From positions 695,001-759,000 of the forward strand of contig JASSKH010000040.1 of assembly GCA_031763025.1 (NCBI GenBank): a DNA stretch of 64,000 nt, given 5' to 3'. Position 1 is the stretch's first letter; each line of letters starts with the position of its first letter. A program made the translations under genes and the position numbers. The notes below the pieces were generated by a model. It was not told the origin of the DNA. It was given only the letters and a program-made list of their open reading frames with translations, and made no database searches. This stretch comes from Macrocystis pyrifera. Lineage: Eukaryota > Sar > Phaeophyceae > Laminariales > Laminariaceae. Below are positions 1 to 64,000 of the stretch, piece by piece.

Positions 1-1089
1 TAATAGCATTTTCAATAATATCATTTTTTAAAAAAACAAAAAACGCTGCTGATGATGAGGATTTCCTGCACACCTCGCCGAAGCAGCTGGCGTAAATCTG
101 CCCATCATTGAGGCGCACTTCCTACGTAACGTGCCCGAATAGAATGATGGTACTGTTTTACGTAATGAGGCAGGGTTTTGTCACGAAACCGTACGAGTTT
201 TTTTTTTTTTTTTCCCCGATGGAGTTATCTCATTTTTCCGGTGGCTACCAATCCCAGACACGGAACTCTTACCCTAACCCTATAGCCCTAACCGCGCGCC
301 TGCTTGGTTGGTGTTCCAGTGGGTCGTTGTGGAAGGAAGGACTCCATATTGTTTTCGCTATTCGGGCATATATCTAGCATCTAGGAACTTCGCCTGAAAG
401 GGCAGAGGTTTACGCGAGAATCACACAAGCTGCTTGGCTGGTGTGCCGTTTGCCGGTTGTGTTCGTTGTGCTTATTGGAATGACTCTATTTTCCGTTTGG
501 GCACATTGAAGGGAAATTTTGTGTGCATGGCATATATCGTGAGACTACGGAGCGTGGCCCGAAAAGGACCTGGAAAGGTTCGCCACGCTACAACAGCATG
601 CAGTGGTATAACAAAATATCATGTATGCGCGCCCACGGCGATGAGGATCGATCGCGTTATCCTCATGATGTACGCACGGTCCGCCGTGATTACGAGAAGG
701 GTGCTCGCACCAGCCACTGAATGAATGAATAAATAATAAGAACGAGAATAGTTCGAAGAAAAAATAACTGACGACGTGTCTCCCGTGAAAAAACAAAAAC
801 AAAGGACGACGGACTCGGCACGCGCAAAGACAAGAAAATAATAGGCTCACATCACGAGGACGAGAGCTCAAAGGGGAGAAGGACGTGACGCACAGGAGAG
901 GAGCACTACAGAAGTAGTATAGGACTCGTTCACCTCTCGTCCTGCCGATCAGTGGCGCCAAGCGTGGTAAGTAGGTGTAGGTGTGCGAATCGCTGGGACG
1001 CAGTCTGATGATGATGACGTATGTTACCGTGTACCGGTCGTATGACGCAAGAAACCACCCCGGGGAAAATAGCTTCGACGGTAGATGTT
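1..1089. other. Unassigned sequence, no gene seen
   Basis: This stretch has A- and T-runs (about 200-213) and overlapping open frames on both strands (for example 434-724 plus and 545-1108 minus). None shows a recognisable domain, periodicity or splice context. I regard the 187-codon minus frame as chance, because it is rich in Ser, Leu, Phe and Arg and overlaps opposite-strand frames of similar size. Confidence 0.4.
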
Positions 1090-2200
1090 TTTTTGCTTCT
1101 TGTATCACCCGGGGTGGTAGTTTCCTGTGATGAGGTGGTATCTAACGTGCCCCCAGTGATATTGTACATGTTTTATTCGAGTTTGGCAATATTTACCACC
1201 GGGGGTGATTTCTACTTTTAATAATAGTGGGGGTGATAGGAGTCCAATGTTCTTGCATAAAAAATGATTGGCGCAAAGCGCGAGAGCGTGAGTTAGCTAC
1301 ATTCGATGAAACTCGACGAGCGGTGGAAATGCTGAACCCTATGCGCGACAAAAAATAAAGGCACGTACCGAGGGGGGGAAGGGACGACACCTGTGACCAC
1401 GGCTTGTCCAGAAGATCGCTGAGAGTAAAACCTCCTTCGAGTTAGGCTGGATAGTAAAAGTGATGACTCAAAAAAAAAAAAAAAAAAATGGGAAATATTT
1501 GCCAAACGTGGCACACCCACCCCGGCCACAGGGGGGTGATAGCCATGGAGGTGATACCGCAAGCCATGACAATTGGCACATGTTGATGCTTTCAGGCTGC
1601 TACCAGGGGGGAGATAATAAGGGGGTTGATACCGCAAGCCGCGTTGATTGGCATCGCCGGGTTTTGAGGCGCGACGAGTGCCGGGACCTCAGACATGGGG
1701 GCTGGCGCCGGACTTTTTTGCTGCTGCCGTGAATGGCGTGGCACGCGTTGCCGTGGCTGGCTCGTCTAGCAGCGCTGCTGCCGTGCAACAGGTGGGGTGG
1801 TTTGCGGACGGACGAAGAACGAAGCGATCGTGGTCCCGCTCGTGGCTAGAGACGCCCCAGCAGACCGTTTTGGGGCAGCTGACTTCTCTCCGGGGCCACA
1901 GCCGCGTTGTGCCCACGGTGATAGGCCGCCCGTTCGGAAGGCTCTGCACCTGTTCGATGTTGCCGTCGTTCTCCATGATGTACGCTGCCGGAAGATATCG
2001 CTACCAACATACAGCACTTTTGTGTAGGGGGTCCCGCGGGGGTGATATTTTTTATTCTGTTCGGAAGGCGTATCGGCCCAGGGGGGTGGTATCTAACGTA
2101 CCCCGGTAATAAATTTGCTTCTTTATGTACTTTATTCTATTTTTTTTTACCACCTGGGGTGGTTTCCTGTGGTGGGTGCTATCTGAGAGAGCGGTAGTAT
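1090..2200. repeat. Imperfect GGGGGTGATA-type repeat block
   Basis: A G-rich core of the form GGGGGTGATA, or close variants, recurs near 1109, 1200, 1228, 1530, 1605, 1619, 2037 and 2081. Longer shared words include GTGGTATCTAACGT (near 1134 and 2086), GTTTCCTGTG (1119 and 2162), and a unit containing GATACCGCAAGCC repeated about 76 bp apart (near 1551 and 1627). I see no credible coding exon here; the open frames of 60-150 codons lie on both strands at once and overlap the repeats. Origin unknown. A decayed minisatellite or nested non-autonomous element would fit. Confidence 0.5.
1251..1488 (+). mobile_element. SINE copy a (5'-truncated, poly-A tail)
   Basis: This is the body of a dispersed tRNA-derived SINE, sharing long words with the copies near 4.3, 56.1, 58.5 and 63.0 kb: CGCGAGAGCGTGAGTTAGC, GAATGCTGAACCCTATGC, GGCACGTACC and ACCACGGCTTGTCCAGAAGA. 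It starts at TCTTGCATAAAAAA, so the tRNA-like head is missing. It ends in an A-run of 19 (1470-1488), as expected for reverse transcription primed on a 3' tail. Non-coding, and would depend on LINE enzymes in trans. Confidence 0.8.
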
Positions 2201-2583
2201 CTTATCGTACATCATATCTGATATACGGCGGTGCGCATAGTTTTACACTGCTCTTTACTGTTGTTGTACTATGTGTACCCGAATTCGGAAAATCGAAACC
2301 GAAACAAAGCTGTGATGTTTCCGTTTTTTTTTTTCCGAGGTTGATGAGGAGACCTGAGCTTGGGTAAGCGCAAATAATTAACTCGAGCAGTTATTGCTCA
2401 TAGACGCGTAAATGTCTGGGTGTAGTCTGTCTGGCTTGGTGTGATTCAAGCAGCTGCAACTCTTCTGCGGAGATCCCGGCGATAGCGATGTCTCTCCAGA
2501 TGTGATGCATATTTATTTGTGGATGACTTAAGAATTCTAACGATCGGGAACGCGGTGCGAGGCGCCCTACCTCACACTTCTGC

Positions 2584-3129
2584 ATGCCCTTCGGCATGCA
2601 CTTGGGAATGGACTACATTAATTATTTGTTGATATTTCGTACCTGGTATACTTTTTTGCTTCTGCTCCCGCGCCTTATGGCAAGGTCGAGCGACGCACCA
2701 CCAGGCGCACGAAATTTCGCTGGCGTTGATATACGAAATATAAGCCATGGCGCCTCGGGCGCAGGGTGCGCCGTGCATGGATCCTCTTTTACGACGCTGT
2801 CCATCGGAGAACGACATGCGATTGAGGACCTCGTCATTAAAGCAAAACGAGAGGCGATTCAGGAACATGTTACCCGAGACCAGGCAGCTTGCAAGGAGCA
2901 TGCAACCGCAACCGCACAAGAGGAGGCAAATAGGGAGGGGACCACTCAAGCCCAGGACAAGGAACCTAGGAGCAGATCGAGCACCCACCCCAAGCCGACC
3001 CAGTGCAGGATATATTGTGAAAGCAATTCTTGGGCGTCAGCTACAGGCGACTTCCAGCAGCGAGAAAGGCGAGTGGGCAATTTGTCTTGGACTACTGCAA
3101 GAGAAAGGATGGGAGAGAGTGTGCGGTAA
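2584..3129 (+). other. Open frame of 181 codons, unknown
   Basis: An uninterrupted frame starts at an ATG inside the small palindrome GCATGCCCTTCGGCATGC. Residues 64-130 are Ala/Glu/Arg-rich and could form helix (motifs GERHAIEDLVIKAKREA and HATATAQEEANREG). The frame ends at the left edge of the foldback element at 3133. A second open frame (2747-3133) runs through the same DNA, which weakens the coding case. No family recognised. It may be a chance frame or the remnant of a gene cut by the foldback insertion. Confidence 0.2.
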
Positions 3130-3132
3130 CTG

Positions 3133-3640
3133 ACGGGGCAAAAATCATCTTCCCTGTGGTGTCGAGTATCCCAGGCTCCGCCAAAGGAGGCACACCTGGT
3201 ACTTGTCTGGCGGATTCTAGCACTTGTACTTCGTAAATACTTCAGCCACCCCATACGTAGCCATCTCTACTCACATAGCTGGTGTTCGATTAGGTTGGAA
3301 AAGGGTGCAAGTAGTTCGTACCCGACAGGTACGGTCTACGTACGTATCAGCTTTAAGTCGCATATAGCTGGTTTTCGATGAGATTGGAAAATGGTGCCAG
3401 TAGTTCGTACGGTCTGACAGCTTTAATTTGCAGAATTGAAACTGTTGGACCGTACGAGTTTCCGGCGCCCTTCTCCAACCTAATGGAACGCCAGCTATGT
3501 GAGTACAGATGGCTACCGTACGGAAGGGGTGCGCCTGGAGTATTTTCGAGCTAGTCCAGTAGAGTCCGCCAGACAAGTAGGCCTCTTTTTACGGAGCCTG
3601 GGATATTCGACACCAGGGAGCATGAGTTTTGCGCGTCGAG
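3133..3640. mobile_element. Foldback element with ~190-bp inverted arms
   Basis: The left arm (about 3133-3323) is the reverse complement of the right arm (about 3453-3640), at roughly 75-80% by eye, around a spacer of about 130 bp. Shared words, read outward to inward, include GTCGA-TATCCCAGGCTCCG, ACTTGTCTGGCGGA-TCTA, GTAGCCATCT-TACTCACATAG and TTAGGTTGGA. The spacer holds a third partial copy of the inner arm (CATATAGCTGGTTTTCGATG at about 3359). No transposase is present. This fits a foldback or large MITE-type non-autonomous DNA transposon. I did not identify a target-site duplication. Confidence 0.75.
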
Positions 3641-4054
3641 CTCTACAAAAAGCTAATAATAGAGGTATTGGGATAGGGTCAGAGGAGGAGTCCACGGAGC
3701 AAGGAGCTTCACAGTAGAGCGATAGGGGTCTGGTGGGGGCCGAGGAGGAGCTGCTTGGGGATGGTGGAGAGGAGCAATTGATGAACGTGGAAGAGGAATC
3801 AACGGAGGAAGGAGCTTTACAGTGGAGCGATAGGGGTGCGGGCTGAAGAGGAGCTGCTTGGGGACGAGGGAGAGGAGCAGGTGATGAACATAGAAGAAGA
3901 ATCAGCGGAGGAAGGAATTCTGCAGGCGAGCCAGAGGGACCTGGTGGGGCGTGAGGAGGAGCTGGTTGGGGATGAACAGGAAAATGATATGGATCAGGAG
4001 GAGCATGGACTGGAGGCGGTGGAGAGACATCTACTACAGCGGAAGCGGCAGTAG
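3499..4054 (+). pseudogene. Degenerate acidic-repeat ORF
   Basis: From about 3682 the plus strand carries three imperfect tandem units of 105-115 bp, encoding a roughly 35-residue acidic repeat with the cores EEELLGDGGEEQLMNVEEES, EEELLGDEGEEQVMNIEEES and EEELVGDEQEND. The phase is disrupted: an in-frame TAG near 3715 ends the upstream frame (start 3499) and a +1/-1 slip near 3840 separates units 2 and 3. The 5' part of the frame lies in the right arm of the foldback element, so the start is not trustworthy. It could be a decayed Glu-rich repeat protein or a minisatellite that is open by chance. Confidence 0.4.
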
Positions 4055-4287
4055 CAGACACAGCCGCAGCAGCAACATCGATCGACAGGAGCTACCAGCT
4101 TCGACCCCCCCCGCGCCGTGGCTACCCCCATTGCCAGCTGAGCGCGAGAGCAAACAAGATGTGAGCGGACAGGGATGCGCGGATGTCCGTTGGAAGAATC
4201 GGCTGGGTGGTAGCTGTGGGGAGGACAAAGGTTTGGGGTATTGGGGGTTGGTGGTGGGCAATGCGCTCGAAAACGTCGGGCAGACAC

Positions 4288-4485
4288 GTGCCTTCATTTT
4301 TATCGCGCATAGGGTTCAGCATTCCCACTGCTCGTCGACTGCCATCGAATGTTGCTGACTCACGCTCGCTTTCCGCTAATCAATTTTCATTTAAGAAAAT
4401 GTCCTTTTACGAGGTATGCACTCGATGAGACTTGCTACGAAGTTGGTCTGGCACGCGGACCACCTACTACCAAGCCACGGGGGAC
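4288..4485 (-). mobile_element. SINE copy b with tRNA-like head
   Basis: Read on the minus strand this starts with a tRNA-like head (TGGCTTGGTAGTAGGTGG then TCCGCGTGCC) at about 4485. It continues through the family body (AGCGGAAAGCGAGCGTGAG; GTGGGAATGCTGAACCCTAT) and loses similarity after GGCACGTG near 4288. The box-B region is more diverged than in copies c and d. A second short fragment of the same head (GGCACGCGGACCACCCACCA, minus sense) lies at about 4566-4585. Confidence 0.75.
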
Positions 4486-4493
4486 GCCTATAA

Positions 4494-4852
4494 GGGTCGA
4501 TCTTAGCGAGGAGTGTTTTTCAGTTTTTTTTCAGTATTTTTTCGAAATTTCCATATTTTCACTATAGGCACGCGGACCACCCACCAAGGGACGCCTATAA
4601 AGGAGTGTTTTTCAGTTTTTTGCAGCATGTTCCCGAAATTTCGATATTAATAAATACCGAAAAAAACTGAAAACAAAAAACTAGCAGAAAAAACTGAAAA
4701 ACAGTCCTTGTTAATCAAGGGTCGATCTTAACGAAGAGTGTTTTTTTTTCAGATTTTTCTAGTATTTGTTCCTATAGGAAAATACCGAAAAATACCGAAA
4801 AAACTGAAAACAAAAACTGAATGTATAGTCTAGTCCTCGTTAAGATCGACCC
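4494..4852. mobile_element. Palindromic MITE cluster (GGGTCGATCTTA ends)
   Basis: A compact unit at 4719-4852 begins GGGTCGATCTTAACGA and ends with the reverse complement of the same word (about 4832-4852). Its interior is T-rich on the left and A-rich on the right (CAGTTTTTT versus AAAAAACTG), so it folds into a long hairpin. A related left end sits at 4494 (GGGTCGATCTTAGCGAGGAG) and further CAGTTTTT/AAAACTGAAAA arms lie between 4600 and 4710, suggesting nested or tandem copies. No coding capacity. Typical of a terminal-inverted-repeat MITE. Confidence 0.65.
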
Positions 4853-4853
4853 C

Positions 4854-5640
4854 AAGTAGGCTATCTAGTAGTGCATGGTATCAGGTACCAGGGACGTTCT
4901 GTCTAGTAGGCTGGATGCTGCATCGTACCTGGTAGACCTTGATCGTTTGATTTATTACAGTAGGTTTATGCTAAGTTTAATGTTGCTATTAATAATAGTG
5001 AATGGCAAATTGATGGCGAGTTGTGAAATTTCAGCATCTCTGTTTGCGTAACATCACACATACGTGCGTGTGAATTTCAGAAATTCGATATTAAATTATC
5101 CGTTTCGGCCTATATTTTTTGTTGGTGCTCAATCCACCAAGCAATCGAACGCACCTGGTATATGAATAAGCCCCGTCTCTGGATGGCATGCGCGTAGCTT
5201 TTTCCTGCCTGTGGAGATTCCGGACTCGTGCGTATGTATATGTTGCTTGATTTTAGCACTCCTTTCAGCTTGGGAGTGGGCATAAACTTTTACAGCAGTA
5301 CCTTGCACACTGCTGATTCGAGTAGCGAGGAAGGACAGCTGCTGCAGTAAAGATATTAATATGAATAGTTGTATTTTTACTTATTCCTAAACTCCGATGT
5401 ACTCGAAAATCCACAGAGATCTTGCGATCGGTCTTCAGGACCAGTTAAAACGAGTGTATCGTGCTCTCACGAATGTCGGCTCTACGGTCCTGTCCCATGC
5501 TTTCGTCGAGTTCAATCCTTCGGGAACGACATTGCTATCACCCAGGCGGACAAGATGACCTTAGCCGCGGCCGGAGATCGGACTGGAGAACGAAGGTCGC
5601 GGCAAAGACATCCGATCCATCTCAGACCCGTAGCCGGGAG
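4854..5640. other. Intergenic, nothing assignable
   Basis: AT-richer sequence with scattered TACCTGGTA-type words (4926) and no exon-like open frame. No RNA gene or inverted repeat of note was seen. Confidence 0.4.
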
Positions 5641-5641
5641 G

Positions 5642-5745
5642 CCGGGGGGGGGGGGGGGGGTGTACTCATTATCATGCATGGCCGTAGTCGTATGACCATA
5701 GACCCTCGCATCCCTTCAATGCCGGGACAGAGCACGTCAGGTTTT
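5642..5745 (-). repeat. Detached LINE 3' end with C-tail
   Basis: The word order GTACTCATT, GTAGTC, TGACCATAGACC, GCATCCCTTC, GAGCAC matches the 3' end of the LINE at 23,523-23,620. In both places the sequence abuts a G-run on the plus strand, which is a C-tail in the element's own sense. The copy is only about 100 bp, as expected for severe 5' truncation during target-primed reverse transcription. Similarity was judged by eye. Confidence 0.55.
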
Positions 5746-7480
5746 CACCGACCAGGCAGACATTGCTTGCACCAAGCACGAAGCGCCGTGAGTTGTTGGG
5801 CGAGTCGCATGAAGGGTGAGCTGCATCCTGCTCAGAACCGCTTCTGAGGCGGATTTTCTTGCATATGGATGACAGCTTAGTCGATGAATTGATTTAATTC
5901 CCGGTGTGACCACTTCCAGAGACAGCAATGGGTTTACTGTGTAACTGCCTCGTGGGTGCCTTACCATATTCACACTACGTGATACGATCATCGTAGCCGG
6001 GAGGGGGGGGGGGGGGGGGGGGTGATGCGCGCGCACATACATAGTACGTAGTAAGTGCTTGGAGTCGAGACCCATGGAGAATTTGTTTTGATTTTGCTAC
6101 GTAGTAGCGTAGTAAGTGGATTGTGCATCCTCTTCCCGCGCGTGTGTGTATGTATAGTATGCAACAATAAATTTGTTTGCTTGGGTTTTTTTTCGTACGC
6201 TTGTTGAGTTGGAAAATGTTTGATTTTTCTGCGTGTACGCTGGGTCATTTTAGGTCACCCCCCCCACCCCCCGCCGCCGCAAAGCAGTGCGATAGTTTGG
6301 ACACGGGATACCTGGTATTCTTTTTTTGCTTGTGGGGGCTTATATTTTCCCGTTGGAAGTTGGTTGGTTTTGTTGGAAGATCTAGTTGGGCGTATCTGGA
6401 TTGTACTTTTTTTTCACCTTCCCCCCCGGCCATGCAGGGTTTTTTTAATACTGTAACAAGTTATTATTTATGTTACTGCATAAAGTACGGTCATGTACGT
6501 AGGGAGGAGTTAAACTGTTAGACAGTGCTGTCCGCGCGCGTACCTAAGCATTTTTTATTACTGCTTTGATACTCGGCGGTATGCAATGGGTATTTATAGT
6601 GGTTGGTTTGTAAGGAAGACATAGAGTTGGTAAGCTGTACTGCTCACTAATGAAAGGTCGAGAGATTCGGGTGGTATTATACTGACTTGGAGGGGTATTA
6701 TGTTTTGGTTTTGAGCTCTTGGAATTTAAAGGGCGGTGTCTACACAACCGGATGGCGGTTGTGCGTGTGATCCTGTAGTGGCTTTTGAAACTACTGCGGT
6801 AAACTTGTGTCGACCTATTCCACCGAACTGAATACCGTTTGATTATCGCGGACAGAGGTCCCTAGTTACGGCAGTTAAGTGTTGGAGGGACTGAAGTTTT
6901 TGCCAGTCGGTATGGTTTAGAAATCTGCTTTCAATTTGAGTTTGGGATTTTGGATTTGTTTGGTGTTTTCTCATCAGGGAGGCAGCTGTTTGGCCCTAAG
7001 ATGGGTTTTGGTACTTCTGTGTACAAGTTGATAGCACTACTACTTGTAGTTGCTAAGTGTATGGCAGTATGGACCTAGGGACCGACTACTGTTAGCAGGT
7101 TGATGCCTTTGGCTCAGCTCTGGTCATTCACACGAGGTGCTTGACAATGATGGAAGTTATTAGCTCTTGTGTTAGTTGCTGCTTGCCTCGCCAGATGTCT
7201 TCTGAACGAAGGCGCGAGGTGCTCATCAGAAAAGCAGGCCATAACGCCTGCCAGGTATGATGAGGGGACACTTGCTACAAACCATAATGCCGCAACAGGG
7301 GATAGGGGATACCATAACACTAGCCCACCCTGAAGGGCCATACATATATGCAGATTCATAGAAAACTCAGGCCCGAACCAAACCAATCCGGAGAATTCGG
7401 AGAATGGATCGAAGATGTGGCATTTCACAACCCACTCCCACACCTCTAGCTTGCAAGGCTTTAGCTGATTACACGTGGAC
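5746..7480. other. Intergenic, no gene recognised
   Basis: Contains G-runs at about 6001-6023 (next to a second GTAGCCGGGAGG word, also at 5632) and C-rich runs near 6257-6275. Open frames on both strands are short and overlapping. I see no domain, tRNA or convincing splice-flanked exon. Confidence 0.4.
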
Positions 7481-8480
7481 ACTGCGAATCAGACAACTAG
7501 TCCGAAAGTACGGATACGCGACAGCAGGTAAAACAAGCAAGAACATACCCGGACGCTAAATCGAAGAACAAAACTCGAGGAAGCGGTGCGGCTCGCGTAA
7601 CCAGGAGCGACATAAGCTATGGCGAGTCGAGCAATGTACCCTTCGAAAGTACCTGAGAGCGAAGCATAAACAGGGGGGAAAATGTTATACTGCCCGCTGC
7701 GAAGGCGCGGGGTGCTTTGAAGAAATGAAAAACAAACGGAGGGTGTAACGCAACGGAACAAGTACTGGCGCGATGGAGCTCACTCGAATAGTTAGAATAG
7801 TGTCGGAAAACAGAAAATCAGGCATTGAGAGAACCCGAGATAGTCAAGACCCGATCCCATAAAAGAGGGCGGAAAGGACGCGTGCGAGATTCGCTGACAC
7901 TGAGCGCGCTAGAACACGAAACATACAATGAACATATATCGTTAGGGCCTATTGTTAAGGTCTTAGTCCGTTGGGCTATCGGCAAAAGGTTGACAATTCG
8001 CCTACTACCAATCAATCTAAGTCTCATTACACTCTGCAATATCGCGCGGGAGGGGGCGGAATGCAACCTGTCGCTCAAGAACGAAATATATCACCTCGGC
8101 CTGCTTGGGGATATTAAGAAAGCGGAGGGGGAACGCATGAACAGCAAATGTGGTCAGACCTATACCTAGGGCAACCTGTAAGATGCGTACAAAAGGTTCT
8201 CGAACATGGCCTCGGGAAAACCAAAGAGGGCCAAGGGATACAAGAAAAGCAACAAAAAACTCGTACGACTGGATACGCTGGTACTGCAGAATCGAAATAG
8301 GCGCGAGAAGGAGTCAAGAAGCGAACAATCGTTTCAGTCGCTGTCGAAGAGGGGGCGAAAATAATCGTAGGCACGGAATGTAAGAGACGCATGACCGAAT
8401 GGCAAGGAGGCAGAAGTTAATCCAACCGTTAGCCCAATCGGCGCAAGAACTCGGCAGCCGATTGCCGTGAAAGCAGGGAA
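7481..8480. other. Possible decayed coding stretch, unknown
   Basis: A plus frame (7825-8169, 114 codons) continues past stops in the same phase to about 8360 with a Lys/Arg-rich tail (motifs KPKRAKGYKKSNKKLVRLD and REKESRSEQSFQSLSKRGRK). This is compositionally unlike the neighbouring DNA and could be a fossil ORF of a mobile element. I cannot match it to a named family. Confidence 0.2.
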
Positions 8481-9437
8481 ACGGCTGCTGGAGAGTTCGT
8501 GACAAGGCAAACAATCAAGACACCTACGGCACAACAAAACAAAGAAACCACACAAACAGTGACGCGATACCAACCCCAGCCCCGGCGACTACAGAAGATA
8601 CACATGCGAAAAACTAAAATAGGCTATGGGGACGTGTTCAAGTCGGCAGGGCCTATAATTCAGCTCCGCGGGACTCGTCAATGTTGCGCACAATACCACG
8701 CATGAGGAAGCTTCCTTGGTGCACTTGCAGACACCACGAGCCGCGAACGGCTCCATTAGCCATAGTATACCGAGCAGAAGATAGAGCGAGCTTGACTGGT
8801 CCGGGGTCGTCCGAGAAGCTAACCACGTACTGTCCAGGAGTTGAAGTGTGCGCGGAAATTTTCTCGAGCCACCAAAGGTTTGTTGCCTGGTATAAACGGG
8901 TATAACGGTATATGTTTCCGGTATTTTTAATTGTTAAGCTCCCATCCGGGGTCTAGGTGGGAAGGGTCAACTGTGGGGTCAAAGTTCCTGATGGGAACAG
9001 GATGCCAGGTGTGTTTGTTCTTCACATTCAACCGTTCATTCTTTCTACTCCTCGACATCCGTGCATTGTTGTTGTTGTTCTCACGTTAAGGGGCCCCTTC
9101 GGTCGAAGCTTGTTGAAGCTTGCGCCATTTCTAAAACCAAATTTTTCTTTTCGCGCTTTCTACTACAGCGCACTAATTCTGGTACAATGACGGCATGTAA
9201 CCACTCCCTACCAAACACAGCATAGCTCCATTACTAGACCTCGGATCATCTCCCGACCGACGTATAGTCCGTTCGTTATGGCCTCAAGGAGGTGTTGGGG
9301 CTATTGGATCTGCAAGGGATTGCAGCCATTGCTGTGTTTGCATCACGAAGCGAAACTGCTCAGCAGCAAGAACTTTGACGATTTCGGAGCTCATGTTTGG
9401 CATCTGCACTCTGCTAGGCCGCGTAGGATGCTACGGA
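8481..9437. other. Intergenic; one small shared repeat
   Basis: Near 9022-9050 the words TTCACATTCAACCGTTC and TCTACTCCTCGACATCC resemble the 58.8/59.9-kb inverted-repeat family. Otherwise nothing is recognised. Confidence 0.35.
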
Positions 9438-9660
9438 TGTTCGTAGAGTCCAAGCCTGGACGCCCTGACCTCCACACAGTCTGATGACAATGTACATAGT
9501 CATTGTGTAAGAGGACACGAGGAGAGACAGCGCGAAGAGCAGAGCAGAGAGCTCGGGCTCTCCTCCAGTGCACGGAAATGTTCATCATATCGCCTGCCAA
9601 AATGTACGCAACCGTCTACAAGTCAGGTAACCGTCGATGCTGTAACGATTCCAACGAACA
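9438..9660 (-). repeat. 3' LTR of copia element 1
   Basis: Shares with 13761-13985 the words TGTTCGTAGAGTCCAAGCCT, CAGTCTGATGA, GAAGAGCAGAGC and GTAACCGTCGATGCTGTAA. Short terminal inverted repeats are TGTTCGT and ACGAACA. Confidence 0.8.
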
Positions 9661-9973
9661 CCCTCCCTGGCTCTTCACAGCAGTAACGAGACGGAAAGGA
9701 CATTCAAGACAAGCTAAGAGCCTACAACCAACAACAGTCCTGCAGGAGGAAATCCGGTCACCGAGTCAAAACCCCGTGTATAGCACATATACTACGAACC
9801 ATTGCAGACGGAACAACGGCCGCGTTCCAAACGATGACCATAGCCAAGCACTAACTGCCAAGTGATGCCCTACTCACCCATGCCCTTAAATTAGATTGGG
9901 ATGGTGACCTGACAAATCGTTCGTCGCATTTCTGCTCTGAAGCATGGCCCTTATGGAATACTGTCAATAACCC

Positions 9974-10320
9974 TTACTTACGCTCCAACGGCAGATTCAA
10001 CAAGGACCCACGGAGAAACTTAGAAGGGGTCGCAGCAAGGGATTTTGTCCAAATATCCGCATGCTGGTCTTTTGAAACTACGAACTGAATGTCGATCTTC
10101 TTCACACGAAGCTCTCGGACAAGATGCAAGCGCACGTCCATATGCTTGGTCCGGGCAGAACTAAGAGGGTTCTCAGCCAATGCTATGGAATCCTTGATAT
10201 CCTTGATGCCTGGACACATGATCTGCTATGGTGAAATAAACGGCAATACTGCGCCCGTCAACAAAGCCCCCTTCACCCCTTCACCTAGGGCGACGTACTC
10301 TGCCTCTGCTGGGGACAATT
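9974..10320 (-). pseudogene. Copia 1 RNase H C-terminal part
   Basis: The frame ending at 9974 contains SARTKHMDVRLHLVREL and VSKDQHADIWTKSLA, the conserved C-terminal copia RNase H motif where Lys-His-Asp and D-x-x-T-K are typical. Upstream in the same phase are AEAEYVALGEG and a TAG after FISP near 10,221. A TAA lies directly after TQRCV near 10,320 and separates this part from the RT frame. RNase H would degrade RNA in the RNA-DNA hybrid during replication. This copy cannot make the full domain. Confidence 0.8.
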
Positions 10321-11086
10321 AAACACATCTCTGCGTGCCACTTGCCCAACTGACTTCCGCACCCTCGAGGGTCATTGCCGTCCCCGATACTGAACGCCTT
10401 CCGTTCGACTTATCAGCATAACCAGCATCACTAAGCTCAGTCAAATCCACTCCCGAGCCCCGGCAAAAAAAAAACAATCCCAAAAACCTGGTCCCGTGAA
10501 GGTATCCCATAATCTTCAAAACTGCCTTCCAGTACCCCTCTATAGAGTTGTGAGAGTGGCGCGCCACAGTACGCACAGCGTTCGAGATATCCGGCCTCGT
10601 CATGGTCAACAGCCACGTCAAGCTGCCCAAATCCTCCCTGTATGGCCAATTTCCTTTGGGTTCGCCCTCCTCTCTTGGACCTCGTTCCACACCGGGGTTC
10701 GCGGGGATGTCAGAGGAGCAATCAACGCCAAAATTATTCAACATGCTCTCCATAAACGCCTTCTGTGTAATCTCCCGGTCGCGTTTGAAAGCATAACCAG
10801 TGTACCAAGTCAGCTCGCCGAGGTTAGTCGTGGGGAAGTTCGCAACTAACGCGGCATGGCAGTCTCTGCATACCTCGTCGGATCCTGCGATCACCATGCC
10901 ATTTGCATGAACGGCCATTATCAATTCTACCTTGCCGTCCACAACCATGCGAGGCACACACGGATCAGACCTACACTGCTCCAGATCATACTCCACCACG
11001 GTCTCTACCAATAATCCGGCCCACTGCCGTTCGCTCTTCTTTAGACCGTATTGTGAACTGTTTAGGCGAACGGAATTTGCTGACAT
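10319..11086 (-). pseudogene. Copia 1 reverse transcriptase, active site lost
   Basis: The longest frame of this element (255 codons) covers the RT palm and connection plus the start of RNase H. Recognisable motifs are LNSSQYGLKKSERQWAGLL, WPYREDLGSLTWLLTMTRPD and SDAGYADKSNGRRSVSG. At the catalytic YxDD position (normally VHVDDIVIAG in copia) it reads VHANGMVIAG, so both metal-binding aspartates are gone. That predicts no polymerase activity even if the frame were expressed. The N-terminal RT part is in the separate frame at 11,160-11,351. Confidence 0.85.
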
Positions 11087-11159
11087 GTCACCACACCCGC
11101 CTGGTGGTTTCGTGTAATCTCGGCGTCGAATTTCGCGCGGACAAAAGCTTGCGCGACGT

Positions 11160-11351
11160 CTAAATGGGAAATATTCTAATCATGCTCATGGGTAGCAGCT
11201 GCCATTGTTTATCTGACGCTGACGAGGGAATTGTTGGAAACGTTTGAAAGCAATTTTGATCCTGCACCTGGCTAAATCCCTTATCCACGAGTCTAGCCTT
11301 CGTCTTTACTATCAGGACATCCTTGTCCGTCTTGTAGGTAAACACGTACAT
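11160..11351 (-). pseudogene. Copia 1 RT N-terminal fragment
   Basis: Contains KTDKDVLIVKTKARLVDKGF followed by SQVQDQNCFQTFPTIPSSAS. This matches the start of the copia RT domain (W-F-K-K-D....K.ARLVAKGF.Q..G.D..TF.P). It is separated from the rest of RT by a frameshift and stop between 11,086 and 11,160. Confidence 0.75.
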
Positions 11352-12551
11352 TGCTTCGCACCTACAGGTTGCAGCGGTATCGGGGCTTCTTTTGTAACGG
11401 TCGTTTAGTCCAACTCAACCTCCATTGCCTCGTGCCACGCCGCTTTATGTTTTCAAACGCTCAACATCTGCTGCCGACTGCGGCGGCGGTTCTACGTCTT
11501 CCGGGAATCACTCGGCTTACACACGTCGAATTTCCCTTTGGTCTCCACAGCAGGTCCTCCCATCAAGGCTACTGTATCCTCCGTCGTCCAGCATGTACTC
11601 CTCAGGATACTCCAAGACATCTTCCACAAGTACGCTGCCGCAAGCAGCGCGTCCTCGACCTCAGGGTTCAACCTTAGCCGGTGTTCAGCAGGTCCACCCT
11701 CCAGGCGTTGACTCTGACCCCGGTCCGGCCCCGTACTGTCGCGGGGGGCCGCCCCCAGCTGCTGAGCTCGTGTGCTGCCCTCCCCAACAGAACCTGGGGG
11801 GGATTCTCACCGTTCCCTTGGTATGTGTCGGAGGCTGATGCTGCGCCCGGATCGCTTTCGGCCCTTCCTACCGGGACCGAGGAGGCGTCCACGGCGCCCC
11901 CTTGAGACGAACCCATCGTCTCGGCTGTTTCAGCGCTCCCTATCAGGGCCGAGGAGGCGCCAACCCCATTGAGACGGACCCATTATCTCGGCTGTCCCGT
12001 CACCGGTATCGCCGGCGGCAGGTCCCCGCTCTACGCGCTCCTGCAAAAACGCGTCCAGATCAAAATCCCACGTCACATTGAGGTCGTCGCGAGATCATCA
12101 TCCAGCTCATCCATCACCCCCCACCACCTCGATCCGACGTGCTCTCGTCGTCGGTGACGGACCCCCCCTCTGCCGTAGATGCAGCGTCATTTTTCTGGGC
12201 AGGTACAGGTGGAAAGAGGGCGATACGCGTTGCCAGACGACATTGCGCGTGGTTAGCACAGTGGTTTGCCTAGTCAGTGCTCGTACTGAGCCTCGGGGGT
12301 AGTTGGGTGCAGGGCTAAGGTAAAAACACTCCTGTGTTTCCGCCTGGGACTTGTTTTCCTTCTCAACCTTGCAGTAGTTAGGCTTGAGGAAATATAGCAA
12401 TACTACCGGGGAGGAGCTTCTATTCCACAGCTCATGCGGTGAGTTACTCTCTGGGTTAGCAGTCGTTGCTGTGTGGTTCAAGGCGTCGCACGCCCAGTGG
12501 GACTGCTTTCACCCACAACGCCGCAGTGGCCGGCAATTGCGGCCGTCTCAT

Positions 12552-13019
12552 TCAAACCTCGCGCGTGCTATGATACCCCATGGAATTGGAGCTTCTCGGC
12601 CGTGGTGAATTCCTGCTTGATACCTCGTGATCTACACAGATCCCCAAACTTCCCCCCGCGGAATTCACGACCCCCATCACATCGGACGGTTTCACCTTTA
12701 GAAGGGACATCGCCTGCAATTCCGCAGCGTCCGACTTGTGTCGCATAAAGTACACCCACGTATACCGTGAAAAATCGTCGCGCACGGTGAGAGAATACCG
12801 GTTTCTCCCAAGAGACTCTACCGCCTTAGATCCGCTCGAATCCACAAAACCCTCCGGCTTTCCTGGTCTATTCGGGCGTGCGTGGACTGCTTGATGCTCT
12901 TGCGAAGAACCTTCGCCATGGAGCACCTCCTGCACTCCAGCAGCTATCCCTCGTGGACGATTCCTTGCTGCTCCACGATCTTGCGGAGTTGGACCCTGTG
13001 AGAGTGTCCAGCAGCGCAA
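12552..13019 (-). pseudogene. Copia 1 integrase, frameshifted
   Basis: The frame carries GFVDSSGSKAVESLGRNRYS and LTVRDDFSRYTWVYFMRHKS, the first catalytic-core block of copia integrases. The second block (CDGGREFRGGKFGDLCRSRG; FTTAEKLQFHGV) lies in another frame at 12,568-12,759, so a frameshift near 12,690 splits the DDE domain. It would have joined element cDNA to host DNA; inactive here. The variable linker between integrase and RT (11,352-12,550) has no readable domain. Confidence 0.8.
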
Positions 13020-13178
13020 TGGAAGTCGTTGATCTTAATCGCAGAGATGGAGGGCAGCTGCCAGGGGCGAGTACCGCACAGGCATTTTCCCTGCCACCGC
13101 AGTCAACCCGTTAGCCCTAAAGGCTATAAAGGGTCCTGCTCAACGGAAGCACGATTGAACGCTCTGAGTTGGGTCTGA

Positions 13179-13367
13179 CTACAACTCCCGTGGGGAGCCC
13201 TTTGACAGTGTGCCCGTTTTTGACATGGGCAGAGAACACAGGTGGTAGCAGAGGTCCGGCACGTGCGCAACCTTAGTCGTCAACACTTGCACGAGACCCA
13301 TTTCCGGACCGAGAGACACAGTATATGTCACTGTATCCTTCGATCGAGCGAGTCGAGTCATCGGCAA
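13179..13367 (-). pseudogene. Copia 1 protease/GAG-pre-integrase remnant
   Basis: A 62-codon frame with LTTKVAHVPDLCYHLCSLPM, matching the region between the copia aspartic protease and the GAG-pre-integrase domain (pattern L.NV.YVP.L..NLLS). The protease DSG motif upstream is not present. Gag is missing altogether. Confidence 0.6.
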
Positions 13368-13492
13368 TTTCTTAGCTTTAAGTTGAATATCTTCTGTAGT
13401 TCATACTGCAATCTCCTCAAGGCGTCATGTGAGTCGACGCTCCACTATCGCCAATACAGACCTCGGCTTCTACCTGTCAGACATCCTTGGCT

Positions 13493-13721
13493 TCTGGCGT
13501 TGGTTTAGATCGTTACAGCACCGACGGTTACGTAAGTATTAGAGGGTTGCGCATATCTTGGCAGGCGTTTTTGTGAATTTTGTCGCGCGTTAGGAGAGCT
13601 CGAGCGCTCTGCTCTGTTCTTTGTTCTCTCTCTCCCTCCTCGTGTCCTCTAAAGCAAGTATATACATAATGGCATCACACTGCGTAGCGGTCAGGGTATC
13701 CGGGCTTGGGCTCTAGAAACA
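13493..13721 (+). repeat. Inverted third LTR inside copia element 1
   Basis: This is the reverse complement of the flanking LTRs: GATCGTTACAGC-CGACGGTTACGT at its left, then GGAGAGCTCGAGCGCTCTGC, CCTCGTGTC and ACTGCGT near its right end. It sits 40 bp inside the 5' LTR and is head-to-head with it. A solo LTR of a second element inserted in opposite orientation, or a rearranged end, would explain it. Confidence 0.75.
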
Positions 13722-13760
13722 CCTGGTACCTAACCTCAAACGTTCAAGATACTAGCAGTG

Positions 13761-13985
13761 TGTTCGTAGAGTCCAAGCCTGGAAACCCTGGCCGCCACGC
13801 AGTCTGATGAGATAATTTATGTCATCGTACTACAAGACACGAGGGGGAAGAGAGAGCGAAGAGCAGAGCGGAGAGTTCGAGCTCTCCTCCGGTGGACAGC
13901 ATAATTCATAATAACGCGTGCCAAGATATACGCTACCCTCTACAAGTTGACGTAACCGTCGATGCTGTAACGATCCAAACGAAGA
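13761..13985 (-). repeat. 5' LTR of copia element 1
   Basis: Direct-repeat partner of 9438-9660. The outer end has drifted (GAAGA where the other LTR has GAACA). I could not identify a convincing tRNA primer-binding site just inside. Confidence 0.8.
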
Positions 13986-15119
13986 ACGGACGGCCTAAGT
14001 AGGGGTTAAGGTAGATTCGCCTACTATTATTATGATAGATAGTGTTCAGTGTTGAACACGAAAATCTGAGTTAAAACAGTATCAGTAGCCTGAGAAACCT
14101 CTCTTTTTTCAAAATCGTCAGCGGGTAGCAGGTATTGGGAGTTGGTTTTAGGTACAAGTCACTTTTCGTGATGACGAAATCGTCGGATCGATCCATCGCC
14201 TGACACAAAAAAATACCCACGACCTACTCTGTCTTATACGGCCATCAGACAGATGGTTCGAGCATTAGAAGTGGATAAACGTCGTTTTCGGTATAGGGAG
14301 CCATGAACGGTCGAACATGTATCATAAATAGTATTACAATCCAACAAAAAAAAAACGGATCTGATGTTTCAAAAGCCTCCAGTGTTTTTTTTTCACGAAG
14401 GCGCCCCTTAACTCGTCGCCACAATGCAGTCCGTGGTCACAGGACAGGGTCCAATAATTCTGGAGTGGAATATTTCCTCATCGGGAGTAGAGGTGGGCAT
14501 CTTGTGGAGCAAAAAGAAATAACAAAACCTGATAACTTAGAGACATTATCAAAACAAAATACGGATAAAACCGAGTTTTGTCAGTCGGTTTAAACCGGTC
14601 CAGAGGGGTCGAACACGCTCTGCACACTGTAGGCAAGTTGTAGCCGGTCATGTACAACCATCAAGAGAATTGTAAGAACGTCGTTCTGACAACGAGCGGA
14701 GAGGCTTCGAGCGATCGCCTGTGGGAGCGGTCTTGTCTTTTTAAGTGACACAATTGATACCAGGTATAAAACATTCAGTCGAACGTGGGCCAAGTTGTTA
14801 TCGACACTCACTCCAAAAACAGGAAAAAAATCTTGAATCGGGAAATTTAGATGAAGGTACAAACAAAACGGGACCGCTTGTTACAGGTAGCTTTCCTCTT
14901 CAACGAAACTCAGGAAAATCGGGGAGAACTGTAAATTACATTGCGTGCCAAACTTATACTTGAACAGATAGAAAGCAATAGAAGAAAAAAAATGGGGATG
15001 GATGTACATTCAGCTATACCAGGTACCAGTAATTACCGGTACTCAATTTCGCGGATAGGTGTAACTCCAGCAAACGGCGGAACGTTTCTTCCTCCCGGGC
15101 CCCCCTACTAGCAGAGAGG
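13986..15119. other. Intergenic, no gene recognised
   Basis: Two TACCAGGTA words (14,758 and 15,017) and several A-runs. Overlapping small frames on both strands show no recognisable features. Confidence 0.35.
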
Positions 15120-16265
15120 TAACTTTGTCAAGGCGGCCTCATACTTGCAGCACCCCGTTTGCGTTCGAGGAAAAAATCGAAAACACAACCAACGAAATTC
15201 CGCCGCACTCAAACCGTACCACAAAAACCACAGCAGCCCAGCGACCGCGACCACTTCGACACGGCGTCCCGCAAAACAAGTCCCACAAGCTAACCCCAGC
15301 TCACCCGCTTCTGTATATACCGTGTTTGTGGTTTTCGGGCGCGTACAGCTTTCGCAGTAAAAACCACGAACGTTACAGACAAACAGTACACGGCAGACAA
15401 ACAGATTCATTCAAAAATGGAAGCCTGTACGCACGCCGGCAAAAAGCTTTTTTTGCCGTATAGGCACGAAACGGTCCCAATATTAGTACGAGAGAGTCAA
15501 ATAAGGGAAGGTGGCTTCACACTTACTTGCAGCAGGCCGTGTGCGCTCGACATAAATAAAGTGAGCAAAAAAACAACACGAAATCTCGCCGCACTCAAAT
15601 CACACTAAAACCACGGAAGCCCGTCGACCGCAACAACCTCGACACGGCATACCACGAAACAAGCCCCGCGCACTACAGTAGACCACGCTCGCCCGTTTCT
15701 ATAGATCCCGGGTTTGTTGAAACCCCTCGTACATCTCTCGCAATCAGCAAAACCACGAATTTTACAGACAAACAGTACACCGCAGACAGACAGACAGACA
15801 GGCAGACAGACAGACAGACAGACAGGCACACAGAAAAATTAAATAATGGAAGCCTGTAGGCACCCCGGTACTACTGTAGAAGAAAAGTAAATGAGTCAAT
15901 GCAGCCTCATGCTTGCATCAGACCATGTGCGTTCAAAAAAAAAAAAAAACGAAAAAAAAACAACAACGAAATCTCGCCGCACTCATAACACACCACCGAA
16001 ACCACAGCAGCCTGGCGACCGCAACAGCATCGAGACGGCGTGCCATGGAACAAGCCCCACGCGCTAGCTCAACTTCACTCGCTTCTATCGATCTCAGGTT
16101 TGTTGAAATCGGCCGCGTACATCTCTTGCAAAAAGCAAAACCATGAATGTTACAGCCAGCAGACAGGCAGGCAGACAGACAGACTAAATAGGCAATGGAA
16201 GCCTGTACGCACCCCAGTAAGAAGAGGATTTTTTTTGCCTATAGGCTAGAAACGGCCTTGTTATA
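15120..16265. repeat. Three tandem ~385-bp units
   Basis: Units run about 15,120-15,500, 15,501-15,895 and 15,896-16,265. Landmarks recurring in order are TACTTGCAGCA (or a variant), CGAAATCTCGCCGCACTCA, GCGACCGCGACCA-CGACACGGCGT, CACGAA-GTTACAGACAAACAG and AATGGAAGCCTGTACGCACC. Each unit contains a GACA/CAGA microsatellite before the last landmark, expanded in unit 2 (15,783-15,827). Protein-like shadows appear in several frames but none is conserved better than the DNA. Satellite-like non-coding tandem array. Confidence 0.8.
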
Positions 16266-17719
16266 ATAACGCCTCCATATATACAGTATATGTGGAAACC
16301 CCACGAAGTCCAGTCTTGAACTTTCACGCAGTAGACAGACAGCACTGACTGGCAAACAGAGACAATCAGACGGGCAGACAGACATAACGAAATAACCAGA
16401 AGCAAGGCTTCGTCCTTACGGAGATGCCTGCTGGGGACCGCACACTCCCCCCCCCTCTCGCTGCCGAGTCGGTTGGCCTCTACACAGCGCGATCTTCGGG
16501 GTAGGCTTGAAGGCAACAATCAAGTAGTAAACCAGTGACAGGTCGCATCTGCATGACACCCGGATAAGACGTCTTTCCTTCCCCGGACATTAAGGCAATG
16601 GGAAAAGCTTATGTCGGGTGTTTCCCGTAGGTACCTGCCTCGGACAGGGGTAGCGTACCTCCCCGACAAAAAAGGAGCAGCTGTCCCCCCTCTTCTTATA
16701 TACCTGGTACATAGATGCCCACACGTACACCCCCCCCCCCTCGTCCCTTTCTTGCAATGCAACCACGAGAAACACCGATAACAGATGACGAAAATGGAGA
16801 ATTTCCTCATTGAAATTCGTCGGGGATATTCGCAACAACCCGATTGATGGTTTCCAATGTCTTGAAGGTGATGCGTAAGGGTCGGTCGTCTTTACGATTC
16901 GGGCAGCGATGTAACGTGTTATAATATTGATGCGCAAACCGACCCCCCTCCCTTCTCCTCATCATGACCACCCCAACTCGCTGACGAACAGCGCGCCCCT
17001 TCCGGGTGATGACAAGCCGGTCTACTCTTGTATTCCTGTCTTCGATATGCGAAGACCATGGGCCGCGATATGCAAGGATGCCACATGACCACTTTATTCT
17101 GTCAAGTAGGCGTTGCTTGTGCTCTCGACCATTGTGCTGGTGGGTCGAAGTATATGTACTATGTGTACGGGTATGTACAATGTAAGGTTCGGCCCGTTCC
17201 GTATTGGTGACTGTGCCGTTGTCTCACCAATATCAGGATCGAAAAATGTCTCGGTAGACCACGCACGCTCATATACATATCCAGGAACGGTTGTTACACC
17301 CTTGACAGGTGACTGTACAGGCGGGCACGGGAAGCACTATGCCGCCTTGCTGGTGCTGGACAGATGATGACCCGCCCAGAAGATCGATGATATGGTGAAA
17401 TGGCCGCTTATGTGGGCGAATAAATCCTAGAGAACGATAGACTTGGGAGTCTGGTGGTGGTGAGAGAAGTAAGAGAGGGTGGGGCAGGCCTGCGTTCTCT
17501 CTCCTAGCTACTTGGGCGCTAAAACAATACATACAGAAGGACACCGTGAACAGCAAAAACAGTTGGTGGGTGTCCCTTAAAAAAGTATGTGTCATAGTTA
17601 TGCCCGCGCACTGGTCGAACCGGCGCGCAACAAACCGCAACATCACACGTCGTGTTGTTGTTGTCACTGCTCATCGTCCCCGGTGTTACTCGTCATATGC
17701 TCGGCCTCAAAACATTCTA
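16266..17719. other. Intergenic, no gene recognised
   Basis: Unit decay products persist to about 16,400 (CAGACAGACA words). The rest has short frames only. Confidence 0.35.
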
Positions 17720-18064
17720 CTGTTGGATCCAATGCTACCTATAAGAAAGCTTCTAAACTGTACTGGTTGTAACTCAAACATCTTCCCGATATTCAATACA
17801 ACGCCGTGGTAATTAGGGGTCTGCCCGGCGATTAAACAGCAACAGCGTCGTGAAATAGGGAAGACACACGTACATCGCGCAGTAGCATGTCCTTCAAGAC
17901 CGCTCATGGCCTTACGTATGCCTGAAAAACATAGTTTGCACGTTTGTCGCACCAGGGGTGTCTCCGTGCTGCTACCAGGGTGTCCCTTAGGCCTTGAAGT
18001 AGTTGATCACCCCGATGAGGTACCGGTGGCGGTGCTTGCTGAGAAATTTCGTTCCAATGTCGGC

Positions 18065-19021
18065 TCAGCTGAGCTCGGTGGGAATGTAATGGGTACCAAT
18101 CTTGCTCTCTTGTATTAATTCGCGAACATAGAAGAGCCTAAGAGCCACGCGTTTCGCGCGCGAGCTGTAAGTCTTGTTCCTGGCCACGTGCAGGCCCAAA
18201 GTGTTGTCAATGTGCATCGGGATGCACTTGAACGTTTCCTCGAACCCCCGCTCCCACATCACGCTGGCGTAGTAAATAGCGTCCTTCATCGCCAGCATGA
18301 TGGAGGAGCAGGGGTTTAAGGGAACGTTCAAGTGCATCTCGACGCACATCGACAACACCTTGGGTCAGTGAAGAGCTTCCTTCGTCGCCAGTGCTGCTGC
18401 CACGAGCTCGGCCTCCATCGTTGACTGGACCGTAACCACTTGAATGCCTTCCTTGAAGCTCGCTGACCCATTGCACATCATCATGATGTACGATGGCGTT
18501 GACTTGCCGTTGTCCGGGTTGATGCCGCAGTTGGCATCTGAGAACGCTGTCAACCTGACCCCCCTTGCCAACAGAATATGCTGAAATCGATACTGCCGGT
18601 GAGGTAGCGGGGTAGATGCTTGGTTGCTCCCATATGCGCTTTCTATGGGTTCGATAATGCCCTTTTTGGCTGGTTGACGCGGTAGAGGATGTCGTAGCGG
18701 CTTACTCAAGCCAGGTACACGACGCTGCTGACGATGGACTGGTTCCGCTGCGTGTCTGCTTTGGTCAAAGGGGTCCCTTTCCCTCGTTGATAGATAGCTC
18801 CGGTCCGACGCCGATCGTGTGGACCGGTTTGCACCCCCCCATGCCGTATGTCTCGAGCACCGACTTGATGTAGTCTGCTTGCGAATTGGTGAGCGTCCCT
18901 TGCTTGCGTCACGGGTGACTTGCATTCCAAGCGCCATCGAGACGTCACCCATGTAATTGGTGTCGAAGAACTGCACCAGCTTATCTTCCGCCTTCTTGAG
19001 CAGCACCTTGTTCTGCCCCAC
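18065..19021 (-). pseudogene. Copia 2 RT C-terminus and RNase H
   Basis: Two frames. 18,365-19,021 begins MGQNKVLLKKAEDKLVQFFD and MGDVSMALGMQVTRD (RT connection) and ends with LTAFSDANCGINPDNGKSTP and QSTMEAELVAAALATKEA, the start of RNase H. 18,065-18,358 contains IHIDNTLGLHV-type residues (MHIDNTLGLHVARNKTYSSR) and IGTHYIPTELS, its end. The middle of the first frame is scrambled by a frameshift over roughly 18,600-18,880. Cannot give a continuous enzyme. Confidence 0.85.
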
Positions 19022-19822
19022 CAGCAGAAAATCGCCGACGTAGTTGGTGAAAATGATCGTGTCCTTATTCTAGCTCGCCAATATCGGTCCTTTTTTGGTT
19101 ACTGGGTTATAAACTCCGTCCTTGTGCGTGTGTATGTAGATGCAGGGGTCGGACTTGTGTGGCCTGAATCCTATTGAGATCATGAAGTCGTCGCTATTAC
19201 CATGCCAGTTGGCCGGTGCCTGAGAGATTCTGTAGGGGTTCTTGCGAAGCCTCATCACTAGGTGGACTCCAGTCTTGTCTGTCTCCTCGCGTCCAGGCAC
19301 CATTTTCACGAAGATCGTTTCGTCGACGGGAGAGTTTATATATACCGTGTGGACATCGTACTGCAATATATCGAGGCTTTTCTCCGCCGCCAGAGCCAGC
19401 ACCGTGCGGATGCTTTGAAGACGTATCACTGGAGTGAACGTACTCCTGCAGTGAATCCCTGCTATCATCTCCCAACCGAGAACCGCCACCCTAGCCTTTG
19501 TTTCGCTCCTGATATTTTGTACTCACCGTGAGCCAATGAGTTTCGATCTCGCGGGGACCGAGGTGATGGGAATGAGGTCGTATACTTCATGCTTGATCAG
19601 GCTCGCCATCTCGTTGTCTTCTGCTGCCTCCCAGAAAGTAGCCTCCAGCAGCTTCCTCGCCTCTTTAAAGGTGTTTGGAACTATTATCACTTTCCTTTCC
19701 CCCTTCGAACGCTTTTGGAGTTGCGTGCTAGTGGTGGCATAAGCGTAGAGCAGTTCCTGGGTGTGAGCCATGTTCGGCAGATCTGCGCCGTTGTAGAGGT
19801 TGAGTTGCTGGAGCTCGCGCAA
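19022..19822 (-). pseudogene. Copia 2 reverse transcriptase N-terminal half
   Basis: PNTFKEARKLLEATFWEAAE and KHEVYDLIPITSVPARSKLI mark the RT start (frame 19,523-19,822). DILQYDVHTVYINSPVDETI and KNPYRISQAPANWHGNSDDF follow (19,070-19,489). The catalytic motif, read at about 19,027-19,050, is NYVGDFLLVGQ: the first aspartate of YVDD is replaced by glycine. An in-frame TAG lies just before it, near 19,073. Both changes predict loss of polymerase function. Confidence 0.85.
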
Positions 19823-20299
19823 AGTACGCTAGGTAACCAGATAATTGAGCCCCCCAGCGACGGCCGCCGCTCAGCGCGTCACCGCAGGTGTAACCTCCAG
19901 AGTTCCACCGGACTCTTGTTGCCCCACGGACGTCGTTCCTCCAGCTCCTACGGTGGGCACCCGTTCGGCGCCGCCTGCCTCCGGGGGCAGGTAGTTGCCG
20001 TTGGCTGGTGACGACGGCGGTGGCTGTTTGCCGCTCTGCGACTGCGGCCCAGCGTGTAGCAGTTGTCCTCCCTGCAGGTCAATGTTGGTGAGTTGGCGAA
20101 GCCTTGGCAGGATCTCGGCCAGTTCCGGGGTAGCGGACTGCATAATCGGCGAGGTTGGGTTGTCTTGCGAAGCGTTGACGTTGAGATGTTGTGTGAGGTC
20201 GCGAACGTTCTGCAGTAGGTTATCATCCGTCAGATTCGTGTCGCCACCACAGACGGGGCCCTCGCCCTCGTCGTTGTAGTCGCCCGGCGGTGGAATTCT

Positions 20300-20500
20300 C
20301 TATGACGGTATTTCTACGAAGATCACGTTTCTGCTTTCCGACACCTTGCACGTTGCGGGGTTGTACATGTGGTACACCTTAGTGTCTTGGCTGTAGCTGC
20401 ACAGCCTTCCTTTCCAGGCCTTATCGTCTAGCTTCTTGGTGTATATCTCCATTTGGACGAAACCTCTGGTGCCAATGGTCCTAGGACGCAAAAAATCCAA
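20300..20500 (-). pseudogene. Copia 2 post-integrase domain
   Basis: GRLCSYSQDTKVYHMYNPAT and VSESRNVIFVEIPS correspond to the short conserved block after the copia integrase core (G....Y....K.YR.Y.P....V..SRDV.F.E). The linker to RT (19,823-20,299) is open for long stretches and rich in Gln, Pro, Gly and Ser, with stops near 19,860 and 19,830. Confidence 0.75.
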
Positions 20501-20524
20501 AAGTCCTTGTACGGGACTACCATG

Positions 20525-21205
20525 TCAAGCACCGAGTGTTGTCGAGTTTGCAAGGTAGGTGACAGCCCTTGCAAGGTAGGTGACAACCCATACCGGTTCT
20601 CCCTGAAGGAACTTCAGCAGTCCGCTGTCCACCAGCAGGCATCCGGTTATCGCCGCAAGTGTGCGGTCCTGATACTCTGATGCGCCCACCTGGTTCGGTG
20701 TGCTGGTCGCCACGATCTCCAGCTTGATGGCCGTTTGAAGGCAGTAGCTCCGGAACTCTTCTCCAGCGTACTCGCTGCCTCTGTCCGCACGGCATCGCTG
20801 AATGTGATATCCTAGCGGCACCACCACCCCGTGCGTGAAAATTCGCAGGGACTCGGCTGCCTCTGCCTTCGATTCGAAACGAAGGCTTTCCTTCCACTTG
20901 GCCTTCTCGCCGATGCACTTGCTTACGTACTGAACGCCTCCTAGTGCAGTCGGTGTGATAGACCCCAACATATCCGTGTATAATAGCTCGAAGGGTTGTT
21001 CGATGTTGATTGTTGTCGTCTTCGGGTGACCTTGTTTGTGCTCTTCCCGACGAGGCAGACGTCGCAGGGCGTCACTCCCCCTTCGAAGCTCACTCTGTTG
21101 TCGTCGATCTTGTCGAGAAGCTTCACAAAATTGCCGTTGATGTGTCCCATTCGGAGGTGCCACGTATCCGATCCGCCTTGGCTGGTAGTGCCACATTCGG
21201 CGCAT
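20525..21205 (-). pseudogene. Copia 2 integrase, DDE residues retained
   Basis: The DDE core is readable in one frame: first Asp in LLYTDMLGSITPTALGG, second in RADRGSEYAGEEFRSYC, and the Glu in STPNQVGASEYQDRTLAAIT. The HHCC N-terminal region (MGHINGNFVKLLDKIDD; TPCDVCLVGKS) is in a different frame at 20,941-21,150, so a frameshift near 21,010 detaches it. A 24-bp tandem duplication near 20,550-20,590 repeats the residues VTYLA in the C-terminal part. Known role: insertion of element cDNA. The core looks intact but the polyprotein is broken. Confidence 0.85.
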
Positions 21206-21905
21206 CCACCTCCAAGTTGGACGGCAAAGGGTGGCAGGTACCCCCGACTTGTTGGAGCAGGAGGCTGAAGCTTTTCACCTCGATGCGCAAATCATCCGGT
21301 GCGAAGGCGGTGATTATGCAGATCGTAGCACTACCAATCGTGGTAGTAAGTGAAGCCGCTCGTCTCGATGCTCGAATCATCCAGTGCGAAAGCAGTGATT
21401 ACGCCCTTAGATGTTGCTACGGGACCGAGAACAGACGTTTCGCCAGTTCACTTACTACCACGATTGATAGTCCTACACTCTGCCTCTGCCCATGTGTGTC
21501 GATGACGATGTCGCTGATGATTCCAGTGGCGTCCCCTGTTAGCTCGTGGTTGCCTGCCGTGGTGGTGATCTTGTGCGGTACCGCCAGAGTCTTGTAGTTG
21601 GACAGATGTCTCCGGAGTCCAGGGGTGATGTAGTCGTCGAAATATCGTCCGGATGCCCCACTGTCTACTAGTACCTGAATGTTTCCGGTGGTGACCGCCC
21701 CGTCGTTGCTGTACCGTTCAATCACGGCCAACGAGGCCGAGGAGTCGAGACGTTCTCCAAACAGTCCTACCGTTGCTGCTAAAGGTCCATTTACCGGGCG
21801 GTCTCTCCCGAGCACGACTAACGGCTTGGCTCTCCGCTCATTGTCGAGTGCCTCATCGAAAGAGGTGGTAGGCTCGGCGTCGTCCGCAGCAGCAATGATT
21901 GCCAT
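21123..21905 (-). pseudogene. Copia 2 aspartic protease and GAG-pre-integrase
   Basis: Frame 21,417-21,905 holds the retropepsin active site in IQVLVDSGASGRYFDDYITP (DSG form, usual for copia) and GLSIVVVSELAKRLFSVP at its end. Frame 21,123-21,380 carries on with SLLLQQVGGTCHPLPSNLEV towards the GAG-pre-integrase zinc site. A duplicated segment of about 90 bp (CTACCA-CGTGGTAGTAAGTG words near 21,335 and 21,455) separates them and causes the frame break. Confidence 0.8.
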
Positions 21906-22009
21906 ACTCGAAAACCCTCCCTGGAAACCCGCCGCTGCCCCCGCCGCGCCTGTCGATGGCGTAGGCTGGCGTTGCTGTCAGCCGCTGTTATCGAACAAAC
22001 ATGGGTGGC

Positions 22010-22980
22010 TCACGTTGGTGAAATTGGAGCTGTCCTGGCATGGTTGTTGTAAGTTAGTGACGGTGACCTGCTGTCACGGGTGCTGCATGCCGACGAAGTT
22101 AGCGTGCTGGCACGGGTGCTAGATGCTTGCGACTTTGGCACTGCCGTTGTTGTCCTGCTGTTGTTGCACTTTGCACTCGGCGTCGCTGTGAGCCATGGGC
22201 CTGTGGAAGGAGCAACACTTGGTCCCGCCTCCGCCTCCACCGCCGCCCTGTGCCTTTTTCGCTGACGGCCTCCTGTTGTCCTTCTTCGGGTAGCTGGGGC
22301 CGTACTTGGAGCAGGCCTTTAGGTAGTGGCGTTGCTATCAACATATGTTGCAAGTTATCCTGTTTAGGTAACCTTGCACATGCATGGCCACGCCGCGGCC
22401 TGTAACAGACGCTGTGCTTGAGGGGTGGGAGAGGAGGTCAGCCTACATGTTCCGCATCGTAGACATGATGTCCTCCGGCGTAAAGTCGTGGTCTCTGAAG
22501 CTAGTGTTCCGCACGAACTCGCACTCCGGAGGAATAGGAGTGAGGATCATGCCGCTGAAGTATCCGTCGGTGATCTGCTAGGCAGTTCCGGGCGGTCTCT
22601 ATGTGGTACAGAAACTCGTTCGGGTCCTGACCTTCTGGAGATTTGTGCTGTTCTGGCAGTCATAAAGCTCCTGACGAGTGTGCCGCAGGTGTTATACTTT
22701 TCCTTCAGCCCCTTCCAAGCCTTCTGTCCGTTTTCGAGTAGCTCCTTCGCCGTGCTGCTGGCGTAACACTTCACTACGATGGCGGATCCCCCGCTCGTGG
22801 CCAGGAAGAACATGGGGTAGAGATTGGTGTCGTTTCGCTTCCATTATGTCAGATTGTCGTCCCCGGTCGGGGTCGGCTTCTTACTCCGCACTAGGATGCT
22901 GTAGGTATCAGGGGTTGATATGCCGAGGAAGGCCTCGAGCTTGTCCGCGAAGTCGATGAACCCGTGCGGCTACTAAAGCA
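22010..22980 (-). pseudogene. Copia 2 gag with zinc knuckle
   Basis: The gag core is visible as SGGSAIVVKCYASSTAKELL and NGQKAWKGLKEKYN (22,547-22,813), preceded in the same sense by an in-frame TGA-type break near 22,845. A knuckle-like CCSFHRPMAHSDAEC lies at about 22,173-22,219, after a Gly-rich stretch. The nucleocapsid knuckle would bind element RNA. Frameshifts separate core and knuckle. Confidence 0.7.
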
Positions 22981-23522
22981 TGCTACTGTTGGAACCAATG
23001 CTACTTAATGTTGCCCCTCCGTTGCAGCAGTACTCGTGCTGCAGGATATTGCCCCCCGATTACAGCGTTGGCGATGAACATGGATCAGAGATGCAGGTGT
23101 TCACGCCCGGATATCTTTGACAATATATATGTGTTTTCTTGCCTTAAAAGTCGGACTTGAACGGTGTACCAGGTATAGATGTATCAGAATACGTCAAAGT
23201 TTTTTGTACATGGGCGTCTATTCCGGGCGTGCTCTGTGGAAACGCTTGTACGTCGGAGAACGTCGCCACAAAGAAAGTGGCTATCATCGCTCTTAACCCA
23301 ACCCCCCGTCCTCCTTCTCCTTTTCGGTATCGCACCCGCTAACCGCAGCGGCGTGAGCGACACACGCAATGTCCCCTTCCACCACCCGTGCGTGAAGGTG
23401 CCTCAACTACCGTCACCAGGGCGGTCGTCAGAAAGGAAATTGGCTCTATCGCGACCGTCGTCGCTACCGTCCCCCACGTTGTGAGGACTGGCGCGGAATA
23501 GCGCCCGGTGGCCATGATGCTG
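22981..23522. other. Flank of copia element 2, possible LTR
   Basis: Starts with TGTTGGAACCAATGCTAC at about 22,987 and would be the 5' LTR position of copia element 2. I cannot confirm its right boundary. One TACCAGGTA word at 23,167. No gene seen. Confidence 0.35.
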
Positions 23523-24900
23523 CGCTACAGGGGGGGAGGGGGAGGCGTACTCATTTGATACTTGCCTTAGTCATTTGACCATTGACCAGGCATCCCTTTC
23601 GAGACGGAGCACCGTTCCTACTCCTAATAGAGACACCTCCAAGAATTGAGCGCTCAATATGTTGTTTCTATATATTACATAGAATTGGTTTGCTAATCTT
23701 ATCCCCTTCCTGTCTGGCCGCCTGTGGCCACCATCCATCCCCTAGGATAGCGATCGTTTTCTCGCTGCTATTCAGTGTATCAAACTCCTCCATGTCATAG
23801 TCGTCTATTTCCCTCATCTCCTCTTCTAACACATCCCGTTCCTCCTTGCATATTTCACATTCTCCTACTATGTGAGTTCTATTCTCTATTGCTTTGCCAC
23901 ACGGGCACATCTATGCATCTACTTCCTCCTCCTCCCGGCTACTGGTATACCTCTTTCTTCTTTCTGGCAGGTCCAGGTCACCTACACGAAAGCGCAGTTT
24001 CAGCGTTTTCGCGAAGTCCATTGGGCCATGCAAATACGTTTTCATTCCTATTCCTTCCCTCATTCCCCCTTACATCTCTAAGTGTTTTTCCGATTCCACC
24101 TTGTTTTTTGGCGCTAGCCTTTTCCTTCTTTCTATCCTTTCTTCTACTTCTGCCTTGTATCTCTCAAACTTCCCGGCGGGCATCATCTCTTCTTGGTTTC
24201 CCCCTATATCCTTCCATACTTTCTCAACTACGCCATCCCATCTTATTCCAGCTCGCCTTTTTGTTACTTTCTGCCATGCAGCTCTATCAACTATGGCTGG
24301 CAACCTCTTTTTTGGTATGTTCCATACTTTATATTGCCAGTTCAATTTTATCATGTCTCTGTTGGTCTTGAGCGGGTGCATTCCCACTTCTGCTCTTAAT
24401 ACTGTGTGATACTAGTCGTACTTGCGCATCTTTATGATTATTTTAGCTGCTGTCATTTGTACTGTTTCCAACTGTTTTACGAGTTTCGCGTCCCCTTCCC
24501 ATATTTCTCCTGCATATTCTAGCTTTGGTACTATCGCATTCATCAGGATACATCTCTTAATCCTAGTGTCAAGGTGCGAGTCTGCTAGGATCGCATCCAT
24601 CTTGCTCGTGTGCTTTACCCTTTCCTATTGATTTTGCTATGTGTGTATCCCAAGAGCAGTCTTTTGAGATCTCTACGCCAAGGTATGTATACTGGTCTAC
24701 GATCGGCAGTTCATCTTCTCCCCAGTTCCAACTGAAATTTACCGGGTTTATCTTTTCTTCGTTACCAACAACTACTGGGCATTTCTTGACGTTCGCCGTC
24801 ACCCTCCTTTTCCTGGTGTATTCTAGCGCCTTCTCTATTTTTTTCTGCAACCCTTCGGGTGCTTCTGGTAATCCCATGCAGGGGGGCGGGGAATAGTATG
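23523..24900 (-). mobile_element. 5'-truncated LINE with C-rich tail
   Basis: Minus-strand frames give the C-terminal half of a non-LTR retrotransposon ORF2. The end of RT is visible as IVDQYTYLGVEISKDCSWDT (24,569-24,877). Next come RIKRCILMNAIVPKLEYAGE and VKQLETVQMTAAKIIIKM (24,412-24,600), then LKTNRDMIKLNWQYKVWNIP (24,070-24,387). A C-terminal Cys/His motif CPCGKAIENRTHIVGECEIC closes it (23,668-23,910). Frame changes between these blocks make it non-functional. The catalytic RT core and endonuclease are missing at the 5' side. The 3' end runs into a C-rich tail (G-run at 23,530-23,542 on the plus strand). Confidence 0.85.
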
Positions 24901-26300
24901 TTCACAGTGGAAAGGGTGGTTTCCCGTTGAAAGAGGCATCCGTCTGATGGCTGAAGAACGCCCAACAGTGGCAGTGCAAATGGCCAAATGGTCGGTCAAG
25001 GAGGTTTGGTTGTTGAGAGCGGCGCCTGAGTAACAGACTATTTCCAATCGAAGGAGCTAATTAATACCATCGAGGGAATGAAGTAATACCACGGTTTGCG
25101 TCATCGTGCTCACCGACGCCCGCGCCACCACCGTGTTGGGCAACTGCCCGATCCGGGGGAGGATATGGCACCTACCGGGGAGTATCAGGTGTCGTTCACC
25201 CTTGCGGTAGGTCGGGTAGCGGGCGTGCCTTATGACACGACGCGATGGGTTGAACGGAACCAACAGAGGGCGCGAAAGGGCCTCGTCGCGTCAGCCGAAC
25301 CCGCCGCCACAATCCTGACTGTGCCGCTATCATGTTTCACAATCAGCGTCAGCTGTGGTAGCAGCCGCCGTAGTCGCAATCATTAGGAAAAGCTCCACCT
25401 ACGGCAGCCTAACTTATGGCCGTGGCAATCATAGCCGGAATCGCAAAGACCACCGGAGCGAGCAGCCGTGGTCGCCGCCATCGCGGCACGTTCGGGGAGC
25501 ACCGTCGAAGTGGTGATCAAGTCCTGAGCAGCGGCTCTTGGGCCGTTTCTTCAATCGCAGGACAGCGAAACCGACGTGTCTCGCAGCATGCCCCGGCGGG
25601 TTCAACATCAAACAGAGGATCCGCGACCAGGATGTTTCTACCCATTCGATGCCAACCTGTATCGGAAGGCAAAGGCTCACCGGAGAGGAGGGTGCAGCTG
25701 TATCGCTTCGTGTTCGCGGGGGTTAACAGGTGCTCGAGATGGGCGAACAAAGTATGAAGGAATCGCCCTAATTTTTTTTATTTGGGGGTGGCGGATCGAA
25801 CGAGATTGCCTGCTCGAGCGAATATCGGAAGTCCGATGATTCCGCACGTTTCACACGAATACCCATGGAGCTTCTGCTATTTATGCGGGGCATCGCTGTC
25901 GGCCACGAGCGATGCAGGGGGGGGGGGGCTCGGAGCCGACCACACCCGTAGGCAACGGGCCGTGGCTCATTGAGAAGGGGACGTTGGAAGTATGGGTCGG
26001 TGGCTCCAACGGGTGGTGCTGGCGAAGCCCTGCAATTCTCTTCGGGCGCCGTACGAGCATTACGTCATAGTGGTAGCCGTTTGCTTGGATTCATCCGACC
26101 ACGCCAGATGCTCGTCTTCTCCAGGGGGGGGGGGCACCCTGGACGGTGACGACTTGCACACGGGGCTGGAGAACGTTGTGGTGGAAAAGGACGAGTTTCC
26201 CTGGAGCCCCCATGGCTCCCCAAGAGACGGTAAGAGAAGAAAAAGGCAGGCGGTGAGTGCACCCTAACGCGGCCATCGGGTGAAATTCTGCGAGTGAGCA
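24901..26300. other. Unassigned, no gene recognised
   Basis: GC-rich with overlapping open frames on both strands (25,096-25,386, 25,416-25,757 plus; 25,517-25,750 minus). Two G-runs lie at about 25,917-25,928 and 26,125-26,133. No domain is recognised; part of this may belong to the possible Ty3 remnant to the right. Confidence 0.3.
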
Positions 26301-26307
26301 GGAGCGC

Positions 26308-26550
26308 GTGGGGGGCGTGCTACTAGTAAAAGAGGTGGGACGCACCATAGCGAGGGACGGCACTAACAGGAATCTAGCGCGCGAGCGCTGGACGGAGCCG
26401 TCTCGGGTATTGGTTATTGTGCAGCCAGGCGTCAGTTACAAGGCCATGCTGGGTGGCTGCCGGGTCAGGAAGAGGGCGGTGTTGACAACCAATGCCAAAG
26501 CTATGTTGTGGCCGGTCTCAGCACCGTCGAAGGGGGAGCGGGATCACTAA
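26308..26550 (+). pseudogene. Possible Ty3/gypsy integrase C-terminal remnant
   Basis: The frame contains LARERWTEPSRVLVIVQPGV followed by SYKAMLGGCRVRKRAVLTTN. The pattern R.KW.GP..V......G.SY...L.G...R.RVV....LK is that of the small barrel near the C-terminus of Ty3-type integrases. The downstream frame (26,508-26,750) is open but unrecognised, and the upstream catalytic core is not visible. Resemblance only. Confidence 0.3.
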
Positions 26551-27176
26551 AGGACATCCCAGTCGGGAAACATGTCGTCCGGTCGTCCGCAAGCTCTGAT
26601 GAGTTGTTTCGTTTGATGATTGGACGCGTCTACGATATTCAGACGTCGCACTGGCGGGTGCCACACCCTGACGAAGCCTGGATGGAGACAAGTCGATCCG
26701 ACTTGACCCACTGGGATGAGGGCTACCAGGGCACCGGAAGCCGGGAATAATCTCAACGCCAAAACCAATATCTGGCGGGAGCAAGAACAGCTGGTCGGAT
26801 ATTGAGCGGTAGGCGCACTCGGCTGCCGGGATGGCCGTGTCACACCGATCCTGACATGAGCCCAGCACGGGTGGGTTTTTGAGCGCCGGGGCGACGGGAT
26901 TCAACACAAAAATGCGTGGCGACCGTCCGAACCAGTGGTACGCTGAGGGCCTATTAACATGGCCAGGATTGAACCATCGGAATCTCCCTGTCGAAACAAC
27001 ATGGGTTACTGAGGAAATGTTGTCGGATAGGAACGCCTTGCTCTGCTTGCTTAAGGCCGCGCTGACACCCCCAAGATGCTCCTGGTCCCCGGGTGTTCGG
27101 TCGCTCTAATCTCTAGATGTTTTATAAAAAATATCGCTATTTTAGCACGCTGCGTTCAGAACTTCGGCTGGTTCGT

Positions 27177-28812
27177 GCTTACCTGGGAGCGACCGTGACT
27201 CGAAAACAAATCGTCACTGCAGCTTGTGTATCTATCGAGATTGCTTCCCGTCGAGTTCTCAACAGAGGCCTACACCTCGACTTAGAGGTGCCGCAGTGGT
27301 CGAAACTGGTCGAAATTTGGGGTGCACAAAGTGAGACAGAAAAAAAAAACAGTTAAACGTTTGCACTTCATTTGCGGACAGCTACTGCTCCTCACAGGAA
27401 TCTACAGCCTGCGAAATTGAGGGATGCTCCTGATGAGGTGTGAGAGGCAGTCGGGTGCGCCAGACGGCAGTCATAGGCAGCCAGAAACGACTCACGAGGT
27501 GTTGTCGTGTACTCGAAGTCGCGTGCGAGTAGCAGAAAAAGCTAAAAAAACTCAATAATGCTTCGTTTCATGCGCGGGAGCATAGTACATTGGGTACATC
27601 ACAGATGAAGAAAGGGCCTTCACTAACAGTGTTCTCCAGGCGGATGATCTATCTCTTTTCGAGCCGTCGTCGAAGATGCCGCGGGAGGAAAAACTACGTT
27701 CCCATGATAGGTGCCTGGTAGTAGAGTTATTGGGGCCAAAAAAGGGCGAACGAAAGGGCTAAAAAACTCAGGATTCTTGTATATTTGCATCAATTTTTCT
27801 AAAACTGCGAAATACGGACCTTGGTTTAAATCCCCCCTTAAAAGTTCAAGTTGTATTTACAATGTTGCCGAAACACCTACGCGCGGTTACTCGACGCATT
27901 CTTGAGGGTACTAGAGTAACGCATTCTTGAGGGCACTAGAGTAACCTTAATCAAAGCACGAAAGCACCTGCCTGATATTTTTAAGTACCACCAAAGAATC
28001 GAAGGCAGTCAAAATAAATCAAACACGAACGATCGTGCCACTTGTTTTGTCGATCTGTGGCACATCGTGCATCAGTGTCGCCCTTGCCACCATGTTCGAT
28101 CCATCGCTGATTATCCATCCTCATTGTATTGACTACTGTAGCACGGCACAACAGTGCCGCGCTACTGCACTACTGCTGCATCACTGCAAACTATGATGGG
28201 ATTCAGAGGCTCTTGTGGGGGAAACTGAGAAGTACTCCGCCCGGACTCGAGCACCAGATGAGACAGCCGAAGGTGTGATATCCAGGTCGTTTTCTGGTCC
28301 GAGGGCTGACGGCTGCTGCTGCAACAGTACTGTTCAAGTTATAATAGATTGTAGAGATTTGTTTGAGTTTAATTTCATCATTTTTAATTGGTTTGACACG
28401 CCATCGTGGACGCGACGTTGACTGGCGTGCGAAGCCAAACGAAGCCAGCTATCTCCTTCGCCCTTCCTTCCAAGAGGCAACGCTCTTTTGCTCATGCGAT
28501 GTCGAAGTGTTCCCGTCGGCTCTGTCTGTGCTGTTTTCGGTCTTAGGCCAGCCGAGAGTGCCCTAGGTGGTCTGGAGAAGTTCGACAAGAGAAACACGAC
28601 AGTTTGGTCAGGTTGTAAGGCCAAGGGACGCGCCAAGGTTCGAAGCCGTAACGGAGATCACCAAAAGAAAAACAGGGCAAGGATACGAAAAAAGAAACAC
28701 CATCTGTCTTCGTCGTGCAGAGGTACTTGATGGAAGCCGCTGATGTAGCAGGAACAGGCCTGGTTCTGTGTAGAGTGCTTGTCTGCTTGGTCAATATAAG
28801 TCTTTGAACAAG
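27177..28812. other. 3' flank of LRR gene A, no gene seen
   Basis: Includes a direct repeat of GTAACGCATTCTTGAGGG-CA (near 27,890 and 27,917) and several small frames. Nothing recognised. The equivalent is 38,051-39,688 in copy B. Confidence 0.35.
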
Positions 28813-31800
28813 CTATCCTGTGTCTATCATCACCTTTAGAGGGGCCGGCGCGACAATCATCGACATACGGCCAGTTGGTACATTTCCCGCCTTCGTCGCA
28901 TCCCCACCAGTACTCGCGTTCCTGTTGTTATCATCTTTTGACGCTTGTCGCTTCTTCCCTCCTTCCGCAGCGACTGCGTGATTGTCGCCGCTGCTGCCGC
29001 GCGTCGCAACGCCTCTACGAACGCGAAATTCTTTAGCCGCGCTTCCCTCCGCCTTGCTCGTACAGTTGATTTTTCGTGCACGCAACCCATTTTCAATTTC
29101 TACGTGCCCCTTGGCGCTATCTCTTCCATCACCGCTACTGCCGCCGCCACCGCTTCCACCACCGCCGTCACCGCTACCGTTGCTGCCGCTGGTGTGCCGT
29201 CCACGCCCTCTCCTTTCGATACGGCTTGCATCGCGCCCAGCGTCATTGCCCTGACTGGAGCAGGATTGTGAAGGTTTGTGGTCATCGCTGGCACTATCCT
29301 GGCAGTGTCCGCTACCGCCAAGGCTGGACCTCGATGACACCGTGCCTGCCACCTTTCCAGAAGCAGGCGATTCTAAATATTGTCCTTCAACGGTGGCCCG
29401 CAAGACATCGGACAGGCTCTCCTCGTCCCGGCCGCCAGAGGCATTGGTGTTGCCCACGCCGACCCCTTTCTTCAGTTGTTCTATCCCGCACACAGGAAGG
29501 CACGGAAGGGATGGTGGGGGGTGGGGGCGTACAGGTGACGTTTGAGGCATGGTGCGCACCGTGGTGTTGAGGCCGTGCAATGTGTGTATGTATATACCTG
29601 CAGGTGTGGCGACATGTGTGCCTAAGTATAGTTCGGGCCAGGCTGCGATAGGTGGGAAGGGAGGGAGTGTGCGATCAGCGTGTATAATAAAAGAAAAGGA
29701 ATTGCCAGAAAAAACACAGGATTGATAACGCTCCTTCTCTTTTCGTTCGGCGAAGGTTAAGGTGCGTCTTATCCTCTTGGATGCGCCAGACTGTCTGGGG
29801 CAGCCGATAGATGCTTCTTGGCCGACTCGTCACTCCCTGTGCCTTCCTCTTACCACCCATGCCTTTCTCACTACGTTTCTTTCGGCTTCTCGCTCTCGTT
29901 CCCACTTCTCTATTTTCTCTGTAGGTATGTTCGTTTACGTATCCGTCCGTCTGTCTGTCTGTCTGTCTGGCCGCCGTCTTCGGTTTATCTGTCTGTCTCT
30001 CTGTATAAGATGTTTTTCTCACTTATTTTCCCTCGCTTTCTCCTGCATCATCTATGTGTATGCACCTGTCCTACTCTGGTTGCCCCCCTGCCCTCTCGTT
30101 ATATTTCTCCGTATGTGCTCGAGTCTCTACCTCCCTCAATTCCTTCATTTCCCTCTCCCTCTCTCTATATACCCGCCTCTCTCTCTCTTTTTCTCTGTCT
30201 CTCTCTCACTTTACACCTTGCTCCCTCTCTCGGTCACTCTCTAGTTCCTCTTACCATGTCTGTATAACTCTCCCTCCCCCCCCTCGCCCCTTTATTTCCC
30301 TACCCTCCTTAACCTCTCTCTCTATGACACACCGAAGCGACGGTCTCTGACCGCCTCTTGAAAGTTGCAGGCCAAAGCTGCTGTCAGCAGCCCTTCCCCT
30401 TGCTGCTCTCCGTCCTCCATCCGCAAGTGCTCAGCGTATGCCACGCACTCTCCCGCCTCCCTGTGCTTTTGTAAGCGGAACTCCTGTGTTACGAGGGGGG
30501 TGGGGGGGAGAGGAGACAAGGAAGGGAGGCACGGAGGGGGGGAAACCTGGTTTATCACGTTTCGCGTCTCACGCATGTTAAGATAGTATTGTGGTCCCGG
30601 CCAGGGTGCGCATCTGCTGTTATAGAGCTAGTTGGTGCGAACACGCCTCAGCAAGACAACCGTGGACGAAAGAGGTAGTCCCCCTTCCCATCGCCAGGCC
30701 CTCTCCCTTCCACCACGACCGCCGATTGCAGCATAGCAGCTCTTGGCGATGAGCAACCACGCTGAGCGGTCCACCTGAAACGCGTCGTTGAGCTGCCGTT
30801 CTTGAGCCTTGAGCACCGCCTTTCGCCTCTCCATGCGGGCTCGCTCTTCCTCCACACTCCGGTAGTATTCTGATGGGATACACACAGCGGTGAAACACCA
30901 GGGGAGAGGCGATCACACTCACGCACGTGGGAAGGGCAGTTGCGAGGTCTTCGAACACCTCGAACACAAACACCACACAACACAATGCAAAATCTAGTGT
31001 GCGTAAAGGCCGTGCGTAGAGGGGGTGGGGGTGAGGATTGATCACCCACGTATGTCATGACGCGTGCTGCCCAAAACGGTCGAGGGAAGAGACCTGCCTC
31101 ATGGGGGGGGGGGGGAGGATTGCTTGCCCCCGCCCTCGCTCAGGTAACAGCGGCGGCGGCCGGCTCTTTTATGCAATGCTAAAAGAGATGGAAGGAACGG
31201 ACGGGCGGTGAGTGTCGCGAGCGCCGAGAGCGCAAGTACAGCATTACACTTCCCATGACGCAGCAATGAAAAATATTTCCGTTCGACACTTGACTTATTT
31301 ACACAGCTAATGTTGGCAATGTGACGCCTTTTCTTGCCAGACGTCCACCCCGATACAGTAGTAGTAGTGACACCAGAATCGTAGATAACGTCACAAGTCA
31401 ATCAAAGTATCTTCGACCAATCAAAATCCCCCTTTAAATCGTTATGGCCAAATAATTAATCAGAAACTTGCAGGCACGCTTCCCGTTTCTATCTTTGTAC
31501 CATTGCGCGTGCTTCTTTCTGTTATATGAGTATGCGCATCGTGTGCCAGCAGGCATCTTGCAACGGGCGCATCGCAGAGCACAACTTGGAAAAAAAAAGC
31601 CTCCTCACCGCTGTCGGCTGTTTCTCGCACGTGGGCGAGAGCCTTGGCTTCCGCCGCTCGGTGAATTTGTCGCCCAAGAGCCTCGGCGTCTACCGGGCGA
31701 TGGTCCAGCCGCCGCATCATCTCGCAGCTCGTGAGGACGGTGATGCGGTACTGGGGCTCCAGCACCACCTGCATCGGTGACGCGCCGGACCATCAACCAT

Positions 31801-34800
31801 TAAACACCGTGAATCCCCCGTAGCCCATCACCCGGCATGGATCATCTATCATCCGTCGTCCATCGTCCAACCGTTCATTGTCCCTTCATCCCAGCATTTA
31901 TCGCCTATCATGCGTAATGCATCGTCCATAGTTCAGCATCTACTCTTCATCACCCATCATCCATCATGCACCCCCGAGGGTCAACCGAATACAAAACAAA
32001 ACAAATAATCGCGAAAGGCGTGCGATCGCCTCTCTCAACCAATGGCGACAACCTTTGTTCCAGGGAGGAGGGCGCGTTTTTTTTTTTCGGTTTGGCCGGC
32101 GCGCGCCCCCACTCGCCCCCGCGCAAGAAAACGAACGCGCGACGAGCGGTGCTCGTGACGCTGTGTTGCGTCACACGCTCCCTTCCCAACCCCGCCGCGC
32201 GCCCCGCCCACAAGAAGGAACGCCGAGAGCAAGGGAATCTGGTGGATGCGATAGATCGTATCGTATACCTAGTATAGTAGTAGCTTTAATTGAACACGGC
32301 AAAACAGAAACAAGAAACACAGATCCCCAGCCTTTGCTGGGCCCCGGGAGTATACTCAGGGGAGTCACCGATCCGACTATTTCTTCGCGAGACGTGCAGC
32401 ACAACGTCTGCGACTGGCGCATCACACAGCCTAAGGCAGCACGCGCCTTGACGTACGTATACGGAGCGTGCAGATTTCAATCCTGAGCACCAACAACCCC
32501 GTTGGTCGATTTTTTCAGCTTGAAGTACCGCAGTTTTATAACGTACCAAAATTATTCAGGAAGACATTTCCCGACATCGTTGTAGCACGCACCCCCCCCC
32601 CCCACGCCACGTAGATCTAAGTCGCCCCTCCAAAATGACGCCAGCGTGTGAAAAGGAGGCGAGACGTACAAGTGTCTACTTATCACCTCGGACGGGGTTC
32701 GTGGGTGTTCGCGAAACCCAGCGGAAAGCTTCCGGTTCAAGGATAAACTAGGGGGGAACAGTAGAGAAAAGCGGAAGGGGGGGGGGGAGTGGGCGAAAGC
32801 AAGCTCACCGGGTTTCCCTCCGCAATGACTTCCTCGAGGCCGGAAGGACGCGCAAGGGCTCTCGCGAAGGTGGACAGGGCCGAGAGCCTGTTTGACGAGC
32901 AGTCAAGGAAGCGAAGGGCCTGCAGCAGCGCCACCCAGTCGATGGAGCTCAGCTCGTTGTCTGCGCGTTTTTTGGTGGGCGCACGCGCGCGCGCGAGGAC
33001 GGTCGTGAGGGAACCAGGAGGGGAGAGAGAAAGGAGTTTGAGGATAACGCCACAGGCTTTGCTCAACACCCGTCGGCACGCGGCAAGGAAGACATACAGT
33101 CACACCACCGGCTCTCTCATGGCAAGGAATGCCACAAGAACGAGCCCGATAGAAAAATCTAGAGTGCCTTAAATTTCCGAGGAATAAGAAATCCGGGAAC
33201 GGTGATGATTGGAAGTGGGTGTGGAACACACCTCTTCTTCCTTCAATACGAAGTAGAGCCTGGACCAATATCCTGCTTTCTTACGTGTGAGAGGGCCGAT
33301 ATTGCCCGCGCATCGAATCAGATAGTCTCGAAACCCACCAAAAGCATGATTACAATGTACGCCGTAGCGTACCATTCGAACAAATATGGCGGGTAGGAAT
33401 CGGACAAAAAAGTACGATCTTGACGCATATCATCCAGTATACACCGCTGAGCCGCCCATCCCCCCCGCGTCTCTCGATCGCAACAATCCATGGTGGCTTT
33501 GTGGCTGTGCCAAGTATTGTAAAAGGTCACAGTTCAGTCGCTGCGATAAACGAAGCCGACGAGGCGAGAGGAGAGCCCAGAGAGAGAGCGAAGGCCGCAG
33601 TAAAACAACTTCAAACACAGGTTTATGAGACGTACTTACAGGTGCGAAACGTGCAAACCATGGCATTTGCAAGCAACACATTTCGGGCAGAAAATCGACA
33701 CAAATCAGAGTTGTATACCAGGTACCTGGTATGTGTTTATGTACAGTGAAGTTGTAGAAAAGTTAACTGCACCCACTATTTTGGGGGCAACTTGCTCGAA
33801 ATTCGTGTGGAAATTTTTCTTCAGCAGTATTAGGAGTTAAGGTAAGCGCTACCTCGATACGAATTTGGTACCGCCGCGTCATCCGAACCTGAAACGTCCA
33901 CTCGCTCGAGTGACGGCAGAGAGACCGCGGCATCCTCCTCGAAGCACTCGAGACAATTGCTGGCAAGCCTGAGCTCCTTGAGGTGTCGGAAGGAACCAGG
34001 GGACCGCGGCGCCTCCATGATTGATATCAAGTTGTGCGACAGGTCCACATGGCGAAGGGTCGAGCCCTTCCCCAGATCCCCCAGCGCTCGAGAGGATTCC
34101 AGCTGGTTGTTCACGGCGACAAGCACCTAGTGTGTTTTAGTTGTAGCGCAAAATTGAATAAAAAAAAAACGATTGGTGAAAGAGTTGACCGGGTTTGTTA
34201 AGGGCGAAGGGTTGGCCAGTTGGTTTTAAATCGAAGAGGTAATCGAACGTTTTGAGGGGGAGAGGCAACCGGCAAAGGGTTTTTGCCAAGAGGTATATAC
34301 GGACAGGTGATCAATAGTCTTCTCCTCCCGCGAGAGTTTGGTCTACACGATCGACACTCTTTTGGTTACTAGCCACGAGTAGTGAGGGATGACTGATCGT
34401 CAAAACAGTATTTGCAGAGCCGCGCTACGCTAGGAGTTTACTCGTTGAAGCCCCAAACATTTCCCGCTACTGATGGAGCTCCTCGATGGAGGAGCTACCT
34501 CCCCGATATTGTTGGGCCCAATGCATACTATATAGATAAGCATTCGTTCAGAATGCTCAGGCTAAACTATTTCTGACCTACGGGGGCTCCCCAACTGAGC
34601 AATCGCTGGGAAGTCACTTGCGTTCAACGCTATTTCTGATGTGTATTTTAATAGGGCATGGTATCAATCATGGGTTTGCACTTTCATGTTCCTCGGGGTC
34701 TGGTTGCTGCCGGTACTGAGGTATAGAGCGCTGCAAGCGAGAGGAGCCTAAGAAAATAGTAGCTGCATGCACCGCCATATACCGTAGCATGCGCCTATTA

Positions 34801-36183
34801 CGGGGGTCCATAGTTAACGGGACCAAATTTTGTTAGAAAAAATAGGTAAATATATAGGTTTTATGTATACCGTAGGTCCTATTAACTATGGACCCCCATA
34901 ATAGACGCCTGTGAATGGTTAACAGCCCATGGGACTTCGTGTCGAGCGTGGCTTACAAACAAGCTTTTTCCTGACCGCTTGTTGGGGCCCCTCGAGTGAG
35001 AGGGGCCTCAGAAAGTTAGGCGCCACTCCTATCATGGTACGGGTCGACGAAGAGCGAAAGAGAGCGAGCGTGAGAACAGGGGCGCCGTTAGCTTCGGGAG
35101 ACAGTCTCAGCCAAAACGAGAGCAGCGAGAAGACGCGTGTGATACGAAACGCGGCGCTGCTGTAAACGGAGCAGGAAACGCTGATTTGACTCGGTGCCGC
35201 ATGGGCGACGATCAAACCCTGCCCACACCGATTCACTTATATATTGTCACCCAGAATTTTGCTGTTTCGCTCGTCCCGGATACCCCCATACCCACCCGTC
35301 TGGTAGAGGATTGATCCCCCCCCCCCCCCCCCCCCCCCCCCCCCGAGTCTAGAAACACGCGGAAACGCACCTGTATATGGCGGAGTTCCTGTACAGCGTC
35401 CAGGTCGTCGATGAGGTTGTGCGAAACGTCGAGAATTATCTGTGAAGAGCAGGAGAGTTGGTGAACGCGCACGGGTACTGTGTCGGGCTTGTGGTCGAGG
35501 AGCTTTTGCGTGCCGAAGCCGGATGGCAGGCACGAGGCTAGGGCGGGGAGCGCATGGGGATGCCGCTTGCAGGGAGAGGAACTACCTTGGGGTTAACCTT
35601 TCATACCCCCGTTCGGCCCGTGTATCCTTCCTTGTAATATTTTGGAGCTGCTCGACAGCAGTAATTATTTCGTGTTGGGTTCCTCAACGTTCGTACCGAG
35701 CATTGCCACACCGCAGGCACAACTGTCGACACCTCAGTTTCCCCCATATCATCGACTCTCCGCCTCTTACAAAGACAACGTCAGTGCAGCGGTTAGACTC
35801 CGAGATGGATGGTATCCTAACTCTAACCCCGTGGTTATGTGTTTCCATTCACCGTTTGAAAGGCTCCCAGGTCGTGTCGACTCGCGGCAACACTCCGTCG
35901 CCGACCCGACGTACCCGACCCCCTGCCCCATCATTCCGGCACTGTATGGGTGCGAGGGCCTAAGGCCATAGGACTAAGACCACGCGTGACACGAGTACAT
36001 CCCCCTCCCCCCCCCCCCCCGCCGAAAATGCTCCTGGCCGGACCGAGACGGGGGGTCATTTACCACGTTACAGAGACCAGGCTGGTCGGTGATGGCTTCG
36101 ATGTCCCTCAGTCGGTTGAGGGACGCGTCCAGGAACACACAACGCCAAGAGCTCGCGCCCCCTTCGTCCTGCGACGGTGACAT
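28813..36183 (-). CDS. LRR protein, copy A (8-exon model)
   Basis: Exons on the minus strand: 36183-36064, 35439-35371, 34126-33889, 32960-32809, 31768-31609, 30869-30775, 30483-30333, 29480-28813 (550 aa). All introns are GT-AG and phase is kept at every junction. Joining exons 3 and 4 completes the LRR motif LERVDVSDNELSSIDW, and joining 4 and 5 gives IAEGNPVVLEPQYRITVL, which supports those splices. Repeats at about residues 20-195 follow the short SDS22-like pattern (ILDVSHNLIDDLDAV; LRHVDLSHNLISIM; LKELRLASNCLECF; LRFLDCSSNRLSAL). Residues 194-246 resemble an LRR cap (EMMRRLDHRPVDAEAL). Residues 247-310 are helical and charged, probably coiled coil. The tail is Gly/Ser-rich and basic. 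The start ATG follows an in-frame TAG eight codons upstream and an AT-rich TATA-like block. If exon 7 is not spliced, the protein stops at 30,322 (331 aa). Probably a protein-binding scaffold; specific partner unknown. Confidence 0.7.
29930..30270 (+). repeat. Pyrimidine-rich GTCT/CTCT tract, copy A
   Basis: GTCT repeats (about 29,948-29,970) followed by long CT-rich sequence inside intron 7 of the LRR gene. The equivalent lies at 40,820-41,150 in copy B, with one GTCT unit group shorter and other indels. It creates long Ser/Leu/Phe-rich open frames on the plus strand that are not genes. Confidence 0.7.
31796..31975. repeat. CATC/CATT-rich minisatellite, copy A
   Basis: Dense CATC, CATT and CCATC words within intron 4 of the LRR gene. 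The equivalent lies at about 42,665-42,845 in copy B. Non-coding. Confidence 0.5.
34791..34908. mobile_element. MITE, family GGGGGTCCATAGTTAA, copy 1
   Basis: The left end CTATTACGGGGGTCCATAGTTAA and the reverse complement of the right end agree over about 27 bp with two mismatches. The interior (GGACCAAATTTTGTTAGAAA; AATATATAGG; TACCGTAGGTCC) is shared with the copies at 45,650 and 56,945. About 118 bp, no coding capacity. It lies in intron 2 of the LRR gene. Confidence 0.8.
35316..35344 (-). repeat. 29-nt C-run in intron 2 of LRR gene A
   Basis: A pure C-run on the plus strand (G-run in the transcript) starts about 25 nt after the splice donor of exon 2 (donor at 35,369-35,370). The same tract is 60 C, one T and 6 C at 46,179-46,245 in copy B. 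A shorter C-run at 36,007-36,020 (14 nt) sits in intron 1 and is 26 nt in copy B. Confidence 0.9.
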
Positions 36184-36203
36184 GTTTGTTGGGACGCGCC
36201 ATG

Positions 36204-36235
36204 ACTATAAATATTTATATATATATATATAATTA
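36204..36235 (-). promoter_or_regulatory. TATA-like AT block upstream of LRR gene A
   Basis: A run of alternating A/T (TATAAATATTTATATATATA) ends about 21 bp upstream of the ATG of the LRR model at 36,183. It could be a core promoter element with a very short leader, or a simple repeat in an intron if the gene starts further upstream. In copy B the same block (47,118-47,147) differs by AT-repeat length. Confidence 0.25.
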
Positions 36236-37489
36236 ACCCTTTTTGGATCTCAGATGAAAAAACTGGCGAACACAAAACATGGCGATCTCAGCAACATCAT
36301 CGACCGCACAAGCAGTCACGGGGGGTGCTGGGGTAGGGGAGAACAAAACGTATCCGGCAGTACATACCCCAACTACAATGCAGGAGTTTCGTACGACACG
36401 TGCGCTGACAACGCGTTCGGCATGTGCATTTTTTTTTACGTACGTACGTGCTGCGCCCTCCTCACAACGTGGTAACGGACGGATAGAAAACAAATATTTC
36501 TTCGCTTTGTTATGCGCGATATCGTATATACCTGGGTATTGAAAGGGTTTCGCGGTACCTCGTTCTATCTTGTAAGATTGTGTTCGATTTACAGCCCTCG
36601 GAATTGAGCATCACCAAACGAACGGTTCTCCGTCGTGGAGGGGTGAACCATAAGTGATGCACCCTTTTGCGGTAAACAACTACAGCAATTGTAGCCTCAC
36701 GCTGCTGCTACTATTCGTGAACCTGGGTCAACCGTGGTCCACGTGTACGCTCGTGGGCTACGGCTGCCACCACCGCTGCTACTACTGCTACTGCTGTTGT
36801 AAATCGTTCAAGAAGAAGGGGAGTCCAAATTAGTTACATCCCGGAGTATCATTTTTTTGGTGTCGAAAATGCCGATGTGCTTGTTTTGCTTTCGTTTTGG
36901 GAATCCCCGCCAGAGATCTGGTGGCGCTTTTGTTGCCGGCGATCGACAGAAAAAACCGAAATCTTCAGTTTTTACGTCGTCGGCTGTCGCTATGCTTGTT
37001 TCATACTCATGGACAGGTGTATAAAAGGGAGGAAAGTCTGGAGGGGAATATATCATCATCACGAATCGAGACCCGCCTGCCTGGCTTTCGGGGCTGAATC
37101 AGCGGGGAAGCGGCTGCTCTTTACGTGGCGACTGTAGTTTCATGAAGCACTACAGGAGTCTCTTGCCACTGACGCTTCCGTAGGTGACGCGACGAGAGGA
37201 CTAGAAATTCGCAGTTTGCATGCGCAAAAAAACAGTACGGTTATTGTCGCAGGAGAAGCGATATAATTAGTAGACGGACACCAAGGCTGAAACCAGTGCC
37301 AGTACTCCGCTGTACCAGGCACCCTAGAGCAACCTCGAAGGTGCGGCGATCGACCGCGAGGACCCTTCGCTCGGCGTGAAACGTTCGGACAATTGAGGGT
37401 ATTTTATATGGGTCTGTCTTGTCGAGTAAACCGCCATCTAACTCCTCTCTTGCCATAAAGTGGTGTTGGGTATCGAGACATATTTCGAC

Positions 37490-37735
37490 GGGATACGACA
37501 TCTCGAGATCAGTCCCCATACTGCGGATATGGATACGATATTTCGATATATCGTATCTTGATATATCGCATGATATGGATATGATATCACGACATACAGC
37601 GGCATATGATGCGATGTAAACCGCTCGGTACGCAAATGTATGTTTTGATCGCGAAATATCGCATGATATAAGATACGATATGATGTCGGGATACACTTGT
37701 CGGTATTGATATCGAAATATCCCGAAAATATCACA
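37490..37735. repeat. ATATCG/GATATG-rich palindromic block, copy A
   Basis: The words GATATC, ATATCG, CGATAT and CATGATAT recur many times, giving overlapping small palindromes. The equivalent lies at about 48,405-48,650 in copy B. The long minus frame across it (37,241-37,897) is Ile/Ser/Tyr/Arg-rich as a direct result. Confidence 0.7.
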
Positions 37736-39688
37736 TGTTATACCGAGAATTCTAGATACGATGCTCAACACTACCATAAAGCAGCACGTACGAGGAAGAC
37801 ACGCCGCTATTGATGGGTTCCGTTTCATGCACGCGTGGCCATAAACCTTGGTGGTGAAACGCCATCTATTCCCTGGAACCTGGAACGCAAGAAACACCTT
37901 TTCATCAACCTTACTTTCTGTCTCGTCTTCCCCTCATCTCTTTGCCGACGCCAACGGCATCGCTGAGATACGGACGACACCATCACCGGCTTGCAATATT
38001 TCCAGCCGTGAGCAGTGGTGTCCGTAACTGATGGCACGTGTGCTGTGTATGCTTACCTGGGAGCGACCGTGACTCGAAAACAAATCGTCACTGCAACTTG
38101 TGTATCTATCGAGATTGCTTCCCGTCGAGTTCTCAACAGAGGCCTACACCTCGACTTAGAGGTGCCGCAGTGGTCGAAACTGGTCGAAATTTGGGGTGCA
38201 CAAAGTGAGACAAAAAAAAAAAAACAGTTAAACGTTTGCACTTCATTTGCGGACAGCTACTGCTCCTCACAGGAATCTACAGCCTGCGAAATTGAGGGAT
38301 GCTCCTGATGAGGTGTGAGAGGCAGTCGGGTGCGCCAGACGGCAGTCATAGGCAGCCAGAAACGACTCACGAGGTGTTGTCGTGTACTCGAAGTCGCGTG
38401 CGAGTAGCAGAAAAAGCTAAAAAAAACTCAATAATGCTTCGTTTCACGCGCGGGAGCATAGTACATTGGGTACATCACAGATGAAGAAAGGGCCTTCACT
38501 AACAGTGTTCTCCAGGCGGATGATCTATCTCTTTTCGAGTCGTCGTCGAAGATGCCGCGGGAGGAAAAACTACGTTCCCATGATAGGTGCCTGGTAGTAG
38601 AGTTATTGGGGCCAAAAAAGGGCGAACGAAAGGGCTAAAAAACTCAGGATTCTTGTATATTTGCATCAATTTTTCTAAAACTGCGAAATACGGACCTTGG
38701 TTTAAATCCCCCCTTAAAAGTTCAAGTTGTATTTACAATGTTGCCGAAACACCTACGCGCGGTTACTCGACGCATTCTTGAGGGTACTAGAGTAACGCAT
38801 TCTTGAGGACACTAGAGTAACCTTAATCAAAGCACGAAAGCACCTGCCTGATATTTTTAAGTACCACCAAAGAATCGAAGGCAGTCAAAATAAATCAAAC
38901 ACGAACGATCGTGCCACTTGTTTTGTCGATCTGTGGCACATCGTGCATCAGTGTCGCCCTTGCCACCATGTTCGATCCATCGCTGATCATCCATCCTCAT
39001 TGTATTGACTACTGTAGCACGGCACAACAGTGCCGCGCTACTGCACTACTGCTGCATCACTGCAAACTATGATGGGATTCAGAGGCTCTTGTGGGGGAAA
39101 CTGAGAAGTACTCCGCTCGGACTCGAGCACCAGATGAGACAGCCGAAGGTGTGATATCCAGGTCGTTTTCTGGTCCGAGGGCTGACGGCTGCTGCTGCAA
39201 CAGTACTGTTCAAGTTATAATAGATTGTAGAGATTTGTTTGAGTCTAATTTCATCATTTTTAATTGGTTTGACACCCCATCGTGGACGCGACGTTGACTG
39301 GCGTGCGAAGCCAAACGAAGCCAGCTATCTCCTTCGCCCTTCCTTCCAAGAGGCAACGCTCTTTTGCTCATGCGATGTCGAAGTGTTCCCGTCGGCTCTG
39401 TCTGTGCTGTTTTCGGTCTTGGGCCAGCCGAGAGTGCCCTAGGTGGTCTGGAGAAGTTCGACAAGAGAAACACGACAGTTTGGTCAGGTTGTAAGGCCAA
39501 GGGACGCGCCAAGGTTCGAAGCCGTAACGGAGATCACCAAAAGAAAAACAGGGCAAGGATACGAAAAAAGAAACACCATCTGTCTTCGTCGTGCAGAGGT
39601 ACTTGATGGAAGCCGCTGATGTAGCAGGAACAGGCCTGGTTCTGTGTAGAGTGCTTGTCTGCTTGGTCAATATAAGTCTTTGAACAAG

Positions 39689-42600
39689 CTATCCTGTGTC
39701 TATCATCACCTTTAGAGGGGCCGGCGCGACAATCATCGACATACGGCCAGTTGGTACATTTCCCGCCTTCGTCGCATCCCCACCAGTACTCGCGTTCCTG
39801 TTGTTATCATCTTTTGACGCTTGTCGCTTCTTCCCTCCTTCCGCAGCGACTGCGTGATTGTCGCCGCTGCTGCCGCGCGTCGCAACGCCTCTACGAACGC
39901 GAAATTCTTTAGCCGCGCTTCCCTCCGCCTTGCTCGTACAGTTGATTTTTCGTGCACGCAACCCATTTTCAATTTCTACGTGCCCCTTGGCGCTATCTCT
40001 TCCATCACCGCTACTGCCGCCGCCACCGCTTCCACCACCGCCGTCACCGCTACCGTTGCTGCCGCTGGTGTGCCGTCCACGCCCTCTCCTTTCGATACGG
40101 CTTGCATCGCGCCCAGCGTCATTGCCCTGACTGGAGCAGGATTGTGAAGGTTTGTGGTCATCGCTGGCACTATCCTGGGAGTGTCCGCTACCGCCAAGGC
40201 TGGACCTCGATGACACCGTGCCTGCCACCTTTCCAGAAGCAGGCGATTCTAAATATTGTCCTTCAACGGTGGCCCGCAAGACATCGGACAGGCTCTCCTC
40301 GTCCCGGCCGCCAGAGGCATTGGTGTTGCCCACGCCGACCCCTTTCTTCAGTTGTTCTATCCCGCACACAGGAAGGCACGGAAGGGATGGTGGGGGGTGG
40401 GGGCGTACAGGTGACGTTTGAGGCATGGTGCGCACCGTGGTGTTGAGGCCGTGCAATGTGTGTATGTATATACCTGCAGGTGTGGCGACATGTGTGCCTA
40501 AGTATAGTTCGGGCCAGGCTGCGATAGGTGGGAAGGGAGGGAGTGTGCGATCAGCGTGTATAATAAAAGAAAAGGAATTGCCAGAAAAAACACAGGATTG
40601 ATAACGCTCCTTCTCTTTTCGTTCGGCGAAGGTTAAGGTGCGTTTTATCCTCTTGGATGCGCCAGACTGTCTGTGGCAGCCGATAGATGCTTCTTGGCCG
40701 ACTCGTCACTCCCTGTGCCTTCCTCTTACCACCCATGCCTTTCTCACTACGTTTCTTTCGGCTTCTCGCTCTCGTTCCCACTTCTCTATTTTCTCTGTAG
40801 GTATGTTCGTTTACGTATCCGTGCGTCTGTCTGTCTGTCTGTCTGGCCGTCTTCGGTTTATCTGTCTGTCTCTCTGTATAAGATGTTTTTCTCACTTATT
40901 TTCCCTCGCTTTCTCCTGCATCATCTATGTGTATGCACCTGTCCTACTCTGGTTGCCCCCCTGCCCTCTCGTTATATTTCTCCGTATGTGCTCGAGTCTC
41001 TACCTCCCTCAATTCCTTCCTTTCCCTCTCCCTCTCTCTATATACCCGTCTCTCTCTCTTTTTCTCTGTCTCTCTCTCTTACTTTACACCTTGCTCCCTC
41101 TCTCGGTCACTCTCTAGTTCCTCTTACCATGTCTGTATAACTCTCCCTCCCCCCCCTCGCCCCTTTATTTCCCTACCCTCCTTAACCTCTCTCTCTATGA
41201 CACACCGAAGCGACGGTCTCTGACCGCCTCTTGAAAGTTGCAGGCCAAAGCTGCTGTCAGCAGCCCTTCCCCTTGCTGCTCTCCGTCCTCCATCCGCAAG
41301 TGCTCAGCGTATGCCACGCACTCTCCCGCCTCCCTGTGCTTTTGTAAGCGGAACTCCTGTGTTACGAGGGGGGGGGGGGGGAGAGGAGACAAGGAAGGGA
41401 GGCACGGAGGGGGGGAAACCTGGTTTATCACGTTTCGCGTCTCACGCATGTTAAGATAGTATTGTGGTCCCGGCCAGGGTGCGCATCTGCTGTTATAGAG
41501 CTAGTTGGTGCGAACACGCCTCAGCAAGACAACCGTGGACGAAAGAGGTAGTCCCCCTTCCCATCGCCAGGCCCTCTCCCTTCCACCACGACCGCCGATT
41601 GCAGCATAGCAGCTCTTGGCAATGAGCAACCACGCTGAGCGGTCCACCTGAAACGCGTCGTTGAGCTGCCGTTCTTGAGCCTTGAGCACCGCCTTTCGCC
41701 TCTCCATGCGGGCTCGCTCTTCCTCCACACTCCGGTAGTATTCTGATGGGATACACACAGCGGTGAAACACCAGGGGAGAGGCGATCACACTCACGCACG
41801 TGGAAAGGGCAGTTGCGAGGTCTTCGAACACCTCGAACACAAACACCACACAACACAATGCAAAATCTAGTGTGCGTAAAGGCCGTGCGTAGAGGGGGTG
41901 GGGGTGAGGATTGATCACCCACGTATGTCATGACGCGTGCTGCCCAAAACGGTCGAGGGAAGAGACCTGCCTCATGGGGGGGGGAGGATTGCTTGCCCCC
42001 GCCCTCGCTCAGGTAACAGCGGCGGCGGCCGGCTCTTTTATGCAATGCTAAAAGAGATGGAAGGAACGGACGGGCGGTGAGTGTCGCGAGCGCCGAGAGC
42101 GCAAGTACAGCATTACACTTCCCATGACGCAGCAATGAAAAATATTTCCGTTCGACACTTGACTTATTTACACAGCTAATGTTGGCAATGTGACGCCTTT
42201 TCTTGCCAGACGTCCACCCCGATACAGTAGTAGTAGTGACACCAGAATCGTAGATAACGTCACAAGTCAATCAAAGTATCTTCGACCAATCAAAATCCCC
42301 CTTTAAATCGTTATGGCCAAATAATTAATCAGAAACTTGCAGGCACGCTTCCCGTTTCTATCTTTGTACCATTGCGCGTGCTTCTTTCTGTTATATGAGT
42401 ATGCGCATCGTGTGCCAGCAGGCATCTTGCAACGGGCGCATCGCAGAGCACAACTTGGAAAAAAAAAGCCTCCTCACCGCTGTCGGCTGTTTCTCGCACG
42501 TGGGCGAGAGCCTTGGCTTCCGCCGCTCGGTGAATTTGTCGCCCAAGAGCCTCGGCGTCTACCGGGCGATGGTCCAGCCGCCGCATCATCTCGCAGCTCG

Positions 42601-45600
42601 TGAGGACGGTGATGCGGTACTGGGGCTCCAGCACCACCTGCATCGGTGACGCGCCGGACCATCAACCATTAAACACCGTGAATCCCCCGTAGCCCATCAC
42701 CCGGCATGGATCATCTATCATCCGTCGTCCATCGTCCAACCGTTCATTGTCCCTTCATCCCAGCATTTATCGCCTATCATGCGCAATGCATCGTCCATAG
42801 TTCAGCATCTACTCTTCATCACCCATCATCCATCATGCACCCCCGAGGGTCAACCGAATACAAAACAAAACAAATAATCGCGAAAGGCGTGCGATCGCCT
42901 CTCTCAACCAATGGCGACAAGCTTTGTTCCAGGGAGGAGGGCGCGTTTTTTTTTTTCGGTTTGGCCGGCGCGCGCCCCCACTCGCCCCCGCGCAAGAAAA
43001 CGAACGCGCGACGAGCGGTGCTCGTGACGCTGTGTTGCGTCACACGCTCCCTTCCCAACCCCGCCGCGCGACCCGCCCACAAGAAGGAACGCCGAGAGCA
43101 AGGGACTCTGGTGGATGCGATAGATCGTATCGTATACCTAGTATAGTAGTAGCTTTAATTGAACACGGCAAAACAGAAACAAGAAACACAGATCCCCAGC
43201 CTTTGCTGGGCCCCGGGAGTATACTCAGGGGAGTCACCGATCCGACTATTTCTTCGCGAGACGTGCAGCACAACGTCTGCGACTGGCGCATCACACAGCC
43301 TAAGGCAGCACGCGCCTTGACGTACGTATACGGAGCGTGCAGATTTCAATCCTGAGCACCAACAACCCCGTTGGTCGATTTTTTCAGCTTGAAGTACCGC
43401 AGTTTTATAACGTACCAAAAGTATTCAGGAAGAAATTTCCCGACATCGTTGTAGCACGCCCCCCCCCCACGCCACGTAGATCTAAGTCGCCCCTCCAAAA
43501 TGACGCCAGCGTGTGAAAAGGAGGCGAGACGTACAAGTGTCTACTTATCACCTCGGACGGGGTTCGTGGGTGTTCGCGAAACCCAGCGGAAAGCTTCCGG
43601 TTCAAGGATAAACTAGGGGGGAACAGTAGAGAAAAGCGGAAGGGGGGGGGAGTGGGCGAAAGCAAGCTCACCGGGTTTCCCTCCGCAATGACTTCCTCGA
43701 GGCCGGAAGGACGCGCAAGGGCTCTCGCGAAGGTGGACAGGGCCGAGAGCCTGTTTGACGAGCAGTCAAGGAAGCGAAGGGCCTGCAGCAGCGCCACCCA
43801 GTCGATGGAGCTCAGCTCGTTGTCTGCGCGTTTTTTGGTGGGTGCACGCGCGCGCGAGGACGGTCGTGAGGGAACCAGGAGGGAGAGAGAAAGGAGTTTG
43901 AGGATAACGCCACAGGCTTTGCTCAACACCCGTCGGCACGCGGCAAGGAAGACATACAGTCACACCACCGGCTCTCTCATGGCAAGGAATGCCACAAGAA
44001 CGAGCCCGATAGAAAAATCTAGAGTGCCTTAAATTTCCGAGGAATAAGAAATCCGGGAACGGTGATGATTGGAAGTGGGTGTGGAACACACCTCTTCTTC
44101 CTTCAATACGAAGTAGAGCCTGGACCAATATCCTGCTTTCTTACGTGTGAGAGGGCCGATATTGCCCGCGCATCGAATCAGATAGTCTCGAAACCCACCA
44201 AAAGCATGATTACAATGTACACCGTAGCGTGCCATTCGAACAAATATGGCGGGTAGGAATCGGACAAAAAAGTACGATCTTGACGCATATCATCCAGTAT
44301 ACACCGCTGAGCCGCCCATCCCCCCCGCGTCTCTCGATCGCAACAATCCATGGTGGCTTTGTGGTTGTGCCAAGTATTGTAAAAGGTCACAGTTCAGTCG
44401 CTGCGATAAACGAAGCCGACGAGGCGAGAGGAGAGCCCAGAGAGAGAGCGAAGGCCGCAGTAAAACAACTTCAAACACAGGTTTATGAGACGTACTTACA
44501 GGTACGAAACGTGCAAACCATGGCATTTGCAAGCAACACATTTCGGGCGGAAAATCGACACAAATCAGAGTTGTATACCAGGTACCTGGTATGTGTTTAT
44601 GTACAGTGAAGTTGTAGAAAAGTTAACTGCACCCACTACTTTGGGGGCAACTTGCTTGAAATTCGTGTGGAAATTTTTCTTCAGCAGTATTAGGAGTTAA
44701 GGTAAGCGCTACCTCGATACGAATTTGGTACCGCCGCGTCATCCGAACCTGAAACGTCCACTCGCTCGAGTGACGGCAGAGAGACCGCGGCATCCTCCTC
44801 GAAGCACTCGAGACAATTGCTGGCAAGCCTGAGCTCCTTGAGGTGTCGGAAGGAACCAGGGGACCGCGGCGCCTCCATGATTGATATCAAGTTGTGCGAC
44901 AGGTCCACATGGCGAAGGGTCGAGCCCTTCCCCAGATCCCCCAGCGCTCGAGAGGATTCCAGCTGGTTGTTCACGGCGACAAGCACCTAGTGTGTTTTAG
45001 TTGTAGCGCAAAATTGAATAAAAAAAAACGATTGGTGAAAGAGTTGACCGGGTTTGTTAAGGGCGAAGGGTTGGCCAGTTGGTTTTAAATCGAAGAGGTA
45101 ATCGAACGTTTTGAGGGGGAGAGGCAACCGGCAAAGGGTTTTTGCCAAGAGGTATATACGGACAGGTGATCAATAGTCTTCTCCTCCCGCGAGAGTTTGG
45201 TCTACACGATCGACACTCTTTTGGTTACTAGCCACGAGTAGTGAGGGATGACTGGTCGTCAAAACAGTATTTGCAGAGCCGCGCTACGCTAGGAGTTTAC
45301 TCGTTGAAGCCCCAAACATTTCCCGCTACTGATGGAGCTCCTCGACGGAGGAGCTACCTCCCCGATATTGTTGGGCCCAATGCATACTATATAGATAAGC
45401 ATTCGTTCAGAATGCTCAGGCTAAACTATTTCTGACCTACGGGGGCTCCCCAACTGAGCAATCGCTGGGAAGTCACTTGCGTTCAACGCTATTTCTGATG
45501 TGTATTTTAATAGGGCATGGTATCAATCATGGGTTTGCACTTTCATGTTCCTCGGGGTCTGGTTGCTGCCGGTACTGAGGTATAGAGCGCTGCAAGCGAG

Positions 45601-46177
45601 AGAAGCCTAAGAAAATAGTAGCTGCATGCACCGCCATACACCGTAGCATGCGCCTATTACGGGGGTCCATAGTTAACGGGACCAAATTTTGATAGAAAAA
45701 ATAGGTAAATATATAGGTTTTTATGTATACCGTAGGTCCTATTAACTATGGACCCCCATAATAGACGCCTGTGAATGGTTAACAGCCCATGGGACTTCGT
45801 GTCGAGCGTGGCTTACAAACAAGCTTTTTCCTGACCGCTTGTTGGGGCCCCTCGAGTGAGAGGGGCCTCAGAAAGTTAGGCGCCACTCCTATCATGGTAC
45901 GGGTCGACGAAGAGCGAAAGAGAGCGAGCGTGAGAAGAGGGGCGCCGTTAGCTTCGGGAGACAGTCTCAGCCAAAACGAGAGCAGCGAGAAGACGCGTGT
46001 GATACGAAACGCGGCGCTGCTGTAAACGGAGCAGGAAACGCTGATTTGACTCGGTGCCGCATGGGCGACGATCAAACCCTGCCCACCACACCGATTCACT
46101 TATATATTGTCACCCAGAATTTTGCTGTTTCGCTCGTCCCGGATACCCCCATACCCACCCGTCTGGTAGAGGATTGA

Positions 46178-46241
<64 letters not shown>

Positions 46242-47096
46242 CCCCGAGTCTAGAAACACGCGGAAACGCACCTGTATATGGCGGAGTTCCTGTACAGCGT
46301 CCAGGTCGTCGATGAGGTTGTGCGAAACGTCGAGAATTATCTGTGAAGAGCAGGAGAGTTGGTGAACGCGCACGGGTACTGTGTCGGGCTTGTGGTCGAG
46401 GAGCTTTTGCGTGCCGAAGCCGGATGGCAGGCACGAGGCTAGGGCGGGGAGCGCACGGGGATGCCGCTTGCAGGGAGAGGAACTACCTTGGGGTTAACCT
46501 TTCATACCCCCGTTCGGCCCGTGTATCCTTCCTTGTAATATTTTGGAGCTGCTCGACAGCAGTAATTATTTCGTGTTGGGTTCCTCAACGTTCGTACCGA
46601 GCATTGCCACACCGCAGGCACAACTGTCGACACCTCAGTTTCCCCCATATCATCGACTCTCCGCCTCTTACAAAGACAACGTCAGTGCAGCGGTTAGACT
46701 CCGAGATGGATGGTATCCTAACTCTAACCCCGTGGTTATGTGTTTCCATTCACCGTTTGAAAGGCTCCCAGGTCGTGTCGACTCGCGGCAACACTCCGTC
46801 GCCGACCCGACGTACCCGACCCCCTGCCCCATCATTCCGGCACTGTATGGGTGCGAGGGCCTAAGGCCATAGGACTAAGACCACGCGTGACACGAGTACA
46901 TCCCCCTCCCCCCCCCCCCCCCCCCCCCCCCCCGCCGAAAATGCTCCTGGCCGGACCGAGACGGGGGGTCATTTACCACGTTACAGAGACCAGGCTGGTC
47001 GGTGATGGCTTCGATGTCCCTCAGTCGGTTGAGGGATGCGTCCAGGAACACACAACGCCAAGAGCTCGCGCCCCCTTCGTCCTGCGACGGTGACAT
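39689..47096 (-). CDS. LRR protein, copy B (8-exon model)
   Basis: Exons: 47096-46977, 46340-46272, 44986-44749, 43823-43672, 42637-42478, 41742-41648, 41356-41206, 40356-39689. Exon lengths equal those of copy A (120, 69, 238, 152, 160, 95, 151, 668 bp), and all splice dinucleotides and phases are kept. The predicted protein appears to differ from copy A at one position in the Gly/Ser-rich tail, Ser in place of Cys (GGSGHSQDSASDD versus GGSGHCQDSASDD). Exons unchanged beside introns with indels suggest recent duplication, purifying selection, or both. The alternative stop in unspliced exon 7 is at 41,195. Function as for copy A: SDS22-like LRR scaffold, partner unknown. Confidence 0.7.
45650..45768. 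mobile_element. MITE, family GGGGGTCCATAGTTAA, copy 2
   Basis: Duplicated version of the 34,791 element, with small differences (GATAGAAA for GTTAGAAA; one extra T). It arose through the segmental duplication, not by a separate insertion. Confidence 0.8.
46179..46245 (-). repeat. 67-nt C-run in intron 2 of LRR gene B
   Basis: 60 C, one T, 6 C. It starts about 25 nt downstream of the exon-2 donor. More than twice the 29-nt run in copy A. Confidence 0.9.
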
Positions 47097-48965
47097 GTTT
47101 GTTGGGACGCGCCATGACTATAAATATTTTTATATATATATAATTAACCCTTTTTGGATCTCAGATGAAAAAACTGGCGAACACAAAACATGGCGATCTC
47201 AGCAACATCATCGACCGCACTAAGCAGTCACGGGGGGTGCTGGGGTAGGGGAGAACAAAACGTATCCGGCAGTACATACCCCAACTACAATGCAGGAGTT
47301 TCGTACGACACGTGCGCTGACAACGCGTTCGGCATGTGCATTTTTTTTTTTACGTACGTACGTGCTGCGCCCTCCTCACAACGTGGTAACGGACGGATAG
47401 AAAACAAATATTTCTTCGCTTTGTTATGCGCGATATCGTATATACCTGGGTATTGAAAGGGTTTCGCGGTACCTCGTTCTATCTTGTAAGATTGTGTTCG
47501 ATTTACAGCCCTCGGAATTGAGCATCACCAAACGAACGGTTCTCCGTCGTGGAGGGGTGAACCATAAGTGATGCACCCTTTTGCGGTAAACAACTACAGC
47601 AATTGTAGCCTCACGCTGCTGCTACTATTCGTGAACCTGGGTCAACCGTGGTCCACGTGTACGCTCGTGGGCTACGGCTGCCCACCACCGCTGCTACTAC
47701 TGCTACTGCTGTTGTAAATCGTTCAAGAAGAAGGGGAGTCCAAATTAGTTACATCCCGGAGTATCATTTTTTTGGTGTCGAAAATGCCGATGTGCTTGTT
47801 TTGCTTTCGTTTTGGGAATCCCCGCCAGAGATCTGGTGGCGCTTTTGTTGCCGGCGATCGACAGAAAAAACCGAAATCTTCAGTTTTTACGTCGTCGGCT
47901 GTCGCTATGCTTGTTTCATACTCATGGACAGGTGTATAAAAGGGAGGAAAGTCTGGAGGGGAATATATCATCATCACGAATCGAGACCCGCCTGCCTGGC
48001 TTTCGGGGCTGAATCAGCGGGGAAGCGGCTGCTCTTTACGTGGCGACTGTAGTTTCATGAAGCACTACAGGAGTCTCTTGCCACTGACGCTTCCGTAGGT
48101 GACGCGACGAGAGGACTAGAAATTCGCAGTTTGCATGCGCAAAAAAACAGTACGGTTATTGTCGCAGGAGAAGCGATATAATTAGTAGACGGACACCAAG
48201 GCTGAAACCAGTGCCAGTACTCCGCTGTACCAGGCACCCTAGAGCAACCTCGAAGGTGCGGCGATCGACCGCGAGGACCCTTCGCTCGGCGTGAAACGTT
48301 CGGACAATTGAGGGTATTTTATATGGGTCTGTCTTGTCGAGTAAACCGCCATCTAACTCCTCTCTTGCCATAAAGTGGTGTTGGGTATCGAGACATATTT
48401 CGACGGGATACGACATCTCGAGATCAGTCCCCATACTGCGGATATGGATACGATATTTCGATATGTCGTATCTTGATATATCGCATGATATGGATATGAT
48501 ATCACGATATACAGCGGCATATGATGCGATGTAAACCGCTCGGTACGCAAATGTATGTTTTGATCGCGAAATATCGCATGATATAAGATACGATATGATG
48601 TCGGGATACACTTGTCGGTATTGATATCGAAATATCCCGAAAATATCACATGTTATACCGAGAATTCTAGATACGATGCTCAACACTACCATAAAGCAGC
48701 ACGTACGAGGAAGACACGCCGCTATTGATGGGTTCCGTTTCATGCACGCGTGGCCATAAACCTTGGTGGTGAAACGCCATCTATTCCCTGGAACCTGGAA
48801 CGCAAGAAACACCTTTTCATCAACCTTACTTTCTGTCTCGTCTTCCCCTCATCTATTTGCCGACGCCAACGGCATCGCTGAGATACGGACGACACCATCA
48901 CCGGCTTGCAATATGTCCAGCCGTGAGCAGTGGTGTCCGTAACTGATGGCACGTGTGCTGTGTAT

Positions 48966-49490
48966 ATTTTGCCCTCCGGTTGTAGTTAAGCACGATACTG
49001 GCTACACTGACTACTCGGCGCATAAACTACTTTCACTATATACGCCGATTATTTGGTTTTTATTGTTCTGGGAGGAAATCGGAAATCGGCGTTTGTAACT
49101 GTCGTTTCCCCTTCCAGAGGAGTTGAATTCTTTGTTTTACCGCTATGAAATACAAACGATCTCTCATACGTAGTGGGGTTGCTGGGGTCGCGACGCTCAT
49201 TGGCGGTCAGAAGCACTATAAAAAAGCAGTTTGGTGCTGTTCTTTCGACGCGTTTTGGACGAATCATTCAAGTTATGGCGTGGAACTTGGAGTCGTCGAC
49301 AACCAATGTGTATTGGCGCGTCTACCTGTCACATCTATGTCACGGCTGCTGGTCGTTTGTAAGGGTTGTACATATATCTATCGAGTGCCGCTTCGCTCGC
49401 GAACTGTCTCCACCTCTTCGTTAGGGGGGGTGTCGGGCTCCGTATGTGACGTAGACGTTGAACTGTAGCAGTTGAATCGCAGTATTGCAC

Positions 49491-49525
<35 letters not shown>

Positions 49526-50896
49526 ACAATTACTACTACTACAACTACCACTGCTACTGTAGTCCTCCTCCTCCTCTCCCCTCCTTTTCCTCCCCCTCTT
49601 CCTACTACTGCTGCCAAAGCGGTAACGGGGCACGTACACGGTGAACGCGAGAATTCACGTTGGCTAGTATCCTTCGGGACTGCGGCAATCGAACGTCTGC
49701 CTCGTATTTTGAGTCACCTTGTCGCCACCATCACCATCAGATTCCCAGGGAGACCGGCCCTCCGCTGGAACACCAACGAGCGATTCAAGGTCGCACCAGT
49801 GCAAGTCGAGCCCCCAAAATCCGTCGGAAGGACCCTGGAAGCCACGACAAGTTCAGGCCAGGACAACGTTAGGTGTCGCTAGAGCTTCACATTGCCAGGC
49901 AATCATCTATAGAGGTACTCATCTTGCGATTCGCAGCATTACCTCTTGAAGCAGTGACATAAACCCCTCCTTTTCGAGTACGGCAGTGAGTGCGCGCGGC
50001 CGTGACCTGCGTAATTTGCGTCAAATAGCCCATGGTCTCCTCGCCCAAAGTTCACAATCGAGAGAGGCAACGCTAGACAAATATATCACCACCACCACAT
50101 CCACCACTACCACCAACAACGACAACAACAATGAAAACAACAGAAACAGAAACAAAATCAAAAACAACAATTATTAATAGTAAACAGCAGTGGCATACGC
50201 TGCCTGTGACCGAAATTATCTTGAGGCCGGTGCCCGGTCTGTCGTGCCACGTGTATCTGGTGTCTTGTACATACAACACTATTACCTGGTACGTCGGAAT
50301 ACTGCGTTGAATTTCGCGATGATCAGACTTATTATTAATTAAGTAAAATAATGGTACGAGTAACAAATGTACTAATATTACTCGTACTGTATACGGATGT
50401 TCGCATACCATCACGCTACGATCCGCCACCGCCACTGGTGGTGTAATTTGGAGGAATCGTTGCTGTAACATTTCTGGGACTTGGAGGCAACGACGAACAG
50501 CACTGCTGGGAGCAATATGTTGCCCTCTGAATAATGCTATCCAAGGGATCTGGCTTATGGAATTCCAGCACGCTTGTTGGAACCAACCATACACTGGAAA
50601 TAGTGCTGGTACGCGTACCTTGTTGCGATCGTAAAGCGTCGCTACTATATACAAGTAGAACATTATGGCCCCATTTCCAGCGATTGCCTACGACTGCGAA
50701 CTGAATCAAGTACTTACGGGACCGTAAAAAATGAACGGGCCGCTGCATCGTAATGTTGTGCGAGGACTCGACCGTACCGCACGGGTGGGCGCTATCCCCC
50801 ATTACGAGTTCCTACTGGAGGTGGGCAAAATATAGACCTTCTGTACTTTTTCTTACAAGCACCTGTAGGAACGTAAAAAATCACGGACGGTGCGTG
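48966..50896. other. Intergenic with trinucleotide repeats
   Basis: A TAG/GTA run at 49,492-49,525 and an ACC/AAC-rich patch at 50,087-50,165. Open frames through them (49,472-49,882 plus; 50,073-50,663 minus) are mostly translations of the repeats. The part after the repeat (49,640-49,882) is open but has no recognisable domain. Confidence 0.35.
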
Positions 50897-51226
50897 TTAA
50901 ATTTCCCTATACGATATATGTTCTGTGGAATTTGCGTGTAATTTTAGGTTTATTTTTTTACGTTTCAAAAGGCGCATGGGGTCTAAAACATCTCGTCGAA
51001 TAAAAGTTTGTGGGGTGTCAAGAAGTGCCACGCAACCAAAAGGTGCAAGAATGCCAGCTCCGCTGTGAATCGCGATTTTGGTTGTGAAAGAGGCGTCGTC
51101 GAGGGTAACGGCGCCCCCGACGAGGCAGGGGCCATGTTCTGGCAGCGCGAGGGAGGGGTCGCTACCAGGGGTGACAGCCAAAATCTCGAGGCTGGTCTGG
51201 GTAATCGGGCCACTAATTTGTGGCAC
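50897..51226 (-). pseudogene. Retropepsin-like fragment, active site damaged
   Basis: A 109-codon frame with no ATG (first codon GTG), so an exon or fragment. LALPEHGPCLVGGAVTLDD and ASFTTKIAIHSGAGILAPFG lead into CVALLDTPQTFIRRDVLD. In retroviral-type and retrotransposon aspartic proteases the flap/active-site strand has the form (V/L)DTGSPQTFI. Here Gly-Ser after DT is absent, so the catalytic DTG is incomplete. The rest of the fold downstream turns into Lys/Arg/Leu sequence and probably non-homologous DNA. Most likely a fragment of an old retroelement. The family is inferred from the motif only. Confidence 0.45.
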
Positions 51227-52152
51227 AGGACGCGTTTCCAGAGTGGCGGGCGGGGTTTAGGTGCTTCTTGGCGTATTCCGTGTTATTTTTTTTCTCGTTT
51301 TTGGCGTTCACTTTTCGCTTTTCAATGCAACTTCCTCGCCCTCCCCCCCGTTGCGGATAGCATGGTGATCGCTTTCTTCGTTGACGATTTATTGCTATCC
51401 CTTAGGGCTAGGCCTTCCTTTCTTCTTTTTTTTTTTACGTACCTTCTCGGCTTCGTTGCCTCGCCGTTCAGAGGTGTGGGAGTGAGTTTTGAGGAGCCGC
51501 ATCTTCGACTCATGTTCTAGTTAGTGGAATCGGGGTTCCGCGAATTTTCTGTATATATATACGGCTCATCAGAGTGGGCTAGTGATATGATACTGCCTTG
51601 AATGAGGCTGAAAACCCGGTAATTATCTGAGTTCAAGTATTAGGATCGTATTTGTAATACTTGGGAGGCGTATCGTACATGGAAAACCAGGGGTTTTCCC
51701 AGCGAGGCACGAGTTCGGCTCTTAGTCTCCGCGTGCACGAAAGGAATAAAGCTGCTCTTCTTATATTATCTCTGAGCAAACAACACACGTGAGTACCAAC
51801 GAGTACCGGCTTAATAGGCAAACCTGTCCAGGGATACAAAATGTCCCGACCTCTGATCTTAACAAAGGTGTGTACATCCTCGTACATGAAAGGTACAGGT
51901 CTGTCTTTTGGATTCGCCTAACTACGTACTACGTTCTGTTCTGTGGACTGCCGTGCGGGATGTTTTACGATCTATAACTCAAGTACGAATACGCAGGTAC
52001 GTACTTGCTTGGCATGTGCGTAGAATTTCTGTATTTTGGCCACCTTCCATATGACCTCGAAATGGGAGGGCCCAGTACACCCAGGCACCTGTGTGCACAC
52101 AGGCTTTATTAATAGTAGCATATATAGCCTCAATGTAGGCGTTCTGCTATTT
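51227..52152. other. Intergenic, no gene recognised
   Basis: Short frames only; AT-rich patch at 51,548-51,562. A TAAT-type stop-rich stretch separates the retropepsin fragment from the 52-kb ORF. Confidence 0.35.
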
Positions 52153-52788
52153 CTAAGGCCGCGTTTCTTCTCCAGTACCGACCTTGCTACCGATGGAGAT
52201 GCCTGCTCCGTATGGTAATGTTTCCAGCCGATAGGCTGGGGTCGGGGATCTCTCACAAGACGCCCTTCGAACGTTTATGTCCGCGTCCATGCTCTTGGGC
52301 ATAGCGCAATGATGGTCTCCCTGAGATTTGACATCATCATCAGCAGATGTGTCATTTTCGGCAACGTCGACCAGTTTCGATATATCTCCGTCGGTGCCCA
52401 CGACGCATTCAAAGGCTCTGCGCGATACCACTTCTGAAAGAGGTAACTGCCTCCTGACCCTGTACACTACGACCCCGCCGTGCTTTTTGCCCCGCGTTTT
52501 TTCGTCGAGCTGCTGCTGATGATCTCGGTTTGGATTTGAGATATTCTCGCTGCTGCGCGCTACCTCCACTTCGTCAGCCAGAGACAGTGAAGGCGCACTA
52601 GAGAAGGAGTCAAATGCGGATGATATCGAATGTTGGTCATGCCGACATTCATCGAGCACGGTCCCGTCACTTTTTTTGTCCGGTTGGGGGAGCCTCTGCT
52701 TCAAGGTAACGCTGGAGCCCGAGCTGCCTCTATGCGCACCTCTGTCGACGTTTCCCCTCGCAGCGGTGTTGCTGCTGTTGTTGCTCAT
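52153..52788 (-). CDS. Hypothetical protein, 211 aa
   Basis: The longest open frame outside the repeats (open from 53,106; first plausible ATG at 52,788, starting MSNNSSNTAARG). The protein is hydrophilic and Ser/Asp/Glu-rich with low complexity at the N-terminus. The middle segment KKHGGVVVYRVRRQLPLSEV then VVSRRAFECVVGTDGDISKL looks more structured. No domain recognised. No transmembrane segment or signal peptide is evident in the chosen model. It could be one exon of a larger gene, a nuclear or regulatory low-complexity protein, or chance. Both flanks are repeat-rich, and the upstream extension to 53,106 (Cys/Arg/Phe-rich) looks non-coding. Confidence 0.35.
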   Translation of the reverse strand: MSNNSSNTAARGNVDRGAHRGSSGSSVTLKQRLPQPDKKSDGTVLDECRHDQHSISSAFDSFSSAPSLSLADEVEVARSSENISNPNRDHQQQLDEKTRGKKHGGVVVYRVRRQLPLSEVVSRRAFECVVGTDGDISKLVDVAENDTSADDDVKSQGDHHCAMPKSMDADINVRRASCERSPTPAYRLETLPYGAGISIGSKVGTGEETRP

Positions 52789-53106
52789 GGCAATGCCGTC
52801 GTGGCGCTGAGCACCAGCGTCGCAGCACCAAAAAAATACCGTTATCGAGCGTTTGTACCATGAGTTGTGTCTCGAGCCGCGCACGTGCCGACGCACGCAG
52901 GCAAGAGCTAAGCACAGCCTACGCGCCGCGGCGTCGTCGCAAGTATATACCTGGTACCTGGTACGTGCATGTAAGACAGCACTGAAATGAGACGGATTTA
53001 TTTTTCTATGCCCACGTAACGAGCTCGTGCTGGGGCGTTCAGCAACTATGCGCCGCCAAAAAAAACGCGTGCAGGCACCCTTCCAACTGTCCGCTTTGCC
53101 CAGCAT

Positions 53107-54024
53107 CCCGGCACTCAGCGCCTTAGCGACTGAGCGCGCAGCGAAGAGCGCTCAGCGTCTATCATAGCGCATCCGGTAGCGCTCGTCCAACGCAACGCGG
53201 CGGAATTTCTCGTTCTGAAGGGTAACTTCGTAACTCCTATTGGTCGCCAGTCGATTGGCCCGCTTCCCAGTCACGATCTCCGAGTTAGCGCAGCTATCTC
53301 CGAAAATAATTTATTTTAGGCAAGTTGAATTTTCTCTCGGCGGCACGTTTGCCGTCGCACCAGCACGCACGGCATATCAAAACATCAGACCCGAAGCCCA
53401 TATTTTTATATCCCACCCACCACAAGGCGCTCTCGTAATTTTACCGCGAAGGACCGAATTAAAGCAGGGAAAACAGCTCGCGGCTCGCCCATCAGCTTCC
53501 TCCCATGGTAGCTGAAATATCTCCGGATGGCCGCTTCCGCTTCGTGAAGGCAAGGACAGATGCGGTGGCTGCTGCGGGTCTCTATACCATTGCTTGTTGT
53601 GCTTTTACTCTACGAACGTGTTTGGGTCTGCTGCTCCTCCTCTATGACCGCTGTGACCGCGATGTTGTCTTGAGCTTCTAAAAGCTATAGGTTCTTGTCA
53701 TGGTGCAGCGAGGTGCATGTTTGCTGGACCGAGTGCGGCATCCGTATCCCCACGCTATCTGCTTGAGCGCACGCGTCTCGTCCCGTCCCGTCCGGCACCC
53801 CCCCCTCGCTCTCTCGCCACGCAAGGAGCCGTGTCATCGCTGATCCGCCGATTTTTTAGATGTTGACCGGCCTTCTTGGTCCCCGGGCATGAATTTCAAC
53901 GAAAACTCGGAAGCGTTGCACCGTTGAATTTTTCTCGACGGATTATCTTCTTTCGATATCATATGACCCGTCTTGCGTCCTGCTCTGTTTATCGTGCGCT
54001 CTCTGCTCTGTGCCGGGGCTACAG
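53107..54024. other. Intergenic, GCGCT-word cluster
   Basis: GAGCGC/AGCGCT words cluster at 53,110-53,200. No gene recognised. Upstream exons of the kinase gene are expected here or nearby but I could not identify a glycine-rich-loop exon. Confidence 0.3.
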
Positions 54025-55062
54025 GAAGGGTCGTGCGGCGGCGCAGGGACGGGTTACGACACAGAGAATGGACTGCTGGTGGGCTGGAACGTTTTGAATC
54101 TCAGGTGGGTGGTGGAGGACGGGTGTGTGCGACTGCTGTTGTTGTTGCTGTGTCTTTTTTTTTTGCTCTTCGTGTGGCAGCAGGAATTAGTTTTTCCAAC
54201 GACGAAAGAGGCTGATAAATAATGTGCCTCGAAACAGTCAACAGTAACAAAAAGCCTTGCGTGTTGTTGCGAGAGAGACAGGCGCAGCAGCAGCAGCAGC
54301 AGAAATTATTGCAGCAGGGCCTTCTTGGCGTATCATAGAGAGAGATCGCAGCGAGCCTGGCACAGACAAGCAAGCAAGCAATCCAGCACGGGCATGTAGG
54401 AGGAAATGATTATATATAAGCCTGTGCGCTTGCTTGGCGCGGTGGTCGGCATGCTCTTTGCACGCCCTCGACTCGCGAGGGACAGAAATATGGAAAATAG
54501 ATTTGACGCCCTCGAGAAATGTCGGTGTTGCTCCCCCTCTTTAGGCATGGTACGATATTATTTTAGTTATCATAGCTTCCTTTGACAACCTCCTATTCGA
54601 TTTACGTACCAGGTATTTTTGCGTCGTACTTGAATGTTCTCTCCACGAGCAACCACACCAGATGGATCCAGCATCATCCAGCACACACCTATGCACTAGC
54701 TACTATGCACCCCTTCTGTACTGTCTACTATCCTACTTGCTGCTGCCGTCAGCCAGTTCTACTGCTGGATCGATGCGAGCCGATGACGCGAGAGAGTTAG
54801 GTATCGTACAATGGCCACAAGCTTGAAGCTTCTATTAATAGTCATTGCAAGACATGCATCCCAAGAGATGGTAACAGGGAAAAGGAGATGAGCAATAGGT
54901 GTGACAAACAAACGCCTTTTTGAGACGATATATACTACTGCTGTGTTTTTTTTCATCTCCAACAGGGAAATGGCTGTGGAGCATCGAGAGTCAGCGAAGC
55001 GCAGCATCGAGCTTCTCAAGAGGTTGAACCACAGCCACGTCCTCGGGGTTCACAGCTGCTGG
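54025..55062 (+). CDS. WNK-like protein kinase, two N-lobe exons
   Basis: Exon 54,025-54,104 (alternative acceptor at 54,047) ends CTCAG|GTGGGT. Exon 54,966-55,062 is flanked by TCCAACAG and GTAAGT. The phases fit (2+1) and the joined reading is GYDTENGLLVGWNVLNLR then EMAVEHRESAKRSIELLKRL, NHSHVLGVHSCW. This is the kinase beta2-beta3-alphaC-beta4 order: E-x-x-L-L-K-x-L-x-H is the alphaC Glu region, and the beta3 strand reads VGWN where ordinary kinases have VAxK. WNK kinases have VAWC/VAWN here and take their catalytic lysine from the glycine loop. The terminal SCW matches the YDSW/YTSW of that family. Ser/Thr kinase function in ion or osmotic signalling is family knowledge only. Glycine loop, HRDLK and DFG exons were not found, so the gene is partial or broken in this window. 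Confidence 0.5.
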
Positions 55063-56076
55063 GTAAGTGGGGAGGATTAAAGTTTATTAGGGCACTGCTA
55101 CTCCTGCACATGCTATTGCGATGTACCTTGGAGACTCAAAAAGTCATACAATTTTTTAGAGTAATTTTTTCCGTAGAGTCGCTTGGCCTTTCACTTGCAA
55201 CCTGTTTTTTTTGTTCGCTGGCAAATGCTGGGCCAAAAAAGCAACAGGAACATCTGGACGGAGTTGAGCCGAGAGCCGAGGATCGGCGCCGAGGATCCCG
55301 TGTTGTGCCGAGAACAAAACGAAACTTGAAAAGCCGAGAGGATTCGATGCGGTAGTCGCTGATCCAATCAGCCTCTTGCGAGTACCTATCATACCTCCAC
55401 CCTTTCTCTGCGCTGCGCTGCGCTGCGCTGCGCTGCGCTGCGCTGTGCTGTGCTGTGATGTGCTGCGCTTGGAGTGGACGATGTTGAAAGCAAGCGTACC
55501 ATTTCTGTTGCCGGCAGTGAACATATCTAACAATCGCAGGTGCCGTATCATCCAGCAATACAATATATACGTACAGACTCACGTCCAGCAGCAGTATATC
55601 ACGGTGCAGCAGTATATACACAAGATGTGTACCAGGGTAGCTACCTGAACAGCCGTGGCTGTTCATTTGACACCATCAAAGGATTGGGGTCGGGTCGTGG
55701 CTGTAACAAATAGCAAGGGTGCCATGGTATAGCGGTACAAGTATGGTGTGCGTGCGGTCAACAATCGCGTCAACCTACATATATACTGGTACCTGGTACC
55801 TATCATGTAGACCGCAGGTATAATTCGGTCGATTTGTTCGTTGTTTTCCTCACAAGCCTTGTTCGATCGTTTCGTTTTCCTTGGTACTATCTTGCCGTGG
55901 CAAGGCGCATCATGGGCTGCTCAGCCCGCTGCTGTTCAGAAGTACGGCGGCGGCCTACGTAGATATTATATTGATATTAATAGTGGTGTTCGTAACTCAG
56001 ACGGAACGACACCCACCATGAGCACCCTTCGTCAGAGCTGCGAATCGTACTGCTGTTTTTAGTATAGCGAGGTGTT
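55063..56076. other. Probable intron of kinase gene, with microsatellite
   Basis: A CTGCG pentanucleotide run at 55,409-55,469 decays into CTGTG units. Two overlapping TACCTGGTA-like words lie near 55,783-55,798. Overlapping open frames are translations of the microsatellite. Confidence 0.4.
55409..55469. repeat. CTGCG pentanucleotide microsatellite
   Basis: About nine CTGCG units followed by CTGTG variants. Confidence 0.9.
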
Positions 56077-56398
56077 TCGGTAGCTTGGTAGGTGGTCCGC
56101 GTGCCTGTCAAGATCAATTTCGTGGGTTCAAGTCCCACCGAGTGCATGCTCATAGGGACTTTTTCTTGCATAAAAAATTGATAAGCGGAAAGCGCGAAAG
56201 CGTGAGTTGGCTACATTCGATGAAAATCGACGAGCAGTGGGAATGCTGAACCCTATGCGCGACAACAAATAAAGGCACGTACCGGAGGGGAGAAGGGAAG
56301 ACACCTGTGACCACGGCTTGTCCAGAAGATCGTCGAGGGTAAAACCTCCATACGAGTGGGCTGGGAAGTAAAATACAAAAATAAAAAATAAAAAAATA
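56077..56398 (+). mobile_element. SINE copy c, best-preserved tRNA head
   Basis: The head has an A-box-like TAGCTTGGTAGG at 56,081-56,092 and a near-consensus B box GGTTCAAGTCC at 56,124-56,134, spaced as in a tRNA-derived pol III promoter. The family body follows (AAGCGCGAAAGCGTGAGTTG; GGGAATGCTGAACCCTATGC; ACCACGGCTTGTCCAGAAGA). The 3' end is A-rich (AAAATACAAAAATAAAAAAT). Full-length, about 320 bp. Not a functional tRNA gene: no acceptor stem closes around the head. Confidence 0.85.
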
Positions 56399-56887
56399 GT
56401 AAACATCCCAGATACGAGCCGTGTCTTCGGACTTCGGAGGGAACAATAACATTTGACGCTCGTATCCATTAATACTTGAAAGTATTAAAAAAAAAAAACT
56501 ACCAAAGCACGACGAGACGATAATACTTAAAGCAGGCTCGATTTCGACCGGTACCATTATGCGCCAGCACTGAAACAGCAGATCGCACGTGAGGGCCGGG
56601 GTACACAAGACAATCGAAAGTTGGTTTACACCAGTTCACACGTGACAGGCACACCAAGACACTGGAAATTTTAAATACTCCTTGCAAAGTTGAGCATCAA
56701 CTATTTAATCAATCGAACTCACAGCTGACGTATTTCAAAACTTATAAAATACTCCTGTAATGCAGCTGCCTAATGTTGCAGCAGGTCTTGACGTACAAGT
56801 ACGTGTTTGTTGGTGAATCTCACTGATCGTACGTGTTCTTGGCCTCTGTTCTTGGTGTATGAAAAACAAACCTGTAAAATTGCAGAG

Positions 56888-56944
56888 GCGGGTGATCCAA
56901 CAGCGCAGGAGGTGATGTTCGTGTTTTCTGCAGGCAGGCTATTG
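56888..56944 (+). pseudogene. Possible next kinase exon, cut by a MITE
   Basis: After a TTGCAG acceptor-like site, the plus strand reads GDPTAQEVMFVFSAGRLLRG. This resembles the kinase beta5-hinge (pattern EVVFV-TEx-FSAGSLR) with three residues missing at TEx. The frame then runs straight into the MITE at 56,945. It would follow SCW of the 54,966-55,062 exon, but the phase fits only if a non-consensus donor or an extra exon is assumed. Weak evidence. Confidence 0.25.
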
Positions 56945-57042
56945 CGGGGGGGCATAGTAAATAGGACCAAATATTGTTAGTAAAAATAGCGAAATATATA
57001 GGTTGTTGTGTATGCCGTAGGTCCTATTTACTATGGTCCCTC
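56945..57042. mobile_element. MITE, family GGGGGTCCATAGTTAA, copy 3
   Basis: Inverted ends CATAGTAAATAGGACC (56,953-56,968) and its exact reverse complement (57,020-57,035). The interior is shared with copies 1 and 2 (CCAAATATTGTTAG; AATATATAGG; GCCGTAGGTCC). An independent insertion, outside the duplication. Confidence 0.8.
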
Positions 57043-58453
57043 TTAACAACGCGTGGCGCATTTCGATCTTACAGCTCCTTGTTCCGTATAAACTTACCTG
57101 GTATGAAATCGGTCAGTACCGCGGTATGTATGTAATGGCGATTGCAGCGTTGACAGACCAGACCGCACGAAGCGACGCGGACTTCTGGATTACATGGTCA
57201 CATTCACATTACTTTCCGAAGTACGGGAGTACGCACACGTACAGCAATATATAGTGGTACCTGACACATGTACAGCAAGCAGCAGTAGTATTAATAGTAT
57301 GACTCGTATACACGAGTATGTACCTGGTGTATCTCGTACCTCCTATTACCTGTATCATACACACGCCCACAACATCACAGCATGGTATTTTGGTACAGCA
57401 GTACTCGTACACTCCTATAATATGTACCCATGCTCTGTGCTGCTGCGCGCTCATAACATCCGCCGGATAAGGCCGCGCACGTCTGGGTGTTTTTGGTCGG
57501 ATTGAAAAGTTGCGGTCCCTAAACTCCTTTTGCACCTGCACCTTGCTGGTACAGCAGTATTATATATCGGTTCGATTACTGGGTATAAAATATTACAGAT
57601 TATAGATGGCAGTTCACGTACGTACTTGCTTTCGCTGTATTTGCAGCTGGAGTATCCTTCTCTACATACATCATTGAGATGAGTTCTGTTTATTTATTGG
57701 TATCAATATTAATATTGATAGTGTTTAACATAGGCCGTACCTGGTATGCGGCTTTGACTTTGAGACAGGGTGAACTCTCATCACGCTCTTCTCCCCTCCC
57801 TCCCAGACCCCAAACCCGAAGACACCAAGGGATACATGACCACCAGCCCCTTCAATACGATACGATTAATGCTCGTACCTGTAATCTGGTGTAATGCGTG
57901 GTTTTGTTTACAAGATCCCACGGGTTTATGATGTCAATGATCGCGGCACCACCGCCGCAACTTCATCGTTGGATTACTGCTGTAGAAGCAGCACACAAAC
58001 AGGAGCTATGCCGGCATCTTTTAAGCACGTGAACACCAGCAGGAAATACGCAGACACCAGCAGGAGTTACGCAGTTGCTCAGTGTTACTATGATTGTGCT
58101 TTTCTCTTACATATATGTATTCTCCAGTAAGTCCTGATACGAAGCCAGGTTTTAGACTATGAATAGAGAGGTAACAGCAGTGTGGTGCCACCGCAACATT
58201 TCGCCACATATATTTAACCCTGCGTTACCATGACACATGATACGCGTTGCGCGCGATCGTCAAGTCAAATGCTTGTGATTCCGTCAGGGTGATGTTTGCT
58301 CTCGGGTGCTCGTGAAAACTATTGTTAATAGTAGGATTTAACATTAATTATACAGCGGTCGCTGCAGGTTCAAGTTATCCCCTGGTACTATTGATGTGTA
58401 TTCCAGCAGTACCAGGTAAATCTCGAACAGGGTCACATAGAGCCGGCGTCCCA
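57043..58453. other. Intergenic or intronic, one exon-like patch
   Basis: A strong pyrimidine tract and acceptor (TCCCCTCCCTCCCAG) precede PKPEDTKGYMTTSPFNTIRL near 57,810-57,880 on the plus strand. No matching domain. Otherwise TACCTGGTA words (57,095 and 57,738) and no gene. Confidence 0.3.
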
Positions 58454-58745
58454 GGTGGCGTGGTAGGTGGTCCGCGTGCCTAGTTTTAATAAGATCAACT
58501 TGGTGGGTTCGAGTCTCAATGAATGCGTACCACTCCTACCGTAAAGCATTTCCACTGCTTGTTGATTTTCATAGAATATTGCTAACTCACGCTTTCGCAC
58601 TTTCCGCTATTAATATTAATCTTTCATGCAAGAAAAAGTCTGCGCGATAAATATGAACGCAAGTACGGGGGGGCAGAAGGGACGACACCTGTAGATCGCT
58701 GAGCGTAAAGAAACCTCCTACTCGTACGAAAGTAAAAGTGAGGGG
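58454..58745 (+). mobile_element. SINE copy d with internal inversion
   Basis: The head is in plus sense (GTGGCGTGGTAGGTGG; B box GGTTCGAGTCT at 58,505-58,515) and so is the 3' part (AGAAGGGACGACACCTGT; AGATCGCTGAG). The central body at about 58,546-58,645 is reversed: GCATTTCCACTGCTTG, CTAACTCACGCTTTCGC and ATGCAAGAAAAAGT are the reverse complement of the body in copies a and c. So one segment of about 100 bp has flipped in place. Confidence 0.75.
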
Positions 58746-58792
58746 TGTCACCGATCTACAGCAGCAGTAGTACAAACAGCCAGAACTTTAGT

Positions 58793-59968
58793 GTGTGTAT
58801 GTTCTTCACATTAAACCGTTCTTCTACTCGTCGACATCCAGCAAGCCCAGTGTCCGTGCTGATTCTTCACCCTAGAATGATACGAGCTCTGTGGTTAGTA
58901 CGTACGTACCAGTATATATTAGTCAGTACTTACATTTCGTGGCCGAAAAGCGCAGACCTCCGTTTCCACACTTACAGGGAAGGACTTTCGTCATTCGCCT
59001 TTCATGCGCGCATTCATGTTGATCTCTTGATCTCCATCCGACAAACTATCCCCATTCGATGGCATTGGAATGTGGTTCAGCATAGGGGGGTAGACAGCAA
59101 TACATCAGCGCCTACTCCACGTCGAACCCGGCCGAAACCTTCGTTTGAAATCGAATCTTCAGCTTGGGACAGTAAACGTCTCGCCGTACAATACTCATAG
59201 GAGCTTCAGTCCACAGAGTAGTCACCGGTATTATTCTTCACGAAGCCATACACACCTACGAGGGGTCAGGGGGGGGAACGGGAGGAGTAGAAGGGAAACC
59301 GCGGTAGAAGAGAGTAGCAAAGAGACCGCAAACAGGGTAGCAAGGTACCAGGCCGACTGACAGGTTGGACTTTTCTTGCTACTCGTACCGCCAACTGCTG
59401 CGGCCGTTCGGTATGTATTGGCTGGGTGCTTTGATTTTTTTTTTTTTTTTCCATGACTCAACTTTTTCCTATATTTTCCCCTTCTTATCCTTATGAAAGA
59501 AGTACTACATATTGGGTGGGTGACGAGCGTATTTTGGCCCACTCATTCTTTCTCTTTTGACTTGGTTAAGTGTTCCCCGGCATGCATATTTCCCTTTTTC
59601 CTCCCGTTTCTTCCCCCTTGCACGTCCATTTTGGCTCATGCTCGGGGTATGTGTCTGAGCTTTGGCTTCCCATTTTATTTATTTATTTGGGATTCTTCTC
59701 CTTTTCTTTTTCGTTTTTGTTTCTTCGCTGCTTCTCTTTCTTTATGGTGTATTTTAGTTGCTGGCGTTTGTGTGTATGTTGTGTCGGCCGCACCTAGTGC
59801 GAAGGCATGGTATTGCGTAGGCTACTAGTGCATTACGGTGTGTTATCTCTGTGTCGTAGTCTGACCACAGAGCTCGTATCTTTCTACGGTGAAGAATCAG
59901 CACGGACACTGGTCTTGCTGGATGTCGACGAGTAGAAGAACGGTTTAATGTGAAGAACATGCACACGA
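58793..59968. repeat. 1.2-kb interval bounded by ~105-bp inverted repeats
   Basis: 58,793-58,898 (ATGTTCTTCACATTAAACCG; CGTCGACATCCAGCAAG; CAGTGTCCGTGCTGATTC) is the reverse complement of 59,860-59,968 with few mismatches. A third, more diverged direct copy lies at 62,500-62,603, and short pieces occur at 63,513-63,548 and 9022. The interior has no transposase and no convincing gene. It could be a non-autonomous DNA transposon or two independent insertions of a small repeat. Confidence 0.6.
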
Positions 59969-61595
59969 GTATCACGCCCGATCGCCGTATCACGCGCTGC
60001 TTGCAAGGGTCAACAGGGCGGTACCGCTGTTCTCTACCTGGTATTAAATAGGAATATTTTCATAATGTCGGACTTGAATACTGCGGTATACCAGGGAACT
60101 GTAGGATGATATGTACCGGTAGCTCGCTTATCGAGGGGGGCAACATGTGCTCGACGGCATCCCCCACTCCGAAAACATTGAAACTGTCGTAAAAGCAAGC
60201 AGTGGACACACAGACACGTAGAGATGCCCCACCCCGCCCATGCCATCCATCGGAGCACTTGCCGTGCTATTTCTACGTTTGCGAACCGCATTCGTAGCGC
60301 AAAGGGAAGCGAAGGGGAAGGCAGGACGTATACGATTTGATGCTTTGGTTTTTTCAGTAGTTACGGAGCGCGTTCGTATGTTCGCTGGTTCGTACGTACA
60401 GGGCCAGCAGGAGACAGAGAGTGCCTCTTCGTTTTTTTTTGTGTGTGTTTTAGTTCAACAGGGTTCGAAGTTTCGAATATTCGAACCCCACCAACGGGGG
60501 TGATAACATTCACAGATACACCTTGCATGAAAAAAAGGCGGCAGACAAACACAGCAGCAGTTAAGAGCATGCTCATATGCTCATATCAATCATGATTATT
60601 GATGGTATAGTCATCAATTCCGCCATCAACTCATTCCCCTGTACGACTGTAGTACCTGCCTAGGTACAGCAGCAATGGTCCATCAGTATTATATGCTGTT
60701 ATGGGTGATTAGTGGGAAGGACTTGTATTACGGAGATTTTTTTTTCATGATGCTCCGCCAATATTTCTTTGTTTGATTTGATTTGCATCTGATTGGTCGA
60801 CAAGTGAATCACCAAGCAGGCGTTTTGACTTTTGATTCGAATACAACAAAAAAAACGGATTCGACAACAAGGTTTTTGAGACTTCTTTTGCTCTCCGTGT
60901 TATTCAATTTAGGGACTGTATCCAACTCGACGTGGCATGTTCCTGAAACCGAAGCAAGCCACGCGAACTTGGGCCGTGTCGTAAACTGCTTCGCGAGTGA
61001 AATCCACTATTTTCGAGAGACAGGGCCACCGGAGCAGCCGCAGCGCGAGGTCCGACGACCCCTAGCACAGAGTGAACCATACGCGATGCCTAAAAAATTA
61101 CAGGGCCGTCGCAAACCCAGTTTTCCATACCTCTTTGCCTCGCAAACCACACGAGCACCGACCAGATCACGACTTCGCTAAAACGTTCGGTCGCTGTATC
61201 CCCGTCGCTGCTGCCTGCGTGGGGCCTCGGGGCTGCGCCAGCCACCCAAGACATCCCCAGATCGATAGCCTCTACGCCTGTGCTGGCAGAAACAATCGGC
61301 CGCTGACCGTGGCGCCCCGGGGAGGACGCGGGCCGACGCTCGCCTAGTTGGTTGCCCTCGGGTGTTCGTTGGCCCTTGTGCGTTATTCGATTCTTCAGCA
61401 AAATACGCTATTGATAGTCCTCGATTAGGCCCAAAGGCATATTTTTCTAGAAACTCTATTCAATCAAGTGAAATCAAATTCCTTTTTTCGTATTCGATTA
61501 TCATGAAAAAGGTTTCTCGTTGAAGACGGGCCCCTAAGGTAAACCTGTTCCTCCTGTAGCAGAGTGTGAAAGGTGCGTAGACTATTACATCTATG

Positions 61596-61628
<33 letters not shown>

Positions 61629-62499
61629 AGTAGGAGTACTCTTGCCATCCGACAATGTAGCATGAGCTTCAACGCTGATCACTCATGAAAGTACCCCGAA
61701 AGAAGACTCCATTTTGCTGTCCTTGCTCCTTTCTTCTCATCACGTACGTACTCGTAGACTATGAAGAGAGTTTGAAAACGAACACTTGCCTCTGTCGCTC
61801 CGGAGCGCTGTTTATCATAACACCACCGTACGTACGTACCTAATAAAATCTCAAAACATGATACCACACTGCTGTAATACTGCTGTACCTGGTGCTATAC
61901 TCTCCACGTCAGGTGATCGTAACACCGCGCCTTTCTTTTTTCTTTTCTCGCTTTCGGGTGTTCGGAGGGCGGAGGTACTAAAGCAGGAGTGGCTGCTGCT
62001 GTTGCTGCATGCAGACTACGTGACATCAACTCGTATCATGACATCGTAACATCGGTGCCACACTACTTATGTCTGTACTTGCGTGCTGGTTTGTTTTTAT
62101 GTTATTATATATTAATAGAAGGTTCATGCACCTATATATGATATATCCTGCATCATAACAAATACGTACGTACGTACGTACGTACGTACGTACGTACGAC
62201 GGACGAGTTTCCATACTGATTTTTTCGACAAGCAAGCGTCGTTTCCACAACTACCATCTTTTTCTGTGTGTGCTCCCCTTATTTTGAAGAAAATGCCGAA
62301 ACCCCAGGTACAAAGAAACACGACAAACCAACCAACCTTCCCCGCACGAGTTTTCTCGAGACCTTGCCTTGGAGAGTGGAGAGTGCAAGCGCAAGCACCG
62401 AGCGATGCATGCTTCTATGGAAAAAGCTCGACGAGATTTCCGAAGCCACCGCCGTCTTCCGTTGTGTGTGTGCCGTGCCCCCCCTTGTTCTGGAGAAAA
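59969..62499. other. Intergenic with microsatellites
   Basis: A GTA run at 61,596-61,629 and a TACG run at 62,162-62,198. A plus frame at 60,783-61,181 (132 codons) is open but has no domain. No RNA gene seen. Confidence 0.35.
62162..62198. repeat. TACG tetranucleotide run
   Basis: About nine self-complementary TACG units. Can form a perfect hairpin. Confidence 0.9.
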
Positions 62500-62603
62500 T
62501 CACATTAAACCGTTCTTTCTACCCGTCGACGACCAGCACAGCCAGTGTCCGTGCCGATTGTTCTGCCCTTCGTAGAGAGATGCAAGTTCTGTGGTCGCAA
62601 AAA
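62500..62603 (+). repeat. Third copy of the 58.8-kb repeat
   Basis: CACATTAAACCGTTCTTTCT, CGTCGACGACCAGCA and CCAGTGTCCGTGCCGATT match 58,803-58,896 in order. A 181-codon open frame (62,268-62,813) runs through it but has no recognisable domain and I do not call it a gene. Confidence 0.6.
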
Positions 62604-62907
62604 CTACGCCACAGAGATACCACATTGTTCTGCAGCAAGGAGAGTAGACGATGCAAATGCCATGCCATATTACTACTGGATACGACCGGCACGATATACA
62701 CGTTCTATAAAAGGGATGAAACAAAAGAAACAAATAAAGAAATCATGTGCGAAAAAGGGGAAAAAAAAAGTGGCGTGCCTCGCCAGGGGATGTGGCAGAC
62801 ATTACAGAACTAGCTGAAGAAACACCACCACTGCTTGCTGCATACAAAGAACCAAGGGGATACCAGGCAAATGCGTAGACTACAAGTAGTGATTCCGGTG
62901 TTTTCTT

Positions 62908-63243
62908 CTTTTTTTTTTATCATTTTTACTTTCCAGCTTAACTCGTAGGTTTACCCTCAGCGGTCTTCTGGGACAAGCCCTGGCCACAAGTGTTGTCCCT
63001 TCTCCCCCCCAAGTACGTGCCTTCATTTTTATCGCGCACAGGGTTCAGCATTCCCACGGCTTGTCGATTTTCATCGAATGTTGCTTAACTCACGCTCTCG
63101 TCGCTTTCCGCTATTAAATGATCAATTTTTATGCAAGAAAAAAATTGAAAAATATATGACGAATACGTATATATGCACTCGGTGTGACTTGACCCTACGA
63201 AATTGATTATGGTGGGCACGCGGGCCACCTACCGAGCCACCGG
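62908..63243 (-). mobile_element. SINE copy e, full length, minus strand
   Basis: In minus sense: head GGTGGCTCGGTAGGTGGCCC at about 63,243, then the body (AGCGGAAAGCGACGAGAGCG; GGGAATGCTGAACCCTGTGC), then CCCAGAAGACCGCTGAGGGT, and an A-run (T-run on the plus strand, 62,908-62,919) as the tail. The B box is diverged. Confidence 0.8.
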
Positions 63244-64000
63244 CGACGCCGGCCACAGGTGTACGATAAAAGTTACCGTTGGCTCGTACTTTTTTTTCCT
63301 TGTACTGGTGTCCTTTTACTTTTAATAATAGGCTATATCGGTATTATTGTCTACACCATGGTTGACGACTCGTCGACGGCTTTATTATTGTTCCATTTAG
63401 ATGACGCGTCGACGCCTCTATTATTCTTTTAGACGACAGACGGACGCCGTTACTGACTGTTTCATTAAAGCTGCTATTTTTTACGTAGGTTCACACCAAA
63501 ATGTTATTGTGTTCTTCACAGCAGTAAACCGTTCTTTCTACCCGTGGTCTGCTGCAATATCATATCTATCAGCTATATCTCTCTGCTGCTGCTGCTGCTG
63601 CTGTAGGATAAACAATCAATATTCACTGACTGGGTGCACTTGCAAGGGATTGAATACAGGAGCCAGAAGGCGTGTTGCGGAGGGGCCGCCGAAGGCCAGA
63701 ATATGCGATATATGGGTGAATATGTGCCCGAAAACCACGTGGCAAAAGCCCATCCGTTTGGCCCCGTAGAAACTTTTTTTTTTTTTTTTTCTTCCTACAA
63801 GTACTTCGAACGATCTGCATTGTCTCGGAAACAAAAAAAATTGCCTGAATACGGCGAGCAAGACTCGCGCAACGTTTTTCTCGCCGGTTGCCGAAAACTG
63901 TTTCGCTCGGCACAACGCGCGCCTTCTGCGCCTGTTGCGGCAAACCGCGATGCCCAAATGTTGCTTCAGCGCAAAAACGCGAGACAGCACGCGTTGTACT
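63244..64000. other. Window end, no gene recognised
   Basis: Has a TGC run (about 63,579-63,603) and a T-run at 63,774-63,790. Open frames on both strands in the last 400 bp have no recognisable domain. Confidence 0.35.

What the first reader, a model, noticed from the sequence alone, without database searches (positions are those of the whole stretch)
27177..48965. Recent direct tandem duplication of a 10.9-kb gene-bearing segment
Two head-to-tail copies meet exactly at 38,050/38,051 and agree at nearly every base outside homopolymers. Each contains a complete set of eight LRR exons. Either this is a very young gene duplication (or copy-number polymorphism), or two haplotypes were assembled in series. 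The longer C-runs and scattered substitutions show the copies are not identical reads.
Basis: seen in the sequence. Interest (0 to 1): 0.75.

Follow-up and report, generated by a model that had tools for sequence, protein, structure and literature searches.

The report
Kelp gene partly duplicated in tandem
In what is very probably the giant kelp genome, a 10.9-kb stretch has been copied head-to-tail, but the copying cut the leucine-rich-repeat gene inside it: one copy is the complete gene and the other lacks the first two exons, so this is an ordinary partial gene duplication and not a new pair of whole genes.

Summary
In detail: two head-to-tail copies (27,176-38,049 and 38,050-48,964) differ by 51 substitutions in 10,856 aligned sites (0.47%) and by 17 indels. 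The assembly (537,376,219 bases, 223 contigs) fits the published Macrocystis pyrifera genome, made from one haploid female gametophyte with PacBio reads averaging 15.8 kb (passages). Two haplotypes in series is therefore very unlikely; a real duplication is the better reading, although no reads could be examined. The gene-level reading must change. Brown-algal relatives show a ten-exon gene on the minus strand. Exons 1 and 2 (52,788-52,183; 49,834-49,718) lie outside the unit and were found once each in the assembly; exons 3-10 are doubled. The right breakpoint falls in intron 2. The right-hand copy is the complete gene (797-aa model); the left-hand copy lacks exons 1-2 and presumably the promoter, though its exons are undamaged. 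The left breakpoint lies inside a dispersed repeat, and the junction has 1 bp of microhomology, which points to non-homologous joining. This is an ordinary partial-gene tandem duplication. Its divergence is within the range of the species' allelic diversity, so it is not strikingly young.

The parts
27176..38049 (.). Copy A of the duplicated unit (10,874 bp); holds exons 3-10 only
38050..48964 (.). Copy B of the duplicated unit (10,915 bp)
38049..38050 (.). Head-to-tail junction; the T at 38,050 could belong to either copy (1 bp microhomology)
39692..52788 (-). Complete ten-exon LRR gene (797-aa model); stop codon just below 39,692; start codon presumed
   Evidence: splice-consistent model plus relatives
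52183..52788 (-). Exon 1 (from the presumed start codon), outside the unit, found once
49718..49834 (-). Exon 2, outside the unit, found once
48964..48965 (.). Right breakpoint, inside intron 2 (49,717-47,082)
28816..36168 (-). 5'-truncated second copy: exons 3-10 (36,168-36,067; 35,439-35,371; 34,126-33,853; 32,960-32,809; 31,768-31,609; 30,869-30,775; 30,483-30,333; 29,480-28,816)
   Evidence: exon 3 printed 3 nt too long there; matches to relatives
39692..47081 (-). Exons 3-10 of the complete copy (47,081-46,980; 46,340-46,272; 44,986-44,713; 43,823-43,672; 42,637-42,478; 41,742-41,648; 41,356-41,206; 40,356-39,692)
   Evidence: exon 3 printed 3 nt too long there; matches to relatives
27050..27918 (.). 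Dispersed repeat (about 80% identical to the 5 copies compared) that the left breakpoint at 27,176 cuts; it continues left of copy A, and is truncated to 38,050-about 38,790 in copy B

Best explanation
A real direct tandem duplication, very probably in the giant-kelp genome, joined a point in intron 2 of a minus-strand LRR gene (right edge) to a point inside a dispersed repeat (left edge), probably by end joining or template switching with 1 bp of microhomology. It left one complete ten-exon gene (right) and, downstream of it, a second set of exons 3-10 without the first two exons and presumably without the promoter (left). Shown: the geometry, exons 1-2 found once, undamaged exons in both copies, the 1-bp junction. 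Inferred: the species, the joining mechanism, and that transcripts end at exon 10 of the complete copy so that the left set is mostly unused.
For: Two units 99.1-99.2% identical with a one-base overlap. Exon 1 is matched outside the unit by 3 of 6 related proteins (P0003, P0004, P0005) and exon 2 by 4 of 6 (with P0006), E 2e-8 or better for a search of this window without low-complexity filter or composition correction; with both on, P0003 still gives 4e-12 and 2e-7 (the other three were not rerun). P0001 and P0002 start further in and match neither outer exon. A search of the whole assembly with P0004 (55 of 241 candidates scored) gave 10 matches, all in this window: exons 1 and 2 once each, exons 5-8 twice each. 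The left breakpoint lies within a dispersed repeat whose homology continues left of copy A (5 of 5 loci compared) but not left of copy B, so the junction is derived. Assembly figures fit M. pyrifera CI_03, haploid, PacBio, Canu.
Against: No reads were available, so junction-spanning reads and depth are untested. The species is inferred from size, contig count and largest contig, not from a record name. C130 (2.8 Mb) is apparently one of the contigs outside the Hi-C scaffolds, so Hi-C does not vouch for it. Coding sites differ less than the rest (2 of 1,671 against 49 of 9,185, Fisher p = 0.018), which could hint that the left copy is not free of constraint. The exon 9/10 border is the least certain part of the model: P0005 supports it, P0006 only weakly (E 0.002-0.006), and P0004 instead gives a 25% identical match running through it in copy A. 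No RNA evidence.
Confidence: 0.87

Rival explanations
1. Assembly artefact: two haplotypes, or a chimeric join, placed in series.
For: 0.47% divergence is what two alleles could show (species diversity 0 to 0.007 per figure legend); Racon-polished long-read assembly with long poly-C runs of differing length.
Against: DNA came from a single haploid female gametophyte, if the assembly is the one inferred; no second place for the right flank or the gene among the scored candidates; the join has no N and no shared sequence beyond 1 bp, so an overlap assembler would have needed reads across it (inference); reads averaged 15.8 kb against a 10.9-kb unit.
Confidence: 0.06
2. Copy A is a working part of the gene: exon 2 splices to exon 3 of either copy, or exon 8 of copy B splices in frame to exon 3 of copy A, giving a protein with a doubled LRR region.
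For: Exons 2 and 8 end in phase 0 and exon 3 begins in phase 0; both exon sets are undamaged; coding divergence is low. Brown-algal ROCO genes do splice tandem LRR exons alternatively (abstract and passages of PMC11378527).
Against: Copy B keeps its own last exon and stop, which should end most transcripts (inference); low coding divergence is also expected if only copy B is constrained and few mutations have occurred; no transcript data.
Confidence: 0.08
3. The duplication arose by unequal crossing-over between repeats at its two edges.
For: The left edge lies in a dispersed repeat, and the unit tail holds low-complexity dispersed sequence.
Against: The sequences at the two ancestral edges share only one base; homologous exchange would leave the shared repeat at the junction.
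Confidence: 0.03

Closest known systems
Partial-gene tandem duplications (as surveyed in Drosophila yakuba, PMC5460883; abstract and section list seen)
   Same: Direct tandem copy with a breakpoint inside a gene, so that a complete and an incomplete copy stand side by side and new exon combinations become possible
   Different: Brown alga; no evidence here of a chimeric or newly expressed transcript
LRR-exon shuffling in brown-algal ROCO genes (PMC11378527; abstract and passages seen)
   Same: Brown alga; LRR motifs spread over several exons; exons repeated in tandem
   Different: No ROC or COR domain found in exons 1-9; exons are not 72-bp phase-2 single-LRR units; here one 10.9-kb block with eight exons was copied once

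Membership tests
Partial-gene tandem (segmental) duplication | Two adjacent, same-orientation, near-identical copies | tested here: met
   99.1-99.2% identity, head to tail
Partial-gene tandem (segmental) duplication | A breakpoint inside a gene, with part of the gene single-copy | tested here: met
   exons 1-2 outside the unit and found once
Partial-gene tandem (segmental) duplication | Junction present in the individual's DNA molecules | not testable with these tools
   no reads held; the inferred haploid source makes it likely
Complete-gene tandem duplication | Both copies hold the entire coding sequence | tested here: not met
   left copy lacks exons 1-2
Brown-algal ROCO (LRR-ROC-COR) genes | ROC and COR domains after the LRRs | tested here: not met
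   Pfam at E up to 0.01 shows only LRR families in the 578-aa model (exons 1-9 with the earlier 3' end; exon 10 was not scanned as part of it)
Brown-algal ROCO (LRR-ROC-COR) genes | 72-bp phase-2 exons, one LRR each | tested here: not met
   coding exons of 606, 117, 102, 69, 274, 152, 160, 95, 151 and 665 nt, ending in phase 0 or 1 (exon 3 corrected by 3 nt)
SDS22-like LRR proteins with a C-terminal LRR cap (features recalled) | LRRs followed by an LRR-cap-like segment | tested here: inconclusive
   PF12799 and PF13855 above cut-off, PF14580 (LRR_9) below cut-off; PP1 regulatory subunit 7 is among the 107 PDB sequences matched but not the best; the cap was seen by eye only

The most novel reading that the evidence does not exclude
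The second exon set is in use: phase-0 exons let the kelp splice copy B into copy A and make an enlarged LRR protein, a freshly born case of the exon-block duplication by which brown-algal LRR genes grow.
Probability: 0.07. Interest if true: 0.5.

Novelty: new member of a known kind. Interest (0 to 1): 0.2.

Why it matters
It is a clean, roughly datable example of a tandem duplication that cuts a gene, in what is very probably a kelp genome sequenced from haploid tissue. It warns that gene prediction may call two LRR genes here where there is one gene plus a 5'-truncated exon set. If the copies are ever spliced together, it would show the first step of LRR-domain growth in brown algae.

Tried and rejected
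Whole unit as a mobile element: first suggested because all 37 matches outside C130 that one search listed begin within 12 bases of the unit edge (query 492-513; edge at 501). Rejected because in the 5 loci compared (of those 37) the repeat continues left of copy A, from about 27,050, and ends about 650-745 bp into the unit. Complete gene inside the unit: my first model (342 aa) began at an ATG just upstream of exon 3; rejected when related proteins showed two more exons outside. Homologous unequal crossing-over: disfavoured for lack of shared sequence at the edges. Uneven divergence as a sign of gene conversion: variance/mean 1.32 in 500-bp bins, p = 0.11 (0.46 without a local group of 7 substitutions at 30,147-30,207); longest substitution-free gap p = 0.066; not significant. 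Searches of the left flank and of three parts of the unit interior did not complete. A paper search on partial tandem duplications with five terms found nothing; a looser one listed the Drosophila paper. Rfam gave no match in the window. An earlier count said about 66 substitutions; that count included flanking columns, and 51 is right.

Full report
Observation. A self-comparison of the window finds 27,176-38,050 repeated at 38,050-48,965 in the same orientation. A global alignment gives 51 substitutions in 10,856 aligned sites (0.47%; 33 transitions, 18 transversions) and 17 indel events; 16 of the 17 lie, by my reading of the printed contexts, in homopolymers or short repeats, the largest being 38 nt in a poly-C tract. 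Substitutions are not significantly clustered over the unit, although 7 fall at 30,147-30,207. The copies abut with one ambiguous base. Matches of this length and identity are not chance.

Where it is. The window is bases 695,001-759,000 of contig C130 (2.81 Mb) of an assembly of 537,376,219 bases in 223 contigs. The Macrocystis pyrifera paper PMC10498591 (passages seen) gives 537 Mb, 223 contigs, a largest contig of 26 Mb (here C189 has 26.5 Mb), DNA from one haploid female gametophyte, PacBio reads averaging 15.8 kb at about 100x, Canu assembly and Racon polishing. The identity of the assembly is inferred from these figures; the related proteins with a named source are also brown-algal. C130 appears to be among the 188 contigs outside the 35 scaffolds; this is inferred from its number and size.

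Real or artefact. A haploid source has no second haplotype to place in series. The join has no N and no shared sequence beyond one base, so an overlap assembler needed reads across it (inference). The right flank and the gene were found only here among the candidates scored (40 of 46, 55 of 241), so no alternative haplotig was seen. Substitution differences are not the usual error of this read type (general knowledge). Reads themselves could not be examined.

The gene. On the minus strand I first built a seven-exon, 342-aa model lying wholly within the unit. A protein search then found brown-algal relatives: Ectocarpus P0001 and P0002 (62% and 61% identity over 82% of the model) and Hapterophycus P0003 (54% over 71%). 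P0003 has an N-terminal part that matches the window at 52,455-52,183 (E 3e-12) and 49,828-49,703 (E 2e-8; 2e-7 with low-complexity filter and composition correction), right of the unit and once each, while its later parts match both copies. A second search with a longer model added P0004 (EukProt, organism not named), P0005 (Ectocarpus) and P0006 (Scytosiphon). P0004 and P0005 match both outer exons, P0006 the second only. P0005 also supports a last exon inside the unit (E about 1e-5, both copies) and P0006 weakly (E 0.002-0.006); P0004 instead gives a 25% identical match that runs on through the exon 9/10 border in copy A. The resulting model has ten exons with GT and AG at the intron borders and 797 codons in the complete copy (which prints 798 because exon 3 was started 3 nt too early; the CAG acceptor is seen). 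A search of the whole assembly with P0004 gave 10 matches, all in this window: exons 1 and 2 once each, exons 5-8 twice each. Exons 3, 4, 9 and 10 were not among the matches of that search; that they are doubled rests. The one TAG counted in each exon 5 match is the splice acceptor next to the exon.

Consequence. The right breakpoint is in intron 2. The right-hand copy keeps exons 1-10; the left-hand copy has exons 3-10 only and lies downstream of the complete gene. Its exons carry no stop or frameshift in the model; over exons 3-10 the copies differ at 2 of 1,671 coding sites (one silent, one C/S at residue 636) and at 49 of 9,185 other aligned sites (Fisher p = 0.018). This speaks only weakly against free drift of both copies and does not show constraint on the left copy.

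Mechanism and age. The left breakpoint lies within a dispersed repeat of about 870 bp (27,050-27,918) whose homology continues to the left of copy A in 5 of 5 loci compared, while copy B has only its right part; copy A therefore keeps the old left edge, copy B the old right edge, and 38,050 is the new joint. One base of microhomology points to end joining or template switching and not to exchange between repeats (inference). The divergence of 0.47% lies inside the 0-0.007 range of nucleotide diversity plotted for the species (figure legend). With substitution rates of 4.07e-10 (Ectocarpus) and 1.22e-9 (Scytosiphon cross) per site per generation (abstract of PMC10254074), it corresponds to about 5.8 and 1.9 million generations; I have no rate for kelp.

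Comparison. This is a partial-gene tandem duplication, a kind reported to shuffle exons and regulation in Drosophila yakuba (abstract of PMC5460883). It is not a ROCO gene on what was tested: Pfam shows LRR families only, in the 578-aa model without exon 10, and its exons are not the 72-bp phase-2 LRR exons described for brown-algal ROCOs (passages of PMC11378527). The function of the protein is not known; an intracellular scaffold of LRRs, a coiled-coil-like stretch and a low-complexity tail is my inference from the sequence, and no structure was predicted.

Verdict. Observation confirmed; artefact unlikely; 'complete gene duplicated' corrected to 'exons 3-10 duplicated'. Ordinary kind of event, modest interest.

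Noticed in passing
10,325-11,179 and 19,076-19,522 (minus strand): Two reverse transcriptase stretches (Pfam RVT_2; that this is the Copia type is recalled). Three other ORFs scanned from 21-25 kb gave no Pfam match.
   Followed up: partly
35,316-35,344 and 46,179-46,245: The same intronic poly-C run is 29 nt in copy A and about 67 nt (96% C) in copy B; true slippage and consensus error of long reads cannot be told apart here.
   Followed up: no
48,466-48,701 (and the same stretch at the tail of copy A): Low-complexity stretch rich in GATATC-like words, with dispersed relatives of 66-97% identity in the genome.
   Followed up: no
1,250-1,459; 4,286-4,467; 56,088-56,393; 62,901-63,142: Short interspersed repeats of about 80-90% identity in both orientations.
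   Followed up: no
P0005, residues about 220-244: The Ectocarpus protein has an insert here, which also forms the start of P0001, that looks like a retained intron in its gene model.
   Followed up: no
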